From Neisseria sp. (GTDB lineage Bacteria; Pseudomonadota; Gammaproteobacteria; Burkholderiales; Neisseriaceae), in NCBI RefSeq assembly GCF_030527965.1, contig NZ_JAUMZU010000016.1, positions 1 through 64,000 of the forward strand: a stretch of 64,000 nucleotides of DNA. Direction: 5' to 3'. Shown piece after piece: positions 1 to 64,000 of the stretch. Every line of letters begins with the position of its first letter. Position 1 is the first letter of the stretch. The position numbers and the translations under genes were made by a program. Under the pieces are notes generated by a model. That model saw nothing but the letters and a program-made list of their open reading frames with translations, ran no database searches and was not told where the DNA came from.

Positions 1-154
1 CACATAAACCACCACAAAATAATCAATCCCTTTGTTTAACAACAGCATTTTGTTTCTCAGAAATCAAATTTTTCACATACTACCTTTCTCTTCAAATTTG
101 TCTTTATCAAAGAATTAAGAAATTGATTTTTTCGCTTACAAGCCGTTTTATTGG

Positions 155-160
155 TATGAT
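155..160 (+). promoter_or_regulatory. Putative -10 of thrB promoter
   Basis: TATGAT preceded by TTGG lies about 40 bases before the thrB start in an AT-rich leader. No convincing -35 hexamer is placed at 16-18 bases, so this would be an extended -10 type promoter if it is one. The rest of bases 1-201 shows no gene. Confidence 0.3.
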
Positions 161-201
161 GCGCTGAAATTTTATTTCCATTTAATTTTATAGGCGTAAA
201 A

Positions 202-1119
202 ATGTCTGTTTATACTAGTGTTTCCGATGATGAGATGCGCGACTTGCTGGCACTTTATGATTTAGGCGATTTTATTTCTTTACAGGGAATCGCCCAAGGT
301 GTGACGAACAGTAATTATTTTGTAACCACTTCGACAGGCCGTTTTGTTTTAACGGTTTTTGAAGTATTGAAACCGGATGAGTTGCCTTTTTTCTTACTAT
401 TGAAACAGCATTTGAGCAACCTAGGGGTTGCCTGCCCGACACCGCTTCGACGTAAAGACGGTCGATTTGACTCGGTTGTTGCGGGAAAGCCTGCCTGTAT
501 TGTTAGCTGCTTAAACGGAGGGGATACAAGCTGGCCAACGGAAAAACAATGTTACAACACGGGTGCGATGTTGGCTCAGATGCATCTGGCCGGCCAGTCT
601 TTTCCTATGCACATGGAAAACCCGCGCTACGCTTCATGGTGGAAGACATCTGCCAAACAATTGCTACCTGTATTAGATGCACACGATGCGGAATTATTGC
701 AATCTGAAATCGCGTATCTTGATGCTTGCCCAAACGACCATTTGCCACGCGGGATTATCCATGCGGATTTATTTAAAGACAATGTATTATTAAATGGCGA
801 TGAAGTGGCAGGGTTTATTGATTTTTACTATGCCTGCGACGGTAATTTCATGTATGACTTGGCTATTGCGATTAACGATTGGGCTCGAACTGCAGACAAT
901 GTTATCGATAAGAAATTGAAATCTGCTTTTTTAAACGGGTATGAAAGCATCCGGACGATTACTAACGAAGAGCGTGCTTATTTTCCGACTGCCCAACGGG
1001 CAGGTTGTGTTCGTTTTTGGGTGTCCCGTTTATTGGATTTCCACTTTCCTCATGAAGGAGAAATGACTTTCATTAAGGATCCGAATGTTTTCCGTAACCT
1101 TTTATTATCGATACATTGA
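202..1119 (+). CDS. thrB: Homoserine kinase, ThrB type II
   Basis: Phosphorylates L-homoserine with ATP in the threonine branch of the aspartate pathway, in the cytoplasm. The 305-residue protein has the aminoglycoside/choline-kinase fold signatures: a glycine- and Ser/Asn-rich nucleotide loop near residues 30-40 (AQGVTNSNY), the catalytic loop HADLFKDN at 187-194 (H-x-D-x4-N) and the metal-binding IDF at 206-208. Length is normal for the proteobacterial type II family, which is unrelated to the GHMP-type ThrB of E. coli. It is transcribed alone and ends at a DUS-type terminator shared with the convergent efflux operon. The ribosome site before the ATG is weak. Assignment is firm at family level. 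Confidence 0.93.
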
Positions 1120-1123
1120 ATAA

Positions 1124-1164
1124 TAAATAGGCCTGCCTGAACATTTTTCAGACAGGCCTATTTA
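1124..1164. terminator. DUS-like inverted repeat, bidirectional terminator
   Basis: Arms at 1124-1141 and 1147-1164 form an 18-bp stem with one mismatch. The right arm carries a TG-DUS variant (GGCCTGTCTGAA in reverse) and the left arm the mismatch. It sits between convergent thrB and emrB and can end both transcripts. Confidence 0.75.
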
Positions 1165-1179
1165 ATAGAAAAGGCTGAA

Positions 1180-2706
1180 CTAATGTGCCGCACCGCCACC
1201 TGAAGCAAAAGGCGGTTTAGCCAGCCAAACTATGACGATTAGCCCTAAAAATAGTAAAGCCCCAGCCCAAAATATTTCATTCGAGCTAATGATAAAACTT
1301 TGTTGGGAGATGGAGCGGGTCAAGCTGGCATAGGCTTGCTCTTGCGTCATACCAGCTTTCATCATATTGCTTATTGCCGCCTGGCTCGCATCAGAATAAG
1401 GATTCACATATTCGGTTAAACGGGTGTGATGTAGTGCTTCGCGCCGTTCCCATAACGTAGTTGAAATCGACGTACCAACACCGCCTGCCAGAACACGCAA
1501 AAAATTTGACAAGCTGCTGGCAGAAGCCACCATATAACCTTGCATTCGCGACAATGTAATGGTGGTTAACGGCATGAAAAACATGGCCACACCAAGCCCT
1601 TGCCAAAACTGCGGCCATAATGCGTTTTGAAAATCCATACCGGCATAAAAATCGGTCCGCCACATGAAGCAACTAGCAAAAACGATAAAGCTGATGGTAA
1701 CCAGAATCCTCATATCAAGCCGCCCTCCGAATCTACCGATAACGGGAGACAACAATACCGGCAAAATACCAACGGGCGCCGCCGCCAGCCCAGCCCAAGT
1801 TGCGGTGTAGCCCATTTGAGTTTGCAGCACCATGGTCAGCAATACCAAAGTGCCCATATACACCATAAAACCGAGCGAAGTGGTAATTACCCCTACTGTA
1901 AAGTTTCTGTCTTTAAACAGAGTCAAATCAACGACCGGATTTCGTTCTCCCAACTCCCATACGACGAAATAAGACAGACACACCACAGCTACTATCGCTA
2001 AAACAATAATCTCAGAGGACGCAAACCAATCTAATTCCTTCCCCCGATCCAACATCATTTGCAACGCACCGACGCCAAAAACCAAAAGCACCAATCCGAT
2101 TTTGTCGATTGGTTGCCGTCTGATTTCTGTTTCACGGTCTTTTAGAATGCGCCAAGAAATGAACACGGCGGCGATACCGATAGGAATATTGATAAAGAAA
2201 ATCCAACCCCAATGCCAGTTATCCGAAATCCAGCCGCCTAAAATAGGGCCGAAAATCGGCGCCACCACCACCATAATACTCCACAACGCCAATGCCTGCG
2301 TACGCTTTGTAGGCTGGTAACAGGCCATAAGCAAGCTTTGTGACAAAGGAATCATCGGCCCTGCCAGCAAGCCCTGCAATATGCGGAAAAAGATAAGCAT
2401 TTCCAAGCTATGCGACATTCCGCACAGCCACGACGTAACGACAAAACCAACCACCGCCCCAACAAACACCCTTACTTCGCCGAAGCGCCTCGCTGCAAAT
2501 CCCGTCAAAGGCACGGAAATCGCGTTAGCCACTGCAAACGAAGTAATCACCCACGTTCCTTGCGTTGTAGCCGCACCCAAATCACCGGCGATAACCGGCA
2601 CCGCGACATTGGCAATCGTAGAATCCAATACTTCCATAAAAACGGCCAGCGACAGGGAAAGCGTGATTAAAACCAGCTTAAGGCCTTGCAAAGGGGGATA
2701 ATTCAT
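1180..2706 (-). CDS. emrB: DHA2-family MFS multidrug efflux permease (EmrB/FarB)
   Basis: Inner-membrane drug:H+ antiporter with 14 predicted transmembrane segments over 508 residues. It works with the EmrA adaptor and an outer-membrane channel to export hydrophobic compounds (FarB of gonococcus exports long-chain fatty acids). The first membrane segment contains the DHA2 signature MEVLDSTIANVAVPVI, and a second family motif around GPILGGWI near residues 155-160. It is the last gene of a minus-strand run emrR - outer-membrane factor - emrA - emrB, 67 bases after emrA. Substrate cannot be told from sequence; the choice between EmrB and FarB naming is arbitrary because these are orthologous groups. 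Confidence 0.9.
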   Translation of the reverse strand: MNYPPLQGLKLVLITLSLSLAVFMEVLDSTIANVAVPVIAGDLGAATTQGTWVITSFAVANAISVPLTGFAARRFGEVRVFVGAVVGFVVTSWLCGMSHSLEMLIFFRILQGLLAGPMIPLSQSLLMACYQPTKRTQALALWSIMVVVAPIFGPILGGWISDNWHWGWIFFINIPIGIAAVFISWRILKDRETEIRRQPIDKIGLVLLVFGVGALQMMLDRGKELDWFASSEIIVLAIVAVVCLSYFVVWELGERNPVVDLTLFKDRNFTVGVITTSLGFMVYMGTLVLLTMVLQTQMGYTATWAGLAAAPVGILPVLLSPVIGRFGGRLDMRILVTISFIVFASCFMWRTDFYAGMDFQNALWPQFWQGLGVAMFFMPLTTITLSRMQGYMVASASSLSNFLRVLAGGVGTSISTTLWERREALHHTRLTEYVNPYSDASQAAISNMMKAGMTQEQAYASLTRSISQQSFIISSNEIFWAGALLFLGLIVIVWLAKPPFASGGGAAH

Positions 2707-2725
2707 AAGAATAACAGCCTGAATG

Positions 2726-2773
2726 TTTTCAGACAGGCATTAATTAGGTTTACCCTCATGCCTGTCTGAAAAT
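2726..2773. repeat. Inverted pair of uptake sequences inside the efflux operon
   Basis: Two inverted TGCCTGTCTGAA copies, at about 2729-2742 and 2758-2770, lie in the 67-base emrA-emrB gap, separated by about 17 bases. The stem could form in the operon mRNA. The T-run is modest, so partial termination (lower emrB than emrA) is possible but unproven. Confidence 0.7.
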
Positions 2774-3958
2774 TTATTTTGAATACTTTTCGAACACCTG
2801 ATTGATCAATGTTTGCACCGGAGCCCAATCAACCGCATCACTTTCCGGCTCCTCTTGACTCTTACGTGCTGCCGTTGCCATCAGCGGCCCGCTGCTGTCG
2901 ATGGTGCTGACTTGAACATTCATTGACAAACCCACACGCAAAGGATTGTTCGCCAACTCTTTAGGCAACAAGCTGATACGCACCGGCACACGTTGCACGA
3001 CTTTAATCCAGTTGCCGGTGGCATTTTGCGCAGGCAATAAAGAAAACGCACTGCCGGTACCGGCAGAAAGACCCATCACTTTGCCATGATAAACCACTTT
3101 TTTACCATACACGTCTGAAGTCATGGTTACCGGCTGCCCGATGCGCATCTTGCTCAATTGCACTTCCTTGAAGTTGGCATCCACCCACAAATCATTAACC
3201 GGCACCACCGCCATCAAAGGCGTACCCGCCGCAACCAACTGGCCTACCTGCACATTGCGCTTAGCCACCTGACCATCAACCGGCGCCCGAATTTGAGTGC
3301 GCTGCAAATTCAACCAAGCGTCTTTAATGTGGCTAACAGCCGTTTGCACCGCCGGTTGTTGCCGCAGCGGAATATTCTTACCCAAAGCCGCCTGAGCCGA
3401 TTCACGCTCTGCCTCCACCGCCTTCAAAGCCGCCCGAGCCTGAACCACCGCAGCCCTTGCGTGACTTAATTCTTCACCTGACACAGCATCGGTTCCGGCC
3501 AATGATTCGCGACGACGCAAATCAACTTGTGCTTTAGCCAAATCAGCTTTACGAGCCAAGACTTCCGCTTTACTCTGAGTGCTTACCGCCGTTTGCTGTT
3601 TATTCTGGCGAATGGCTTGGATTAACTCGTTTTGAGCCCGTTCGTAAGCAAGCTGGTAATCGCTATCGTCAAGCGTGACCAAAACATGCCCTTTTTTCAC
3701 GATTTCCGTATCATCCACCGTAACTTTGCGTACCGTTCCGGCCACTTGGGGCGTAATCTGCACCGAATACCCCGCCACATAAGCATCATCGGTAGATTGC
3801 TCATGTTGCCAAACCAGAAAATACATCACGGCAAACCCTAAAGCCACCACAATAAACAACAAAGTCAACAGGGTCAGGTTACGCTTGCGACGACTGGGCA
3901 TCTTTCTAATTTGCTTTGCTTTCTCTATCGGTAAGGCTTCGTTTTCTGCATTACTCAT
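2774..3958 (-). CDS. emrA: Membrane fusion protein EmrA/FarA
   Basis: Periplasmic adaptor (HlyD family) that links EmrB to an outer-membrane channel. The 394-residue protein has a basic cytoplasmic N-terminus (RKMPSRRKRNLT), one membrane anchor at about residues 29-50, a biotinyl-lipoyl half-motif with the family hallmark STDDAYVAG near 55-63, an alpha-helical hairpin from about 100 to 210 rich in Ala, Gln and Glu, and a second lipoyl half with IRAPVDGQVAKRNVQVGQLV around 222-241. Order and length match EmrA of enterobacteria and FarA of pathogenic Neisseria. It lies 92 bases behind the outer-membrane factor gene. Confidence 0.92.
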   Translation of the reverse strand: MSNAENEALPIEKAKQIRKMPSRRKRNLTLLTLLFIVVALGFAVMYFLVWQHEQSTDDAYVAGYSVQITPQVAGTVRKVTVDDTEIVKKGHVLVTLDDSDYQLAYERAQNELIQAIRQNKQQTAVSTQSKAEVLARKADLAKAQVDLRRRESLAGTDAVSGEELSHARAAVVQARAALKAVEAERESAQAALGKNIPLRQQPAVQTAVSHIKDAWLNLQRTQIRAPVDGQVAKRNVQVGQLVAAGTPLMAVVPVNDLWVDANFKEVQLSKMRIGQPVTMTSDVYGKKVVYHGKVMGLSAGTGSAFSLLPAQNATGNWIKVVQRVPVRISLLPKELANNPLRVGLSMNVQVSTIDSSGPLMATAARKSQEEPESDAVDWAPVQTLINQVFEKYSK

Positions 3959-4001
3959 TGGTATTACCCGTTATATTCATTTTATCTGTTAACCGAGCAG
4001 A

Positions 4002-4035
4002 TTTTCAGACAGGCTATAGAATGCCTGTCTGAAAA
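4002..4035. repeat. Inverted uptake-sequence pair between OMF gene and emrA
   Basis: TTTTCAGACAGGC at 4002-4014 and its reverse complement at 4023-4035 form a 13-bp stem with an 8-base loop in the 92-base intergenic gap. Like the next pair downstream it lies inside a co-directional operon, where it may attenuate rather than end transcription. Confidence 0.7.
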
Positions 4036-4050
4036 CGCCGAATCATCGTA

Positions 4051-5442
4051 CTATTCTTCAAAACCACCGCCAAGCTGCGCATGCAGATTGCTCCACGCAA
4101 CCAATACCTGCATCTGTTTATCGGAAAGCGCCGATTGCTGGGCCAACACGCCATCCTGCTTCTGATAATAAGCCATTTTGTTTTCCAAACCGGCTGTTAC
4201 CCGCCTTAATGCGCTGGCCGAAATCTTACGGCCGATTTCTGCAACCTGTTGCGCCATAGCATATTGCGTTTTCAAACTTTGATAATCACTAATCGCATCA
4301 GCTGCCATTCTCATCGCGTCCAACACCGTTTGGTCATACACCGCCACCTGCTCGTCAAATTCGGCACGCCGCTTCGCCAGCTGCGAACGCAACGCCCCCC
4401 CAGTAAAAATAGGCAGATTAACCGAAGGCAGCGCACCCAGCATACCAGAATTACTGCGCACCAGATTGAACGCATCAATATGCGACAAGCCGGCCAAGAA
4501 CTTCAACTCGACATTCGGATAAAAATCAGCTTTAGCCGCCCGAATATTCTGACTGCGCATATTCAGCAATTCCCGCTGGGCCGCAATATCAGGACGCTTA
4601 CCCAATAAGTCAGCCTTCAAACCATCAACCCGAACATTCGGCACCTCCGGCATAAGCAAAGGCTTTTTACCATCCAGAGCATTCGGCATTTGACCAATCA
4701 ACACCGCCAAACCGTGCCGTACACGCTCCGCTTCCTGATCCAACTTCTGTTTCGCCAACATCAATTGCTGGCCGGCTTGTTGCTGCGCATAAACAGCAGA
4801 AGGCGCCAGAATCTGGGCTCGGATGCGGTCTTGCAATAATTTCTCGATTTGTTTTGAATTATCAATACGCTGGTTCAGAATATCTTGTTGCGAACACATA
4901 TTCTGCCAAGCAAAATATTGAGCCACCACCGCATTGGCCAATAAAATTTCCGTTTGCCTTGCTTCATAATGAACAGCGTTCTGCCGCCCCAACGCCGCCT
5001 CTATCTGTGCTTTGTTTTTACCCCAAAAATCAAACGACCACTTCGCCTGCACTGCAGCCTGAGCCAACAATAAGCTACGGTCAGACTGAGCAAAACTGGA
5101 CGGAGGCCGCTTGGAAAGCAAAGTACCGACGCCATTTGCACCGATACCCACTTGTGCTTTATCCGCAGCATCCAATATGCCCAATTCCGCCTGAATCTGA
5201 TCAAAACGCGCCTGTGCGTTGCGCAATGAAGGAGCATTTTTCAAAGCCAGCTCAACATACCGATTCAACTGCGCATCTTTCAGAGCCAACCACCAGTTTT
5301 CACGGGCGGCAAAAGTCTGCCCCTCAGGAAGCGGATGCACGGAAGGGCTGGCCAACGGCACCTCTGCAAGCGGTTTGGCGCAACCGGCCAGCAAACATAA
5401 GACGATTATCCCCAAACTGGATTTTATATTGCTTACTTTCAT
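4051..5442 (-). CDS. Outer-membrane efflux lipoprotein, NodT/OprM family
   Basis: TolC-like channel that completes a tripartite pump with the EmrA and EmrB homologues encoded downstream. The 463-residue protein has a lipoprotein signal ending LLAGC, with the lipidated Cys at 21, and two repeated OEP domains (about 55-245 and 265-455) dominated by long Ala/Gln/Leu helices such as RNAQARFDQIQAELG. In gonococcus FarAB borrows MtrE, encoded elsewhere; here a dedicated channel is placed between the regulator and emrA, as in several EmrAB-OMF operons of Betaproteobacteria. A DUS pair separates it from emrA. Confidence 0.88.
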   Translation of the reverse strand: MKVSNIKSSLGIIVLCLLAGCAKPLAEVPLASPSVHPLPEGQTFAARENWWLALKDAQLNRYVELALKNAPSLRNAQARFDQIQAELGILDAADKAQVGIGANGVGTLLSKRPPSSFAQSDRSLLLAQAAVQAKWSFDFWGKNKAQIEAALGRQNAVHYEARQTEILLANAVVAQYFAWQNMCSQQDILNQRIDNSKQIEKLLQDRIRAQILAPSAVYAQQQAGQQLMLAKQKLDQEAERVRHGLAVLIGQMPNALDGKKPLLMPEVPNVRVDGLKADLLGKRPDIAAQRELLNMRSQNIRAAKADFYPNVELKFLAGLSHIDAFNLVRSNSGMLGALPSVNLPIFTGGALRSQLAKRRAEFDEQVAVYDQTVLDAMRMAADAISDYQSLKTQYAMAQQVAEIGRKISASALRRVTAGLENKMAYYQKQDGVLAQQSALSDKQMQVLVAWSNLHAQLGGGFEE

Positions 5443-5520
5443 CTCAAACCTATAAGAAAAGCTGCTGCTACGATACTATCATAACAACAGCCTTTCATCC
5501 AAAATACTGCCGGATGCAAA

Positions 5521-6015
5521 TTATACACCCAAACTGGTCAGAACTTTGCCTAATAATAACTGCAATTGATCAAATTCTTCATTACTGAAGTCTTTCCATA
5601 AAGGGGCATAACCTTTATTCATATAAGGTTGTACTTCTTTAATGAAATCTTCGCCCGCTTTAGTTAGTTTCAATACAATCTGACGGCGGTCTTTTTCATT
5701 CATACTCCGCTCAATCCAGCCGCGTCCGACCATTTCATCAGATAGGCGCGTCGCACTCGTCCGAGTCAAATCCATCAGATCACTCAGCCTTGAAGGTAAA
5801 ATTTCATGATTAGGACTGATGTATACGGATAAAATAGCAAACCATAGGTTTTCATTAATGCCGTATTCTTTCAACAGTTCGTTTTGGCGGCTGCTCAAAC
5901 GATCCGATGTAATGCGCAGCAGACGCATGATATGCGCTTCACGCTCGGAAAAATCAGGCAATTGCTCGGATAATTTCTTTAAGGCTTTAACCAGCCCGGT
6001 TTGGGAAAAACTCAT
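5521..6015 (-). CDS. emrR: MarR-family repressor, EmrR/MprA-like
   Basis: Predicted ligand-responsive repressor of the efflux operon that follows 78 bases downstream on the same strand. The 164-residue protein has a central winged helix: LPSRLSDLMDLTRTSATRLS (recognition helix, about 94-113), then GWIERSMNEKDRRQIVLKLT with the MarR wing signature DRR near 128-130. The spacing and words such as GINENLW and RGWIER resemble E. coli MprA/EmrR more than gonococcal FarR. MprA-type repressors are released by the pump substrates. Its operator is presumably near its own start (6016-6110), where no clear palindrome was found. Confidence 0.85.
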   Translation of the reverse strand: MSFSQTGLVKALKKLSEQLPDFSEREAHIMRLLRITSDRLSSRQNELLKEYGINENLWFAILSVYISPNHEILPSRLSDLMDLTRTSATRLSDEMVGRGWIERSMNEKDRRQIVLKLTKAGEDFIKEVQPYMNKGYAPLWKDFSNEEFDQLQLLLGKVLTSLGV

Positions 6016-6337
6016 GATAATGCTCTCGTCTTGTATCGGTATGAAATAATATGCTAAGCGTGTTTATATTTTGAATTTCACGCCTGACTTTATTGATGTA
6101 GCGATACTAACTACTGTATATTATTTTTGCCAATAATCACGACATACGGCCTTAGTTTTCTATCAAACGGTTTACTTTTTTTTAACAAAACCTTTAATCT
6201 TATTTATATATCCGCTTATCGAAAACCACCTGACTTACTCATTCTGATTATCCTGTTTCAAACAAACCTGCCGGCTCGGTTTGGTAAAAATAATTCCTTG
6301 CAAAATCTATTGGTTAATCTAAAATACAGCCCTTCCC
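6016..6337. other. Intergenic region between emrR and queF
   Basis: AT-rich divergent promoter region. A short open frame at 6127-6384 is not supported: it has no ribosome site, its composition is intergenic, and it overlaps the riboswitch. The queF promoter must lie here, upstream of 6338. No DUS copy is present. Confidence 0.5.
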
Positions 6338-6372
6338 TGTGGTTCGCAAACTCCCACATTAAAAAACTAAGG
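6338..6372 (+). promoter_or_regulatory. preQ1-I (class I) riboswitch
   Basis: Stem P1 is TGTGG (6338-6342) paired with CCACA (6354-6358), enclosing the loop TTCGCAAACTC (6343-6353). It is followed by the A-rich tail TTAAAAAACTAAGG (6359-6372). This is the class I preQ1 aptamer layout: the tail folds back on the loop as a pseudoknot when preQ1 is bound. The tail ends in the ribosome site AAGGA of queF, so ligand binding should hide the site and lower translation. The genes downstream make and import queuosine precursors, which fits. Confidence 0.85.
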
Positions 6373-6380
6373 AATCAAAA

Positions 6381-6854
6381 ATGACCCGACAAATCGACGA
6401 ATTGGGCGGCATTACCTTACTAGGCAGCCAGAAAACCCAATACCCCAACGGCTACACGCCTGCCATTTTGGAAGTATTCAACAATAAACATCCGGAAAAT
6501 GATTATTTCGTTAAATTCACCTGTCCTGAATTTACCAGCCTCTGCCCCATAACCGGCCAACCCGATTTTGCCACTATCCATATCCGTTATATTCCCGATG
6601 TCAAAATGGTGGAAAGCAAATCGCTAAAACTCTATCTTTTTGGTTTCCGCAATCACGGCGACTTTCATGAAGACTGTATCAACATCATCATGAAAGACCT
6701 GATTGCCTTAATGCAGCCTAAATATATCGAAGTTTTCGGCGAATTCACGCCGCGCGGCGGCATAGCCATTCATCCGTTTGCCAATTATGGCAAGCCCGGT
6801 TCACGGTTCGAAGAGCTGGCACAAACCCGCTTATTCAACCACGACATGCAATAA
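6381..6854 (+). CDS. queF: NADPH-dependent 7-cyano-7-deazaguanine reductase QueF
   Basis: Reduces preQ0 to preQ1 in queuosine tRNA modification, in the cytoplasm. At 157 residues it is the unimodular (single T-fold) form. The QueF signature is clear: catalytic Cys55 in [11 protein letters not shown], Asp62, and the substrate/NADPH segment [22 protein letters not shown] at about 78-99. It starts 8 bases after a preQ1-I riboswitch, whose tail supplies its ribosome site, and is followed 13 bases later by the precursor transporter gene. The two likely form one operon under riboswitch control. Confidence 0.95.
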
Positions 6855-6867
6855 CCGAAGGAAAAAT

Positions 6868-7563
6868 ATGTATGAATTTTCTCTTGCGCAACAGCGCAAG
6901 GCATTGCAATGGCTGGCTCTTTTTCACATCGGCATCATTGCCATCAGTAATTATCTGGTGCAATTTCCATTTACTATTACCTTACCAAACGGCTATGAAA
7001 TTCACTCTACTTGGGGCGCCCTAACTTTCCCTTTCATTTTTCTGACCACCGATCTGACAGTACGGATTTTCGGCCAGCGCTTGGCTCGCCGCATTATTTT
7101 CTGGGTAATGCTTCCCGCATTATTGTTGTCGTATGTCGTTTCGGTTGTTTTTCAAAATGGCACTTGGACCGGCTGGCAGGCCTTATTGTTATTCAATTTA
7201 TTCGTCTTTCGTATTGCTTTAGCCAGCTTCTCGGCCTATGCCGTCGGCCAACTGCTGGATATTTTCGTATTCAACAAACTGCGCCGTTTAAAAGCTTGGT
7301 GGTGCGCACCGACCGCTTCCATGTTTGCAGGCAATGCGATTGATACGCTGCTGTTTTTTGCTGTTGCCTTTTATGCCAGCGACGACCCCTTTATGGCCGC
7401 CAATTGGCCGCAAATCGCCTTTGTCGATTATCTGTTCAAACTGGTGATTTGCATCCTGCTCTTCTTACCCGCATACGGTTTCATCTTGAACCTATTGGTT
7501 AAGAAACTAACCACACTACACCCGTCGCCAGCGTCAAACCCAACCGTTTTCCGTGAAAAATGA
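6868..7563 (+). CDS. yhhQ: Queuosine precursor transporter YhhQ family
   Basis: Integral inner-membrane protein predicted to import 7-cyano-7-deazaguanine or preQ1. The 231-residue product has about six hydrophobic segments and the VUT/YhhQ motifs: ISNYLVQFPF near the first membrane helix, FLTTDLTVRIFG near residues 50-61, and GNAIDTLLFF near 153-162. The ATG at 6868 is chosen because GAAGGAAA precedes it; an in-frame upstream extension into queF has no ribosome site. It is co-transcribed with queF. Confidence 0.88.
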   Translation: MYEFSLAQQRKALQWLALFHIGIIAISNYLVQFPFTITLPNGYEIHSTWGALTFPFIFLTTDLTVRIFGQRLARRIIFWVMLPALLLSYVVSVVFQNGTWTGWQALLLFNLFVFRIALASFSAYAVGQLLDIFVFNKLRRLKAWWCAPTASMFAGNAIDTLLFFAVAFYASDDPFMAANWPQIAFVDYLFKLVICILLFLPAYGFILNLLVKKLTTLHPSPASNPTVFREK

Positions 7564-7593
7564 ATCGGCATAAACGATTACACTCAAAAAGCA

Positions 7594-7663
7594 CAATGCC
7601 TATCTGAAAATAATTTCAGACAGGCATTGTCAAGAAAAAACCTGTTTGAACTCAAACAGGTTT
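7594..7663. terminator. Double hairpin terminator between yhhQ and rpmA
   Basis: The first hairpin is a DUS pair, CAATGCCTATCTGAAA (one DUS mismatch) with its partner ending at 7628. The second is AAAACCTGTTTGA paired with TCAAACAGGTTTT around 7637-7663, flanked by A and T runs. The two genes converge here, so the pair can serve both. Confidence 0.8.
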
Positions 7664-7687
7664 TGCTTTTATAGAAATCGTAGTGTT

Positions 7688-7960
7688 TTACTCGTCAGCA
7701 CCGGTATAAGGGCGAACGCTTACGGTTCTGCGGTTTAATCGGCCTTTAACGGCGAATTCTACATAACCATCTACTTTTGCAAACAGAGTGTGGTCTTTAC
7801 CCATACCCACATTGTTGCCTGCATGAAATTTGGTGCCGCGTTGGCGCACAATAATGGAACCTGCGGGAATCAACTCGTTACCGTAGGCTTTAACGCCCAA
7901 GCGTTTGGCTTCTGAATCGCGACCGTTTTTAGAGCTACCGCCAGCTTTTTTAGTTGCCAT
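7688..7960 (-). CDS. rpmA: 50S ribosomal protein L27
   Basis: Component of the large ribosomal subunit near the peptidyl transferase centre. The 90 residues begin [16 protein letters not shown], with a conserved short basic N-terminus, and contain [24 protein letters not shown] at about 38-61, the L27 signature. It follows rplU by 27 bases in the usual rplU-rpmA operon. AAGGAG precedes the ATG. Confidence 0.97.
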
Positions 7961-7987
7961 GTGTGTTTACTCCTTAAAGATTAAAAA

Positions 7988-8296
7988 TTAAGCAATGGCC
8001 ACAATTTCAATTTGAGTGAAATTCTGACGGTGGCCTTGGCGTTTTTGGTAGTGTTTGCGGCGACGCATTTTGAAAATGCGGATTTTTTCGCCACGACCGT
8101 GTGCAACCACTTTAGCCGTTACTTTTGCGCCTTCAATAAAAGGAGCGCCTACTTTTACAGATTCGCCGTCAGCAATCATCAAAACTTCGGTCAGTTCGAT
8201 TTGGCTGTCGAGTTCGGCTGGTATCTGTTCTACTTTCAATTTTTCGCCAACGGAAACTTTATATTGTTTGCCGCCGGTTTTTACGACCGCGTACAT
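7988..8296 (-). CDS. rplU: 50S ribosomal protein L21
   Basis: Large-subunit ribosomal protein binding 23S rRNA. The product is 102 residues starting [14 protein letters not shown] and ending in the conserved [14 protein letters not shown] segment. The start at 8296 is preferred over an ATG four codons upstream because GGAG lies at proper distance before it, and 102-103 residues is the usual length. It is the first gene of rplU-rpmA and is divergent from ispB, as in many Proteobacteria. Confidence 0.96.
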
Positions 8297-8513
8297 ACTC
8301 AACTCCATGAGATTTTAAATGAAAAATACTGCGCTAAAACACAGAACCAGAAATTTTATTCTTATTGACAGATTTTGTCAAAGATTTATTTGAAATCCGC
8401 AAGATAAGCCTCTTTAATGCAATCGGGGAAGGTTGCTGATATAATTGCGCGCTGTATTTGAATACTGCCGAAACCCTGTGCTGCGGGGTCAATGCCGAAA
8501 CCGAAAACTCATC

Positions 8514-9488
8514 ATGCTCGAAAACCTGCCTTATTTCCAAAAAAATCTTGAGTCCGACTTAAGCCGCGTCAACGTTGTTATCAACCGGGCGGTACAGTCG
8601 GAAGTGGCGCTGATTTCACAAATCGGCACCTACATTATCAGCGCCGGAGGCAAGCGCCTGCGTCCGATTATTACCATTTTGGCAGGGAAATGCTTGGGCT
8701 ACGACCATGATAAGCTCTATTCACTCGCAGCCATGGTGGAATTTATCCATACTTCCACTTTGCTTCATGACGATGTGGTAGACGAAAGCGAATTGCGCCG
8801 CGGCCGAAAAACCGCCAATAATCTTTTCGGCAATGCCGCTGCTGTATTGGTAGGCGACTTTCTGTATACAAGAGCCTTTCAGCTGATGGTCGGCTCCGGC
8901 AGCATGAAAATATTGGAAGTGATGGCAGACGCAACCAATATCATCGCGGAAGGCGAAGTCATGCAATTGATGAATATCGGCAACACCGATATTACCGAAG
9001 CAGAATATGTTCAGGTCATCCAATATAAAACCGCCAAATTATTCGAAGCCGCCGCTCAAGTAGGCGCGATTCTGGCCGGTGCATCTGCCGAACAGGAGCA
9101 AGCACTGAAAGATTATGGCATGTATATCGGTACTGCTTTTCAAATTGTCGACGACATTCTGGATTATTCGGGTGACACGGCTGAGATTGGCAAAAATGTG
9201 GGCGACGATCTGGCTGAAGGCAAACCAACGTTGCCGCTCATCTACCTGATGCGGCAAGGCAGCGCGGAAGCAGCGGCAGACATACGCAACGCACTGCAAC
9301 ACGCAGACCGCAGTTATTTTGAAAAAATTCATGATTACGTTGTTCATTCCGATGCATTGGCTTATTGTGCCGAGCAGGCTCGCATTGCGGTCAACCAAGC
9401 CACTGCCTGCCTTGACCAATTGGCTGACAACGAAGTAACTCGAGCCATGCGTGCTTTAGCTGAAGAATCTCTGGCACGCATCTCTTAA
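8514..9488 (+). CDS. ispB: Octaprenyl diphosphate synthase
   Basis: Trans-prenyltransferase that builds the side chain of ubiquinone from FPP and IPP. The 324-residue product shows both aspartate-rich motifs of the family: DDVVD (about 85-89, after HTSTLLH) and DDILD (about 211-215, in FQIVDDILDYSG), and the GGKRLRP substrate motif at about 44-50. The ATG at 8514 gives the normal N-terminus (MLENLPYFQKNLESDL). It is divergent from rplU. Confidence 0.95.
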   Translation: MLENLPYFQKNLESDLSRVNVVINRAVQSEVALISQIGTYIISAGGKRLRPIITILAGKCLGYDHDKLYSLAAMVEFIHTSTLLHDDVVDESELRRGRKTANNLFGNAAAVLVGDFLYTRAFQLMVGSGSMKILEVMADATNIIAEGEVMQLMNIGNTDITEAEYVQVIQYKTAKLFEAAAQVGAILAGASAEQEQALKDYGMYIGTAFQIVDDILDYSGDTAEIGKNVGDDLAEGKPTLPLIYLMRQGSAEAAADIRNALQHADRSYFEKIHDYVVHSDALAYCAEQARIAVNQATACLDQLADNEVTRAMRALAEESLARIS

Positions 9489-9498
9489 TACGCTTTCT

Positions 9499-9573
9499 CT
9501 CGCCGTAGTTCAACGGATAGAACGTATGCCTCCTAAGCGTAAAATACAGGTTCGATTCCTGTCGGCGAGGCCA
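9499..9573 (+). tRNA. tRNA-Arg (anticodon CCU)
   Basis: The acceptor stem CTCGCCG (9499-9505) pairs with CGGCGAG (9563-9569). Discriminator G and encoded CCA follow. The anticodon arm is TATGC-CTCCTAA-GCGTA, giving anticodon CCT, which reads AGG. The T arm is ACAGG-TTCGATT-CCTGT. It starts 10 bases after ispB and ends in a DUS-like terminator at 9582. Confidence 0.95.
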
Positions 9574-9581
9574 TTATGTAC

Positions 9582-9611
9582 AAGGCTGTCTGAAAAAGTT
9601 CAGACAGCCTT
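9582..9611 (+). terminator. Terminator after tRNA-Arg
   Basis: AAGGCTGTCTGAA (9582-9594) and TTCAGACAGCCTT (9599-9611) form a perfect 13-bp stem with a 4-base loop, followed by TTATTA. The sequence is a diverged uptake-sequence pair (GGCTGTCTGAA). Confidence 0.75.
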
Positions 9612-9649
9612 TATTATCCATTCAAACAAAAGTAAGGAGAAACCAGCCT

Positions 9650-10057
9650 ATGCAACACCTGTTAGCCCAATTGGTCGAACTGGAAACCGAGCTGCATCAT
9701 CACAGCATTTTATGCCCGGTTGAGCGCCTGCACGCGCTGTTACACCCTCAATTTCACGAAATCGGCCAGTCCGGCAACCCTTACTCGCGGGAAACTGTTA
9801 TCAATTATCTGTCAGGCTGCACCGAGGCACCGCCCACCCGTTCGTTTCACCATGCCTTGCAACCGCTCGGACCCCGACAAGCTCTACTAACCTACCTGTC
9901 CGCTCTCACTGATGCCACGGGCCAAACCGCCTACACTTGGCGCTCATCCATCTGGATAAACGATAACGAAAACTGGCAACTGCTTTATCATCAAGGCACG
10001 CCGGCCTCCGTTGCGTCTATCGAAACCCTGCGCACACAAGGAAAGCTAAGCGAATAA
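9650..10057 (+). CDS. DUF4440 / NTF2-like small protein
   Basis: The 135-residue cytoplasmic protein resembles the DUF4440 (SnoaL-like) group: an N-terminal helix ending in a segment where the family has an ETELHHHSILCP-like start, then LHALLHPQFHEIGQSGNPYSRETVINYL and a C-terminal strand pair WRSSIWIN-WQLLYHQGTP. The family has a cone-shaped NTF2 fold; a general enzymatic role is not established. AAGGAGA precedes the ATG. It stands alone between two DUS hairpins. Confidence 0.75.
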   Translation: MQHLLAQLVELETELHHHSILCPVERLHALLHPQFHEIGQSGNPYSRETVINYLSGCTEAPPTRSFHHALQPLGPRQALLTYLSALTDATGQTAYTWRSSIWINDNENWQLLYHQGTPASVASIETLRTQGKLSE

Positions 10058-10109
10058 ATGCTGATAAGCGCTGAAAACCAACACGGTTATAAAGTTTAAC
10101 AACAAAATA

Positions 10110-10156
10110 AAATGCCTGTCTGAAAACAAAGCAAACACATTTTCAGACAGGCATTT
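10110..10156. terminator. Uptake-sequence terminator
   Basis: AAATGCCTGTCTGAAAA (10110-10126) and its reverse complement (10140-10156) form a 17-bp stem between convergent genes. Both arms are exact TG-type uptake sequences. Confidence 0.8.
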
Positions 10157-10180
10157 CTTAAAACAACACTTCGCTGAAAC

Positions 10181-10447
10181 TTACCCTTGACCGAAACGAC
10201 TGTTTAAAGCTTCAGGCGAAAATAAATATTCTCCGTCGGCAGTAACCAACACCGGTACACCTACCGACTCCGTCCCCCTTCGCGAGGCATAAGCATCCGC
10301 CGTATCGCGCATTTGCAGAAAACGCTTCAGGTTGCTCATACTCTGCGTGATGTCGATTGCCTCATACTCCACGCCGACCTCTTGCAAAGCAACATCAAAC
10401 GCCGGCGTATCCGGGCACAAACTGCTGAAAAAATAAAAATTCGTCAT
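10181..10447 (-). CDS. Glutaredoxin-like protein
   Basis: Small thioredoxin-fold protein of 88 residues. It has the beta-alpha-beta start FYFFSSLCPDTPAFDVALQ, with one Cys at the active-site position, and the cis-proline segment VGVPVLV near 63-69. It lacks the second Cys of dithiol glutaredoxins, so a monothiol or non-redox role is possible. It starts 3 bases after rsmJ and is probably co-transcribed with it. Confidence 0.7.
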   Translation of the reverse strand: MTNFYFFSSLCPDTPAFDVALQEVGVEYEAIDITQSMSNLKRFLQMRDTADAYASRRGTESVGVPVLVTADGEYLFSPEALNSRFGQG

Positions 10448-10450
10448 ATT

Positions 10451-11209
10451 TTAATCCTCCCGATTAACCGGCTGAAACGGCAGATAAACATCGAAACGGA
10501 CACTCTTGCCGGTATATTGATAAGCAGGCTGTTCTCCATTCAGAAACAGACCCAAACGCGGACGTTTCACCACCACCCGTTTCCGAGCGATTTCACGTGC
10601 CGTACACAGCAAGGCTGCCTCGTCATCAGCCAACCCAACCAAATCATGAAAATAAGCCATTTCTTTTTTCACGGCGGCAGACTTTTGCCGTTCCGGATAC
10701 ATTGGGTCCAAATACACTACATCCGGAGCGCCATATTCTCTAGCCGCAGCGGGCATCAGTTCAATTGCATTTCCGGCCTGCAAAAAAATGTTCGCCACAA
10801 TATCGGCCGTTTCATCTTCTTTTGCCGCCCGCGCCAAACCGTCGGCCAACAAGCAAGCCACAACGGGATTACTTTCAAATACCCTCACTCGCAACCCCAG
10901 CGAGGCCAACACAAAAGCATCCCGCCCCAATCCGCCCGTAGCATCCCACACCACAGGCGAGGTCGTATGAGCAACAGCCCGCGCCAACAATTCGCCGCCA
11001 CCTTTAGTTCGCCGATAATGAGCCACGCCCTCGGTAAAATCGACCCGTACCCGCCCTTTCTCACCAACCTTGCACAAAGCCAGCCCTTTCGCATCAGCCA
11101 ACACATATTGTCCTTGTTGGGGCGGCTCTTTTTGTCGCGACAGGCCGAAAGACTCCGCACGCCGTACGAGCGACTCTTCTGCATCAGTTAAACAAATCAA
11201 AGGAATCAT
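10451..11209 (-). CDS. rsmJ: 16S rRNA (guanine(1516)-N(2))-methyltransferase RsmJ
   Basis: SAM-dependent methylase of 16S rRNA G1516. The 252-residue protein has the SAM loop VWDATGGLGRDAFVLASLG at about 92-110, an acidic ligand in VRVFESNP, and the family catalytic segment VVYLDPMYPERQKSAAVKKEM near 165-185. Length matches the family. It leads a two-gene unit with the glutaredoxin-like gene. Confidence 0.92.
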   Translation of the reverse strand: MIPLICLTDAEESLVRRAESFGLSRQKEPPQQGQYVLADAKGLALCKVGEKGRVRVDFTEGVAHYRRTKGGGELLARAVAHTTSPVVWDATGGLGRDAFVLASLGLRVRVFESNPVVACLLADGLARAAKEDETADIVANIFLQAGNAIELMPAAAREYGAPDVVYLDPMYPERQKSAAVKKEMAYFHDLVGLADDEAALLCTAREIARKRVVVKRPRLGLFLNGEQPAYQYTGKSVRFDVYLPFQPVNRED

Positions 11210-11246
11210 CCATTTTCCTTTTACCCTTATAGCAAAACATCATCGA

Positions 11247-11306
11247 ATATTTTTCAGACAAGCTAAAGCAAATCAAGCAAGCCACAATGCCTGTCTGAAA
11301 AATATT
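11247..11306. terminator. Uptake-sequence hairpin between pilR and rsmJ
   Basis: AATATTTTTCAGACAAGC at about 11247 and an exact uptake sequence ending GAAAAATATT at 11306 pair with one mismatch across a 24-base loop. Both flanking genes are on the minus strand, so this ends the pilS-pilR transcript. Confidence 0.6.
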
Positions 11307-11388
11307 GACGACCCAATTTAATTTATCCGCCACAATAAACGGCCATCCCGTTTCTGGCATGGCCGTCAGCATATCACCGTATTAACGC

Positions 11389-13134
11389 TTACTCGATAGA
11401 CAAACGTTCCATCCGGTAACGCATCGAACGGAAACTGATGCCAAGCAATTTAGCCGCTTGCGTACGATTGAAACGCGTTTCCTGCAAAGCCTGCAAAATA
11501 ATACTGCGCTCCACTTCATCCAGATAATCCTGAATCTGAGTCTGCCCCGTTACAAAAACAGGCGTATCGGGTCGGATTTCACGCGCATCGGAAGCTGCCT
11601 GAACAGCAGCAGGTTTCGTTTCCGAAACACCGTCTCCTCCTCCACCGGCAAACGACTTGAATACCGCTGCTTCTTCGCTGTCTTCCTCTGCCGGCAAATC
11701 GACGCGCGCCACACCGGTTGGTGCGTGTATCTGCAAATCATCCACCTGGATAATATTACCCACCGTCAACGCCACCGCACGCTCCAAAATATTTTCCAGC
11801 TCCCGGAAGTTACCGGGATAGCTGTAGCTCAACAGCGCATCCTGTGCTTTGGGGCTCAGTTTATAAGTTATCTCCCCAATACGGTGTTTGTTTAAAAGAC
11901 GGAAAATCAGCGGCCCTAAATCTTCGCGCATCTCCCGTAGCGGCGGCATATGCAAAGTAACCACATTCAAACGGTAATATAAGTCTTGGCGGAAAGCACC
12001 GGTTTCCACCAACGCTTCCAGATTCTTATGTGTGGCGCATACGATACGCACGTCCACATGAGTTTCCTGCGCATCACCAATACGGCGCACCGCTTTTTCC
12101 TGTATTGCACGTAATAATTTTACCTGCATACCCAAAGGCAAATCTGCCACTTCGTCTAGAAAAAGCGTCCCGCCGTGAGCATGTTGGAAAAAACCCATGC
12201 GGTCGGAATCAGCGCCGGTAAAACTGCCTTTTTTATAACCGAAAAATTCACTTTCCATCAGATTTTCAGGAATCGCACCGCAGTTGACCGCGATAAACGG
12301 ATGCTCCCTGCGCGCCGACAACTCATGAATGCTTCGCGCCGCTTGTTCTTTACCACTACCCGATTCGCCGGAAATATAAACCGGCACACCGCTACCCGAC
12401 AGACGTCGGATTAAATGCCGTACTTCCACCATCTGCGGAGAAGTACCCAATAAGCGAGGCATGTCAGGATCACCGCTAACGTCTTGTTCCTGCATTTCAC
12501 GCTCACGCTGCATTGCCCTCGATTCAGTGGTACTGAGCAAACGCTGGCGCAAAGATTTCATTCCCTGAGTGACTTCAGCCGGTTTACCTATCGCAGCCGA
12601 AGTCCCTTTCCTTGAGGAAGATGGCGTTCCGCTGGAAGAAGCCGCACGCGGAAACGGGCGGGAAGCCGGCGTTGCAGTCGCTGGCTTAGGTGGCGGGAGT
12701 GATGATGAAGAAGAAGGGGCTGGAGTCGGCGTTGCTTGGGAAATCGATACCGGTTCATTTACCTTGACCGCCGACTTCACCAAAGAACGCAATTGCGACA
12801 GCGTAATGGGTTTTTGCAAATAATCAAACGCCCCCGACTTCAACGCCTCAACTGCCTGATCCGCATTACCGAAAGCCGTAATCACCGCCACCGGGGTATC
12901 CAGCATCAACTCGTTAATGTATTGCACCACTTCCAAGCCGGAACCGTCGGGCATACGCATATCAGTGAGAACTAAAGAATAATCTTTGCTGCTCAATTTT
13001 GATTTGGCATCAGGCACACCCACAGCAGTATCGACAGACAAACCCATTTTCATCAGGGTCATTTCCATCAAATCTCGAATGTCCGCCTCGTCATCAACCA
13101 CTAATACAGGTTTTTGCAGATTATGCTTCATCAT
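11389..13134 (-). CDS. pilR: Sigma-54-dependent response regulator PilR
   Basis: Activator of sigma-54 promoters, typically the major pilin gene. The 581-residue protein has a receiver domain with phospho-acceptor Asp58 (LVLTDMRMPDGSG), a Ser/Pro/Thr-rich linker at about 135-175 that is long for the family, an AAA+ domain with Walker A GESGSGKE, the sigma-54 contact loop GSFTGA, Walker B GGTLFLDEVADLP, and a C-terminal Fis-type HTH (RTQAAKLLGISFRSMRYRMERL). The KKGSFTGA and EVADLP wording is that of PilR rather than NtrC. It overlaps the end of pilS by 14 bases. No pilin gene lies in the window. Confidence 0.9.
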   Translation of the reverse strand: MMKHNLQKPVLVVDDEADIRDLMEMTLMKMGLSVDTAVGVPDAKSKLSSKDYSLVLTDMRMPDGSGLEVVQYINELMLDTPVAVITAFGNADQAVEALKSGAFDYLQKPITLSQLRSLVKSAVKVNEPVSISQATPTPAPSSSSSLPPPKPATATPASRPFPRAASSSGTPSSSRKGTSAAIGKPAEVTQGMKSLRQRLLSTTESRAMQREREMQEQDVSGDPDMPRLLGTSPQMVEVRHLIRRLSGSGVPVYISGESGSGKEQAARSIHELSARREHPFIAVNCGAIPENLMESEFFGYKKGSFTGADSDRMGFFQHAHGGTLFLDEVADLPLGMQVKLLRAIQEKAVRRIGDAQETHVDVRIVCATHKNLEALVETGAFRQDLYYRLNVVTLHMPPLREMREDLGPLIFRLLNKHRIGEITYKLSPKAQDALLSYSYPGNFRELENILERAVALTVGNIIQVDDLQIHAPTGVARVDLPAEEDSEEAAVFKSFAGGGGDGVSETKPAAVQAASDAREIRPDTPVFVTGQTQIQDYLDEVERSIILQALQETRFNRTQAAKLLGISFRSMRYRMERLSIE

Positions 13135-14749
13135 TGCTCTCGTCCCTAGGTAAAATCAATTCGAAACCGTTCATTTCAGGATGATAATGCAGCTGCCCCA
13201 AGTTGGCATGCGCCAGCTCACGCGCCACATAAAGCCCCAAACCGGTACCGGTTTTTTCCGTAGTGAAAAACGGTTCGAACAAATGATTGCGCACTTCCGC
13301 CGATACGCCGGATCCATTGTCTGACACCACAATGGAAATATGCATTTTCCCACTCGGCCTGATCAGCACCACGATGGCTTGTTTATCTTTCCGGCTGTGC
13401 CGCCATGCGTTGTTACACAGATTCCACATAATCTGCTGCAAATGCATCGAGTCGGCTACGACGGACAAATTATTACCGTCCATATTCATACGCACGCAAC
13501 CGATGGCATCCGGATTATTCAGCGTAAACTCCTGCTTGAATGCCAGCCAGAATTTCATCATATTGATGTTTTCACGGCTAATGTTGTCTTTTTTATTAAG
13601 CGAGGTAACGTCTTCCAGCATCTTATCGATTCGGCGGATATTACCGTCGATAATATCGTGTAATTTGGTATTCGCAGGATCTTGCATACTTTCCTGCAGC
13701 AAATCATTAGCGTGTCGGATAGCAGACATCGGATTGCGGATTTCATGCGCCAGATTGGCGGTAAGCTGACCTAAAGAAGCCAACTTAGTTGCCATAGCTT
13801 CCGCAGCAACTTCCCGTAAAGAACGGATAAACAGCATCAGCAATTCAGTTTTTTCGTTGCGCTGCACCAAAGGAACAGCTCGCACGCGCATGGAATGCTG
13901 GTGCAAATGAATGTCGGTTTCAAAGCTTTTTTCTGGCGCATGCTGCCATTGTCGGATTAAATCGCTGAAAATAATCTCATGACTGTCAATAGCCAAACTT
14001 GGAAAGTAAGTTTTCGCTTGAGCGTTAAACAACCAAATCCGCTGATCCACATCAAGCACCACCACCGCTTCCTGAACTCGGTTCAGAACCAACTTATTCA
14101 ATCCGCTGACCCGATTGAATGCCTGCTTATGCTTATCAGCCGAATCGGTTGCCACTTTTATCCGATCAACCGACAAAGCAGTCAACCCTGCCACCAAATA
14201 GCTCGCACCGATTAAAAACAAACCGACGATAGACGACCGAACATCCATGCCATCCCATTGATTATCGAACAGATTGAGAATAACCTGATCACGCAGTAGC
14301 AAACAGAAGATAATCAACAGAGCCGCATAAGAAGCATAGAGAATGGGATAGCGCCCATGGCTCAACAAACAAGAAGTGGCGACAAACGGCAAAACCAATG
14401 CACCGAATCCCATACCGATACCGCCGGTCATATACACCAGCAGCATAATCATGGAAATATCGGCTACCGCACCGGCATTGGGCAACGATGTATTCTGACG
14501 CTGCCATTCCGGTTTAAGCAACGTCAGTATCACGATACCACCATAAATGGCTGCCCACGTGTAAAACTCCACCGGTTGGAACAGATTGCCAAGCTTGCCG
14601 TTTCCAACGTGGAAATAATCAGAAACCACTTGCAGCACCAGTAACGAAACAATGATCGTCACCCTTGCCAGATTAATCAAAACCGGCAAACGCCCCATCT
14701 GCTGCTCCCAATTCTTCCGGGAATATAGCTGCGCCTTTGCGTAACTCAT
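13121..14749 (-). CDS. pilS: Sensor histidine kinase PilS
   Basis: Membrane sensor that controls PilR phosphorylation. The 542-residue protein has about six hydrophobic segments within residues 20-195, a PAS-like region (215-300), a HisKA domain with phospho-accepting His335 in NLAHEIRNPMSAI, and an HATPase domain with N box (WNLCNNAWRHS), G1 box DNGSGV and G2 box GTGLGL. In Pseudomonas PilS sits at the cell pole and senses pilin through its membrane segments. It is the first gene of pilS-pilR. Confidence 0.9.
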   Translation of the reverse strand: MSYAKAQLYSRKNWEQQMGRLPVLINLARVTIIVSLLVLQVVSDYFHVGNGKLGNLFQPVEFYTWAAIYGGIVILTLLKPEWQRQNTSLPNAGAVADISMIMLLVYMTGGIGMGFGALVLPFVATSCLLSHGRYPILYASYAALLIIFCLLLRDQVILNLFDNQWDGMDVRSSIVGLFLIGASYLVAGLTALSVDRIKVATDSADKHKQAFNRVSGLNKLVLNRVQEAVVVLDVDQRIWLFNAQAKTYFPSLAIDSHEIIFSDLIRQWQHAPEKSFETDIHLHQHSMRVRAVPLVQRNEKTELLMLFIRSLREVAAEAMATKLASLGQLTANLAHEIRNPMSAIRHANDLLQESMQDPANTKLHDIIDGNIRRIDKMLEDVTSLNKKDNISRENINMMKFWLAFKQEFTLNNPDAIGCVRMNMDGNNLSVVADSMHLQQIMWNLCNNAWRHSRKDKQAIVVLIRPSGKMHISIVVSDNGSGVSAEVRNHLFEPFFTTEKTGTGLGLYVARELAHANLGQLHYHPEMNGFELILPRDESNDEA

Positions 14750-14829
14750 ATGTATTCTCTAAAATTTGATTGCGGCTAACCAACCGCTTTGTAAGTTTAT
14801 TTTTATCCGGAATAACTTGTTTTTAAATA

Positions 14830-17130
14830 TTATTCCCCGACGCTGACGATACTACCGGACACATCCAACAGCTTTCCTTTTCGTCCACGTTTATTTTCAA
14901 TATCCTTCATGCGCAAGCGCTCCGTTTTTTCCCCACCTCGTTTGCCTTTGATACGCACTGTAACCTCAGGGCTACCAACCACCGCCGTAATAACGAGCGG
15001 AACGCCATCGGCCAGATTCATCAATTGCAAGCCGCGGCCTTTGGCCATTACTTTCAATTCACCCAACTCAAAAGCCAGCAATCGATTGTCTGCCGATGCC
15101 AAGACAACCTTACAATCGGGATTAATCAACGATACGGCAAAAACAGGAATCGGCGGCAATACGCACTCTCCCGACTCCACTGACATAACGACTTTACCCG
15201 CTTTAATCCGGCTAATCATATCGCCGAGTTTGGCAATGAAGCCATAACCGCCGCTATTGCTCAGCAGATAATGTTGTTCAGGCAGGCCTGTCAACATCGC
15301 CACAACTTTAGCGCCGGATTGCAACTCTATCAAAGAGCTGACTGGAACACCGTCTCCCCGTCCACCGGGAATTTCCGCCGCATCCAGTGTATAAGTACGT
15401 CCCTGCGAATCCAATACCACCACCGGCCAAACGGTTCGGCTCTCCAACACCTGCTTTAAGCTGTCGCCTTCTTTGAACACGGTCTGACTCAAATCCAGAT
15501 TATGGCCGGCACGGCTGCGTATCCAGCCTTTTTCCGACAAAATCAATGTAATCGGCTCATCCGCCGTGGTTTGCTTGGCCGCGGCACGCTCGGCTTCTTT
15601 AACCAAGGTTCTACGGCTATCGCCGAATTGTTTCATATCGGAACGCATTTCCTGAATGATGAGCTTGCGTTTAGCGCCCTCATCTCCTAGCAAATGGTTC
15701 AGGTTATCCCGCTCCTCCTTCAGCCCTGCCAACTCTTGTTCCAGTTTGAAGCCTTCCAAACGAGCCAATTGGCGCAAGCGGATTTCCAGAATGTCTTCTG
15801 CTTGTATTTCAGACAGGCCGAAAGCAGCCATCAAGTCCGCTTTCGGTTCGTCGGATTCACGGATAACACGGATAACTTCATCGATATGCAAAAAGGCAAT
15901 CATGCGTCCGTCAAGGATATGGATGCGCTTTTCCACTTGAACCAAGCGATATTGCAAACGGCGCGTTACCGTTGCTACTCGAAAATCCAACCATTCGCGC
16001 AAAATGGTTTTCAAGTCTTTCTGAGCCGGACGGTTATCCATTCCCATCATGACCAGATTGACCGGTACATTGCCTTCCAAGCCCGTACGTGCCATCAGTG
16101 TATTCATAAAACCGACCGGATCAATACGGCTCGATTTGGGTTCAAACACCAATCGAACCGGGTGTTCACCATCACTCTCGTCACGCACTTTATCCAACAA
16201 ATCCAACATGAGCTTTTTGATATTAAGCTGTTCTTGGCTGAGTTGCTTTTTGCCCGACTTCGGTTTGGGATTGGTCTGCTCCTCGATTTCGGCCAAAATT
16301 TTCTGGGCGCCGGTATTGGGCGGCAATTCGGTTACAATCGCCCGCCATTGACCGCGTGCCAATTTTTCGATTTCATAACGCGCACGTACGCGCACGCTAC
16401 CCTTACCGGTTTCATAGATATGCAGCAAATCACTTTTCGGCGTGATAATCTGCCCACCACCTGCAAAATCGGGACCTTGTATATATTCCATGAGTTCCGA
16501 TGTCTGCATGGTAGGCTTTTTCAAGAGGGCTATCGCCGCTTCGGTTACTTCACTCAAATTATGTGGTGGAATTTCGGTAGCCATCCCCACTGCAATACCT
16601 GAAGCACCGTTAAGCAAAACAAATGGCAACCGCGCGGGCAATACGATGGGTTCATCGAACGCGCCGTCATAATTGAGTACAAAATCTACGGTACCCATAT
16701 TGATTTCCGACAACAACAATTCGGCAATCGGCGTTAAACGCGCTTCGGTATAGCGCATCGCTGCTGCCCCGTCACCGTCACGCGAACCGAAATTGCCGAC
16801 ACCGTCGATTAAAGGGTAACGCAAGGTAAAATCCTGCGCCATGCGCACCATGGCATCGTAAGCCGAAGCATCGCCGTGCGGATGGTATTTACCAAGAATT
16901 TCCCCCACAACCCGGGCTGATTTGACAGGCTTAGCCCCGGAAGCCAATCCCATGTCTTTCATTGCATAAAGTATGCGCCGCTGGACCGGCTTCTGCCCGT
17001 CGCCCACATCCGGCAACGCACGCCCTTTAACCACGCTCATGGCATATTCGAGATATGCGCGTTCGGCATATTGGCCTAAGCGCAAATAGTCGTTACCGCT
17101 TATCACGGAGGCGTCTGGCAGATCATTCAT
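14830..17130 (-). CDS. parC: DNA topoisomerase IV subunit A
   Basis: Decatenates replicated chromosomes with ParE. The 766-residue protein has the winged-helix region with [18 protein letters not shown] (70-87), the catalytic Tyr in [14 protein letters not shown] (about 126), a coiled-coil, and a C-terminal beta-pinwheel region. At the quinolone contact the sequence reads [11 protein letters not shown], with Ala88 and Asp92 where E. coli has Ser80 and Glu84. The ribosome site is weak. Confidence 0.95.
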
Positions 17131-17446
17131 ACGGATAATTTATGTATTGGTTTCAAAGGCAAAATATTGTTTATTGTAATGCAATTTAGCTTATTTTGCC
17201 GAATTTAAACGGTAGCACGCTGTTTTTTGCAAGCTGGTTTGTTGGTTCCGTGCCTATTTTAAATAGTTATAATATAATTACCAATGATTTATATTAAGAA
17301 TGTTACTGAAACTGCTTGTCATGAAAAATTACAACAAGCTACATTCCTATAACGAGTAATGTAGCAAAATGTGAACATATGATAACATCATATAAAGATA
17401 TACAAAACAATCTATCGGCAAATTAAACCGTTTTATCGAATTTCTT
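17131..17446. other. Divergent promoter region parC / metallophosphoesterase
   Basis: AT-rich, without uptake sequences. It holds an 8-bp inverted repeat GCTACATT (17338-17345) / AATGTAGC (17358-17365) with a 12-base spacer that could be an operator or a weak hairpin. No open frame is credible. Confidence 0.4.
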
Positions 17447-18502
17447 ATGCAGTCTGTTTCATATTTCCCCATACAACCACTGCCGGCAGGCAGCCTTGAC
17501 ATTATCGGCGACGTACACGGCGAATTCAGCGCCCTGCAAACCTTACTGGCTCACTTAGGCTACCGTGCCAACGGCAGCCATCCGGCAGGCCGGCGTTTGG
17601 TTTTTGTCGGTGACTTATGTGACCGAGGCCCCGACAGCCCGGCCACGTTGGCTTGGTTCAGACAGGCTTGTGAAGCCGGCGGTGCGCTCATGGTGCTTGG
17701 CAACCATGAATTAAACTTATTGGCGCAAGAGCCGAAAGACGGCTCCGGCTGGTTTTTCTCCGAACGCGAAACCAAAGACGGCCTGCTTTACGCACCGTGG
17801 CATCGCATGTCTGAAGAAGCCAAACCGGCATTAACGGATTGGCTGGCAACCATGCCTTTAGTATTACAGCGTGATGATTTACGCATCGTTCATGCGGCTT
17901 GGCTGCCGCAGGCCGTTGAGCAAGTTCAGACAGGCATGGCAACCGACGAAAGCTTAATTGATGCTTATCAGCGCTGGGACAACGAATTGAATCAATCCTT
18001 GCACAGCGCCGATTGGTATGCAGCCTATCTACGCGAACAAGCCGATTATGCAGGCTTGCTGGATAATCCGCAGCAAACACCACCGCCTATGCCAGCCACA
18101 GCTCAATTTGAATACCAGCGCAGCCGCTTGCATCCGGTACGCGCGCTGACCAGCGGAGTGGAAACGCTTGCCAAACAACCTTTTTACGCCGGTGCTCGCT
18201 GGCGGTTTACCGAGCGTGCGGCTTGGTGGGATAACTATACGGACGATATTCCGGTGGTTATTGGTCATTACTGGCGCCACTGGCAACCTCAGCCTTCAAG
18301 CCTGATGCCCGAGCCTGCCAACGCATGGTTCGGCGCGCGGCATAATGTGTTCTGCGTTGATTACTCTGTTGGTGCGCGCTGGCGCGACCGCCGTGCCGAA
18401 CCACCGGTATCGCCGTCACAATCGCACTTCCGCCTCGCTGCATTGCGCTGGCCGGAAAAGGTTTTGATGTTTGACAACGGCGAAACCGTTGCAACCATTT
18501 AA
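17447..18502 (+). CDS. Calcineurin-like metallophosphoesterase
   Basis: The 351-residue PPP-type phosphoesterase has the three metal motifs in order: GDVHG (about 22-26, DIIGDVHGEF), GDLCDRGPDSPAT (about 56-68) and GNHELN (about 84-89). A later conserved His occurs in VIGHYWRHW. The family includes bis(5'-nucleosyl)-tetraphosphatase ApaH-like and protein phosphatase-like enzymes; the substrate cannot be told here. Transcribed alone; its stop codon lies within a tandem 16-base repeat followed by a DUS terminator. Confidence 0.82.
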   Translation: MQSVSYFPIQPLPAGSLDIIGDVHGEFSALQTLLAHLGYRANGSHPAGRRLVFVGDLCDRGPDSPATLAWFRQACEAGGALMVLGNHELNLLAQEPKDGSGWFFSERETKDGLLYAPWHRMSEEAKPALTDWLATMPLVLQRDDLRIVHAAWLPQAVEQVQTGMATDESLIDAYQRWDNELNQSLHSADWYAAYLREQADYAGLLDNPQQTPPPMPATAQFEYQRSRLHPVRALTSGVETLAKQPFYAGARWRFTERAAWWDNYTDDIPVVIGHYWRHWQPQPSSLMPEPANAWFGARHNVFCVDYSVGARWRDRRAEPPVSPSQSHFRLAALRWPEKVLMFDNGETVATI

Positions 18503-18529
18503 ACCGTTTAAAGTTTAAACCGTTTAAAG
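18498..18529. repeat. Two tandem 16-base palindromic units
   Basis: TTTAAACCGTTTAAAG occurs twice in direct tandem (18498-18513 and 18514-18529). The first copy overlaps the TAA stop of the phosphoesterase gene. The unit contains near-palindromic TTTAAACCGTTTAAA. It immediately precedes the terminator. Confidence 0.8.
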
Positions 18530-18532
18530 TGC

Positions 18533-18568
18533 AAAATGCCTGTCTGAATATTTTCAGACAGGCATTTT
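18533..18568. terminator. Uptake-sequence terminator
   Basis: AAAATGCCTGTCTGAA and its reverse complement form a 16-bp stem with a 4-base loop and a following T run, between convergent genes. Confidence 0.85.
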
Positions 18569-18607
18569 TTAAGCACCACCTTGCGTATCGTAAAGTTTCG
18601 CCGCTAC

Positions 18608-19687
18608 TTATTCCACAACGATTTTCGGGAAACGGCCGCTGAAATCGCGCCCTTTGCCGGCAATGGCCAGCGCAACTTGCCAAGCAGCGTCGGTGTAGAT
18701 TTTGGCAATTTCAGGATGATTTTCCTGCAACGCCAGCGCGCGGCCTTCGTCCATCGCTTCGCGCACCGGCAGCGCCAACGGCAACTGCCCCAGTAACGGC
18801 ACGCTCAGCTTCTGCGCCAACATCTTGCCGCCGTCGCTGCCGAATACCGCTTCGCTATGGCCGCAGTTGCTGCATATGTGAACCGACATGTTTTCCAGCA
18901 CGCCGAAAATCGGAATATTCACCTTCTGAAACATATCCACGGCCTTACGGGCGTCAATCAACGCAATATCCTGCGGTGTCGTTACCACAACCGAGCCGGT
19001 TACCGGGATTTTCTGCGACAAGGTCAGCTGCACGTCGCCCGTACCCGGTGGCAAATCGATAAAAAGATAATCCACATTATCCCATTCGCTTTGAAACAAA
19101 AGCTGCTGCAAAGCCTGCGACAGCATCGGCCCGCGCCATACGACTGCTTGATCCGTATCCACCAAAAAGCCAATCGACATCACCTGCACCCCACCGTCGG
19201 CCACCACCGGAATCAGCTTCTGATTGGCCTGATCCGGCTTGATGCCGGCTACACCGAGCATCGTCGGCTGGCTCGGGCCGTACAAATCCGCATCCAACAC
19301 ACCAACCCGCGCGCCCATCCTCGCCATGGCTACCGCCAGATTGGCAGCCGTCGTCGACTTGCCCACGCCGCCTTTACCCGAAGCAATCGCAATGATGTTT
19401 TTCACGCCTTTTATGGTGGCTACGCCCGGCTGAACCTTATGCGTGGCGATTTCCGTTTTAATCTGCAAATGCAAAGTCTGTGCCACACCCGCCTGCGACA
19501 AAGCCTGCCTGATGGCGGTCGCCAATTCGTTGCCGATATGCGCTGCCGGAAAATCGAATTTCAGAACCAAATGCAGGCCATCTTCCGCTTCTTCAATGCT
19601 TTCCAATGCCTTGCAGCCGCCCAGCGTCAATTCGCAATCGGGTATGGCAATCGGTTCCAGAATAGAATGCAATGTTTGATGATTCAT
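18608..19687 (-). CDS. apbC: Iron-sulfur cluster carrier protein Mrp/ApbC
   Basis: P-loop ATPase that binds and delivers Fe-S clusters in the cytoplasm. The 359-residue protein starts with a DUF59 (MIP18-like) domain (1-80), then the deviant Walker A GKGGVGKSTTAANLA at about 109-123, the switch region DADLYGPSQPTMLG, and the cluster-binding pair CSNCGH (in VHICSNCGHSEAVFG, about 272-277). Length and order match Mrp. Single gene. Confidence 0.93.
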   Translation of the reverse strand: MNHQTLHSILEPIAIPDCELTLGGCKALESIEEAEDGLHLVLKFDFPAAHIGNELATAIRQALSQAGVAQTLHLQIKTEIATHKVQPGVATIKGVKNIIAIASGKGGVGKSTTAANLAVAMARMGARVGVLDADLYGPSQPTMLGVAGIKPDQANQKLIPVVADGGVQVMSIGFLVDTDQAVVWRGPMLSQALQQLLFQSEWDNVDYLFIDLPPGTGDVQLTLSQKIPVTGSVVVTTPQDIALIDARKAVDMFQKVNIPIFGVLENMSVHICSNCGHSEAVFGSDGGKMLAQKLSVPLLGQLPLALPVREAMDEGRALALQENHPEIAKIYTDAAWQVALAIAGKGRDFSGRFPKIVVE

Positions 19688-19901
19688 TATTTTTCAACCT
19701 TATCTCAATGTGTGTACTATTATTGTGGTAGGATTGTACACCTGACCATAGCGGCTGACGAAGCAAATCATTCGATTAACCTCGCTTCTTTCAGACAGGC
19801 ATCTATCTGCCTGCATCAATCAATAAAAGCCGCCCGGCTTACTCACAATAAAAAATCAAACCAATAAATACAAAAATTGTCTATTTCAGAGAGTCGACAT
19901 C

Positions 19902-20174
19902 ATGAAACCATTCATTTATCTCGCCATCAGCGGCGCTTTGTTTGCCGCCATGCCTGCCCTCGCCGCTTCCTGTCTCATCCACGATCCCGCCGGCCTGCCC
20001 ATCAATGTACGCTCAAGCCCCGACGGCAGCGTGCTCGGCAATCTTAAAAACGGCACCCGCGTACAAAGCGACCTTTCACGCGTCGGCAGTTGGGTGTATA
20101 TTTCTTGGGACAAACCCGCACTGAACAGCTCATACAGCGGTTGGATTTACCGATCGTTTTTACGCTGCGGATAA
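19902..20174 (+). CDS. Secreted small SH3-domain protein
   Basis: The 90-residue protein has a Sec signal ([22 protein letters not shown]) and then a single bacterial SH3 repeat ([29 protein letters not shown]). Two Cys flank the domain (SCL and RCG at the end), which may form a disulfide. Such proteins are periplasmic or surface-attached; the ligand is unknown. A short gap separates it from gloA. Confidence 0.75.
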
Positions 20175-20194
20175 TTTCTCGAAAGGAACCTATC

Positions 20195-20605
20195 ATGCGA
20201 ATGCTGCATACCATGCTGCGCGTTGGCAACCTTGAAAAATCGCTGGCCTTCTACCAAGAAGTATTAGGCATGACGCTTCTACGCAAAAGCGACTACCCCG
20301 ACGGTCGCTTCACATTGGCATTTGTCGGCTATGGCGATGAAAAAGACCATACCGTGCTCGAGCTGACCCATAACTGGGATACCGAGCAATACGATTTGGG
20401 CAATGCTTACGGCCACATCGCCATCGAAGTGAGCGACGCTTATGCAGCCTGCGATGCCGTACGCGCCAAAGGCGGCAAAGTGGTGCGCGAAGCCGGCCCG
20501 ATGAAACACGGCACCACCGTTATCGCTTTTGTGGAAGACCCCGACGGCTACAAAATCGAATTCATCCAAAAAGGCAGCGGCAACGACACCGTAAAATACA
20601 GTTGA
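20195..20605 (+). CDS. gloA: Lactoylglutathione lyase (glyoxalase I)
   Basis: Converts the methylglyoxal-glutathione hemithioacetal to S-lactoylglutathione. The 136-residue protein has the four metal ligands of the Ni-type enzyme: His5, Glu56, His74 and Glu122, and the paired VOC folds. The start at 20195 is chosen because GAAAGGAA precedes it and the [17 protein letters not shown]-terminus is the family norm. It lies 20 bases after the SH3 gene. Confidence 0.95.
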
Positions 20606-20626
20606 ATCGATTCATCGGCAAGCAAC

Positions 20627-20676
20627 AAAAAACCTGTCTGAAAACATTCAGACAGGCTTTTTTTCAGACAGGCATT
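20627..20676. terminator. Uptake-sequence terminator plus a third copy
   Basis: AAAACCTGTCTGAA / TTCAGACAGGCTTTT (20627-20660) forms the hairpin. Another uptake sequence in the same sense as its right arm overlaps the T run and reaches the stop of the transporter gene. Confidence 0.8.
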
Positions 20677-22141
20677 ACCAATAGCCCAACATCTTCCACC
20701 AAATACCGCCGATCACCACAAACACAACGATATTAACAACGCTCATGATAAAACCTGCTTTCCACCATTCGCCCAAAGTCGTATAACCCGAGCCGAAAAT
20801 CACCGGCGACGTTCCCGTTGCATAGTGCGTCAGCGTCATCATCAGGCTGGAAACAGCGGCCATTATCAGGGCAAACGCCATCGGCGGTGCATGCAATGCC
20901 AAACCTGCGCCGTAAAATGCGCCGAACATCGCAGTGATGTGAGCAGTAGTGCTGGCAAACATATAATGCGCATAAAGATAAGCCAGCATCAACAACGCGC
21001 AAGCGCCCATCCAACCCAAGCCCATCTGCGAAATCAAATTTTCCAGCGTGCCCGAAAACCAAGTAATCAGGCCGAGCTTATTCAGGAAGGTAGCCATCAT
21101 CACCAAGGCCGAAAACCAAGTAATCGTATCCCACGCTCCTTTTTCCTTCAGAACGTCGTCCCAGCTCAGCACGCCGCTCAACAGCAGCAAAGTCAGCCCG
21201 ATAAACGCAGTTGTCGTCGCATCCACCGCGGCAGCCGGGCCGAATATCATTTTCGGCACCCCCGCCCATAAAAACAGCAAAACGGCAAACACGCCCAGCA
21301 TGATTTTTTCCGCTTTACTCATCGGCCCCAATTTCGCCAGTTCGTCTTTAGCAAACTGAGCCGCATTGGGCGTGTTTTTCACTTCGGGCGGAAAAAAGAA
21401 ATACAAAACCAACGGCATCAAAATCATAGCCGCCAAGCCCGGCAGCAACATCGCTAAAGCCCAAGTACCCCAAGAAAGATGAATCTTAGCGCCCGTAGAC
21501 GAAGCAATCAGATCAACCACCAAAGGATTAGGCGCGGTTGCCGTGATAAACATGGCCGAAGTAATCGGATTGCTGTGGTAATTCACCAAAGCCAGATACT
21601 TGCCCATACGGTTTTGCGTATTCTTTTCGGGGTCGGAATCATAGCTGGAAGCAATCGCCTTCATCACCGGGTGAATAATGCCGCCGCCACGCGCCGTATT
21701 GCTCGGCGTAACCGGCGCCAGCAGCAATTCGGAAAGCGCAAGGCTGTAACCTATGCCCAACGTTTTCTTGCCGAATATCGAAATAAACAAATAACCGATG
21801 CGCGCACCCAAACCTGTTTTCAGAATGCCGCGCGAAATCATAATCGCCACACCAATCAGCCAAATCAATGGGTTGCCAAAGCTGCTCAGCGCATCTTTCA
21901 TCGCATCGGCGGGCTTGGGCGACGTAACGCCGGTCAGCGCCACCAGCATGATGGCAATCATCGCCAGCGCGCCGATGGGCATAGCCTTGCCGATAATCGC
22001 CGCAATCACGCCGACAAACATCGCCAGCAAATGCCACGCCTCAGGCGTAACACCGGCAGGCACGGGAATAACAAACCAAATCACCAAGGCAACAGCCAGC
22101 GCCACGGCGGTTGGAATCGGCTTAAAACCCAGCTTATCCAT
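20675..22141 (-). CDS. DASS-family dicarboxylate/anion:sodium symporter or antiporter
   Basis: The 488-residue inner-membrane protein has about 12 hydrophobic segments. It carries the DASS signatures HSNPITSAMFITATAPNPLVV (first SNT-like loop, about 195-213) and ASTTAHITAMFGAFYGAG (second, about 405-422), as in CitT/TtdT/SodiT-type carriers of succinate, malate, 2-oxoglutarate or citrate. The substrate is not decided by sequence. The ATG at 22141 is preferred: AGAGG lies 9 bases before it but directly abuts the ATG three codons upstream. Confidence 0.85.
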   Translation of the reverse strand: MDKLGFKPIPTAVALAVALVIWFVIPVPAGVTPEAWHLLAMFVGVIAAIIGKAMPIGALAMIAIMLVALTGVTSPKPADAMKDALSSFGNPLIWLIGVAIMISRGILKTGLGARIGYLFISIFGKKTLGIGYSLALSELLLAPVTPSNTARGGGIIHPVMKAIASSYDSDPEKNTQNRMGKYLALVNYHSNPITSAMFITATAPNPLVVDLIASSTGAKIHLSWGTWALAMLLPGLAAMILMPLVLYFFFPPEVKNTPNAAQFAKDELAKLGPMSKAEKIMLGVFAVLLFLWAGVPKMIFGPAAAVDATTTAFIGLTLLLLSGVLSWDDVLKEKGAWDTITWFSALVMMATFLNKLGLITWFSGTLENLISQMGLGWMGACALLMLAYLYAHYMFASTTAHITAMFGAFYGAGLALHAPPMAFALIMAAVSSLMMTLTHYATGTSPVIFGSGYTTLGEWWKAGFIMSVVNIVVFVVIGGIWWKMLGYW

Positions 22142-22753
22142 GATAACCATCCTCTATTTGTTAAGAAATTCATGAGTAATTTTAACGGCATTTTATTTCA
22201 AAGAGAATGATATGACACAAATAAAACAACCCTCTTCTCACCAAAGCCCTGTCTGAAAAATGCTTATGCCAAACGCAATACACACCAGCCCGTCCGTCCC
22301 GTCATAGAAAGCACCAAGCCTGTCTGAAAACAATCCGGTTTCAGACAGGCATTCTGTTTATTCGTTACAACCAAAACAATCAAACTATCCTTTCACAATA
22401 ATTAAGCCCGCTTGCACACATTTTGTTTCACGCTCTTTTTACTCTACGAGAACATCAAAAAAGCCATTGCAGCCGATTATGAAAAAATATCACCATAGAA
22501 AACATCATAGATACCCAATAAAACCGCTCAAAACGGTATAATGCCTGTCTGAAAAACGAGAAAGCAGAATTACCTGCAAGCAATGCGTATTGACTGCGTG
22601 AATCCCTTCGTTTTTCAAATGCATAGATACAAGCACCAATTATCGTCTATGCCGGAAAACAAACCGCTGTTACTTAACTCAATACAGCATGTGGTTTGAA
22701 ATCACAAACTTCAAATCATCCAATTCTCAACCTCAAATGAAAAGAGTAAAAAA
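22142..22753. other. Gene-poor gap with several uptake sequences
   Basis: Contains single uptake sequences near 22246 and 22541 and an inverted pair GCCTGTCTGAAA (22318-22329) / TTTCAGACAGGC (22339-22350). No open frame shows a ribosome site or protein-like composition. The promoter of the sugar transporter must lie in the last 150 bases. Confidence 0.5.
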
Positions 22754-23017
22754 ATGAAGCTTACAGACAAACAAGTTCGCATCTTATCCATCGTTGCCAC
22801 CGCCGCCGCCGTGGGCATGTATGTATCCTACATTCCACAGATACAAAACAATCTGAACGGCCAGCCCGGATCATGGTTGCAACCCTTAGTGGCCGCCATC
22901 AACTGCGTATTGTGGGTTGTTTACGCCCTATTTAAGAAAAACCGCGACATCCCCGTTGCCTTGGCCAACGCCCCCGGTATCTTTCTGGGCCTGATTACCT
23001 TCCTGACCAGTTTTTAA
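22754..23017 (+). CDS. SemiSWEET-type sugar transporter
   Basis: The 87-residue protein has three transmembrane segments (about 8-28, 40-58, 65-85) forming one triple-helix bundle of the SWEET/PQ-loop fold. It has the PQ motif YIPQIQNNL at about 25-33 and a conserved Asn in AINCVLWVVYALFKKNRD. SemiSWEETs act as dimers that equilibrate small sugars. AAAAGAG precedes the ATG. Confidence 0.85.
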   Translation: MKLTDKQVRILSIVATAAAVGMYVSYIPQIQNNLNGQPGSWLQPLVAAINCVLWVVYALFKKNRDIPVALANAPGIFLGLITFLTSF

Positions 23018-23118
23018 ACCCAAACCATCCCGCCCGATAAGGGCGGGCGCATTATCATGAGAAGCATTGGCTCCCGGCAGCCAATATATCAATAGCCCAA
23101 CCACCGAAAGGAGATGCC

Positions 23119-23958
23119 ATGCGCGAATACCGTTTTGTTTTAGCCAACGTATTTGCCGAAAGCCATTTCGGTGGTAACCCACTCGCCATATTTCCCGAAG
23201 CGGCCGGCTTAAGCGACACCGAGATGCAACACATCGCCTGCCAATTCAACTTGAGCGAAACCGTATTCGCATTTCCTTCGGTCAATGCCGCGGCAAACCT
23301 GCGCATCTTCACACCCGCCACCGAACTGCCGTTTGCAGGCCATCCCGTTTTAGGGTGCGCATTCGTCTTGCAACAAGAGAAAAGCCTGTCTGAAAATTTC
23401 ACGCTCAACACCCGCGCCAAACCTGTGCAACTGAGCAGCGCCAACAACACCATAACCCTACAGCTCAAAGGCTACAAAGCAAAACAAAGCAAAGCCAGCC
23501 ACGCCGCCTTAGCTGCTGCCAGCGGCATCTCCGAAACGCAGATTGCCCCAACTGCCTACTGGCTTGATAGCGGCTCGCCGCAACTACTGCTGCAAGTTAA
23601 TGACCACCAAGCACTGCAAAAGGCCAAGCCCGATTATTCCAATCTGCATTCTCTCTGCACAAACGACGGAGAAAAGACCGTGCTGTATTTATGGCATGAA
23701 CAGGGCCACACCGTTCACGCCCGCATGTTTTACACCCAAAACGGCACCCTGCTGGAAGATAGCGGCACCGGTTCCGCCTGCGCCAACCTCGGCGCCTACA
23801 TGATTGAACAAAACCGCTTCCCGATAACACTGGATATCCGGCAAGGCGAGCAAACCGGCCGTCTCAACCACTTGCACCTGCGTGTAGACGAAGCCAAACA
23901 GATTTATGTCGGCGGCCAAGTTATTGAAGTGGGCACAGGCGTGTTCAGGCTGCCGTGA
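23119..23958 (+). CDS. PhzF-family isomerase/epimerase
   Basis: The 279-residue protein of the PhzF (diaminopimelate-epimerase fold) family. It has the N-terminal FAESHFGGNPLAIF and FNLSETVF with the conserved catalytic-type Glu in LSET (about 54), the substrate loop FTPATELPFAGHPVLG (about 67-82) and the second-half DSGTGSACANLGAYM (about 217-231). The phenazine role is specific to PhzF itself; the substrate here is unknown. An uptake sequence lies inside the coding region near 23388. AAAGGAG precedes the ATG. Confidence 0.85.
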   Translation: MREYRFVLANVFAESHFGGNPLAIFPEAAGLSDTEMQHIACQFNLSETVFAFPSVNAAANLRIFTPATELPFAGHPVLGCAFVLQQEKSLSENFTLNTRAKPVQLSSANNTITLQLKGYKAKQSKASHAALAAASGISETQIAPTAYWLDSGSPQLLLQVNDHQALQKAKPDYSNLHSLCTNDGEKTVLYLWHEQGHTVHARMFYTQNGTLLEDSGTGSACANLGAYMIEQNRFPITLDIRQGEQTGRLNHLHLRVDEAKQIYVGGQVIEVGTGVFRLP

Positions 23959-23963
23959 AACAA

Positions 23964-24006
23964 AAAGCCTGTCTGAAAACACGACACCCCATTTTCAGAC
24001 AGGCAT
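23964..24006. terminator. Uptake-sequence hairpin after phzF-like gene
   Basis: AAGCCTGTCTGAAAA and TTTTCAGACAGGCATCTT are inverted with a 14-base loop, between the phzF-like gene and carB. Confidence 0.7.
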
Positions 24007-24115
24007 CTTCCGCCAGCAGCAAGGCGGATACTTTAAAATTCGGTTATAGCAAAGCGACCAAATGCTAACCCGTTAAGCGAATCAAATTAATAGCAACACA
24101 AAAGAAAGATTACCA

Positions 24116-27100
24116 ATGCCCAAACGTACCGACCTAAAATCCATCTTAATCATTGGTGCCGGCCCGATTGTTATCGGCCAAGCCTGCGAGTTCGACTATT
24201 CCGGCGCACAAGCCTGCAAAGCGTTGCGCGAGGAAGGCTATAAAGTTATTCTGGTCAATTCCAACCCTGCCACCATCATGACCGACCCCGATATGGCCGA
24301 TGTGACCTACATCGAGCCGATTATGTGGCAGACAGTTGAAAAAATCATCGCCAAAGAGCGCCCCGACGCAGTGCTGCCAACCATGGGCGGCCAAACCGCG
24401 CTGAACTGCGCGCTGGATTTGGCACGCAACGGCGTTTTGGCAAAATACAATGTCGAGCTGATTGGCGCGACGGAAGACGCGATTGACAAAGCCGAAGACC
24501 GTGGCCGTTTTAAAGAAGCGATGGCCAAAATCGGCCTGCATTGCCCGAAATCCTTTGTCTGCCATACCATGAACGAAGCCTTGGCAGCGCAAGAACAAGT
24601 AGGATTCCCCACGCTGATTCGCCCTTCCTTTACTATGGGCGGTTCCGGCGGCGGCATCGCGTATAACAAAGACGAATTTCTGGCCATCTGCGAACGCGGC
24701 TTCGATGCCTCGCCCACGCACGAATTGCTGATTGAACAATCTGTTTTAGGTTGGAAAGAATATGAAATGGAGGTGGTGCGCGATAAAAACGACAACTGCA
24801 TCATCATCTGTTCGATTGAAAACTTCGACCCGATGGGCGTGCATACCGGCGATTCGATTACCGTCGCCCCCGCCCAAACGCTGACCGATAAAGAATACCA
24901 AATCATGCGCAACGCCTCGCTGGCCGTCTTGCGCGAAATCGGAGTCGACACCGGCGGCTCGAACGTGCAGTTTGCGGTTAATCCCGCCAACGGCGAAATG
25001 ATTGTGATTGAGATGAATCCGCGCGTAAGCCGCTCTTCCGCGCTGGCTTCCAAAGCAACCGGTTTCCCGATTGCCAAAGTGGCGGCCAAACTAGCGGTCG
25101 GTTTCACGCTCGACGAATTGCGCAACGACATCACCGGCGGCCGCACGCCAGCATCGTTCGAGCCGAGCATTGATTATGTGGTTACCAAAATCCCGCGCTT
25201 TGCTTTTGAAAAATTCCCTGCTGCCGACGACCGTTTGACCACACAAATGAAATCGGTCGGTGAAGTGATGGCGATGGGGCGCACCATTCAAGAATCAATG
25301 CAAAAAGCCTTGCGCGGTTTGGAAACCGGCTTGTGCGGCTTCAACCCGAAAACCGAAGACAAAGCGGAAATCCGCCGCGAGCTGGCCAACCCGGGGCCCG
25401 ACCGCATTCTATTTGTTGCAGATGCCTTCCGCACCGGTTTTACCATTGCTGAAATCCATGAAATCTGCGCCATCGATCCGTGGTTTCTGGCGCAAATCGA
25501 AGACATCGTCAAGGAAGAGCAATTCGTTGCAAACAGTAAGTTGGCAGACTTAGACTACGCCGCACTGCGCCGTTTGAAGCGCAAAGGCTTTTCAGACAAG
25601 CGTTTGGCTCAACTATTAAGCCTGTCTGAAAAAACCGTGCGCGAACATCGCTATGCGCTCAACCTGCATCCCGTGTATAAACGCGTCGATACCTGTGCTG
25701 CCGAGTTCCAATCCGACACAGCCTATCTCTACTCCACCTACGAAGAAGAATGCGAAGCCAGACCGTCTGAGAACAAAAAAGTCATGATTTTGGGTGGCGG
25801 CCCGAACCGAATCGGCCAAGGCATCGAATTCGACTACTGCTGCGTTCACGCCTCGCTTGCGCTGCGCGAATCAGGGTTTGAAACCATCATGGTCAACTGT
25901 AATCCCGAAACCGTTTCCACCGATTTCGATACCAGCGACCGCCTCTATTTCGAACCGTTGACACTGGAAGACGTGCTGGAAATCGTGCGCACCGAAAATC
26001 CGTGGGGTGTTATCGTCCATTACGGCGGCCAAACACCGCTAAAACTAGCCAATGCCTTGGTGGAAAACGGCGTCAACATCATCGGCACCTCAGCCGACAG
26101 CATCGATGCCGCGGAAGACCGCGAGCGCTTCCAAAAAGTGCTGAACGACCTAGGCCTGCGCCAACCACCCAACCGCACAGCCCGTGCCGAAGAAGAAGCC
26201 TTGATTCTGGCCGAAGAAATCGGCTATCCGCTGGTTGTTCGCCCTTCTTATGTACTCGGCGGCCGCGCGATGCAGGTTGTCCATTCGGCTGAGCAACTAA
26301 AAACCTACATGCGTGAAGCCGTGCAGGTTTCCAACGACAGCCCCGTATTGCTCGATTTCTTCCTTAACAATGCAATTGAAGTAGATGTGGATTGCGTTTC
26401 AGACGGCAAAGATGTCGTTATCGGCGGCATCATGCAGCACGTCGAACAAGCAGGCATTCACTCCGGCGACTCAGGCTGCTCACTGCCACCCTACTCGTTG
26501 AGCCAAGAAATCCAAGACGAAATCCGCCGCCAAACCAAAGCAATGGCTTATGCGTTGAATGTCGTCGGCCTGATGAACGTACAATTCGCCGTGCAAGACG
26601 GCGTGGTGTTTGTACTGGAAGTCAACCCACGCGCCAGCCGTACCGTGCCGTTTGTTTCCAAAGCCACTTCCGTGCCTCTGGCCAAAGTCGGTGCACGCGC
26701 TATGGCCGGCATCAACTTGAAAGAGCAAGGCGTCGAAAAAGAAGTAATTCCGGATTTTTACGCCGTTAAAGAAGCTGTCTTCCCCTTCATCAAATTCCCC
26801 GGAGTCGACACCATCTTAGGACCTGAGATGCGCTCGACCGGCGAAGTGATGGGGGTGGGCAAAACCTTCGGCGAAGCCTATCTGAAAGCCCAGCTCGGTG
26901 CCGGAGAACGCATGCCGGCACACGGAAAAATCTTTCTAGCCGTACGCAATGAAGACAAACCGCTGGTCGTACAAACCGCGAAAAACTTCATCAGCCTCGG
27001 CTATGAAATCGTCGCCACCCACGGCACAGCCGCCTACCTGAAAGCACAAGGCATTGAAACAGCCGTCATCAACAAAGTGCTGGAAGGCCGGCCACATATT

Positions 27101-27331
27101 GTCGACGCCATCAAAAACAGCGAAATTGCACTGGTGGTGAACACCGTCAGCAGCGACGTGCGATCTATAACCGACAGCCATTCCATCCGCCGAACCGCCC
27201 TAACGGCCCGTGTACCTCAATACACCACCATAGCAGGCGGAGAAGCCATGAGTGAAGGCGTAAAAAGCATGAATGCACTGGGGGTCTACAGCGTTCAAGA
27301 ATTACACAGTCACTTGAAGCAAAATCCGTAA
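24116..27331 (+). CDS. carB: Carbamoyl-phosphate synthase large subunit
   Basis: Makes carbamoyl phosphate for pyrimidine and arginine synthesis with the CarA glutaminase. The 1071-residue protein has the two ATP-grasp halves: [17 protein letters not shown] near 14-30 with [14 protein letters not shown] in the first, and [18 protein letters not shown] near 561-578 with [12 protein letters not shown] in the second. An MGS-like allosteric domain follows (about 940-1071). An uptake sequence lies in the coding region at about 25620. carA is not adjacent in this window. Confidence 0.97.
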
Positions 27332-27372
27332 CCGGCTGGATTAATCCAAAATTCTTAACAACCACTCTGACT

Positions 27373-27408
27373 AAAAAGCCTAATCTCATTTAGAGGTTAG
27401 GCTTTTTT
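27373..27408. terminator. carB terminator
   Basis: AAAAAGCCTAA (27373-27383) and TTAGGCTTTTTT (27397-27408) form the stem, followed by T run. It lies about 40 bases after carB. Confidence 0.8.
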
Positions 27409-27460
27409 ATAAATCGCTCCTCATCAATAAAAAACTCAAACAATTTAAATATCCTTCAAT

Positions 27461-27512
27461 AAAACTACGCCTTGTAAATTGAATATTTTTTCAATTTACA
27501 AGGCGTAGTTTT
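27461..27512. terminator. Long perfect hairpin terminator after pilC
   Basis: A 23-bp perfect stem, with arms at 27461-27483 and 27490-27512 and a 6-base loop, with A and T runs at the ends. It contains no uptake sequence. It is placed about 45 bases behind the pilC stop and likely ends the pilC transcript. Confidence 0.85.
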
Positions 27513-27557
27513 ATGCCCAAGAATAGCTACTTGAGATACAAATTACCATATATCTAG

Positions 27558-30500
27558 TCAGAACAGCTCTCTCCAAGAGATCCGACGCACACGAGCAATA
27601 TCTTTCAACGAATTGATAACCAAATCATAAGACCCACTATCCCCCGTAAAGCTACCTATCCTTTTTTCCGTATCATTTGCTTCCGCTGCATCTCCTGTAC
27701 GTACATTAAGATAGCTGGCATTCGGAGAAATCAACCCTTTTATCTCAAAGATACCGGCCTGTTTGTCGGTGCTGTTAAACAAACCATCACCATTGGTATC
27801 AAACAGAGCAGATTTTGTATATAGCCCACCATCTGTTAAATCAACAGATATTTGACTGGTTGTACCAGAATTTTTACAACTATTAGAGTCAATTACCCTG
27901 CGAACTGCCACGAATTCAGCAACTTTCCCTTTACGAATTGAAACACCAGAAGTAACAACCTGACCAGGTAATAGCTTTAATTTCCATCCCTGGTTGGAAG
28001 ACTGTAACTGATGTTTAGTGATAGACCATGCTGCTGTCTTATCTGTGTTTACCACAGCTTTATCCGTAAGTTGCTCCAATAATCCAGCATCCCCTTGAAT
28101 GGTTTCACCTTTATCAAAGAATCCATAAGCATAATTTTGTTGTGTAGCGTTCAATCCAGAATCATTAAGATACTGCCCTGTTCCCGCTATCACATAAAGA
28201 TGGTCATTAACTACTTGGGCATATGGTGCAGCTGTAATCGGCCGGTCTTTTACCGTAGGCTCATAAAGTTTGGATGACTTCCACTCATTCTTAGCTGTAT
28301 CGTAATCTACTCGCCACAGATTGCCATCTAAATCGCCTGCATACAATTTATCCGGAACACCATCATTATTTTTATCATAAACAAATACCTCACCAACACC
28401 CGAAGACCCTAAATCAATTTTCCAATAGTTAGTATCTTTTATCCAAGGAGAAGAAGATGGTTTACTTAAATCTAATACAAAAATATATCCTTTATTAGAA
28501 GGCGCGTTGTAACCTCCGCTAATAATAGCAATCGGTTTGCCATCGGAAGCTTTAGCCAAACTGGCTTTGCCCACAGTCAATCCCAAATCAGCATCATCTG
28601 CATTAGAAAACTCCCACAGCACATTATTTACCCCTGGCGAGCTCAAATCTGTAACATCCATTGCATAAACCGCTGCACCGCCTCGACCAGCAGTACCGAC
28701 AAGCACAGATTTAGCCGTAGACCCAAAACACATCTCTTTAGTCACAGGCGTTCCGTCATTCAGATAAGCATGAGTAGCGCCGTCTTTTGCATAATCAGCC
28801 AACTTAGGCAATGCGGTAGAAACCATATAGGCCATTTTCTCATTGCCATCTTTATCTAAAATATGCAACATGCCATCATTCGCCGCTGCGGCATAAAAAT
28901 TATCACGGTTATTGATAGGCCGGGCATAAGTACAGCCTGCTGGCTGTTTATCTGATTTTAAAATAGAACGAACAGTAGGACTTACAATAGTTCCCATGAT
29001 ATTTGTTCGGGTGCGTAAACCTTGTCCTTCCAGACTAGGATCACCTAAAGCATAACGAATAGCGTTGGGGTCATATTGTTTCAAATTATCGGCATTAAAA
29101 CGTACAATTTTTTTATAATTATCAATTGCATAGACGTTTCGATTGTTAAAATTGCTACCATGAAATACCTTAGTCATCAATGATGCTGCATGCCAAAGCG
29201 GGGTATATTCGAAACTATTCGTTGCTTTATTGTAGGTCAATCTATTAGCAACCACGTCTCCTGACAATTTCTGGGCATCAAAAGAAGAACTCAATACAAT
29301 AGAAGAACCGCCATCCCCTAATTTAATTACTTCGTTCGCTTGAGTTGTCAAACCGATCGACGCCTGAGATGGGTTAGTATAACGATCAGTGCTTTTGAAG
29401 GCCTTTTGCAAGGCTGTGATCATATTATCCGGATTATTACCCAATGCAAAATTGCGAGGCATTCCTTTAGGGAAATTCCTTGCATCACTGCTACTACCCT
29501 CTGCATCATCCGTCCATTGTGAGCGATCTACTATATTTGTTACAAATTTCCCATTCACATAATTATCAAATCCGCCATATTTGGCAGCCAAATAATAGCT
29601 ATTCCCACCATTTGCTTTCGAATTACCACCCTCCAGCACATCAATCATAAAGTTATTGCCGTATTGCTCGCCGGGTAAATCCGAACGGATGTCATGAGTG
29701 CGTGCCCAATAAGCCAAACCGGCCATACCCGCAGGGGATTTCTGGCTCCCCCTATTATTACTCCATGTTGAAGAACCGAGCTGCTCCATATCCAGTACCT
29801 TTTCTAAAGCAGCTTGGGTAGGAATATCATCTATGGGTGTCGATGTGGGGCTCGTTCCGGAATAAGAAAAATTCGGCAAATTAAAATCTTGGTGAGTATT
29901 GGTATCACCGATAAAAATAATCGTATTCTGTCGGCATTGTGGCTCTAAGCTGCCTTCAGAAAAGCCGCTTTTCAAAGGATCATCCCAATCATAAATGGCG
30001 GGGAAACCATCTTTCATTGCTGGGGTAATTGAAGAGGGTTGATATACCGGCCCTTTATTGCGCAAATAACGCAAAGCAGTATAATAAAGCTCAGACGCAG
30101 GATCCTCGGTTTTATAGCCAGATGAGTCTCCGAATTTATTCAGATAATTGATTGCTCCGCTATTTCCTTCTGGGGCCTTTTCCGGATTAGGTTCAATCTG
30201 CCCTGTCTTAGAATCCCATTCAGGACTTGAGACGCTTTGAGAGGATTTTTCCGGTTGTATCAAATATTTCATCTTACTACGTAATACACCGCCATCCACT
30301 GAACTATCAGCAGTATTAAGATAACCGAAAGTTGCAACGCGCATGCCGTTCCGTGCATACTTCTGCAATAACCCTTCGGGTTTAGAATGACCTCCATCAT
30401 AAGCTTGGCAAGATTCTTCCAATCCTTGAAACGAATCGCATACTTTGACCACCACAGGTAAAAAATGGTTAGGGAGACTACCGCCCGCATTTTTTGCATC

Positions 30501-31466
30501 AATAAGCTTCTGGACATAAGTTCTTGTAGTGGCATCACCAATTCCACTGATACTTGTAGGAATTGCCGACATATCTAGATAAGCATAGTAATTGGGCTTA
30601 CCTTCTAACTTCAATTTACGAACAGGAATAGTAGAAAACCCCATATTTAAGAAATAGATATTATTATCTTCAAAAGAGGCATTCGCGTTAACGGGAATAT
30701 TCGTATATTCCCCAATACCGCCTATTTCTTTAAAACCGGCAGCTCTGGGCAAACCTTTTCCATTCAACCCTGCGATGACATCGGCAGCCAACAAATTGAC
30801 ATAATTTGTCGGTAAGAATTTCTTAATAACATCCAAATTACCTTCAACTCGAATACCGCGAACCCGCATCAGATCACTTAAACGACCATTTTGATTGTAT
30901 ACAACTTTTGCACGACGCAGAAAAGTTTCGGATGCCGTATCGCCTTGTCGATAATTTGATTCCGTAGATTCGATGCCTAATGCCCGATTGCCACCTGTCA
31001 TTGCCTGACGGAAAACATCCAATGCCGACATGGTCAACCAGTTCATCACGCTTCCACTGAACTCATTCAAACCATTACACATGCCAGAAAACGTTGCATC
31101 TGAGGTTGCCTTTGAAGACGGTGTAAAGTAACCGTTAGTTGCATCTCCTACAAAACGATAACATTTGGTATTGTCAAAATAGCCTTTATACGATTCTTTA
31201 AAATCCTGAGCAGATACTCTTAACATTGATTTACCATCAATAAGATATTTAGAATCGGAATAGGCGGGGCCTGCCGTAGGATATTCTACGGATAGAGCCA
31301 AAACAACGTTGGGGGCATATTTTATAGAGACACCGGCTAACGGGCTTTGATCTATTGAGATTGATCCCGATGAGGCCAATTCAGAAGACATCATTAAAAT
31401 AGATGCTGTAAGAATACTTAAAGGCACATTGTGTGCCATTTTTCTATATTTTGATGACATATTCAT
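27558..31466 (-). CDS. pilC: Type IV pilus tip adhesin, PilC/PilY1 family
   Basis: Pilus-tip and surface protein needed for pilus extension and adhesion. The 1302-residue product has a Sec signal (hydrophobic run at about 14-31), a long variable N-terminal half, and a C-terminal PilY1-like beta-propeller from about residue 770 (YAAAANDGMLHILDKDGNEKMAYM, VGTAGRGGAAVYAMDVTDL). It has a Ca-binding loop DKNNDGVPD at about 1030 and DTNGDGLFN near 1226, and ends in RRISWRELF. It is longer than meningococcal PilC (about 1050). No poly-G tract is seen in the signal sequence, so the phase variation known in pathogenic Neisseria is not evident. It is preceded by a probable small RNA gene on the same strand. 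Confidence 0.9.
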   Translation of the reverse strand: MNMSSKYRKMAHNVPLSILTASILMMSSELASSGSISIDQSPLAGVSIKYAPNVVLALSVEYPTAGPAYSDSKYLIDGKSMLRVSAQDFKESYKGYFDNTKCYRFVGDATNGYFTPSSKATSDATFSGMCNGLNEFSGSVMNWLTMSALDVFRQAMTGGNRALGIESTESNYRQGDTASETFLRRAKVVYNQNGRLSDLMRVRGIRVEGNLDVIKKFLPTNYVNLLAADVIAGLNGKGLPRAAGFKEIGGIGEYTNIPVNANASFEDNNIYFLNMGFSTIPVRKLKLEGKPNYYAYLDMSAIPTSISGIGDATTRTYVQKLIDAKNAGGSLPNHFLPVVVKVCDSFQGLEESCQAYDGGHSKPEGLLQKYARNGMRVATFGYLNTADSSVDGGVLRSKMKYLIQPEKSSQSVSSPEWDSKTGQIEPNPEKAPEGNSGAINYLNKFGDSSGYKTEDPASELYYTALRYLRNKGPVYQPSSITPAMKDGFPAIYDWDDPLKSGFSEGSLEPQCRQNTIIFIGDTNTHQDFNLPNFSYSGTSPTSTPIDDIPTQAALEKVLDMEQLGSSTWSNNRGSQKSPAGMAGLAYWARTHDIRSDLPGEQYGNNFMIDVLEGGNSKANGGNSYYLAAKYGGFDNYVNGKFVTNIVDRSQWTDDAEGSSSDARNFPKGMPRNFALGNNPDNMITALQKAFKSTDRYTNPSQASIGLTTQANEVIKLGDGGSSIVLSSSFDAQKLSGDVVANRLTYNKATNSFEYTPLWHAASLMTKVFHGSNFNNRNVYAIDNYKKIVRFNADNLKQYDPNAIRYALGDPSLEGQGLRTRTNIMGTIVSPTVRSILKSDKQPAGCTYARPINNRDNFYAAAANDGMLHILDKDGNEKMAYMVSTALPKLADYAKDGATHAYLNDGTPVTKEMCFGSTAKSVLVGTAGRGGAAVYAMDVTDLSSPGVNNVLWEFSNADDADLGLTVGKASLAKASDGKPIAIISGGYNAPSNKGYIFVLDLSKPSSSPWIKDTNYWKIDLGSSGVGEVFVYDKNNDGVPDKLYAGDLDGNLWRVDYDTAKNEWKSSKLYEPTVKDRPITAAPYAQVVNDHLYVIAGTGQYLNDSGLNATQQNYAYGFFDKGETIQGDAGLLEQLTDKAVVNTDKTAAWSITKHQLQSSNQGWKLKLLPGQVVTSGVSIRKGKVAEFVAVRRVIDSNSCKNSGTTSQISVDLTDGGLYTKSALFDTNGDGLFNSTDKQAGIFEIKGLISPNASYLNVRTGDAAEANDTEKRIGSFTGDSGSYDLVINSLKDIARVRRISWRELF

Positions 31467-31666
31467 TTCCCCTGAAATGTCTGATAATTAGGATATTTAA
31501 AGTGTTGGATGTATATAAATCTTTTCTATACTAGCAGCCTTTTGATTTTAATCCTAGAAACTTTATATAAAATCACAATACATAAAGTTAAAATTTCAGC
31601 ACCTGCGCAACATTCCATAAGCATACATTCATAATATTCTTACCGCCCTTATGATATTTATGAAAA

Positions 31667-31840
31667 TGATAAAACGCATAACCCGCTGTTTCAGGCAGCG
31701 GGTTATGCGTTTTTCGGTTTTGAGTATTTGAGAAAAGGGAATTATCAGCTGATAGGCATCCTCCAAAACGCAGATCGGTTGAAATAAGGGAATAACAGAT
31801 GTTTAAGTGTTTAATGGCTCCCAGTGGATGACTGGGGAGT
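31667..31840 (-). ncRNA. Candidate Fur-repressed small RNA (NrrF-like)
   Basis: On the minus strand a strong promoter (TTGATA, 16 bases, TATAAT) is followed by about 170 bases without a coding frame, ending at a perfect 18-bp hairpin with T run (31671-31713). The predicted 5' end begins ACTCCCCAGT and folds into a short hairpin (CTCCC-AGT with ACTGGGAG). A Fur-box-like sequence overlaps the promoter. This layout is that of NrrF, the iron-repressed Hfq-dependent sRNA of Neisseria; identity with NrrF itself was not verified. It lies about 200 bases upstream of pilC. Confidence 0.55.
31671..31713. terminator. 18-bp perfect hairpin terminator of the candidate sRNA
   Basis: Arms at 31671-31688 and 31696-31713, loop of 7 bases (TTTCAGG), flanked by A run on the left and T run on the right. 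It is not adjacent to any protein gene end, which is why a small RNA was sought. Confidence 0.8.
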
Positions 31841-31846
31841 GTTTTT

Positions 31847-31878
31847 ATTATACAAGAACGATAATAATTATCAATATA
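31847..31878 (-). promoter_or_regulatory. Sigma-70 promoter with overlapping Fur-box-like site
   Basis: The minus-strand -10 TATAAT is at 31847-31852 and the -35 TTGATA at 31869-31874, a 16-base spacer. On the plus strand 31860-31878 reads GATAATAATTATCAATATA, which matches 15 of 19 positions of the Fur consensus GATAATGATAATCATTATC. Repression under iron-replete conditions is predicted. Confidence 0.55.
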
Positions 31879-32097
31879 TAAACTTGACAAAATTACTATG
31901 CTTTTAAATAAACAATTGATATATATGGGAATATAAATAATTACAATTAAGTGATAGCTTCTTTGTATGCAGCAGATTGGCCGGATTTAAGCAATATATC
32001 AATACATTAGCAAATTCAGTATAATTCCTCCGTTATAGTCAAGAAGCCGCCAACCGGCAGCTCTGTTTTGACTCCCTATTCTATGCCTGGAAAAAAC

Positions 32098-33540
32098 ATG
32101 CAAAAAACCTACGAAACCGTTGTGCGCGATTTGCTCTCAGTTAATCATCTTTCTCCCGAAAGTTTGGCGGCAAACCTTAGTGTCATCGGTGCCAATCAAG
32201 TGGACTACGCCGATATTTACTGCCAGCGCACTGCTTTTGAAAGCTGGCATCTGGAAGAAGGTATTGTGAAATCGGGCAGCTTCCAGATTGATCAAGGTGT
32301 GGGAGTGAGAGCCGTTTCAGGTGAAAAAACGGCTTTTGCCTATGCAGATGGTTTAAATTCAGAAAGTATCGCTCGTTCGGCAAATGCCGTTCGAGCCATC
32401 GGTGCGACAGGAGGCCATGGGCAAACGCGGGTTCTTACGCCTACTTACGAAAAACCTGTACACGAAGCTGTTAATCCGATACATAGTTTGGACTCGGCAT
32501 TGAAAGTGGCCTTATTGAATAAAATCGAAACGCTGGCTAAAGCTGCTGATCCGCGCATTGTACAGGTTATGGCGGGCTTAACTTGCGAATACGATATGAT
32601 TTATATTGCCCGTTTGGATGGCAAACATGCCGCTGATATCCGCCCTTTGGTACGGTTGAGCGTATCCGTTATTGCCAAGCAAGGCGAGCGACGAGAAATG
32701 GGCAGCTCCGGCGGTGGCGGACGTTTTGATTTGGCTCACTTCGATGACGAACTGATTCGTCGTTATGTCGATACTGCGGTACAACAGGCTTTGGTTAATT
32801 TGGAAGCTCGGGCTGCTCCGGCAGGCGCTATGAAAGTGGTGCTCGGCAGCGGCTGGCCTGGCGTGTTGTTGCACGAAGCGGTCGGGCACGGCTTGGAAGG
32901 TGATTTTAATCGTAAAAAAACCAGCGCGTTTTCCGGCAGAATTGGCGAACGAGTTGCAGCCAAAGGCGTTAATGTGATTGACCAAGGTGATATTACGAAT
33001 AGGCGAGGCTCGCTGAATATCGACGATGAAGGCAACCAAACTCAGCGTAATATTTTGATTGAAGACGGCATTTTGGTTGGCTATCTGCAAGACGAAACCA
33101 ATGCCCGCCTGATGGGTGTGCCGGTTACCGGCAATGGTCGCAGGGAAAGCTATTCCGCTGCGCCTATGCCACGTATGACAAACACATTCATGGAAAATGG
33201 CTCTTACCACCCTGAAGAAATCATTGCTTCGCTGGATAAAGGCATTTACGCCGTTAATTTTGGCGGCGGTCAAGTAGACATCACCAGCGGCAAATTCGTA
33301 TTCAGCGCTTCGGAAGCTTGGTGGGTGGAAAACGGCAAACTGCAATATCCGGTTAAAGGCGCCACCATTATCGGCAACGGCCCTGAAGTTTTGAAACACG
33401 TGAGCATGATAGGTAATGATATGGCATTAGATACCGGTATCGGCGTGTGCGGCAAAGAAGGCCAGAGCGTACCGGTAGGCGTCGGCCAGCCAACGTTACG
33501 AATTGATGCCGGCCTAACGGTAGGCGGCAGCGAAATCTAG
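32098..33540 (+). CDS. tldD: Metalloprotease TldD
   Basis: Cytoplasmic zinc peptidase that forms a TldD-TldE complex, matures modified peptides and clears CcdA-type antitoxins. The metal motif is HEAVGHGLEGD (HExxxH). The start at 32098 gives 480 residues, close to the E. coli 481, and has GGA 6 bases before; two in-frame ATGs at 32068 and 32083 would add 10 or 5 residues. tldE is not adjacent. Ends at a 12-13-bp hairpin. Confidence 0.9.
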   Translation: MQKTYETVVRDLLSVNHLSPESLAANLSVIGANQVDYADIYCQRTAFESWHLEEGIVKSGSFQIDQGVGVRAVSGEKTAFAYADGLNSESIARSANAVRAIGATGGHGQTRVLTPTYEKPVHEAVNPIHSLDSALKVALLNKIETLAKAADPRIVQVMAGLTCEYDMIYIARLDGKHAADIRPLVRLSVSVIAKQGERREMGSSGGGGRFDLAHFDDELIRRYVDTAVQQALVNLEARAAPAGAMKVVLGSGWPGVLLHEAVGHGLEGDFNRKKTSAFSGRIGERVAAKGVNVIDQGDITNRRGSLNIDDEGNQTQRNILIEDGILVGYLQDETNARLMGVPVTGNGRRESYSAAPMPRMTNTFMENGSYHPEEIIASLDKGIYAVNFGGGQVDITSGKFVFSASEAWWVENGKLQYPVKGATIIGNGPEVLKHVSMIGNDMALDTGIGVCGKEGQSVPVGVGQPTLRIDAGLTVGGSEI

Positions 33541-33574
33541 CGCAAATTTGTGGCCGCTTCTCTCTATAAAGATA

Positions 33575-33617
33575 AAGCCTAACCGCCATGACAAATTAAA
33601 AGGTGGTTAGGCTTTTT
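33575..33617 (+). terminator. tldD terminator
   Basis: AAGCCTAACCGCC pairs with GGTGGTTAGGCTT across an 11-base AT-rich loop, followed by TTTTTA. The stem tolerates a G-T pair. Confidence 0.75.
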
Positions 33618-33653
33618 TACGGATAAGAGTGAAATGATTCCGACCATTTTTTA

Positions 33654-33686
33654 AATGCCTGTCTGAAATATTTTCAGACAGGCATT
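33654..33686. terminator. Uptake-sequence terminator, tldD/tamB
   Basis: Exact uptake sequences in inverted order (33654-33667 and 33673-33686) with a 5-base loop. It is a second terminator in this convergent gap. Confidence 0.8.
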
Positions 33687-33703
33687 CATCATTCAAAATC
33701 CTC

Positions 33704-36700
33704 TTAATCGAAGCGGATAATATACTTCAACTCCCCTCCCGATGAACGCGTGCCTACACGGGCCACGGCTTGCAGGGAACGAGAGAGCTGGTAAATCAGC
33801 TTGACCGACTGGCTGGCACTAGTAATGCCGTAATCGTAGCCCAAATACAGCTCGCTGGTCAGCTGCTTGCCGAAAGTGAGGATTTGTTCGGCGGGGTTCA
33901 ATTCGCCTGTTTGCGCATTGCGGGTGCGCTGGCTGGTTAAGCCGAAATTATCAACCAAGCCGATTTTGTCGTTGACCTTACCGGCAAGGAAGGCGCCGGC
34001 GGCAGTGGCCAAGGCGGCTTCATCACTGTCATTGCCGCTGCTGGCCCGATTGAGAATTAGCCAGGAAAGTTTGTCTTTCTCGCTCATCGCTTCGTCTGCC
34101 ACTAAGCTCACACGTGGTTTACTAAGACTGCCGAGCACTTCCACCCCTGCACCAACCGGCGATAAATTGCGGGTGGCACGGATATTGAGATTAGGGTCGT
34201 CCAACGGGCCGACGAAAGAAATCTTGCCTTTGGTAATATTCAAATCCTGCCCGTAGGCTTTGTATTTGCCTTTTACCACATTGACCGTGCCCACGCCCTG
34301 CACACTTTCACCCGGCTTGGCGATCAACACCAGCTGGCCACCCAGCGTCACATCCAACCCTTCCCCGCTGAAGCGGAAACGGTCGTTCAAATCCAGAGTC
34401 AGATTCATGTTAACCGGCGTAGCGGCTGCGGCTTTTTCCTTCGTTTCCCCAACCACCACCACATCATCATCCAAAGAAGGCATGCTGGAATCTTGAAAAC
34501 CAAAATGACCATTATCGGCTTTCAACAGACCTGTCAGAGTAACGCCAGAAGCATTGTTATACAAAAGCTTGGTATTGCCGCTAATGGTCAGACGCCGGTT
34601 TGGTTTATCCAATATCTGATATTGATTGAATACCGCAGTTATATCCACATCAGGCGCACTGTTGGCGGCTAAACTGATATCGCCGCTGAGCGTGGCCGTA
34701 CCGCCGCGGCGGAAAGACAAGCTGTCTATCTGCCAGCGCTGACCAGAGAGGCGCGAACGCAACGTGCCGTTGTCTAAAATAACGCCTTGCGAGTGGTTGC
34801 GGTAATAAAGCCCGTCGCCGTTAAGGGTTCCGTTGAATTGCGGCTCGCCTAGCCTGCCTGAAATCAATGCTTCGCCAATCAAACGGCCTTTAAGCACTTG
34901 ACCGACCGGCATCAAATGGCGGAAGGCTTCCAAATCTGGCGCATTCAAGCTGATTTTGCCGTTAATCGGAGCCTGCGTAATTACGTTGCCGAAATTCTGA
35001 CTGATGGCCAGATTGCCGGCGATATTGCCATATCGGGTTGTTCCCTGCACTATGTTGTCAATCCGTCCGTTTTGAAAACGGGTTTGCAATACCAACGTAC
35101 TCAATCCCAATGCCTGCTTACGATACGGAATGATAATGTCGCCGCTCTGGCGCCGCACATTGATATAGCCGCGCATATTTTGTGCGTAAACCACATCCCA
35201 GTCGCCGCTCAACACCAGATTATGTTCGACCGGCGGCGTGTAGAAATTGTGCAGCTGGGCCATATTCAGATTATCAGCGCTGCCTTTGGTGGTAATACCT
35301 TGTTTTTTATCCCAAATGAAATTCTGAAGATTAAGGCTGCCGCCCATAGCGCTCCATCTGGCGGCGCTTAAACTGACGCGTTCGGCACCTGCCTCCAGAT
35401 TAAGACGGTTTTGTAACTTAAGATTGAAAGCGCCATTAATATCAAGTGCATCGACATAGCCTTTCCATTGATTCTTCTCGTTTAAACCGCCATCGGCGGA
35501 AAGCAGCAGATGGTAGGGTTTACCATCGAGTCGCATACTGCCGTTGCCTTTGATGCTATGGTTTTTTCCAGTGCCGTTTACCGTCAATTGCACATTATCA
35601 ATACGAGTCGGCTCTTTTTCGCCCGGAATTACAATTTGCTTACCGTCGGCCTTGATGTTAAAAGGGCGATTGATGTCAGGCGACCCTTTTACTTGGAAAT
35701 CCAAGTGATTAATCTGCACGGCTTTCTGAATGCGCAGATTTTCCGCGCGACCGGCTATATCGGCTTCCAACCGCTTCGGATCGCCTGCTAGCGTTCCTTT
35801 TGCCACTAGCAACCCACCCATGCCGAAACCAAAGCGAGCCAAATCAGGTGCGTTCACATCCAGCGTCAGCCGGTCGCCCTGTTTGCCGAAGCTGCCGTTG
35901 GCAAACAAACGATTGCTTCCCAATTGAATATTCGATGCGATTTTACTTAAATGGTTTTTATCATATATCACATCGGCCTTGCCACTAAGCACAACATTGG
36001 ATAGCATGCTCTGGCCGAAATGCAGATTGCCCGCAATATAGTTTTCAGACAGCCTGCCGTTAACTTTGAAATCTCCGTTAATACTGCCGGCAGGCAAGTC
36101 GGCATACAGACGGGCGGGGTTGAAATTCTTACTGGTCAGTTCAAACGCCAGATTCTGCTTATCGAATAATGCTAAATTACCTTTACCGCTGATTTCGCCG
36201 CCGTTTTCAGGTTTAATGCTAAGGCTTTTCAAATCCACGCTGCGCTGGCCGTTTTTTACGTCAGAGACCAGCGCTACTTCACCCTGAGCCGCGGTTTTAC
36301 CTACGGTTAAATCAAGCAATGCCTGCGGATTACTATAATCGCCGCGCAGTTTCAGCTTGCCGTTAATCGGCTCGGCAAAGCTTTGTTTAATGAGGTCGGC
36401 CAGCACCACTTGCTGAATATCGGCATCCAGATTAAACGTTTGTTTCTCGGTATCCGTATTACCGGAGAATACAAACTTGCCTTTTTTCAACAATTCGGCA
36501 TCCGCATTCTCCAACAACAACACACCATGCTGATTAACGGTAAAATCGGCTAACAAGGAACGAACCGGTATACCGCCCGCATCGGCCTCCGCCGCACTCC
36601 GGTTGGCCAAATCAATCGAACCTTCCAATGCGATACCGTTTAGATCGGAAGGCACGACGGTTGCATCAAAATCAAAATGCGCTTGCGGCGCGCTGGCAAA

Positions 36701-37621
36701 GAAGGCCTGTGGGTTGATGTTTTCGCCTTTCACTTGCACATTGTTGATGATTTCGTCCAACCCTTTGCCAAACGGGCTGATATGTGTGTTGACAGTCAAT
36801 TTGATGTCATTTGCCCGAGCACCTGATTCAGCCGTATCTTGTTTGCCGACCACCGTTCTCATATCGGTATCCAAATTGATGGATTTGAGGCTGCCGTTAA
36901 TCAGAATGCGGTTTTTAATGGCGATATTTTCAAGCGCACCTTCGCTGTGAATACTGCCATTTAAAGCGAAAGGCGATGCAGTTGCCAGTTTGATTGAACC
37001 GACGGCATCACTCCATGGGCTTTTCAACGACAAGATATTCAACGCATGCTGCTTATGATCGTAAAGATAGCTGAGCTGTACCTGACGCACTAAAACAGTT
37101 TTATTTTTGCCGCTGGTAATTTGACCGGTTTCCAAACTATCGATGGCAGCTTCAATCGGCAAACTAACGCTTCCCGGCATTTTAGTTTCGGTTTTTGGCG
37201 TAGGCGGCGTAGGTTTGCCTTGAATATGGATATCACCTGCGGCCAAGCGGCGGATGTGCAGTTTTTTATCTCGCAATTCGCCCGGCTGCCAATCGAATAC
37301 AAAACTGGTGATGTCGATGTCGGCGCCGGTGGTTTCCACACGCCAGCCTTCGCCGCTAAAACCTTTGATCAGCGTGCCTTTCAGTGTTTTAGAAGTAATA
37401 TTGACGCCGAACCAAGCGGGAATTTTATAAAGACCGAAGCGTAGCCCGGATTCGGTTGCCACCAACCAGGTAATGACGCCGCCCAGAACCAAAACTGCCA
37501 GCACGAAAAACAACAAAATGGCTTTCAACCATTTTTTACCGCGCTTTTTCGGCGCAGGCGGTTTTTCAGACAGGCTTTGATTCAAAGAAGAAGGATTTGG
37601 GGCTTGGATTTCTTGCGTCAT
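33704..37621 (-). CDS. tamB: Translocation and assembly module subunit TamB
   Basis: Inner-membrane anchored, periplasm-spanning beta-taco protein of the AsmA/TamB superfamily; it works with TamA in outer-membrane biogenesis and lipid transport. The 1305-residue product has a cytoplasmic N-terminus, one membrane anchor at about 30-52 (AILLFFVLAVLVLGGVITWLV), a very long beta-strand-repeat region, and the C-terminal DUF490 domain ending in an outer-membrane-type strand (YIIRFD). It overlaps tamA by a TAATG. Confidence 0.93.
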   Translation of the reverse strand: MTQEIQAPNPSSLNQSLSEKPPAPKKRGKKWLKAILLFFVLAVLVLGGVITWLVATESGLRFGLYKIPAWFGVNITSKTLKGTLIKGFSGEGWRVETTGADIDITSFVFDWQPGELRDKKLHIRRLAAGDIHIQGKPTPPTPKTETKMPGSVSLPIEAAIDSLETGQITSGKNKTVLVRQVQLSYLYDHKQHALNILSLKSPWSDAVGSIKLATASPFALNGSIHSEGALENIAIKNRILINGSLKSINLDTDMRTVVGKQDTAESGARANDIKLTVNTHISPFGKGLDEIINNVQVKGENINPQAFFASAPQAHFDFDATVVPSDLNGIALEGSIDLANRSAAEADAGGIPVRSLLADFTVNQHGVLLLENADAELLKKGKFVFSGNTDTEKQTFNLDADIQQVVLADLIKQSFAEPINGKLKLRGDYSNPQALLDLTVGKTAAQGEVALVSDVKNGQRSVDLKSLSIKPENGGEISGKGNLALFDKQNLAFELTSKNFNPARLYADLPAGSINGDFKVNGRLSENYIAGNLHFGQSMLSNVVLSGKADVIYDKNHLSKIASNIQLGSNRLFANGSFGKQGDRLTLDVNAPDLARFGFGMGGLLVAKGTLAGDPKRLEADIAGRAENLRIQKAVQINHLDFQVKGSPDINRPFNIKADGKQIVIPGEKEPTRIDNVQLTVNGTGKNHSIKGNGSMRLDGKPYHLLLSADGGLNEKNQWKGYVDALDINGAFNLKLQNRLNLEAGAERVSLSAARWSAMGGSLNLQNFIWDKKQGITTKGSADNLNMAQLHNFYTPPVEHNLVLSGDWDVVYAQNMRGYINVRRQSGDIIIPYRKQALGLSTLVLQTRFQNGRIDNIVQGTTRYGNIAGNLAISQNFGNVITQAPINGKISLNAPDLEAFRHLMPVGQVLKGRLIGEALISGRLGEPQFNGTLNGDGLYYRNHSQGVILDNGTLRSRLSGQRWQIDSLSFRRGGTATLSGDISLAANSAPDVDITAVFNQYQILDKPNRRLTISGNTKLLYNNASGVTLTGLLKADNGHFGFQDSSMPSLDDDVVVVGETKEKAAAATPVNMNLTLDLNDRFRFSGEGLDVTLGGQLVLIAKPGESVQGVGTVNVVKGKYKAYGQDLNITKGKISFVGPLDDPNLNIRATRNLSPVGAGVEVLGSLSKPRVSLVADEAMSEKDKLSWLILNRASSGNDSDEAALATAAGAFLAGKVNDKIGLVDNFGLTSQRTRNAQTGELNPAEQILTFGKQLTSELYLGYDYGITSASQSVKLIYQLSRSLQAVARVGTRSSGGELKYIIRFD

Positions 37622-39456
37622 TAGAAACGGGTTCCTAAACTGATATGCCAGCGAATTTTTTTATCTTGGTGGCCGTAGGCAATGTCAAACGAGAACGGAG
37701 CAACCGGGCTGAACCAGCGCACGCCCACGCCGGTGCCGTGTTTCAGGCCCATTGACTTGAAGTTTTTCGCCGTATCGCCCATATCATGGAACACGGCAGC
37801 GGCAAAATCTTTGCCGATCGGATATTGGTATTCAAAACTGGCCACCGCCAGCGCCCGCTCGGGCAACACCGAACCGTTAGGGCCGGCCAGACCGATGCTG
37901 TCGAGTTCATAACCGCGCACCGAGCCTGAACCACCGGTACGGAATTGCAGCGAAGAAGGCACGTCTTTATCCTCTTTCGCATAAACATAACCAACCTGCC
38001 CGCGCAAAACGAAGGTGCCGTATTTTTTCTCCTCCGGCGTAAAATAATAGCCGGCAGAAGCCACCGCGCGCTGCACGGAAGTGGAGGAAAACAAGCCGCC
38101 CAATGTGGTGCCGATTTTGCCATCGAGATAATAGCCGTTGGCCGGACGCAGCAATGTTTCGATATTCTGGCGTTTCCAAGAAGCCGTAACCATGGTTACG
38201 GCGCTGCGGCCCAAATCGTAATCCGTATCGGGCACCTTTCGGCTTTCCGTGATGTACTCCACACCTAGGCGCGACTCAATGTTATTGCGATCACGCACAT
38301 ACCATACGCCCGAGCTTAAGCTGTTCTTTTCAAGGTTTTGGGTTGTAGATCGGTTATATGCGAGGTTGGTCGTCCAGTATTTGCCTTGGCTGTTGCGCGG
38401 CTGGCTGATACCTGCCGCCAACGTGGTTTCGTATTTATCGTAATCAAACACGGTGGAACCGGTATAGCCGTGGTTGAACAGGTTGTAATGATCGTAACCC
38501 ACTTTAAAGCCGGGGCCGTATTCCGAATCGTAGCGCAAACCCATTTCCAGTTTCTGCCGTTTAACCTCGCTTACGTTTACCTTAACCGGCACATGATCGT
38601 CTTTCATGTTGTCAAAATCTGGATAAACCGACGCGCCGGAATAATGGCTGTCTTGCTCAAGCGCCTGTTGGTAATCAAGCAGCTTGCCCAAATCATACGG
38701 GCTGCCCGGGCTGAATTGCGCCAAGCCGCGCACCACGCTTTCAGGATAACGTTTTGTTCCGCTAACATCGATTTCGCCAAAATAAACCGGCTGTTTACTG
38801 TCGACTTCGATACTCAGATCCGCTTTATTGGTATTCGGATTAATCAAAGCTTCCGTTTTGGCAAGCTGCGCCAGCGGGTATTTTTTACGCGTTACGGCGG
38901 CCAAAGCCGCACTTTTGCTACTACTCCAATCCGATTGGTCAAACGGCGCGCCGACCGGTAATGCCCAGTTGGCCAAGGCATTTTTATAATACACACCCAA
39001 TTCGTTATCAGACACCACACTGCCGGTAAGCGAAACGTGCACGTTATCAATCTTGGTTTGCGGCCCTTCCACTACATTGACACGATAGCCGTTGCCCTGC
39101 GGCGATACGTTAACCTTGCCGTTGAAATAACCTTTGGTTTTCAACATGGTTTGCACATCATTCGGCGCGTCTTCCACCAGAAAACCCACCTGCTCCTGAT
39201 CCAACACCTCTTGCTGCTGCTCGGTAATCAGCGGCAGATGCTCTTCCAGCATTTGCTTGACTTCTTCATTATCGGTATGGATTTCCACCGGATATTTCGG
39301 ATCCAGCTTCTTATTTTTCGTACCCGAAGATTCGTCGCTACTGGCTACCGGTATGGCGACATAATCCGATGCCTTCGGCTCGGCAAGGGTTTCTGCATAG
39401 GCTTGACGGCAGGATAATGCCAATAAGGTAAGGGTAAGGGCGGTGTGCGGTTTCAT
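37621..39456 (-). CDS. tamA: Translocation and assembly module subunit TamA (Omp85 family)
   Basis: Outer-membrane 16-strand barrel partner of TamB. The 611-residue protein has a Sec signal (ending AYA at 21), POTRA domains at about 50-265 and an Omp85 barrel with the conserved lid-lock motif RGY in GSVRGYELDSIG near residue 511, ending in Phe (HISLGTRF) as barrel proteins do. It is first in the tamA-tamB operon. The 346-base gap upstream contains its promoter. Confidence 0.93.
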   Translation of the reverse strand: MKPHTALTLTLLALSCRQAYAETLAEPKASDYVAIPVASSDESSGTKNKKLDPKYPVEIHTDNEEVKQMLEEHLPLITEQQQEVLDQEQVGFLVEDAPNDVQTMLKTKGYFNGKVNVSPQGNGYRVNVVEGPQTKIDNVHVSLTGSVVSDNELGVYYKNALANWALPVGAPFDQSDWSSSKSAALAAVTRKKYPLAQLAKTEALINPNTNKADLSIEVDSKQPVYFGEIDVSGTKRYPESVVRGLAQFSPGSPYDLGKLLDYQQALEQDSHYSGASVYPDFDNMKDDHVPVKVNVSEVKRQKLEMGLRYDSEYGPGFKVGYDHYNLFNHGYTGSTVFDYDKYETTLAAGISQPRNSQGKYWTTNLAYNRSTTQNLEKNSLSSGVWYVRDRNNIESRLGVEYITESRKVPDTDYDLGRSAVTMVTASWKRQNIETLLRPANGYYLDGKIGTTLGGLFSSTSVQRAVASAGYYFTPEEKKYGTFVLRGQVGYVYAKEDKDVPSSLQFRTGGSGSVRGYELDSIGLAGPNGSVLPERALAVASFEYQYPIGKDFAAAVFHDMGDTAKNFKSMGLKHGTGVGVRWFSPVAPFSFDIAYGHQDKKIRWHISLGTRF

Positions 39457-39802
39457 GAATCTTGATCTGGTTACAGGCCGTTTCGGCGCATTATCTTACG
39501 GAAGAGCATGAATTCTAACATTATTTCAATACTCTGTTGACATACAGTCTATATCACAAACAGAACATGCCTGTCTGAAAATGGATTTCCACTTATCTGC
39601 CGAACGGTTCTGAAGCACGTTGAAAGCAAGATAAGTAATGTTAACATATTGATTTAAAATTATCCCGATTCATTCATATTATTATGATTCTAAAATGAAA
39701 TTATCGGGTATTATGGTCGTTAAGATGCGAATTTTAAATGCCTGTCTGAAATCTTTCAGACAGGCATTCTCGGTTAAGCCGGTTGGCAAACGCAAAATGC
39801 GC
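39457..39802. other. Gap between tamA and the DUF302 gene, with two uptake-sequence sites
   Basis: One isolated uptake sequence (about 39569) and one inverted pair (39736-39751 / 39754-39768, a 15-bp stem with a 2-base loop) that ends the downstream minus-strand transcript from 40.7 kb. The remainder is AT-rich and holds the tamA promoter. No gene seen. Confidence 0.6.
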
Positions 39803-40294
39803 TTATTCGGTAACGGTATGAAGAATCAATTTTTCCGCATTGGCCAGTGAATTTTCCACATCGCTAAACTGAATGTTGCTGCCGCCGATAAAAGCACGGG
39901 TATCATTATAAACCACTTTCACCACACCATCGGTTTCGGTAATCAAAACACGCATAGGCAGCCGCAAGGCAAATTCGGGATCTTTTATCATCAAGGGCGT
40001 ACCGGCTTTGGGCGCACCGAAAATAATCACTTTGGCGGGCTGCATTTGCAAGCCGTTTTTCCGAGCGGCGGCTTGATGGTCGATAATCGTGAAAATCGTC
40101 ATCCCTTTGGCACGCATGGTGCTTTCCAAACGGTTGACGGTATCATCAAAGCTGTATTTGCTGTTAACAGTATGAGTCGGTTTCATGGTTTGCTGGCTTT
40201 CACTTGAGGCTTGCTCGGCTGCATGACGGTGATGCGGCATCTGGGCGCAAGCAGCCAAAGTCGTTGCAATCAATAGGGGGAGAAGTCGTTTCAT
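39803..40294 (-). CDS. DUF302-domain lipoprotein
   Basis: The 163-residue secreted protein has a lipoprotein-type signal (LIATTLAACAQ, Cys at 16). A DUF302 domain at about 45-160 contains FDDTVNRLESTMRAKGMTIFTIIDHQAAARKNG and PAKVIIFGAPKAGTPLM, which is typical for the family. Function is unknown; members often sit near sulfur or redox genes. It follows the rhodanese-like gene by 31 bases and is likely co-transcribed with it. Confidence 0.82.
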   Translation of the reverse strand: MKRLLPLLIATTLAACAQMPHHRHAAEQASSESQQTMKPTHTVNSKYSFDDTVNRLESTMRAKGMTIFTIIDHQAAARKNGLQMQPAKVIIFGAPKAGTPLMIKDPEFALRLPMRVLITETDGVVKVVYNDTRAFIGGSNIQFSDVENSLANAEKLILHTVTE

Positions 40295-40325
40295 ATTTTT
40301 ATCCTTGATTTACGGTTAAGCAGAA

Positions 40326-40697
40326 TTAGTGGATACCTTTATCAAGCAAATCTTGGTAACCGCCTCGATTGATAACATGAGTATAGCCGAGTTTTTTCAA
40401 AGTTTGCAGCGCCACTTCCGAACGGCGGCCGCTACGGCAGTATAGATTGAGCGGGGCATTTTTATCAGGGCTAATGCGGCTGATTTCAGAAGCGATTCGA
40501 TCAACAGGAATATTCTGCGCGCCCTCAATATGCCCTTGCTGAAATTCTTCCGGCGATCTTACATCTATCCAAAGGCCTTGGGCTTTCTTGACAGCTTGCA
40601 CGGAGTGGCTGCCCACCTGCTGCGACTGGGCCGCTTGGGCTGCCGCCGGAGTCATCAACGACGCAATAGTCAAAATGCCTAGTAAATATGGTTTCAC
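40326..40697 (-). CDS. Periplasmic rhodanese-like sulfurtransferase
   Basis: The 123-residue protein has a Sec signal (MKPYLLGILTIASLMTPAAAQA) and one rhodanese domain with the start motif IDVRSPEEFQQGHIEGAQNIP and catalytic Cys in LYCRSGRRSEVA (about 88). The active-site loop CRSGRR is of the single-domain PspE type. It leads a two-gene unit with the DUF302 lipoprotein. An uptake-like sequence lies upstream at about 40829. Confidence 0.88.
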   Translation of the reverse strand: MKPYLLGILTIASLMTPAAAQAAQSQQVGSHSVQAVKKAQGLWIDVRSPEEFQQGHIEGAQNIPVDRIASEISRISPDKNAPLNLYCRSGRRSEVALQTLKKLGYTHVINRGGYQDLLDKGIH

Positions 40698-40977
40698 GCT
40701 CTGTTTCCTTGTTTTAACTGAATAAACGGACTTTACGGACTTTTCAAGCAGCAGTTTAACGGCGAGCTGCTTAAAAAAGCAAACCTGATTAGCATGTTTT
40801 AATCACATCAAAGCGGCTTGGCCGCACTTTTCAGACAAGCATATCAATATGCCGCTTGCTTTACGGATAATGATGTTTTATTTACAATGCCACCTCAACC
40901 TTAACATTCAGGCACGGCTATCGGCAGCGTGCCTCCATCGTGCCCGCTGGCACATCATCAATATTGAAGGAGCGGTT

Positions 40978-42225
40978 ATGGCTACCGGAAATCCTGTTAT
41001 CGATGCGGTCAACCGCGTCAGCCTGGTCAAGCAAATTATCATCGGTTTGTTGTTTGGTATTTTTTTGGGTTATCTGACCAATAAAGATGTAGGTGTTCTG
41101 CCTGATTCGGCTGTGCCCATACTATCGATTCTCGGCAGCATGTTTGTCGGCGCACTCAAAGCCGTTGCACCGATTTTGGTATTCGTTTTGGTTACGGCTG
41201 CCATCGCAAGCCATCAGAAAGGCCGGGAAGCACATGTAAAGCCGATTTTAGTGCTTTATTTGATTGGCACGTTCAGCGCAGCTTTGGTTGCGATTGTCGC
41301 CAGCTTCATGTTTCCAAGCGAACTGATATTGGCTCAAAAAGAAGTTTCAACCGCCCCTCCGGCCGGTATCGGCGAAGTATTGAAAACCCTGTTGCTGAAT
41401 CTGGTAGCCAACCCGATTAGCGCCATTGCCGATGCCAACTACATCGGCATCTTGATGTGGGCGCTGCTGTTGGGTTTTGCCCTGCGGCACGCCGTAGAGA
41501 GCACCCGCATTTTAATCGCCGATTTAGCCGCCGCCATTTCCAAAATCGTCGGCTGGGTTATCCGGTTTGCACCGCTGGGCATTTTCGGCTTGGTAGCTGA
41601 AATGGTGGCCACATCCGGCGTCAAAGGGCTGATCAGCTATCTGCATGTATTGGCCGTATTGGTTTTGTGCATGTTGTTTGTTACCTTTGTCGTCAACCCG
41701 GTGATTGTCTGGTGGAAAATCCGCAGCAATCCTTTCCCTCTGGTATTAACCTGCCTACGCGAAAGCGGTATCACAGCTTTCTTTACCCGCTCATCGGCTG
41801 CCAACATTCCTGTTAATATGGCTTTGTGCAAAAAGCTGAATCTTCACGAAGACACTTATTCAGTATCCATTCCCTTGGGAGCCACCATCAATATGGCCGG
41901 CGCAGCCATTACCATTACCGTGCTGTCTCTTGCCGCTGCTCACACCCAAAACGTTCAGATTGACTTTATGACCGCACTACTACTCAGCCTGACCGCAACC
42001 ATCAGCGCTTGCGGCGCTTCCGGCGTAGCGGGCGGTTCGCTGTTACTGATTCCACTGGCATGCAACCTTTTGGGTATTTCCAACGACGTTGCAATGCAAG
42101 TGGTCGGCGTTGGATTTACCATCGGCGTCATACAAGACTCGTGCGAAACTGCGCTTAATTCTTCTACCGACGTTCTCTTTACCGCCGCTGCCGACATTGG
42201 CCGCCAACGTACCGGGCACCTCTAA
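40978..42225 (+). CDS. sstT: Serine/threonine:sodium symporter SstT
   Basis: DAACS-family importer of L-serine and L-threonine. The 415-residue product has about eight membrane helices and the hairpin-loop signatures [14 protein letters not shown] and [20 protein letters not shown], then the [17 protein letters not shown] loop. The ATG at 40978 is chosen (AGGAGCGGTT before it); an upstream extension of 43 residues runs through non-coding-like sequence. It ends at a 22-bp uptake-sequence hairpin. Confidence 0.93.
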
Positions 42226-42261
42226 GCCCCTCTTATTTAGCTTTTCCGCCTTCATTTGAAA

Positions 42262-42309
42262 AACAATAATGCCTGTCTGAAAACCATTTTTCAGACAGGC
42301 ATTATTGTT
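42262..42309. terminator. Long uptake-sequence terminator after sstT
   Basis: A 22-bp stem with arms 42262-42283 and 42288-42309, a 4-base loop, and exact uptake sequences in both arms. The rest of 42226-42505 shows no gene. Confidence 0.85.
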
Positions 42310-42505
42310 AGTAGGCAAGATATCAGGAAATCGTGATAACACAGTGTAGAATATAAATTACATAGTTACTCTTATCTCACTACCACCAACAGCATCATTC
42401 CAACTTAATTCTCTTCCAATTCAAACGGCCTTTCGCCAAATTAAAAAGCAGCACAGCCCGCCAATGATAAAACGCCCCTAGGGCAAGCAGCATAATAAAA
42501 GCAAC

Positions 42506-43300
<795 letters not shown>

Positions 43301-43306
43301 TTATTT

Positions 43307-43382
43307 GGGTCGTTAGCTCAGCTGGTAGAGCAGCGGACTTTTAATCCGTTGGTCGAGCGTTCGAATCGCTCACGACCCACCA
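43307..43382 (+). tRNA. tRNA-Lys (anticodon UUU), integration site
   Basis: The acceptor GGGTCGT (43307-43313) pairs with ACGACCC (43372-43378), then A and CCA. The anticodon arm is GCGGA-CTTTTAA-TCCGT. The T arm is GAGCG-TTCGAAT-CGCTC. The integrase gene runs into it from the right, so its 3' part is probably the attL core supplied by the element. A 20-base palindrome with T run at 43392-43411 is its terminator. Confidence 0.96.
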
Positions 43383-44460
43383 AGTTTTCTTTGCCTAAAC
43401 AATTGTTTAGGCCTTTTCTTTTTTGATTTTTCACTTCGTCTAAATTTGAGTGTGACCAATTTGTGACTAAATCAACATCAATTTCATCCAATAAAGCAGC
43501 ATGATTCTGCAAGTGATCAGGCGCCAAATGAGCGTATTTCTGTACCATTTCAACGCTCTCCCAACCGCCCATTTCTTTTAATGCCAGCAGTGGCACACCT
43601 CTTTGAACCAACCAACTCGCCCATGTATGACGCAGATCATGCCAACGAAAATCATGAATGCCAGCTTGTTCTAACGCCTTCTTCCAAATACGCGAGCTGA
43701 TGCTTTTTACCGGCCCACCTTTGGAATGTACAAAAACAAATTGTTTGTGCTTCCCCATCTGCTTTGAAAGTACATCAATCGCCGTTTGATTTAAAGCAAC
43801 GCCAATAGCATGTCCTGCTTTAGCTTCATCAGGATAAATCCATGCTACCTTTCTGTTTAAATCTACCTGCTCCCACTTCAAAGCAAGCACGTTCCGTTGA
43901 CGCAAACCCGTAGACAAGCTAAAAACAGCCATTACTGCCAAATATTCCGGCAAAACCTCAATCAGCTTTTCCGCTTCTTCCGGTCTGAGCCAGCGAATAC
44001 GCCGTTTAGGTTCACGGTATGCCGAAATCTTCGGTGCGGTATCTAACCACCTCCACTCATCACGGGCTTTGTTTAAAATAGCTCGAATCAAGGCAATATA
44101 ACGGTTTTTGGTACTATTGCCGCAACCCAGTCTATTAACGACCGACATAATAAAATCTCGGGTCATATGATGCAGATAAACACCGCGCAATTTACCTAAC
44201 TGCCGTAAACGGCTTATATCGTCATCAATGCTTTTTTTCTCGGCACTCATCTCCTCTATCCATCGGACGGCCGCTTCATCCCACAGCCGTTTCGGTTTCT
44301 CACCCATTTGCTCTTGTTGCCACAACTCATATTTTAGTTTGTCGTGCAACCTTTGGGCTTCCTGCTTGTCTTTCGTGCCAGCAGATTGTCTAATTCTGCG
44401 ACCGCTTTTGAGCCGGATATCAATCTGGAAATATCCATTTTTTCGTTTATAGATTGGCAT
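43318..44460 (-). CDS. Tyrosine site-specific integrase
   Basis: Catalyses integration and excision at tRNA-Lys. The 380-residue protein has an Arm/core N-terminal domain and the catalytic set: Arg in STGLRQRNVLALKWEQ, HDLRHTWASW, and Tyr in MVQKYAHLAPDHL (about 310-322). GGAGTG precedes the ATG at 44460. The last ~19 residues (GRERFERSTNGLKVRCSTS) are the antisense reading of the tRNA-Lys gene, with the stop codon inside it. The start overlaps the excisionase-like gene by 127 bases. Confidence 0.93.
   Translation of the reverse strand: MPIYKRKNGYFQIDIRLKSGRRIRQSAGTKDKQEAQRLHDKLKYELWQQEQMGEKPKRLWDEAAVRWIEEMSAEKKSIDDDISRLRQLGKLRGVYLHHMTRDFIMSVVNRLGCGNSTKNRYIALIRAILNKARDEWRWLDTAPKISAYREPKRRIRWLRPEEAEKLIEVLPEYLAVMAVFSLSTGLRQRNVLALKWEQVDLNRKVAWIYPDEAKAGHAIGVALNQTAIDVLSKQMGKHKQFVFVHSKGGPVKSISSRIWKKALEQAGIHDFRWHDLRHTWASWLVQRGVPLLALKEMGGWESVEMVQKYAHLAPDHLQNHAALLDEIDVDLVTNWSHSNLDEVKNQKRKGLNNCLGKENLVGRERFERSTNGLKVRCSTS
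43392..43411 (+). terminator. tRNA-Lys terminator inside int
   Basis: GCCTAAACAATTGTTTAGGC is a perfect 20-base palindrome, followed by CTTTTCTTTTTT on the plus strand. It lies within the 3' part of the integrase coding sequence, so the tRNA terminator may be element-derived. Confidence 0.75.
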
Positions 44461-44663
44461 TTTTGTTCACTCCTGTGTTCGAGTGATGCCTGCACGGCAT
44501 CATTTTCAAGATGGTTCAAAAATACGTCAAGGGCAGATTGGGTAATGCAGTATTTCCGTCCCGGTTTAGATGCAACCAATACCCCTTGCCGGATATATTG
44601 CCGGATGGTTTCCGGGTGGCATTGGCAATATTTAGCAGCGGCATTCACGTCATAGGTTTTCAT
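44334..44663 (-). CDS. Excisionase-like MerR/AlpA-type HTH protein
   Basis: The 109-residue protein begins with a short MerR/excisionase HTH: NAAAKYCQCHPETIRQYIRQGVLVASKPGRKYCITQSALDVFLNHLEND. A hydrophilic tail follows with an SGSKAVAELDNLLARKTSRKPKG end. The start at 44663 has AAGG 9 bases before. It overlaps the integrase start by 127 bases in another frame. Position beside int suggests a recombination directionality factor; not proven. Confidence 0.78.
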   Translation of the reverse strand: MKTYDVNAAAKYCQCHPETIRQYIRQGVLVASKPGRKYCITQSALDVFLNHLENDAVQASLEHRSEQKCQSINEKMDISRLISGSKAVAELDNLLARKTSRKPKGCTTN

Positions 44664-44673
44664 CAGGTTTTCC

Positions 44674-44928
44674 TTATGATACGTTTTCATAAACAGGGAA
44701 TGGTGCCGTTTCCATATCAAGCGCCAGTCGCTGAACTGCCTGATAGCGCTTAATTTTCGGTGACAATACCAGATAGGCCGTTTCGGATACATAAAAAAGC
44801 AGAAAATAATCATTGCCTGCTTCGGTATGTATCGGCTTTAACCGGTAATGCGGATACCGTTCATCGGGTGGCATAAAGGTCAGTCCAACCTTTATCGTAC
44901 TAAACGGATTACGCGCTTCAATCAACAT
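44674..44928 (-). CDS. Small hypothetical protein in the leftward operon
   Basis: The 84-residue soluble protein is not recognised. It is aromatic-rich (PHYRLKPIHTEAGNDYFLLFYVSETAYLVLSPKIKRYQ). AAGGAG precedes the ATG at 44928. It overlaps the next upstream gene by 11 bases and ends 10 bases before the excisionase-like start, so it belongs to the same transcript. Confidence 0.65.
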   Translation of the reverse strand: MLIEARNPFSTIKVGLTFMPPDERYPHYRLKPIHTEAGNDYFLLFYVSETAYLVLSPKIKRYQAVQRLALDMETAPFPVYENVS

Positions 44929-45166
44929 GACTTATCTCCTTCCCACCATAATAAAAACCAACCTGACAGGCTGCATGATAAAAAGCCGTGCTTTTATCAG
45001 GATTTTTTAATACAGTCATATAAGCACGATTGGCCCGCTCTACATCCCGCTTAAACATTTCCACTCTGCTCAACGGCCAATCGGCAAAGCCATCCGGTGC
45101 ACGGGCAATCATTGCTTCAAAACCACCACTCAATAAGTGATTCAGATACAGCATATCTATCTTCAT
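44918..45166 (-). CDS. Small hypothetical protein
   Basis: The 82-residue soluble protein is not recognised. Features: MYLNHLLSGGFEAMIARAPDGFADWPLSRVEMFKRDVERANRAYM-like helical content and one Cys. The start at 45166 (GAGAGGAAAC before) is preferred over 27 further codons upstream that have no ribosome site. It lies 20 bases after the TraM-like gene. Confidence 0.6.
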   Translation of the reverse strand: MKIDMLYLNHLLSGGFEAMIARAPDGFADWPLSRVEMFKRDVERANRAYMTVLKNPDKSTAFYHAACQVGFYYGGKEISHVD

Positions 45167-45185
45167 TTTTGTTTCCTCTCCATTT

Positions 45186-45638
45186 TCAGACAGGCTTTTG
45201 CAACCACCATAAAATAAAGATACCGGCAACCCAGATACCAGCTGCAATCAGTAAGGCCGTCATAATTAAACGATTCAGACGGTCAACCAACCGGCCGTTG
45301 ACCTGATTGACATCGGCTGCAATACGTTTATGTACGGCGGCATACAGTTTCGGTTCCGCATCTTCCATCTGTCGATTAGCCTGTTGTAACAAGTCGGCCA
45401 GCAGTTGTTCGCGGTAGGCTTCCAGCTTGGCAGCAGCCTGCGTGATATTGGCCTCATGTTCTGCCAGCTCTAGCATGAATTCTTTACGCTTTTCTTCCTG
45501 CTGTTTATCAAACGAAGCAAAAGCAGACTTTAACGCCTGCTCCTGCATCAACAGTACGGCAACAACAGGATCGTCTGCCGTCAGCCGCACACCGGTCAGC
45601 CGAAAGGTTTCGGCAATGATGTGATTAACCTTGCTCAT
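45186..45638 (-). CDS. TraM-like conjugation protein (IncP type)
   Basis: The 150-residue protein has a soluble N-terminus (IIAETFRLTGVRLTADDPVVAVLLMQEQAL), a long charged coiled-coil region (about 45-120) and one C-terminal membrane segment (LIMTALLIAAGIWVAGIFILWWL). Position directly behind a TraL-like ATPase (14-base overlap) and the membrane-anchored helical layout match IncP TraM. TraL/TraM of RP4 aid mating. The assignment rests on context and layout, not on a database search. The ATG at 45638 is one of two possible starts. Confidence 0.6.
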   Translation of the reverse strand: MSKVNHIIAETFRLTGVRLTADDPVVAVLLMQEQALKSAFASFDKQQEEKRKEFMLELAEHEANITQAAAKLEAYREQLLADLLQQANRQMEDAEPKLYAAVHKRIAADVNQVNGRLVDRLNRLIMTALLIAAGIWVAGIFILWWLQKPV

Positions 45639-46383
45639 CGGAGGCATCCGCATTAGCTAAAATCGGCAAATGTGCCAGCTGGGTAAACAGGTCGCGTTTC
45701 ACGGTACGCAGACGCTGGCGCGGCATTAAGCCAAACTCGGTTGATTCGTCTACTTCAGCAAAGGTCAGATTTCGGCTGGTCATCTCTTTAATGTCTTTGC
45801 CAAAGGTATCAGGATTACGCCCTACTATATGGACAATGCCAATAATCCGTTTTTTATACTCTTTATAAACCTGAAAATCTGTAAAGGGTTTACCATTACT
45901 ATCCTCAATCTGCCCTTGAAACTCATTCAGCCAGACAGCAATTTCCGCATCAACATCACGGGCGGTCTGAACCAGACCGATACCGCAATCTCTTAAAGAC
46001 TGGCCGCCCATTATCGGCACATGAACAATCAGACGAACCCCCGATTCACGCAACAAAGCAGGGACCTGATTCTCTGCCAGATAAGACATCAATGGCACAA
46101 AAGTGGCCGCGCCGTTATCCACTACACCAAAACCATCCAACTCGATCAATTTTTCAATCAAGCCGTCAAAGTTCCGTGTATCAATATTATTATCCTTAGT
46201 TAAAAGGCTAACAATTTCTGGTTTTAGCGCTGCAAACCGACTGAAAGTTTGATTAACTGGATCGGTATCAAAGCAATAAACCGGTTGATTGGAAACTTGT
46301 GCCAGATACTGAGCTAAAATAGCCGCCGATAATGATTTACCAACCCCGCCCTTACCCTGAGCAATCATATGAACTTCTTTCAT
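45625..46383 (-). CDS. TraL-like ParA-family ATPase (IncP type)
   Basis: The 252-residue P-loop protein begins MKEVHMIAQGKGGVGKS (deviant Walker A) and continues with FDTDPVNQTFSRF and RNFDGLIEKL ... VVDNGAATFVPLMSYLAENQVPALL, wording close to RP4 TraL rather than chromosome-partition ParA. The start at 46383 has GAAAGG before it. Likely role: an accessory of DNA transfer. It lacks a ParB partner nearby, which supports the transfer reading over partitioning. Confidence 0.72.
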   Translation of the reverse strand: MKEVHMIAQGKGGVGKSLSAAILAQYLAQVSNQPVYCFDTDPVNQTFSRFAALKPEIVSLLTKDNNIDTRNFDGLIEKLIELDGFGVVDNGAATFVPLMSYLAENQVPALLRESGVRLIVHVPIMGGQSLRDCGIGLVQTARDVDAEIAVWLNEFQGQIEDSNGKPFTDFQVYKEYKKRIIGIVHIVGRNPDTFGKDIKEMTSRNLTFAEVDESTEFGLMPRQRLRTVKRDLFTQLAHLPILANADASDEQG

Positions 46384-46460
46384 AAAAATACCTTTCTTTA
46401 AAAATGCTTTTCGCATAAAAAAGCCCACTGTCTTTCAGACAGGCTTTCTTATATAAAAAG

Positions 46461-46482
46461 CCCTGCGGAGTAACCCGCAGGG
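46461..46482 (-). terminator. Hairpin in the leftward operon after trbM-like gene
   Basis: CCCTGCGG (46461-46468) and CCGCAGGG (46475-46482) form a perfect 8-bp GC-rich stem. On the minus strand a CTTTTTATA run follows. It would end or attenuate leftward transcription, so antitermination (boxA at 48.24 kb) matters. Confidence 0.7.
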
Positions 46483-46527
46483 AAACTGTGCAACATAGTA
46501 AGGAATGAAACACAGAAGTGATCTAAG

Positions 46528-47058
46528 TTACTTCACATCCACCCAACGGCCGCCTTTTTTCTCTTCTCCGACATATTTCACTTTATCGGCTACCGTCGTC
46601 CAACCATGCTCAAAATAAGCACGGCAATAGTCCGGCCTCTCGTTGCGGATATAAGGAACTCGTCTCGTGGTATAAACACGATCTTTAATCCGACCGGTTT
46701 TATCCGACACCTGCTCTATATAAAAAGCACTGTTGGCTCGGTTGAGGTCAGCGGCATCACACCGGCCCGCACCATTAACCAACGCATTAACCAATGCAGG
46801 CATGTTTTCTTCCTCATTGGCAGGGCACAGTTTTAAGAAGTTACGACGGGCCTTTAAGGTCTTATGCAGCTTTTTATGCTTAATCTCAAAATATCGGCGG
46901 ATGGAAGGTTCACACTCAGATGGCCGGTCTCCACTGGATAAGCACAAAGTCGCCTCACAGGCTAGTTTGGCATCGCCGGTCAGCAGGTCTTCTGCCTGTA
47001 CGGTAGGGGAAAATAAAAGAGCCGCCATTAAGGCAGCCGGAATACAGTATCGTCGCAT
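46528..47058 (-). CDS. TrbM/KikA-family conjugal transfer protein
   Basis: The 176-residue periplasmic protein has a Sec signal (IPAALMAALLFSPTVQA) and the TrbM signature DAKLACEATLCLSSGDRPSECEPSIRRYFEI near 29-59, with four Cys spaced as in TrbM/MpfK. TrbM proteins accompany mating-pair formation but are not essential structural parts. AGGAG lies about 9 bases before the ATG. No other trb genes are visible. Confidence 0.85.
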   Translation of the reverse strand: MRRYCIPAALMAALLFSPTVQAEDLLTGDAKLACEATLCLSSGDRPSECEPSIRRYFEIKHKKLHKTLKARRNFLKLCPANEEENMPALVNALVNGAGRCDAADLNRANSAFYIEQVSDKTGRIKDRVYTTRRVPYIRNERPDYCRAYFEHGWTTVADKVKYVGEEKKGGRWVDVK

Positions 47059-47127
47059 ATTGCATTACTCCATAAAATTAAGGATAATCGCCATACCGCT
47101 ATGGAAGATTATTCTTTCAACAAAAGG

Positions 47128-47147
47128 CCGCTTTGGAAACAAAGCGG
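47128..47147. terminator. Hairpin between small gene and trbM
   Basis: CCGCTTTG (47128-47135) and CAAAGCGG (47140-47147) with a GAAA-type loop. A T run follows on the plus side, a weaker one on the minus side where the genes run. Confidence 0.55.
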
Positions 47148-47151
47148 TTTT

Positions 47152-47334
47152 TCATTGCCATTGGACGGCCTGCACCAAATAGCCGCCGTTTTCAGCTTGT
47201 ACGATATTGACGCATGCCGTCGGGTCATGATTCAGCATAAACAGGTCTACCTGTTTCGATGCTGCCGCCAAAGTCTCGAATACACCGATAACCGATACCG
47301 GCATAGGCTTGCGTGTTAATAAAATATTGAACAT
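47152..47334 (-). CDS. Very small hypothetical protein
   Basis: The 60-residue protein is not recognised (FNILLTRKPMPVSVIGVFETLAAASKQVDLFMLNHDP...). AAGGAGA lies before two tandem ATGs; the second, at 47334, has better spacing. It lies between two hairpins in the leftward operon. Confidence 0.5.
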   Translation of the reverse strand: MFNILLTRKPMPVSVIGVFETLAAASKQVDLFMLNHDPTACVNIVQAENGGYLVQAVQWQ

Positions 47335-47368
47335 CATGTTCTCCTTTCCGTTTTACAGAAATAAAAAT

Positions 47369-47385
47369 AGACCGTTAAACGGTCT
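47369..47385 (-). terminator. Hairpin after the lipoprotein gene
   Basis: AGACCGTTAAACGGTCT is a nearly perfect short palindrome. On the minus strand ATTTTTAT follows. It is one of three hairpins in the left operon. Confidence 0.55.
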
Positions 47386-47417
47386 GTTGAAAAAGTAGAT
47401 TTATCTTTCAATGGGAG

Positions 47418-47744
47418 CTATTCCCGTGTTTTAATCCAGATAATTAGCCGAACAAGGATGATTGAGACAACAAGATACATGAACGCTAAAATAGGATTCA
47501 GTATTTTGTCTCGTTCGACTTTTTCCTTATCAGCCCGTTGTTTTTCTTCCTCTGCCTGAATCTGTTCCCGCACCAGTTTTGCCTGTTGTTGGATATAAGG
47601 ATCAGTAGAATTTTTGGCCTGTTCTAAAATGGTAATACGTTCGCGGGCGATTTGTTGCCGTGCAAGTTGTTTCTCTTCCTCATTAGAGCAGGCGCAAACC
47701 GTGCCGGCCAGCGAAATAATCAGGATAAGATGGGAGACTTTCAT
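47418..47744 (-). CDS. Small lipoprotein, entry-exclusion-like
   Basis: The 108-residue protein has a lipobox-like VCAC (Cys at 19 lipidated), a charged coiled-coil (NEEEKQLARQQIARERITILEQAKN ... EEEKQRADKEKVERDKIL) and a C-terminal membrane segment (FMYLVVSIILVRLIIWI). Size and layout recall TrbK/EexN entry-exclusion lipoproteins of conjugative elements, although the extra C-terminal segment is unusual. It has a strong AAGGAGG site and is the first gene of the leftward operon. Confidence 0.55.
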   Translation of the reverse strand: MKVSHLILIISLAGTVCACSNEEEKQLARQQIARERITILEQAKNSTDPYIQQQAKLVREQIQAEEEKQRADKEKVERDKILNPILAFMYLVVSIILVRLIIWIKTRE

Positions 47745-48264
47745 CCTATATCCTCCTTTTTAATAAACAAAGTTACTTTTACAAATAGATAAGCTATAAT
47801 TAACACCTGCACAGAAGCCCGCTTCTTTCTAAAGCGGGCTTGAATTCAGATGCAACTAAAGACAGCGTGCGAGGCTGTCTGAAAATGTGTATTGATGACA
47901 CATATTGGGTTTAAATACCCTTATCTGCCCGTATAAGGCAGTCTCAAAAAAAATCAAACTGTATTTGGAGCGTGATCCGTAGATGATTGCTCCACATCAG
48001 GGATACGCCCTGATTGAAAGATACGTTCAACTGCCGCCTGTTACCGGACGCCACTGCGCTACCCGGATGCGCGGCATTTTCTTTAGGCAGATTGAATGCT
48101 GCCTGCAACCGTTTTCCGACTTACCTGAAGAATTAAGGCTTTCTACTTTAAAAAGGATTAATTCTTTTCGTACTTGTTGCCTATCTGAAAAAACTATAAA
48201 CCAACACTAAAGGCCGGTTGCTGCGTGTCTGATTGTTAAAGAACTCTGAAATCTCGTATTTGTT
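47745..48264 (-). other. Long leader of the leftward operon
   Basis: About 520 bases between the leftward promoter and its first gene. It holds a boxA-like site (48234-48244), an AAGCCCGCTT / AAGCGGGCTT hairpin (47815-47841) without a T run, and a short GGAGC / GCTCC stem near 47965-47995. A plus-strand 75-codon open frame at 47983 has no ribosome site and opposes the transcript. No supported gene. Confidence 0.5.
48234..48244 (-). promoter_or_regulatory. rrn-like boxA antitermination site
   Basis: On the minus strand the sequence reads GTTCTTTAACA followed by ATCAGACACG, close to the rRNA-leader boxA (TGCTCTTTAACA) and its downstream bases. It lies about 20 bases after the predicted leftward start site. 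NusB/NusE binding would let polymerase pass the hairpins in the operon. A matching boxB is not evident. Confidence 0.55.
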
Positions 48265-48316
48265 ATTTTAAGATAACTTAAATTTTAAGGCAAGATATTT
48301 TTTAAGAATTCTTAAA
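48265..48316 (-). promoter_or_regulatory. Leftward promoter with two repressor operators (OL-like)
   Basis: The minus-strand -35 is TTGCCT (48288-48293), spacer 17, -10 TAAAAT (48265-48270). Operator 1, TTTAAG-ATAA-CTTAAA (48267-48282), covers the -10 and spacer. Operator 2, the perfect palindrome TTTAAGAATTCTTAAA (48301-48316), lies just upstream of the -35. The half sites are those found between the repressor and cro genes. Confidence 0.75.
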
Positions 48317-48380
48317 TTTTTAGGTTGAGGCTATAAAAAACCACCATGATTTAAATGGTGGTTCAAAGACTTCAGAGAAC

Positions 48381-49028
48381 TTATCGTTTTCGTCGAAATA
48401 TTCGATGCTCAATCATTGTTCCAATAATTTCTACATTGTGTGATTGAGATGAGATACTTGCGTAATTTTCATTTAAAGGTAAGAGAGAAAAATTTTCAAT
48501 ACCTTCTTCTTTAAAATTTTCCTTGTATTTTCTAAAGAATACTTCATCAGAGTTTTTAGCTAGTACAAATTCTCCAGGGGAAGGTTTCAAAGTAGGATCG
48601 ATAACGATAATATCGCCTTCTATGAAATTTGGTTCCATAGAATCTCCTATCACCTTAAAAGCAAATGTATTACGGGAAATATTAGTATTTGTCATGATAT
48701 ATTCAACCTCTTTTTCTATAGATATTTTAAAGGGTTGCTTACCATTCCATTTTTTCAACTGTTCGTAGTCGATAATGGGTATCCTAGCATTATCAATCTC
48801 TACGACATCTACATTTGTCCCTTCTCCTTTTAATAACCAAGAGAAATCACAACCAAATAAAACAGATAATTCATATAAATTTTCTGCATTCGGTTTGGTT
48901 GTATTTGATTCCCATTGAGAAACCGCCACGTGGGAAACATCTTTTAATTTCCGAGCTAAATCTTTTTGAGTTAATTTAAGGGCTCTTCGCTTTTGGCGAA
49001 TCCTCTGACCTATTGTAGTTTGTTCCAT
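48381..49028 (-). CDS. CI-like repressor, XRE HTH plus S24 peptidase
   Basis: The 215-residue phage-type repressor has an N-terminal XRE HTH (QTTIGQRIRQKRRALKLTQKDLARKLKDVSHVAVSQWES) and a C-terminal S24/LexA autopeptidase domain with the catalytic Ser in VIGDSMEPNF and Lys in FFRKYKE. It would dimerise on the TTTAAG-N4-CTTAAA sites and be cleaved on SOS. No Ala-Gly or Cys-Gly cleavage pair is obvious in the linker. The ATG at 49028 is preferred over a TTG 5 codons upstream. AAGAGAGAT precedes it. Confidence 0.88.
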   Translation of the reverse strand: MEQTTIGQRIRQKRRALKLTQKDLARKLKDVSHVAVSQWESNTTKPNAENLYELSVLFGCDFSWLLKGEGTNVDVVEIDNARIPIIDYEQLKKWNGKQPFKISIEKEVEYIMTNTNISRNTFAFKVIGDSMEPNFIEGDIIVIDPTLKPSPGEFVLAKNSDEVFFRKYKENFKEEGIENFSLLPLNENYASISSQSHNVEIIGTMIEHRIFRRKR

Positions 49029-49041
49029 ATCTCTCTTGTCC

Positions 49042-49114
49042 AATATAAATTTAAGTTATCTTAACTGAACTTGATTTAAGTTTTCTTTATACTTATAATT
49101 TAAGAATTCTTAAT
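49042..49114. promoter_or_regulatory. Divergent promoters with three operators (OR-like)
   Basis: Three copies of TTTAAG-N4-CTTAAA-type sites: 49050-49065 (CTTAAC half), 49075-49090 (CTTTAT half) and 49099-49114 (CTTAAT half), spaced 25 and 24 bases centre to centre. The rightward promoter is TTGATT (49071-49076), spacer 17, TATAAT (49094-49099), with the second operator in the spacer and the third on the start. The leftward repressor promoter candidate is TTCAGT / TATATT with -10 at 49042-49047. Confidence 0.8.
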
Positions 49115-49127
49115 ATTGGTGAGAAAA

Positions 49128-49322
49128 ATGCGTAAAGTAGACGTTTTAAAATATTACGGTACGAGAACAGCTATTGCCAAAGCCTTACGGATTAGCCCTT
49201 CTGCAATTACACAATGGCCAGATATTATTCCTGAGAAACAAGCATATAAATTAGAAAGAATTACCAAAGGAGGGTTAACTGTAGATATAAACCTCTATAA
49301 AAAACAAGGTAAACAAAAATAA
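49128..49322 (+). CDS. Cro-like DNA-binding protein
   Basis: The 64-residue HTH protein (KVDVLKYYGTRTAIAKALRISPSAITQWPDIIPEKQAYKLERIT) has the Cro layout: short HTH where SPSAITQW is the recognition region, then a C-terminal beta strand LTVDINLYK. It starts at the ATG 49128 with GGTGAG before; a TTG upstream is not needed. It is transcribed from the rightward promoter, opposite the CI-like gene, and its stop overlaps nothing but abuts the next ATG. Confidence 0.85.
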   Translation: MRKVDVLKYYGTRTAIAKALRISPSAITQWPDIIPEKQAYKLERITKGGLTVDINLYKKQGKQK

Positions 49323-50093
49323 ATGCTCATCGCAGACATCCGCCACCACCTTGATAACCAATTCTTCCAAATCCATTGGGAGTTTTTGGCGTTGTGTGGA
49401 TCCAATTTACAGGCAGCGGGATTGTTGGGCGATCTATTCTGGTGGTCTCAGGTAGCCGACAAAGAACCCGAACGTCAAGGATGGCTGTATAAATCGGCAG
49501 TAGACCTGAACAATGAATTAAACCTAACACGCCGCGGCTATGAAAAAGCCCGCAAGTGCCTGTTAGAGCTCGGCGTCATTGAATATCGCCGCGCAGGTGC
49601 GCACGGCAAGATGCACTGGCGCCTCAACCGTAAGGTACTACTGCAAAAAATCTGTGACTTAAAGAATATAGCTTTCCCTTCAGAAATCCGTCATCAAATA
49701 GATGCAGACGGCTTTCATTTGGATAGCTGGGTGCCGCCAGACTTATGGAATGCCTATCTGAAAATGCGGCAGGAAAAAGACGGGAAACTGCTCGGCCCAG
49801 CTCAAAAGAAAAGACTACTCAAAAAACTCAAAGAACTACATCACCAGAAGCGGGATTTACGCCCGATTATGGAACGTGCCATTATCAGCGGCTGGAACAG
49901 TTTTTTCCCACTTGAAAATCATCCTCCTCAAACAGCTAATTTAATATCCGCAAAGGTGGAAGCAGAAGCCATGACGGCCCAGCTCAAACAGCAAATGGCC
50001 GACAGGGAAGAAAAACCGCCGGACAAAGACAGAAATCCTGATAATCCGGGCAGAAAGGCCATTTTAGATAAAGTCAAACACAAAAAACAGTAA
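49323..50093 (+). CDS. Replication-organiser-like protein (winged helix)
   Basis: The 256-residue protein begins directly after the cro stop (TAAATG), so it is translationally coupled. The N-terminus (FQIHWEFLALCGSNLQAAGLLGDLFWWSQ) and a winged-helix-like stretch (LTRRGYEKARKCLLELGVIEYRRAGAHGKMHWRLN) resemble phage/plasmid replication initiation helpers (phage O, DnaD/DnaT-like). The middle (AQKKRLLKKLKELHHQ) and C-terminus are helical and charged. The position after cro, as for phage replication genes, supports this. Function not proven. Confidence 0.55.
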   Translation: MLIADIRHHLDNQFFQIHWEFLALCGSNLQAAGLLGDLFWWSQVADKEPERQGWLYKSAVDLNNELNLTRRGYEKARKCLLELGVIEYRRAGAHGKMHWRLNRKVLLQKICDLKNIAFPSEIRHQIDADGFHLDSWVPPDLWNAYLKMRQEKDGKLLGPAQKKRLLKKLKELHHQKRDLRPIMERAIISGWNSFFPLENHPPQTANLISAKVEAEAMTAQLKQQMADREEKPPDKDRNPDNPGRKAILDKVKHKKQ

Positions 50094-50302
50094 ACAGCAG
50101 GCTGTTGGGGCAAGTGTATTCAAAATCCGCCCTAACAGCCTTTTTTGCGTCTTATTCCGCCTTTCAGGCGCCCCAAACGCATGGGAAAGGCGTTTTTTTC
50201 TATCAATGGCAACCAAAGCCTGTCTGAAAACCAGCCAACCTCACTTTTTCCACTAAAAAAAGCCCTTTTTTTGCTTTAAAAATAGCCTTTTAAAATCATA
50301 TC

Positions 50303-50534
50303 TTTGTACATTTAAGACAAAGTACAATGTCCGTTAAAGACAAAGCTCTTAGTACAAGCCGTACAACCTATATACAGAGAAAACAACAGAGACCACGTCA
50401 TAAAATATAACGGCCGACGGCCGTTGTGTGTTTTGATGATTTTTTAATCAAGATAGCGTTATGCTTAGGAAACCGACGTTTAGCGGATATTTAAAAGACT
50501 TATGCAGAGGGATATAGACAGGTTTTGTGGATAA
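50303..50534. promoter_or_regulatory. Candidate replication origin region with DnaA box and short repeats
   Basis: GTACAA occurs at 50322, 50352 and 50361 and its inverse TTGTAC at 50304. TTAAGACAAAG and TTAAAGACAAAG are nearby direct repeats. A perfect palindrome (AACGGCCG-A-CGGCCGTT, 50409-50425) follows. A perfect DnaA box on the minus strand (TTATCCACA) lies at 50526-50534. All are in the 477-base gap behind the replication-like gene. No open frame is supported in this gap. Confidence 0.4.
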
Positions 50535-50570
50535 ATGCGTTTGCATCGAAATAAATTAGACCCACATAGG

Positions 50571-50909
50571 TTATTTGGCGCCAGCTGAAAAAATTTCTTC
50601 ATCTGAAACCGTTTTCTGCCAGTTGAATTTACCCTTCTGCCTACCCGACGCGTTAACATTTTCCCCGGCTGGTTGATGTCCCTTATTTAAATCATGGTTT
50701 ATATGATTAGTATTCAGATATTGTTGAACAAACCGGTTTAAAGTTGGGCGGCTTACGGATAATCCTTTTTTCTCTTTCAGGTAGACAATAATCTGCTTCT
50801 CTGAATAGCCGTTATCTTTAAGAGTACGGATATCGGTTAAATATCTATCCAATTTTGAGCTTTTCCCCGCGGGTTTATTGGCTGCCATAAATTCTTCGAG
50901 ATCGTTCAT
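50571..50909 (-). CDS. Small helical DNA-binding protein, TraK-like
   Basis: The 112-residue basic protein has a compact HTH-like part: DRYLTDIRTLKDNGYSEKQIIVYLKEKKGLSVSRPTLNRFVQQYL (about 21-65), followed by a polar tail. The position beside the nic-like site, transcribed away from it, is that of IncP traK, whose product wraps oriT; the HTH is also compatible. Direct similarity to TraK is weak by eye. Alternative: another plasmid regulator. Confidence 0.5.
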   Translation of the reverse strand: MNDLEEFMAANKPAGKSSKLDRYLTDIRTLKDNGYSEKQIIVYLKEKKGLSVSRPTLNRFVQQYLNTNHINHDLNKGHQPAGENVNASGRQKGKFNWQKTVSDEEIFSAGAK

Positions 50910-51358
50910 TTCATCTATCTTTTAAATCATATTGAATCTTATTGTATCATATAATTTAAAAAATATAATCAAAATAAAATAGCATATGGAAGAATTTAAG
51001 TAATAAAAAATAAAATAAAAAATCATATTGATTCAACATTGAAAAATTATTTTCAATAAGTAATTAAAAGTAAAAAAATAGATATATAAAGAATCATTTT
51101 TTTGATGCAAAAAACATCATTTAGTGTTTCATTTTTACAAGAAAACGGTTTTTTCCTCGTTCGCGCGTACATCTCCCTCTGCTTATCACGAAAAATCTCC
51201 CATTTAACACCCAAATTAAACTAAACGCAGGATAGGCAACAGGTGCCAAAAACACCGCTAACGGTGTTATTCCGCTCAAAGCGGAAACGCCGCGAAGCGA
51301 CTGCCCCCTAGGGTTGTAAATAGTTTCTTAGTTAATTATCTAGCAGAAAGGAATCCTC
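50910..51358. other. AT-rich gap leading into the transfer origin
   Basis: Bases 50930-51130 are strongly AT-rich with A/T runs, as next to origins. The transfer-origin features lie at 51227-51286. No coding frame is supported. Confidence 0.5.
51227..51286. promoter_or_regulatory. IncP-type oriT candidate: nic core and two hairpins
   Basis: On the minus strand 51236-51227 reads CCTATCCTGC, the core of the RP4-family nic site (ACCTATCCTG/C), placing the nick between 51228 and 51227. To the right lie two perfect or near-perfect inverted repeats: AACACCG-CTAA-CGGTGTT (51251-51268) and TTCCGC-TCAAA-GCGGAA (51270-51286). The TraK-like gene lies 318 bases to the left. Confidence 0.65.
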
Positions 51359-51760
51359 ATGGGACTGGATATGTACGGCTATACCATGCGCGCCGAATTT
51401 GTCGGTGATAGACAAGTTGACGTTAAGCCTCGAACAGACAAAGAACGGGAACAGGCACAAATGGAAGTAATCGCCTATTGGTGGAAGTTCAACCATTTAC
51501 ACGGCTGGATGGAGAAGCTGTATCGGGAGAAAGGAGGAACGGCAGAGCATTTCAATTTATGCACGGTCAGGCTGGATATGGACGATTTAGCACGACTGGA
51601 GCAGGCATTGAATAACGACGAACTCGAATATACCGAAGGTTTCTTTTTTGGCGGAAAGGAAATCTATCCTGAAAACATTGAGGATACGCGGCAATTTATC
51701 GCCAATGCCCGAGATGCTATCGGTAAAGGGTTGACCGTTTTCTACAATTCTTGGTGGTAA
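51359..51760 (+). CDS. Conserved mobile-element protein, unknown function
   Basis: The 133-residue acidic soluble protein begins MGLDMYGYTMRAEF, a start seen in many phage and plasmid proteins of unknown function. Trp-rich (YWWKFNHLHGWMEKLY, YNSWW end). AAAGGAATCCTC precedes the ATG. It is the first gene right of oriT, thus in the leading or trailing region during transfer. Confidence 0.65.
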   Translation: MGLDMYGYTMRAEFVGDRQVDVKPRTDKEREQAQMEVIAYWWKFNHLHGWMEKLYREKGGTAEHFNLCTVRLDMDDLARLEQALNNDELEYTEGFFFGGKEIYPENIEDTRQFIANARDAIGKGLTVFYNSWW

Positions 51761-51814
51761 CCGTTACGGCCATGCGGTTTGCTTGGCCGCATGGCCGATT
51801 AAGGAGAAACAGAG

Positions 51815-52564
51815 ATGAGAGACGTCAATCAGAGAATGATTAAGCTGTTTGAGGCGTTAGATTCGGCTTTTCCTGTCGCGGAGGTATTCAGGGATTTTGT
51901 AGAGGTAAGCGCTATTGTGTTGATTAATCAATACGCTTTTGATGCTGAATGGGAGCAACGCGAGCAGCGTTATCATGAAATCCAACAGAAGTATGAAGAG
52001 GCCGATTTTTCCCGCCTGTCTGAATTGCTGAGCATATTGATGCTGGCTATCTATGAAGCGAAAGAAAGCGGCCTTTTTGTCGATATTTTAGGCAGCCTTT
52101 ATATGGGTTTAGGTTTGGGTAAATCCGCTAGCGGCCAGTTTTTTACCCCTTATGAAATAAGCAAACTGATGACCGCGCTGGTTGCGCCATATTTAGAGGA
52201 GGAACTAGCGAAAAAACCGTTTATCAGCGTCATGGAACCGTCCTGCGGCAGCGGTACAAATTTCATTGCTTTTGCCGAACGGGTCGCCGGGCACGGTTAC
52301 AGCCCGACCCGCAACATGGCAGCGGTCGGGGTGGATTTGGATATTTTGTGCGTTTGGATGTGTTTTATCCAATGTCAGCTTTACCGCATACCGGCCAAAA
52401 TCGTACACGGAAATAGCTTAACGCATGAATGCTGGTCGGCTTGGTGTACTTTGGATTGGTTCGCCGGTGGTTTTGGCGAAGCGATGAAACAGCGTTGCCA
52501 GCCAACCGAACAGGAGGATGGGAAAACAGCGCTCACTTTGGAAGAGCAATTGGTTTTATTTTGA
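51815..52564 (+). CDS. N6-adenine methylase-like protein lacking motif IV
   Basis: The 249-residue protein has an HsdM-type start: SASGQFFTPYEISKLMTALVAPYL (about 103-126) and the SAM motif I EPSCGSGTNFIAFAERV (about 143-159), then VGVDLDILCVWMCFIQCQLYRI. The catalytic NPPF/DPPY motif IV that should follow IVHGNSLT is replaced by HECWSAWCTLDWFAGGF. Plasmid proteins of this type are annotated as N-6 DNA methylases. It may bind SAM or DNA without methylating. AAGGAGA precedes the ATG. Confidence 0.7.
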   Translation: MRDVNQRMIKLFEALDSAFPVAEVFRDFVEVSAIVLINQYAFDAEWEQREQRYHEIQQKYEEADFSRLSELLSILMLAIYEAKESGLFVDILGSLYMGLGLGKSASGQFFTPYEISKLMTALVAPYLEEELAKKPFISVMEPSCGSGTNFIAFAERVAGHGYSPTRNMAAVGVDLDILCVWMCFIQCQLYRIPAKIVHGNSLTHECWSAWCTLDWFAGGFGEAMKQRCQPTEQEDGKTALTLEEQLVLF

Positions 52565-52604
52565 AGTTTTACAGATGCTTGAATATTTAACGAAGGAGAA
52601 GGAA

Positions 52605-52988
52605 ATGACGAAGAAAAGCCCTATTAAAGAAAACAGAAACGATGCCGTAAACCAGAATCAGACAGTTAGACGGCAAATGGTAGAGGATTCAGGATTAGTC
52701 TTTAACGAGCTGAATGAAATCATAACGGCCGCTTTAAAGGGAGATGTTCAGCCTTTAACAGTATTGAATACCGAAGCGCTTACCAATCTGCTGGGGATGG
52801 AAAACGTGTCTAATGTTGAGGTCAGCATCAGAAATGGTTGCGTAAGAGCAACACATTTTATGGGTTCGGACGGGCAGTTTATTTATGATATAGGGATAGA
52901 TAATGAAGAAATCCAATGGGAAATAGATGAGTTCAGAGCGGTTTATCCGACGACGTGGTGGACGATAGAACAAGTTGTTTTTAACTGA
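52605..52988 (+). CDS. Hypothetical protein downstream of the methylase-like gene
   Basis: The 127-residue acidic protein (MTKKSPIKENRNDAVNQNQTV...) has a helical N-half and a beta-rich C-half (SNVEVSIRNGCVRATHFMGSDGQFIYDIGI). Not recognised. GGAGAAGG precedes the ATG at 52605; longer in-frame starts overlap the upstream gene. Probably co-transcribed with it. Confidence 0.65.
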   Translation: MTKKSPIKENRNDAVNQNQTVRRQMVEDSGLVFNELNEIITAALKGDVQPLTVLNTEALTNLLGMENVSNVEVSIRNGCVRATHFMGSDGQFIYDIGIDNEEIQWEIDEFRAVYPTTWWTIEQVVFN

Positions 52989-53036
52989 TAGGCAAGGCTG
53001 CCTGTAAAGGCAATATGGGCAGCCTGCTAAAACAAA

Positions 53037-53252
53037 GTGCCATTGGCAGAGAGAAAATTCGATGTTACAGCCCCCGCAGCAGCCCCGTTTCCCCTATCGG
53101 AAAAACGCCCCACGCCCCCAAGGCCGAACTTGACCATGTCGCCCGTTCCAGCACCTGCGGCAGCTTACACAGGCGCCAAGCCCAAGCTCGACTTGCCCCC
53201 TCCTGCGGGAATTATTATTCATTGTTATCTCGGATTGATACTTGCACAGTAG
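53037..53252 (+). CDS. Possible proline-rich small protein
   Basis: A GTG-started frame of 71 codons with strong Pro/Ala bias (VTAPAAAPFPLSEKRPTPPRP, PKLDLPPPAGIIIHC) and higher GC than its surroundings. It lacks a ribosome site. Composition favours a real product, possibly one shared with plasmids. A GGCTGCC / GGGCAGCC hairpin lies just upstream (about 52997-53024). Confidence 0.35.
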   Translation: MPLAERKFDVTAPAAAPFPLSEKRPTPPRPNLTMSPVPAPAAAYTGAKPKLDLPPPAGIIIHCYLGLILAQ

Positions 53253-53557
53253 CACTACCACTCAAAATCAGTCACTTCCGGCACATTAAATAAATCGGCA
53301 GGTAAAGATTCGGCAAAGAAGGGAATGAGAGATTGCATCACTAATATGTAGGAAATCGGAGCGTTGTTTACACTTTTTTGAGTCTGTTGCTTTTCTTTTT
53401 GCTGAAAATGATTCTTTAGGCATTTTCAGCCATTATCAAGAACCATGCGGCTTTGCCGTGCCTACCGGCATTCTTGACAAGGACTGAAAACCCCTAAAAC
53501 TGGTCTTCATGCAAAAGCGAAAAGTGTAAACAACGCGGTAATTTCTAACACTAGAAT
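53253..53557. other. Gap before the HTH gene, mostly a structured repeat element
   Basis: Between the proline-rich frame and the HTH gene. Bases 53361-53536 are a nested inverted-repeat element (see separate entry). Nothing else is recognised. Confidence 0.5.
53361..53536. repeat. 176-bp inverted-repeat element with internal hairpins
   Basis: Outer arms GCGTTGTTTACACTTTT (53361-53377) and its reverse complement (53520-53536) match over 17 bases, with weaker similarity outward (GAAAT). Inside lies a perfect hairpin GCTGAAAATG (53401-53410) / CATTTTCAGC (53421-53430) and TCAAGAA (53436-53442) / TTCTTGA (53471-53477). The outer arms could be terminal repeats of a miniature element, or the whole could fold as one DNA/RNA structure. 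No coding frame inside. Confidence 0.65.
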
Positions 53558-53869
53558 ATGACCATTACAGAGTTTTCTAGCGTAACAGGAATCTCATATC
53601 GTTCGGCGATGAATTACTTAAATGAGAGGCGTGATCCAAATGTAGATGCCTTAGTGAAAATTCATAACGGGCTTGAAATCAGCATAACTTGGTTGCTTAC
53701 TGAAAATGGAACAATGTTTCAAGCAGCAATACAGGAAAGTAAAATTTCAGCACAAGAAGAAAAATTGATTGCGGACTATCGTGCGATGTCTGAAAACTTA
53801 AAAGATGCTTTTTCGATTAAAAACCAGTTGCTTTCTGATATGGAAAGAGTTAAAATAACAAAACATTGA
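53558..53869 (+). CDS. XRE-type HTH protein, probably N-terminally truncated
   Basis: The 103-residue protein begins in the middle of an HTH: MTITEFSSVTGISYRSAMNYLNERRDPNVDALVKIHNGLEISITWLLTENG. The usual first helix (about 12-15 residues) is missing and a TAG stop lies one codon upstream in frame. The inverted-repeat element ends 20 bases before. It either starts late or was cut by that element. The C-terminus is helical. Confidence 0.6.
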   Translation: MTITEFSSVTGISYRSAMNYLNERRDPNVDALVKIHNGLEISITWLLTENGTMFQAAIQESKISAQEEKLIADYRAMSENLKDAFSIKNQLLSDMERVKITKH

Positions 53870-54021
53870 GACGGTTGCAGGTCATTATCTGCAAATAAAC
53901 ATATAATATTTCATATTGAGGTGTCATAACCAGTTATGATTAGTAAAAAAATAGTGGATAGCTAACAATTAGGTACCATATAAACCTATTATATGATAAT
54001 ATATATTTTTATAGTGAAGCG

Positions 54022-54044
54022 ATGCAAGCTTGTTGCATTTTTTT
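54022..54044 (+). terminator. First hairpin-T-run before the DUF3825 gene
   Basis: ATGCAA (54022-54027), a 5-base loop and TTGCAT (54033-54038) followed by TTTTTT. A short intrinsic terminator. Confidence 0.65.
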
Positions 54045-54071
54045 AACAAAAATTGATTCAGCATATCCACG

Positions 54072-54103
54072 AAGCCATCTATCTAAAAATAGATGGCTTT
54101 TTT
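54072..54103 (+). terminator. Second terminator, 11 bases before the DUF3825 start
   Basis: AAGCCATCTAT (54072-54082) and ATAGATGGCTT (54089-54099) form a perfect 11-bp stem with T run. Its T run ends 11 bases before the DUF3825 ATG, and the ribosome site GGAG follows directly. It can stop read-through or act as an attenuator. Confidence 0.8.
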
Positions 54104-54114
54104 ATGGAGTTCAT

Positions 54115-54888
54115 ATGAGTATCACAAAATTATTTGATTTTGCAGTATGCCCTAAATATAACGATGCTATTAAATATTTAGCAGAAAATATAGCAGATAA
54201 AGAATGTTGGGATTTTAATTCAACAGAAAAAGGATACAAGATTTTAAAGAACTATATAGATTATACATTTAGAAAATTATATTCAGAAAGCAAAATTATC
54301 TTTAGTAATGATAACAAGTTTGCTTGTTTTAATACTGGATTAAACACTCCTTATTTGGAAGATATATTTATGTTTTTTGAAAAAAATAGAAATATAAATA
54401 CTAGAACTTCATACGATTGGTGTTTTAAAGCTTTTATTAAGGAAAGTGATAATAGAATTTTAACAAATTTCACTCAAAAACCTCCTAGGGCAAATTATTT
54501 TGAAAAGCCTGAAAATCTAATCTTTAATGCTTCTTTAGAAATCATACCAGACTTAGATCACATTATCAGCGATAATTTAGAAAGATTCCCAACAGAACTT
54601 CAAGAAAATAAAGATGAGTTAAGAAGAAGATTAATTGGAGCTATTGATGAAGTTAAAAAGAAAGTAAGAACTAACTATAAAATAGCTATTCCACAGTATT
54701 TTAATGGTGAAATTCAGTTATTATTACCTTTAAATTTAACAAGTGGTTCCTCTAATCCAGATTTAGCGTTAGTTATATATAAAGCAGGAAACAACTACTC
54801 TGGAAGAACTTGTTTAACATTAAAAATGGCATATACTAACGCTAGACTTATTGTTAAGCCACAAAGTGAATGGTTGAAAGCAAACTAA
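54115..54888 (+). CDS. DUF3825-domain protein, AT-rich
   Basis: The 257-residue soluble protein matches the DUF3825 pattern: KLYSESKIIFSNDNKFACFNTGLNTPYLEDIFMFFEKN (about 52-90), then AIPQYFNGEIQLLLPLNLTSGSSNPDLALVIYKAGNNYSGRTCLTLKMAYTNARLI (about 193-248). The function of the domain is unknown; it occurs in mobile and defence-type contexts. Base composition is near 30% GC, far below the neighbouring backbone. The start at 54115 has TGGAG before it. Confidence 0.7.
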   Translation: MSITKLFDFAVCPKYNDAIKYLAENIADKECWDFNSTEKGYKILKNYIDYTFRKLYSESKIIFSNDNKFACFNTGLNTPYLEDIFMFFEKNRNINTRTSYDWCFKAFIKESDNRILTNFTQKPPRANYFEKPENLIFNASLEIIPDLDHIISDNLERFPTELQENKDELRRRLIGAIDEVKKKVRTNYKIAIPQYFNGEIQLLLPLNLTSGSSNPDLALVIYKAGNNYSGRTCLTLKMAYTNARLIVKPQSEWLKAN

Positions 54889-55196
54889 ATAACAATCCGC
54901 ATGTAAAACATTCGAGTTGTTATTTGATGAAACCGTCACTTAATATTATATTTAAACCTAACACTTCCTTATTGGAAGTAAGATAAATCAATAGGCATAG
55001 AATCTTGAGCTTGCATCAGGACTCTATTTTAAGTTTTCGCTATTTTTATTTAAAAATCCACGAGTTTCCTTGTGATGTATTAACGGTATTTGAGGCATAA
55101 ACGCTTTGAGCCGACTTGACTTTTCAAGTGGGCGATTTTTTACGTCTAGTGTTTAGTAAATGCTCAAATACCTTGTACTACACAAGGAAATTCACA
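54889..55196. other. Gap with hairpins before the transposase remnant
   Basis: AATAACAA / TTGTTATT (54888-54895 / 54917-54924) ends the DUF3825 transcript. ACTTCC-TTATT-GGAAGT lies near 54963-54979. ACTTGA (55114-55119) / TCAAGT (55124-55129), extended by GCC/GGC, is followed by a T run to 55141: a terminator in front of the transposase. No gene. Confidence 0.55.
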
Positions 55197-55591
55197 ATGG
55201 CTCAACATCACTTATTGGCAAGCAAGTCTAAAAACATAGCACTCAAAGATATTTTCCGTTTAACCGAAACCGAAGCCTTTCAGCTCCTCAAAGCAAAACG
55301 CTGGGGCAATCCTAATAACATTCGCGATGTCTGCTGTCTACATTGCGGTATTCGCCATCACGCCTATTTTCTCGAATCTCGTAAACGCTGGTGCTGCAAA
55401 CATTGCCAACGTCACTTTTACATTACACCAATACCATTTTCGCTTTTCATAAACTCCCATTGATTGATATTCTTGCCGCCACTTTACTGATGGTAAATAG
55501 CTCAAAAGGCATTAGTGCCATTAATACTAGTCGTCATCTCAACCGACTAGAAGAACAGATGAAATACGATGAAATGCTACTGGCTGCGTAG
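55197..55591 (+). pseudogene. IS1595-family transposase remnant
   Basis: N-terminal frame MAQHHLLASKSKNIALKDIFRLTETEAFQLLKAKRWG with the zinc ribbon CLHCG and CKHCQ (two CxxC pairs). At about 55431 a single base is missing; the continuation is in another frame (TIFAFHKLPLIDILAATLLMVNSSKGISAINTSRHLN, typical IS1595), then ends abruptly in RLEEQMKYDEMLLAA. The catalytic DDE-like half is absent. AAGGAAATTCAC precedes the ATG. Dead copy. Confidence 0.85.
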
Positions 55592-56032
55592 ATTGCAATA
55601 GCCTTAGAGATATTTCATCAAATTTAAATAGAAAGAGATAACTAGCTTACCAAGATACGGTTGAGTGGATTGGCTACATCTTAACAGCGAAAAATGGAGA
55701 AATTGTGTGAAAAATCGCATAGAATTCCAGGCAAAATAAATGTCTTTCACAAGATCATCTGTGAAAGGCATTCAATTTGAATTGCGGTTTTTAGTCAAAT
55801 TTCGGACTTTGTGCAACTGCTACATAATGCCGAAATAGATACTATTTCAAATACGATTTATTTATAAAATTGATATGCAATATATCTTTGAGAACGAAAA
55901 GTTACCGACTAGAAATATTCTCAGATAAGGCATTTAAACCTGCTTTGAGAAGGCAGGAGGTTTTTAAAGAGCCAATTTTTAGTAGAAAATAACTACAGTT
56001 ATGTTTTATTGAAAAACAAGAAAGGAAACGTC
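55592..56032. other. Gap behind the transposase remnant
   Basis: Contains a hairpin AATG-T-CTTTCACA / TGTGAAAG-G-CATT (55739-55772) and, before the TPR gene, CCTGC-TT / AA-G-GCAGG with T run (about 55939-55965). Possible decayed transposase DNA. No gene seen. Confidence 0.5.
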
Positions 56033-58270
56033 ATGAGCACTAGAAATCAATCAGAAATAGAAAAGTATGCTCAAAAACAATTTGATATTGGTTTGAAATA
56101 TTATAAGGCAAGCAATTTAAACGAGGCCATTAAAGCTTGGCTGAAGGTGCCGAAAAATGTACCGGAGACATATGCCAAGGCGCAATTCAATTTAGGGGTG
56201 ACTTACCAAAAACAAGGCAAGCTTGACGAGGTCATCAATGCTTGGCTGAATGTGAAAGAAACGGAAAAGGAACCGGAGCTATATGCTCAGGCGCAAATCA
56301 ATTTAGGGGTAGCTTATGATGAACAGGGTAAGTTAGACAAGGCCATCAATGCTTATCTAAATGTACCGAAAAATGTACCGGAGCTATATGCCCAGGCGCA
56401 ATTCAATTTAGGTCTGACTTATGAGGAACAAGGCAATTTAGAGGAGGCCATCAATGCTTGGCTGAACGTACCTAAAAATGTACCGGAACCATATGCCTTC
56501 GCTCAATACAATCTTGGTGTGATTTATAGTGAAAAAAATGAGCCAGAAAAGACTATCAAAGCATATCAAAGCGTACCGGAAGACGTACCTGGATTATATG
56601 CTATGGCAAAATTCAATCAAGGTTCATTTTACCAAACTCAAAGTAAATTAGACGAAGCTATCAAAGCATGGGAAAGTGTATCAAGCAGAGTAATTGATCA
56701 ATATTCTAAGGCTCAATTTAATTTAGGGTTGGCATACGAAGAAAAAGGCAAGTTAGACGAAGCCATCAATGCCTGGCTGAACGTGAAAGAAACGGAAAAG
56801 AAGTCGGAGCTATATGCTAAGGCGCAATTCAATTTAGCAGCAGTTTACGAGAAACAAAAAAGGTTAGATGACGCTATTGAAGCTTTGTTGAACGTAAAAA
56901 AAACAGAAAATGAATTTAATGACTTAGTGGAATTAAATTTAGGGAAACTGTATCTCAAGAACAATGAAGAAAGCAAGGCAGAAGAGGCTTTTAAGCGTAG
57001 CTCAGATAGTTTTTATCATCCATCTGAATGCGGAATTAAAATCATCAACTGCTCTCACTCTACAGTAGTTCGCACAAATTTAATTAAACTAATGGGTAAT
57101 ACAGAAGAAATATTGGAAAAGCTAAGCTTAATTCATACGTTTGAATCTCAAGTTGCACACTATACGCGTCGTCAAACTGCTTTTAAATTACTTGAATCGG
57201 GTAAAGATTCAAACGGATTAAATAAAGATAAAGCTTCCGCCTTTCGTTTGAGCACGATGCGGGGTGTTAATGATCCGGCGGAAGGAAAAGTATTAAGCCG
57301 TTACTTAGAACAACAGCACTTACCTAGCAACTTATATATGGGTTCGGAATTCGCCACTTTTGTCAGCTGCTTTACTTTTAATCACGATAGCCTAAATCAA
57401 TTTAGGCTGTATGGTAAAGAAAATAACCAGGAAGCTTCTGGCATCAGTTTAATTTTCAATGTTCAAGATTTTTTTGAAGATAAGTTGGCTGGGATTGCAT
57501 CGTTTATTAATCCGAATAAGGTTGATTCATTGACCAAAGAAGCATCAAATGGTTCAAAAGAAAAGCCATCAGATAACCTACCGAAAAGCGGGATAGAAGA
57601 GCAATCGAAAAAGGTTGGAGACAAAGGAACTGACGAGAAGCCTAAAGTGGATAAACTCGCTATATACCGTTGTATTTATTTGGATCCTGATAGTGGATAT
57701 TTTGCTTTAGCAGCCCGGGATGAACTTACTTTTTATCGTGAATGTGTTGGCTCTGAAGAACAAACTACAGAAGAAATTAAAGGGAATGCAAGTAAAAAGT
57801 GGGAAGAATACCAAGAAGAAATTAAACAAAAAACTACTAAGATTCAAAAGCTGCTTTATCTGGGTGAGGAAGGTAATTATAACACTAGTAGTGTGCTGTA
57901 TTTTTTAAGAGAAATCTTTAAGGTTTTTAATAGTGAAGAGGTTGTAAAAAAAGATAGGCCACACATTATAGAAACCATTCGTTTTATTTTACTGCCATTG
58001 CAATATCTGATTAAGCATGCTGCTTTTCAAGAGGAACAGGAATGCCGGATGCTCTATATTACCCAATGGAACGATAAGAAAATTCATAGTTACCGTGAGA
58101 GTAATGAAATGTATGTTGAATATAACGAGCCTGTGAGAAGGAATTTGAAAAAAATCTATCTTTCTCCCGGAGCGGTAGAACATGAGGACTTCTTTAGAGT
58201 GCTATTAAAAGGAACGGAAACAGCAAATAAAATCTGCATTTCTAGCAATCCCTTCCGACATAAAGGATGA
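56033..58270 (+). CDS. TPR protein with C-terminal DUF2971-like domain
   Basis: The 745-residue protein starts MSTRNQ with AAAGGA before the ATG at 56033. Residues about 5-310 carry eight to nine TPR units with the core AQFNLG-x-Y-x4-GKLDEAINAWLNV. Units come in a 35-residue form (ending PKNVPE-) and a 37-residue form (ending KETEK-EL), and their DNA is also near identical. A C-terminal DUF2971-like domain (about 370-735) has YTRRQTAFKLLES, FRLSTMRGVNDPAEG, FVSCFTFNHDSLNQFRLYG and FQEEQECRMLYITQW. Function unknown; repeats suggest peptide binding and copy-number change by recombination. Confidence 0.75.
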   Translation: MSTRNQSEIEKYAQKQFDIGLKYYKASNLNEAIKAWLKVPKNVPETYAKAQFNLGVTYQKQGKLDEVINAWLNVKETEKEPELYAQAQINLGVAYDEQGKLDKAINAYLNVPKNVPELYAQAQFNLGLTYEEQGNLEEAINAWLNVPKNVPEPYAFAQYNLGVIYSEKNEPEKTIKAYQSVPEDVPGLYAMAKFNQGSFYQTQSKLDEAIKAWESVSSRVIDQYSKAQFNLGLAYEEKGKLDEAINAWLNVKETEKKSELYAKAQFNLAAVYEKQKRLDDAIEALLNVKKTENEFNDLVELNLGKLYLKNNEESKAEEAFKRSSDSFYHPSECGIKIINCSHSTVVRTNLIKLMGNTEEILEKLSLIHTFESQVAHYTRRQTAFKLLESGKDSNGLNKDKASAFRLSTMRGVNDPAEGKVLSRYLEQQHLPSNLYMGSEFATFVSCFTFNHDSLNQFRLYGKENNQEASGISLIFNVQDFFEDKLAGIASFINPNKVDSLTKEASNGSKEKPSDNLPKSGIEEQSKKVGDKGTDEKPKVDKLAIYRCIYLDPDSGYFALAARDELTFYRECVGSEEQTTEEIKGNASKKWEEYQEEIKQKTTKIQKLLYLGEEGNYNTSSVLYFLREIFKVFNSEEVVKKDRPHIIETIRFILLPLQYLIKHAAFQEEQECRMLYITQWNDKKIHSYRESNEMYVEYNEPVRRNLKKIYLSPGAVEHEDFFRVLLKGTETANKICISSNPFRHKG

Positions 58271-58311
58271 GTGCATAACATAATCGGTATTTTTAGGTTT
58301 TGGTTTATATA

Positions 58312-58362
58312 TAAAATCCCTGCGATCGCACATCAATTAAGATTACGGCCACAGGGGTTTTA
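58312..58362. terminator. Wide hairpin between the TPR gene and the methylase
   Basis: TAAAATCCCTG (58312-58322) and CAGGGGTTTTA (58352-58362) are inverted across a 29-base loop between convergent genes, with one G-T pair. Confidence 0.5.
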
Positions 58363-58367
58363 TTTGG

Positions 58368-60226
58368 TCAAGCAGCCTGTCGGATAGCATTTCCCGGCTG
58401 AAAATTGGCTCTTATCAGAGCTACCATAGGCGGTGGAGAAACCGAATTGCCGCACATACGCACCTGGACGGTTTTGGTTAGAGGTTTGCCCGTATGATCA
58501 CGGTCAAACACATAATCGTCAGGAAAACCTTGTGCTTTATACAGCTCTTTTGGCAACAACATCCGCAAGGTAATGTCCACAATGTAATACGGTTCCTGAT
58601 TGATATATACCGTTACCAGTGCCAATCGGTCTTTGGTGGTCAGCGTATCCAATGGCGCTTTTAAATCTCGCGCATCGCCGTTGCCGTAGTAATTAATCAG
58701 GAAAGAGGCAACCTTAAGCGCCTTTTGTCCCGCATCGCCTAATTTAACCTTGGCTAACAGGGTTTTTCCACCGCCACCGGTCATAACGGTGCCCATCGGG
58801 TCGGTAATGTTGGAACCGGTGCTGGCTCCAAACTGTCGAATCAGACAGGCAGAAATCAATTGTTGCTGACTGCCGCTATGAGTAATCGTGCTTACCGGCT
58901 CATTTGCTGGCTTTCCTTCCGTCCTATTGAATCCACCATTTGCCTGCATCAGATAAGCAGCAGCCACGGCGTGCCCGCCGCTGCCTGAAGCGGTAACAGT
59001 ACCCAGCGCATCATTGATGGCTCGGCTGCCCATCCCACGACGTTTGGTTGCCCTCTGCCCTCTCCGTGAGCGGCATTGACCAGTATTGCAGAAACATAAC
59101 TGTGATCGCCGTTACCTTGAGCGCAAATAGTACCGAACGGCTCATGTACGGTTTTACTACTTTGTCCCCAACGTTTACTGTCATCGCCATGACTGCGGGT
59201 AGTAATGATAGGGGCAAGTACCGGTTGCGCTATGCCTAAAGCGTGTGCGCCGCCAGCCGGACGTTTGGGATTGCCGCCGCTGGTAATGGTGGATAATGGT
59301 TGATTAATAGAACAGCCCGCGCTATCGCCACGGAATTTGACGATAAACGGTTCAGGATTATCCAACACAAACTTTTTAATGCCTTTGGCAATTCGACGCA
59401 TGGTGGCTTCAGCAAGCGGTTTTTCCCGGTCGAAGATAGATTTGCCTGGCACCGACCAATCGATACACTCTGCCGCACTCCGCCATTTTTTCTGACCTTT
59501 ACCCGGATTTTTGAAGTGTGTGGGTTCAGGCCAGACAATCGGCTGTCCATCACAACGAGCAACCATAAACAGACGTTCCCGGGTGGTCGGCGCGCCATAG
59601 TCTGCCGCCCGTAATAAGCGCCATTCGACCGTATAGCCTAGTTTTTCCAGCTCACGAACAAATTGACGCCACCGTTTTCCCGCCTGTTTCGGGTCCGGCA
59701 CCAGATACTGATCTTGGACTGGCACCCGTTCTCCGGGCGCGGCAACAGAATAACCGGATTTGGCTGTTTTATCCCGCTTCAGCACCCGGCCGGTAGCTTT
59801 GTCACGTTTAGCCACCAGACGGCCCCATCGAGTAATCTGTTTGACATTTTCCAGTGTGATGACGGCAGGCCGTACTTGTGCCGCCCAACGTTTGCCAACC
59901 CAGCTTAACGAGCGAGTGGCATTGTCGCGCGGCTGTCCTCCGGCTGCTTGACTATGATGAGTGCAATCCGGGCTCAGATGCAGTAATCCGACGGGACGAC
60001 CGCCGCAGGCTTCGTAAGGGTCGACTTCATACACATCGGTCTGGTAATGACGTGTTTGCGGATGATTGGCCGTGTGCATGGCAATGGCCTGTTCGTCATG
60101 ATTTACGGCAAAATCGACATGTAAGCCGGTAGCCTGCTCAATGGCGCAGGATGCGCCACCACCACCGGCGAACAGGTCGCCGATCTGCTGATGGCGGAAA
60201 TCAAGGGTGTATTGGGGTGTCAGCAT
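58368..60226 (-). pseudogene. C5-cytosine DNA methyltransferase, frameshifted
   Basis: The first frame (60226 down to about 59034) has motif I DLFAGGGGAS, the catalytic motif IV as SPDCTHHS, motif VI ENV (ITLENVKQ) and motif VIII TTRERLF. The second frame (to 58368) holds the remaining target region and motifs IX-X (CGNSVSPPPM). They join exactly if one G is added to the G run at 59034-59036 (minus GGG), giving NVVGMGSRAIND. The full protein would be about 620 residues. AAAGGAG precedes the ATG. A sequencing error or a slipped base are equally possible. No partner endonuclease is adjacent. Confidence 0.82.
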
Positions 60227-60247
60227 GATTAATGCTCCTTTGATAAT

Positions 60248-61045
60248 TCAATCTGTACAAAAACAATCTTGCCTGTCGTCTTGATCGAACAGGTCTTGTT
60301 GGGAAATGGCAATGATTTTTAAGGTTTGGTAATCCGGCAAATTCTTGCAAAACGTCGCACCGATGAGGTGCTCTTGTTCGGACCACCAATCGGCTGACTG
60401 AGGATTTTCTGCAATCAGCGCGGCGCGTTTGCGAATGCCTTTGAGAAAGCACAAATCACAATTACCGTGAGCCGTTGTTCCATTCAGATTCGGTAGGCGC
60501 AAATCGAATGGTTGATGCCGCCAAAAGGTCGCCACATCCTCCTTGGTTATGCCCATTTCCGCCAAAGGTGCAAACCGCTCGAAACCGGCTTTTTGCTGTC
60601 TTAGCTTGGCCATACGCCTCGGCTCGTCCGCTCTGAAACCGATGGCAACTTGCCATGTATCCCATCCCAAAACCTGTCGTGCATAGCACGTCATCGGATG
60701 AATCTTCAGTTCTTGCGTACAAAAGCGAGTAACCGGATTGGGCAGGTAACGGCGATGTTTGACTAAGGCGGCAAACGGTTCTCCGTTGCGAGAGGCAGTC
60801 TGGAAATCGACGGTTTTCCAGCGGTTGTCGTTCTTTTCTGCCGGATGCCATTCCAGCCAGGTAATTTCACAATGGAAAAAATTCGCACAGTCGCGAACAA
60901 ATTCCAGAGTAGCCGGGTGTTCCTTGCCCGTATTGGTAAAGCAAACTTTGACATGCTCGGGTAGGCAGCCGCCATAGTGGTCAATCATCGTTTTCAGCAT
61001 CATTGCGCTGGTTCGCCCACCGGAAAAACTAATCAAGGTATTCAT
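60248..61045 (-). CDS. PAPS-reductase-family PP-loop protein
   Basis: The 265-residue protein has the PP-loop SFSGGRTSAMM at about 5-15, as in adenine-nucleotide alpha hydrolases/PAPS reductases, FTNTGKEHPATLEFVRDC, RFCTQELKIHPM and CDLCFLKG later, and a C-terminal CFCTD. The ATP-pyrophosphatase fold may activate a substrate for thiolation or reduction. Such genes occur in phages and elements next to DNA methylases; they are not shown to act in sulfur assimilation. Gaps of 21 and 28 bases join it to its neighbours in one operon. Confidence 0.75.
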   Translation of the reverse strand: MNTLISFSGGRTSAMMLKTMIDHYGGCLPEHVKVCFTNTGKEHPATLEFVRDCANFFHCEITWLEWHPAEKNDNRWKTVDFQTASRNGEPFAALVKHRRYLPNPVTRFCTQELKIHPMTCYARQVLGWDTWQVAIGFRADEPRRMAKLRQQKAGFERFAPLAEMGITKEDVATFWRHQPFDLRLPNLNGTTAHGNCDLCFLKGIRKRAALIAENPQSADWWSEQEHLIGATFCKNLPDYQTLKIIAISQQDLFDQDDRQDCFCTD

Positions 61046-61073
61046 TTTTCAACCCGCTTAATGAGAGATACGA

Positions 61074-62069
61074 TTAAATACTGATAGACTGCTGCACGGT
61101 TCTATCCTCATGCAGCCGGGCAAAAGCCGGATTGAGTTCGATACCGAGCCAGTGCCTACCCAAACGAGTAGCCGTTTCTGCCACCGTGCCGCTGCCGGAA
61201 AACAGATCCAACACCGTATCACCCGGTCGTGTACCGGCTAAGATGCACGGAGCGACTAAATTCGGCGGAAATGCGGCCGGATGCTCATGTAAGGCTTTTA
61301 CTGTTGATACAGACCAGACGCTGCGCTTATTACGCATCGGCTGAGCAATAGCTGAATCTCTGTCGTCACGATGTTGTGTCCGTCCCTGCCCGGGAATAGG
61401 AGTGCCGGTGTATTTGCCCGAGGAGCGACAAAAACTATTTTGTTTATCAGCAGCCGAACGACCGTAAGTTTCGGAAGGTTCCTGTATTGCCCTATGGTTG
61501 AAATAGTAATGGCGATTTTTTGATAACAGAAACAGATATTCGTGTGACCGAACACAACGGTCAGTCACTGATTCGGGCATCGGATTGGTTTTGTGCCAAA
61601 TGATGTCTTGCCGCAAATACCATCCGTCCGCTTGTAAGGCCAAAGCGACCCGCCACGGAATACCGATTAGGTCTTTGGCTTTCAGACCGTCTGATGTAGA
61701 AGTGGGCTTCAATCTGTCGGCTAACTGGTTAGATGTTTGAAAAGATTGTGGTGTAGGCTTAAACGATCGACCATCTCCGTTGCGGCCTTTGCCGCTACCG
61801 GCATAACTGTCGCCGAGATTGAGCCACAATGTACCGTCATCAGTTAGAACTTCTCGCACCATCTGAAAAACAGCAACCAGGTTTTCAACATACTCGGCGG
61901 GCGTCGGTTCCAGACCGATTTGGTTTTCTCCACCATAATCGCGTAAACCGTAATAAGGAGGAGAAGTGACACAGCTTTGTACTTTGATGCCGGCTTTAAT
62001 CATTTCAGGCAAAATCAGACGATTGTCGCCGGTATACAGTTTGTCGATCGGTTTATCAGGATTTCTCAT
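61074..62069 (-). CDS. Site-specific DNA methyltransferase (N4-cytosine/N6-adenine)
   Basis: The 331-residue beta-class enzyme has motif IV first (VTSPPYYGLRDY, about 34-45) and motif I late (VLDLFSGSGTVAETATRLGRHWLGIELN, about 285-312). SPPY suggests N4-cytosine, but N6-adenine is not excluded. AAGGAAG precedes the ATG. A long hairpin follows its start side and separates it from the small gene upstream. No restriction partner is visible. Confidence 0.88.
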   Translation of the reverse strand: MRNPDKPIDKLYTGDNRLILPEMIKAGIKVQSCVTSPPYYGLRDYGGENQIGLEPTPAEYVENLVAVFQMVREVLTDDGTLWLNLGDSYAGSGKGRNGDGRSFKPTPQSFQTSNQLADRLKPTSTSDGLKAKDLIGIPWRVALALQADGWYLRQDIIWHKTNPMPESVTDRCVRSHEYLFLLSKNRHYYFNHRAIQEPSETYGRSAADKQNSFCRSSGKYTGTPIPGQGRTQHRDDRDSAIAQPMRNKRSVWSVSTVKALHEHPAAFPPNLVAPCILAGTRPGDTVLDLFSGSGTVAETATRLGRHWLGIELNPAFARLHEDRTVQQSISI

Positions 62070-62090
62070 AAGAAACTTCCTTTACATATA

Positions 62091-62136
62091 AAAACAGGCA
62101 GCAGCGTGGATAATCCAACGCTTGGCTGCCTGTTTT
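62091..62136. terminator. Long hairpin upstream of the methyltransferase gene
   Basis: AAAACAGGCAGC (62091-62102) and GCTGCCTGTTTT (62125-62136) form a 12-bp stem around an inner AGCGT..ACGCT stem, with T run. It ends the relaxase-side transcript before the methylase operon, or acts on both. Confidence 0.7.
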
Positions 62137-62146
62137 TTCTTGAAGT

Positions 62147-62431
62147 TTAATTGCCTGTTTCGGACTGCAACCGGTCAATTTCCGCCGCAATCAGGGCGCC
62201 CGCACGAACCAGATTATTGATCCGGCTTTGCGGGTTCCACATCTTTTCAGACCACGGCCAAATATCCGGGCAAGCGGCATCAGGTGAACCATCTGCCATA
62301 AGATAAGCCTGTGCGGCCTCAGCCAATTCACCGTGCCGATAAGCCATGTCTTTTTGCCGGGTAAAGCCCAAGGCTTCAATCTGATGTTGCCGCTCTTTGT
62401 GAATTTGTACGGTGCCGGAAAGATTATTCAT
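62147..62431 (-). CDS. Conserved phage-type small protein
   Basis: The 94-residue helical protein (HKERQHQIEALGFTRQKDMAYRHGELAEAAQAYLMAD ... WPWSEKMWNPQSRINNLVRAGALIAAEIDRLQ) resembles phage and element proteins of unknown function (some related to all-alpha NTP-pyrophosphatase-like families). AAGGAGTAAAC precedes the ATG. It sits between two hairpins, behind the relaxase. Confidence 0.65.
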   Translation of the reverse strand: MNNLSGTVQIHKERQHQIEALGFTRQKDMAYRHGELAEAAQAYLMADGSPDAACPDIWPWSEKMWNPQSRINNLVRAGALIAAEIDRLQSETGN

Positions 62432-62459
62432 GTTTACTCCTTTTAAAATAGATAAAAAA

Positions 62460-62516
62460 ACGGCCTAGGCCGTCTGCAAAAAAGAAAAGGGAACCTTTTT
62501 TTAGGAACCCCTTTCA
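62460..62516. terminator. Palindrome and hairpin behind the relaxase gene
   Basis: ACGGCCTAGGCCGT (62460-62473) is a perfect palindrome. A second hairpin (GAAAAGGG / CCCCTTTC with inner T run, about 62484-62515) follows. They lie between the relaxase stop and the small phage-type gene. Confidence 0.55.
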
Positions 62517-62528
62517 ATACTGGATTGT

Positions 62529-63575
62529 TTACCGTTGCACATCTTTTTCCGATTGATTTTGTTGCTGCAACTGCTCAACTGCACGCGGATTGCCGGCCAA
62601 TCGGTCGAACTTATCCTGTGCCTGTGTGTTGAACGACTGCCCGGCTACTTCCCTCGCCAGTTTGCTGATGATGCGCGCTTCAGTTTTATGGCCCATCTTG
62701 TACAACTCCTTCGCTATCTGCCCGTATTCTTCAATAATAATGCCCCGCGTTTGCAGGGCTTCTTTCAGATACGGATGTTTGGGTCGATCATTGTGTTTTA
62801 AGGCTTCTATCAGTTCTTCCGCCTGTTGCCGGGCAACATGGCTTAATGCACCGCGTTGCCTCATCGCCCGTAAAACACTGTTTTCCGGTTTCTGTGCTTT
62901 GCCTCGATGTTGTCGTTTGGTGGCAGCGCACAAAACACCTTCTTCGCGTAATTTCTCGGCAAAGCGTACCCGCCATTCAAACAGGTCGGCTTTGCGCGGG
63001 TTCAGTCGTTGGCCAAGCTCGTCCCGCATCAATACGCACAAGTGCACATGAGGATGCGGCGGTTCGCCCGGGCGGTCAGATTCGTGGTGCAGACCGAAGA
63101 CATACTGGTGGCTGTCGAACTGTTCGGCGGCAAACTTACGGGCGGCTTTGTGTACCGCTTCCGGCGGTGTACCGGCCGGCATCGACAAGACGATGTTCAA
63201 GGCTTCTTTGTATTTGCTTTCTTCCGGGATACCCAGCTGCTGCCAGTCTTTCAATAAGCCGTTAATCGCTTTCTTACCCGACAGTTTCTCACCGTCCTGT
63301 GTTTCCAGTTTCACTTCGCCGTTACGTGACACATAATCCAGATGATTGCGCACCCCGCGCATACCATTGGAACGATTGCTGAGCCGTTTAGGAATTTTGA
63401 CCATCACTTCGGGATGTTTCAGTGCGGCCGAACGCAGGTTGGACAGCCCGCTGCCCGGCTTCAGCGGTTTGCCTTTACGCCGGCCACCGCCTATGGCCAT
63501 ACCTTTGTCTTTCGCTTTGACCGCACGGGTTCGGTAACCTAAAAACCATTCGTCGATGTTACGGTTTAAGGACAT
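62529..63575 (-). CDS. MOBP-type relaxase
   Basis: Nicks oriT and pilots the transferred strand. The 348-residue protein has a motif I Tyr81 in NHLDYVSRNGE (compare VKYITDEQG in RP4 TraI) and motif III histidines: HHESDRPG (163-164) and PHPHVHLCVLM with H174, H176 and H178. The C-terminus is charged and lacks a primase domain; RP4 TraI is far longer. AAGGAG precedes the ATG. It is encoded 16 bases after the accessory gene. The IncP-type nic site at 51.2 kb fits this family. Confidence 0.88.
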   Translation of the reverse strand: MSLNRNIDEWFLGYRTRAVKAKDKGMAIGGGRRKGKPLKPGSGLSNLRSAALKHPEVMVKIPKRLSNRSNGMRGVRNHLDYVSRNGEVKLETQDGEKLSGKKAINGLLKDWQQLGIPEESKYKEALNIVLSMPAGTPPEAVHKAARKFAAEQFDSHQYVFGLHHESDRPGEPPHPHVHLCVLMRDELGQRLNPRKADLFEWRVRFAEKLREEGVLCAATKRQHRGKAQKPENSVLRAMRQRGALSHVARQQAEELIEALKHNDRPKHPYLKEALQTRGIIIEEYGQIAKELYKMGHKTEARIISKLAREVAGQSFNTQAQDKFDRLAGNPRAVEQLQQQNQSEKDVQR

Positions 63576-63590
63576 GGTGGTACTCCTTGT

Positions 63591-63995
63591 TTATTTGCGC
63601 CGCCTTCGATGAGTTTGCAGGGCCTGGTTGACTTTACCGACGTGCGCTTCAATAAATGCTTTCAAATCGGACAGTTGTTGACTATTCAATGATGCCTCTT
63701 CGCCGGCGTTCAGTTGGCGGGCAATCTGATTCAGGTTGCGGCCAATGCGCAGTAATTGATAGTTGGACTGATAGAGGGCATCCGCCTCATAGGCCGATAA
63801 CATGGGATGCCGATAGATATGGGATTGGATAATATCGCGGGCTACGTCGTTGATTGAGCCGCGCCGTAAAACGGCAGCCGCTTCCAAGTACGCCCTGTCT
63901 TTATCCGGCAGCCGTAGGGTAATCCGCTTGCGATGGCGTGGCGCAGGTAGATTTACCGGGTCAGGTTCAGTTGGTTGATTGAGTTGGGCCTGCAA
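63591..63995 (-). CDS. Relaxosome accessory protein, MobC/TraJ-like
   Basis: The 134-residue protein has a ribbon-helix-helix-like start (RHRKRITLRLPDKDRAYLEAAAVLRRGSINDVARDIIQSHIY) and a MobC-type helical part (QSNYQLLRIGRNLNQIARQLNAGEEAS). Such proteins bind next to nic and open the DNA for the relaxase. Its 5' end is 5 bases from the window edge; the true start could be beyond. Likely operon: accessory gene, then relaxase. Confidence 0.82.
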   Translation of the reverse strand: MQAQLNQPTEPDPVNLPAPRHRKRITLRLPDKDRAYLEAAAVLRRGSINDVARDIIQSHIYRHPMLSAYEADALYQSNYQLLRIGRNLNQIARQLNAGEEASLNSQQLSDLKAFIEAHVGKVNQALQTHRRRRK

Positions 63996-64000
63996 TAGCT

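Follow-up and report, generated by a model that had tools for sequence, protein, structure and literature searches.

A P22-type immunity region with two operator sets, a repressor without self-cleavage residues and a conserved leader RNA on a putative integrative conjugative element of Neisseriaceae

Introduction

Switches of the CI/Cro type have been described on integrative conjugative elements (ICEs). In SXT/R391, SetR and a Cro-like repressor form such a switch, and, as far as the published account of SetR goes, the four operators of the repressor all lie in a single intergenic region, another site at a distance of 800 bp was proposed and never assessed, and SetR is cleaved in the SOS response (PMC4542580). 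ICEriNK and ICENmu were described with an integrase, a VirB-type T4SS, a MOBP relaxase, and divergent Cro/C1-domain genes near attR, and ICENmu is stated not to use a tRNA gene (Hughes-Games et al. 2020, PMC7371117). This ICE family and its Cro/C1-type pair are therefore already in print; in the searchable part of that account, the terms operator, promoter, boxA, non-coding, and SOS do not occur. The open-licence literature yielded no further paper naming ICEriNK or ICENmu, and its searchable portions yielded no account of double operators, lost cleavage residues, or a leader RNA.

With respect to the left transcript, the nut sites of lambda and P22 are cis-acting RNA sequences that lie early in this transcript, ahead of terminators. 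The put RNA of HK022 is described in the same terms (PMC9378689). A repressor/Cro pair with operators on both sides is also described for the Qin prophage of E. coli, namely DicA/DicC, and DicA is reported to have no RecA cleavage site (PMC10448788).

Here, we analyzed 64,000 nucleotides of Neisseria sp. DNA (the window; positions 1 to 64,000 of contig NZ_JAUMZU010000016.1, assembly GCF_030527965.1), for which a preliminary description had proposed a lambda-like double operator system on a mobilizable element. The element is like SXT/R391 in that a CI/Cro-type switch resides on a putative ICE; unlike SXT in its published description, it has two separate operator sets and a repressor without cleavage residues. 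It is probably also the same kind of element as ICEriNK and ICENmu, a likeness drawn from their published description and not from sequence identity. What is new here is an rrn-like boxA together with a covarying predicted leader RNA ahead of a putative trbM-traL terminator.

Results

Table 1. Features of the element and its control region in the window (positions refer to the 64,000-nucleotide stretch).
Feature	Position	Strand	Evidence and remarks
tRNA-Lys(TTT), presumed attachment site	43307-43382	+	
Tyrosine integrase (Int)	43318-44460	-	PF00589, E 2.8e-34; ORF end overlaps tRNA-Lys gene
Small conserved protein overlapping int	44334-44663	-	xis-like by place and by eye only
TraM-like	45186-45635	-	NF010470, E 4.1e-4, far below its cut-off; adjoins TraL
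TraL	45625-46380	-	NF010461, E 7.5e-68, 228.5 bits vs curated cut-off of 360
Intrinsic-terminator-like hairpin, trbM-traL junction	46461-46482	-	
TrbM	46528-47058	-	PF07424, E 2.7e-45
61-aa protein in PL operon	47152-47337	-	conserved in many relatives; candidate regulator or antirepressor
Small protein, lipoprotein-like start (by eye)	47418-47744	-	first ORF >60 aa behind PL; no convincing family in family searches
Structured untranslated leader of PL transcript	47810-48266	-	fold -143.6 kcal/mol, z -5.78, 0/100 shuffles
Covarying core of leader RNA (model R1)	47964-48114	-	
boxA-like TTCTTTAACAA, core TCTTTAACAA	48233-48243	-	near start of PL transcript
Predicted promoter PL	48265-48293	-	TTGCCT-17-TAAAAT, 9/12
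Inner OL operator	48267-48282		0 mismatches; overlaps predicted PL between -35 and -10
Outer OL operator	48301-48316		perfect palindrome, 0 mismatches; pair partner 34 bp off in 11/12 clade loci
P22 C2-like repressor	48381-49028	-	HTH_3 and Peptidase_S24; Arg at catalytic Lys position, other residues at cleavage dipeptide
OR3, repressor-proximal operator	49050-49065		1 mismatch
Predicted promoter PR	49071-49099	+	TTGATT-17-TATAAT, 10/12
OR2	49075-49090		2 mismatches; within spacer of predicted PR
OR1	49099-49114		1 mismatch; at -10 and start of predicted PR
P22-type Cro	49128-49322	+	PF14549, E 2.8e-19
Phage O-like replication initiator	49323-50093	+	PHROG 9773, E 5.8e-15; PHROG 678, E 1.6e-12
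Small conserved protein	50571-50909	-	TraK-like by place only; no family match
MobA/VirD2-type relaxase	62529-63575	-	PF03432, E 7e-9; region without C2 operators

To judge from its sequence, the element (Table 1) is most likely an integrated conjugative (or mobilizable) element of Neisseriaceae of the ICE type. Its integrase gene adjoins the tRNA gene; the only other copy of the attachment site in this genome is a whole second tRNA-Lys gene, and the contig ends at 75037. Toward this end lie the relaxase, a primase-like and an ArdC-like gene, the latter two named from reading the sequences with no family match behind the names, and a coupling-protein ORF of 243 aa that covers only the C-terminal part of its family (L002 13349-14080, minus strand). 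The VirB genes of the same genome are on a different contig (C26, L206), at its end. In the relative G010, the same element (L207) is contiguous with genes of the VirB8, VirB9, VirB10, and VirB11 types as well as with a complete coupling-protein gene, which indicates an ICE in that genome. Segments repeated in tandem (by eye) and a long C-terminal part characterize a large protein encoded at 56009-58270 on the plus strand, which appears to be cargo of the element.

The repressor and cro genes are divergent, and the O-like gene directly follows cro. The best solved relative of the repressor is P22 C2 (1adr, E 7.6e-13) and that of Cro is P22 Cro (1rzs, E 3.9e-15); lambda CI matches the repressor via its S24 part alone (1kca, residues 113-206). 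A lambda-type identity was rejected because the solved P22 relatives fit better. Of the phage OL/OR plan in the preliminary description, the two operator sets and the CI- and Cro-like genes stood, and the type had to be changed from lambda to P22. By homology and layout, not by inducibility, the control region is a P22-type immunity region.

TTTAAG is the P22 operator half-site in solved structures; our comparison rests on the P22 record (L022). Like the element, the P22 c2-cro region of this record has homologous repressor and Cro proteins, TTTAAG half-sites, and a distance of about 0.8 kb between the OR and OL sets. At ≤3 mismatches, two of its three OR sites pass, as do two OL sites at a distance of 35 (34 in the element), and a boxA-like CTCTTTAAC lies behind OL, just as the element has its boxA. 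Unlike P22, the element has a repressor without cleavage dipeptide and Lys, a predicted PL that points to transfer genes where the phage has its early genes, and a long conserved leader RNA, the model of which has no match in the P22 record. DicA/DicC, which was matched in the family search, is the same kind of repressor/Cro pair with operators on both sides; DicA differs from the element repressor in having 135 aa and no S24 half and in controlling the dicBF operon. The C2-like repressor gene of Pantoea phage PA-1 (L023 4001-4648) is interrupted by a single internal stop, and its annotation gives two ORFs.

A site scan found the five TTTAAG-N4-CTTAAA palindromes of the preliminary description, with 0-2 mismatches in the 12 half-site bases. 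Three are located between the divergent CI-like and Cro-like genes with spacings of 25 and 24, matching the 24-25 bases claimed, and two lie behind the repressor gene at the opposite promoter, both of them perfect and with starts 34 apart. A lone half-site (48284-48289) is found between the two OL palindromes, and the OL and OR sets are separated by 733 bases (0.75-0.83 kb from centre to centre). Two perfect sites in the left intergenic region and three sites at ≤2 mismatches in the right one occurred in 0/5000 dinucleotide shuffles in either case, and in a motif-free test the best half-site was TTTAAG, 6 times vs a maximum of 4 in 300 shuffles. These shuffle tests ruled out chance clustering of AT-rich half-sites. 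The sixth TTTAAG belongs to a site at 48236 with 2 mismatches, which was left out of the operator count and overlaps boxA. The entire window holds 5 sites at ≤1 mismatch, 4 of them in the immunity region, and 9 at ≤2 mismatches, 6 of them in that region. An isolated operator-like palindrome outside the element (31407-31422, 1 half-site mismatch) is probably due to chance.

A promoter scan gave 5 promoters vs 7.7 in shuffles, i.e., no excess, and PL was therefore assigned mainly by its placement among the operators. Operators were also considered for the region of relaxase, primase, and coupling protein, and none was found at ≤2 mismatches in its 15,037 bases. Control of DNA-transfer and integration genes by the switch, as previously proposed, thus agrees with the position of trbM, traL, traM, and int behind the predicted PL and does not extend to the operator-free relaxase region. 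TraL, TraM, and TrbM are accessory to DNA transfer and not its core.

Among 83 Neisseriaceae genomes, 11 contained the repressor at E ≤1e-15, at 13 places. We set aside L020 (29% identity, a distant type) and refer to 12 loci, including the window, as the clade. With ≤3 of 12 mismatches allowed per site, the OR triplet at 24-25 bp spacing is present in all 12 loci and the OL pair at 34 bp in 11; it is missing in one locus (L013/L031). The preliminary description had named the absence of the sites from related elements with the same repressor as a refuting condition; the relative loci do contain them (OR triplet 11/11, OL pair 10/11). As to DNA looping between the two sets, which the preliminary description considered possible, the distance from the repressor stop to the outer OL site ranges from 64 to 922 bases among the 11 clade loci that have OL, so that the spacing varies. 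All 11 relative loci contain Int, the xis-like gene, Cro, and the O-like gene; TraM is found in nine, and TrbM and TraL in eight. OL and the tra genes have been lost from L031, TraL and TrbM are absent from L029/L030, and L026 has boxA without a leader-RNA match or TraM. The genome of the latter (G054; L026 2797-3423, 9974-10615) has another, distant S24 repressor some 7 kb away from the first; a weak O-like match adjoins it, which would suit a tandem of two immunity modules. No repressor at E ≤1e-30 was found in 368 other genomes of a class sample. As a search of genome contigs revealed a relative with 50% identity in Actinobacillus minor (L006), the repressor type is not confined to Neisseriaceae, and the class sample misses relatives.

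We aligned the repressors with P22 C2, in whose numbering the cleavage dipeptide is Ala94-Gly95 and the catalytic residues are Ser132 and Lys174; the Lys position is taken to be catalytic as in LexA and lambda CI. In all 11 distinct element repressors, Ala-Gly is absent, the catalytic Lys is exchanged to Arg, and the catalytic Ser is kept. The window repressor has LK in place of Ala-Gly, and eight different pairs occur across the clade. All three features are kept in 68 of 69 distinct comparison repressors, a set biased toward cleavable forms because the best 80 of 587 viral loci, which contributed to it, were ranked against a prophage repressor. The set further includes 6 of the 80 loci from a viral scan with the P22 query, which gave near-copies, as well as L045, A. 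minor L006, and P22; other phage, plasmid, and L020 rows were left out. The A. minor repressor keeps Ala-Gly and Lys. The sole exception among the 69 is L045 (5881-6537), a metagenomic viral contig whose repressor has no Ala-Gly, Arg for Lys, and a different N-terminal part, with phage-like neighbors (by eye). Outside the 69, the Ehr59, PA-1, and Klebsiella plasmid repressors keep Ala-Gly and Lys, and both are absent in L020, the distant Neisseriaceae repressor. In a tree of 79 rows without L045, the element repressors cluster together (support 100/98), consistent with the cleavage residues having been lost once.

A boxA is found within 120 nt behind OL in all 11 clade loci with OL. Its core TCTTTAACAA equals the rrn boxA before 23S rRNA in 5/5 stretches from five related genomes (6 fetched); the comparison refers to these genomes and not to the window's own, in which TTCTTTAACAA has 6 matches, none seen next to rRNA, and in whose assembly the 16S start motif was not found. 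Immediately after boxA, the leader's conserved GCAACCGGCC stretch takes the form of a terminator-like hairpin (48199-48219, minus strand), which could be nut-like or an attenuator.

In the core of the leader, 10 of 32 pairs are compensated in nine sequences. The covariance model made from these nine detected 23 copies in 19 of the 83 Neisseriaceae genomes, the nine included. A 22-sequence alignment, which was fitted to the model and leans toward the structure (the nine-row alignment was not fitted), has 98.3% of its cells paired and changes on both sides in 19/32 pairs; 0/500 shuffles reached any of five measures, and slid controls gave 3-6 double-changed pairs. With one nearly invariant G-U set apart, G-U cells exceed A-C cells by 17 to 2, which assigns the fold to the PL strand and does not tell RNA from single-stranded DNA. 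TCTTTAA, i.e., boxA, lies within 260 nt upstream of 22 of the 23 copies (the miss is L242) and of none on the other strand (0/23). Within the clade, 10 of 12 loci have the leader RNA; L026 and L031 do not. Across positions 43000-52000, Rfam gave 5 matches at E ≤1, none within the leader, and the model had no match in 273 other genomes of a class sample (under stricter filters) or in the phage loci L006, L043, L044, L022, L023, and L024. An N-like protein encoded in the leader was considered and rejected, as by eye the first 700 nt contained no convincing ORF (≥30 aa) common to relatives.

Further downstream on the PL operon strand, a strong hairpin with a T run lies between trbM and traL (46482-46461). 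At this junction, a hairpin followed by CTTTTTAT or CTTTTTAC is found in 10 of 18 elements, other terminator-like hairpins in two, and none in six; the count covers 18 of the 21 loci with both genes (L239, L242, and L246 left out). The 5-kb stretch contains 18 terminator-like sites on both strands together vs 5.1 in shuffles. With boxA and a conserved RNA at its start and a terminator within, the operon suggests antitermination of the PL transcript, as with nut or put. Complexes at rrn-type boxA mainly oppose Rho, and reading through an intrinsic terminator would therefore need more than boxA. Like HK022 put and lambda/P22 nut, the leader is a putative cis RNA early in the left transcript before terminators; unlike these, its fold is much longer (a core of about 150 nt), no N-like protein was recognized, and antitermination is a prediction.

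Thirteen of the 23 leader-RNA copies are in loci without the repressor clade of the window. Twelve of these share the gene order of TrbM, TraL, TraM, the xis-like gene, and Int, with only part of TrbM matched in two cases, and the O-like gene is found in 11. C2 has weak matches (24-39%) in four, and the window-type Cro has none. The repressor slot is instead occupied by other repressor/Cro-like genes of at least four types, as sorted by eye (L235, L236, L240, and L245; L241, L242, L243, and L246; L237, L238, and L244; L239). Several of these other repressors look altered at S24 catalytic positions (by eye). The thirteenth locus, L234, does not have this gene set in the 20 kb fetched, which contain a transposase-like ORF (by eye). 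The immunity modules thus seem to be exchangeable among elements; swapping of the repressor beside shared tra and int genes is the mosaic pattern of lambdoid immunity regions.

Discussion

We read the locus as an ICE-type element whose P22-type switch works without self-cleavage and whose transfer and integration genes are subject to antitermination, and assign this reading a probability of about 75%. In the quiet state, the C2-like repressor would occupy OR and OL and shut off PR and PL. The PR unit would comprise cro and the O-like replication gene, and the PL unit the leader RNA, trbM, traL, traM, the xis-like gene, and int. Upon failure of repression, Cro would block the repressor gene, and PR would provide the replication initiator. 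We infer that polymerase starting at PL would take up Nus factors at boxA, probably with help from the folded leader, and would then read through the trbM-traL terminator into the transfer and integration genes.

Release, unlike in P22 or SXT, would not proceed by RecA-driven self-cleavage. In the preliminary description, the S24 domain was to mediate SOS release and so couple mobilization to DNA damage, which would correspond to the situation in SXT. The S24 domain and the catalytic Ser are indeed kept in all 11 element repressors, and gonococcal RecA promotes LexA cleavage in vitro and was reported to cleave the LexA-like NG1427, according to the account consulted (PMC3040777). However, the replacement of Ala-Gly and the Lys to Arg exchange in the same 11 repressors argue against self-cleavage, and a Gly change in the SXT cleavage site is described as making that element unresponsive to mitomycin C (PMC4542580). 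Release by self-cleavage is thus not supported, and we regard it as highly improbable; RecA could still act by indirect routes. More likely, release would result from chance loss of repression, from an antirepressor, or from zygotic induction in a repressor-free recipient. The region could also be a decayed prophage immunity region that stands beside transfer genes and no longer controls them, a picture that the loss of OL and tra genes in L031 and the incomplete coupling-protein ORF of the window contig would fit. We consider this very unlikely, as 8 of the 11 relative loci have TrbM and TraL behind the repressor in an unchanged order, although the proteins are only about 40-70% identical, and the OL pair and the OR triplet are kept in each of the eight.

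The conserved fold could act as single-stranded DNA rather than RNA, namely as a leading-strand promoter or initiation site used on entry into the recipient. Single-stranded DNA structures of such a kind exist on plasmid leading regions, and the fold is strongly structured and sits on a transfer element. In 22 of 23 copies, the fold comes after boxA and is oriented as in the transcript, which speaks for RNA, and no oriT was located. We consider the DNA alternative unlikely. Returning to an RNA that acts in antitermination, we tentatively consider, at odds somewhat below even, that the leader represents a new class of cis-acting antitermination RNA, consisting of boxA and a large fold and perhaps working with no N protein of the element. 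It would render polymerase terminator-resistant and thereby gate transfer and integration genes across an element family with exchangeable immunity modules, in the clade of the window under a repressor that abandoned SOS.

In terms of biology, the lambdoid early-gene plan, with two operator sets, Cro, an initiator, an early-left leader, and a terminal int, would have been carried almost whole into conjugative elements, among which immunity modules are seemingly swapped as they are in phages. The element would also provide a case of CI-type control in which SOS cleavage was lost in one clade, and a new conserved RNA would stand at the entry of transfer gene expression.
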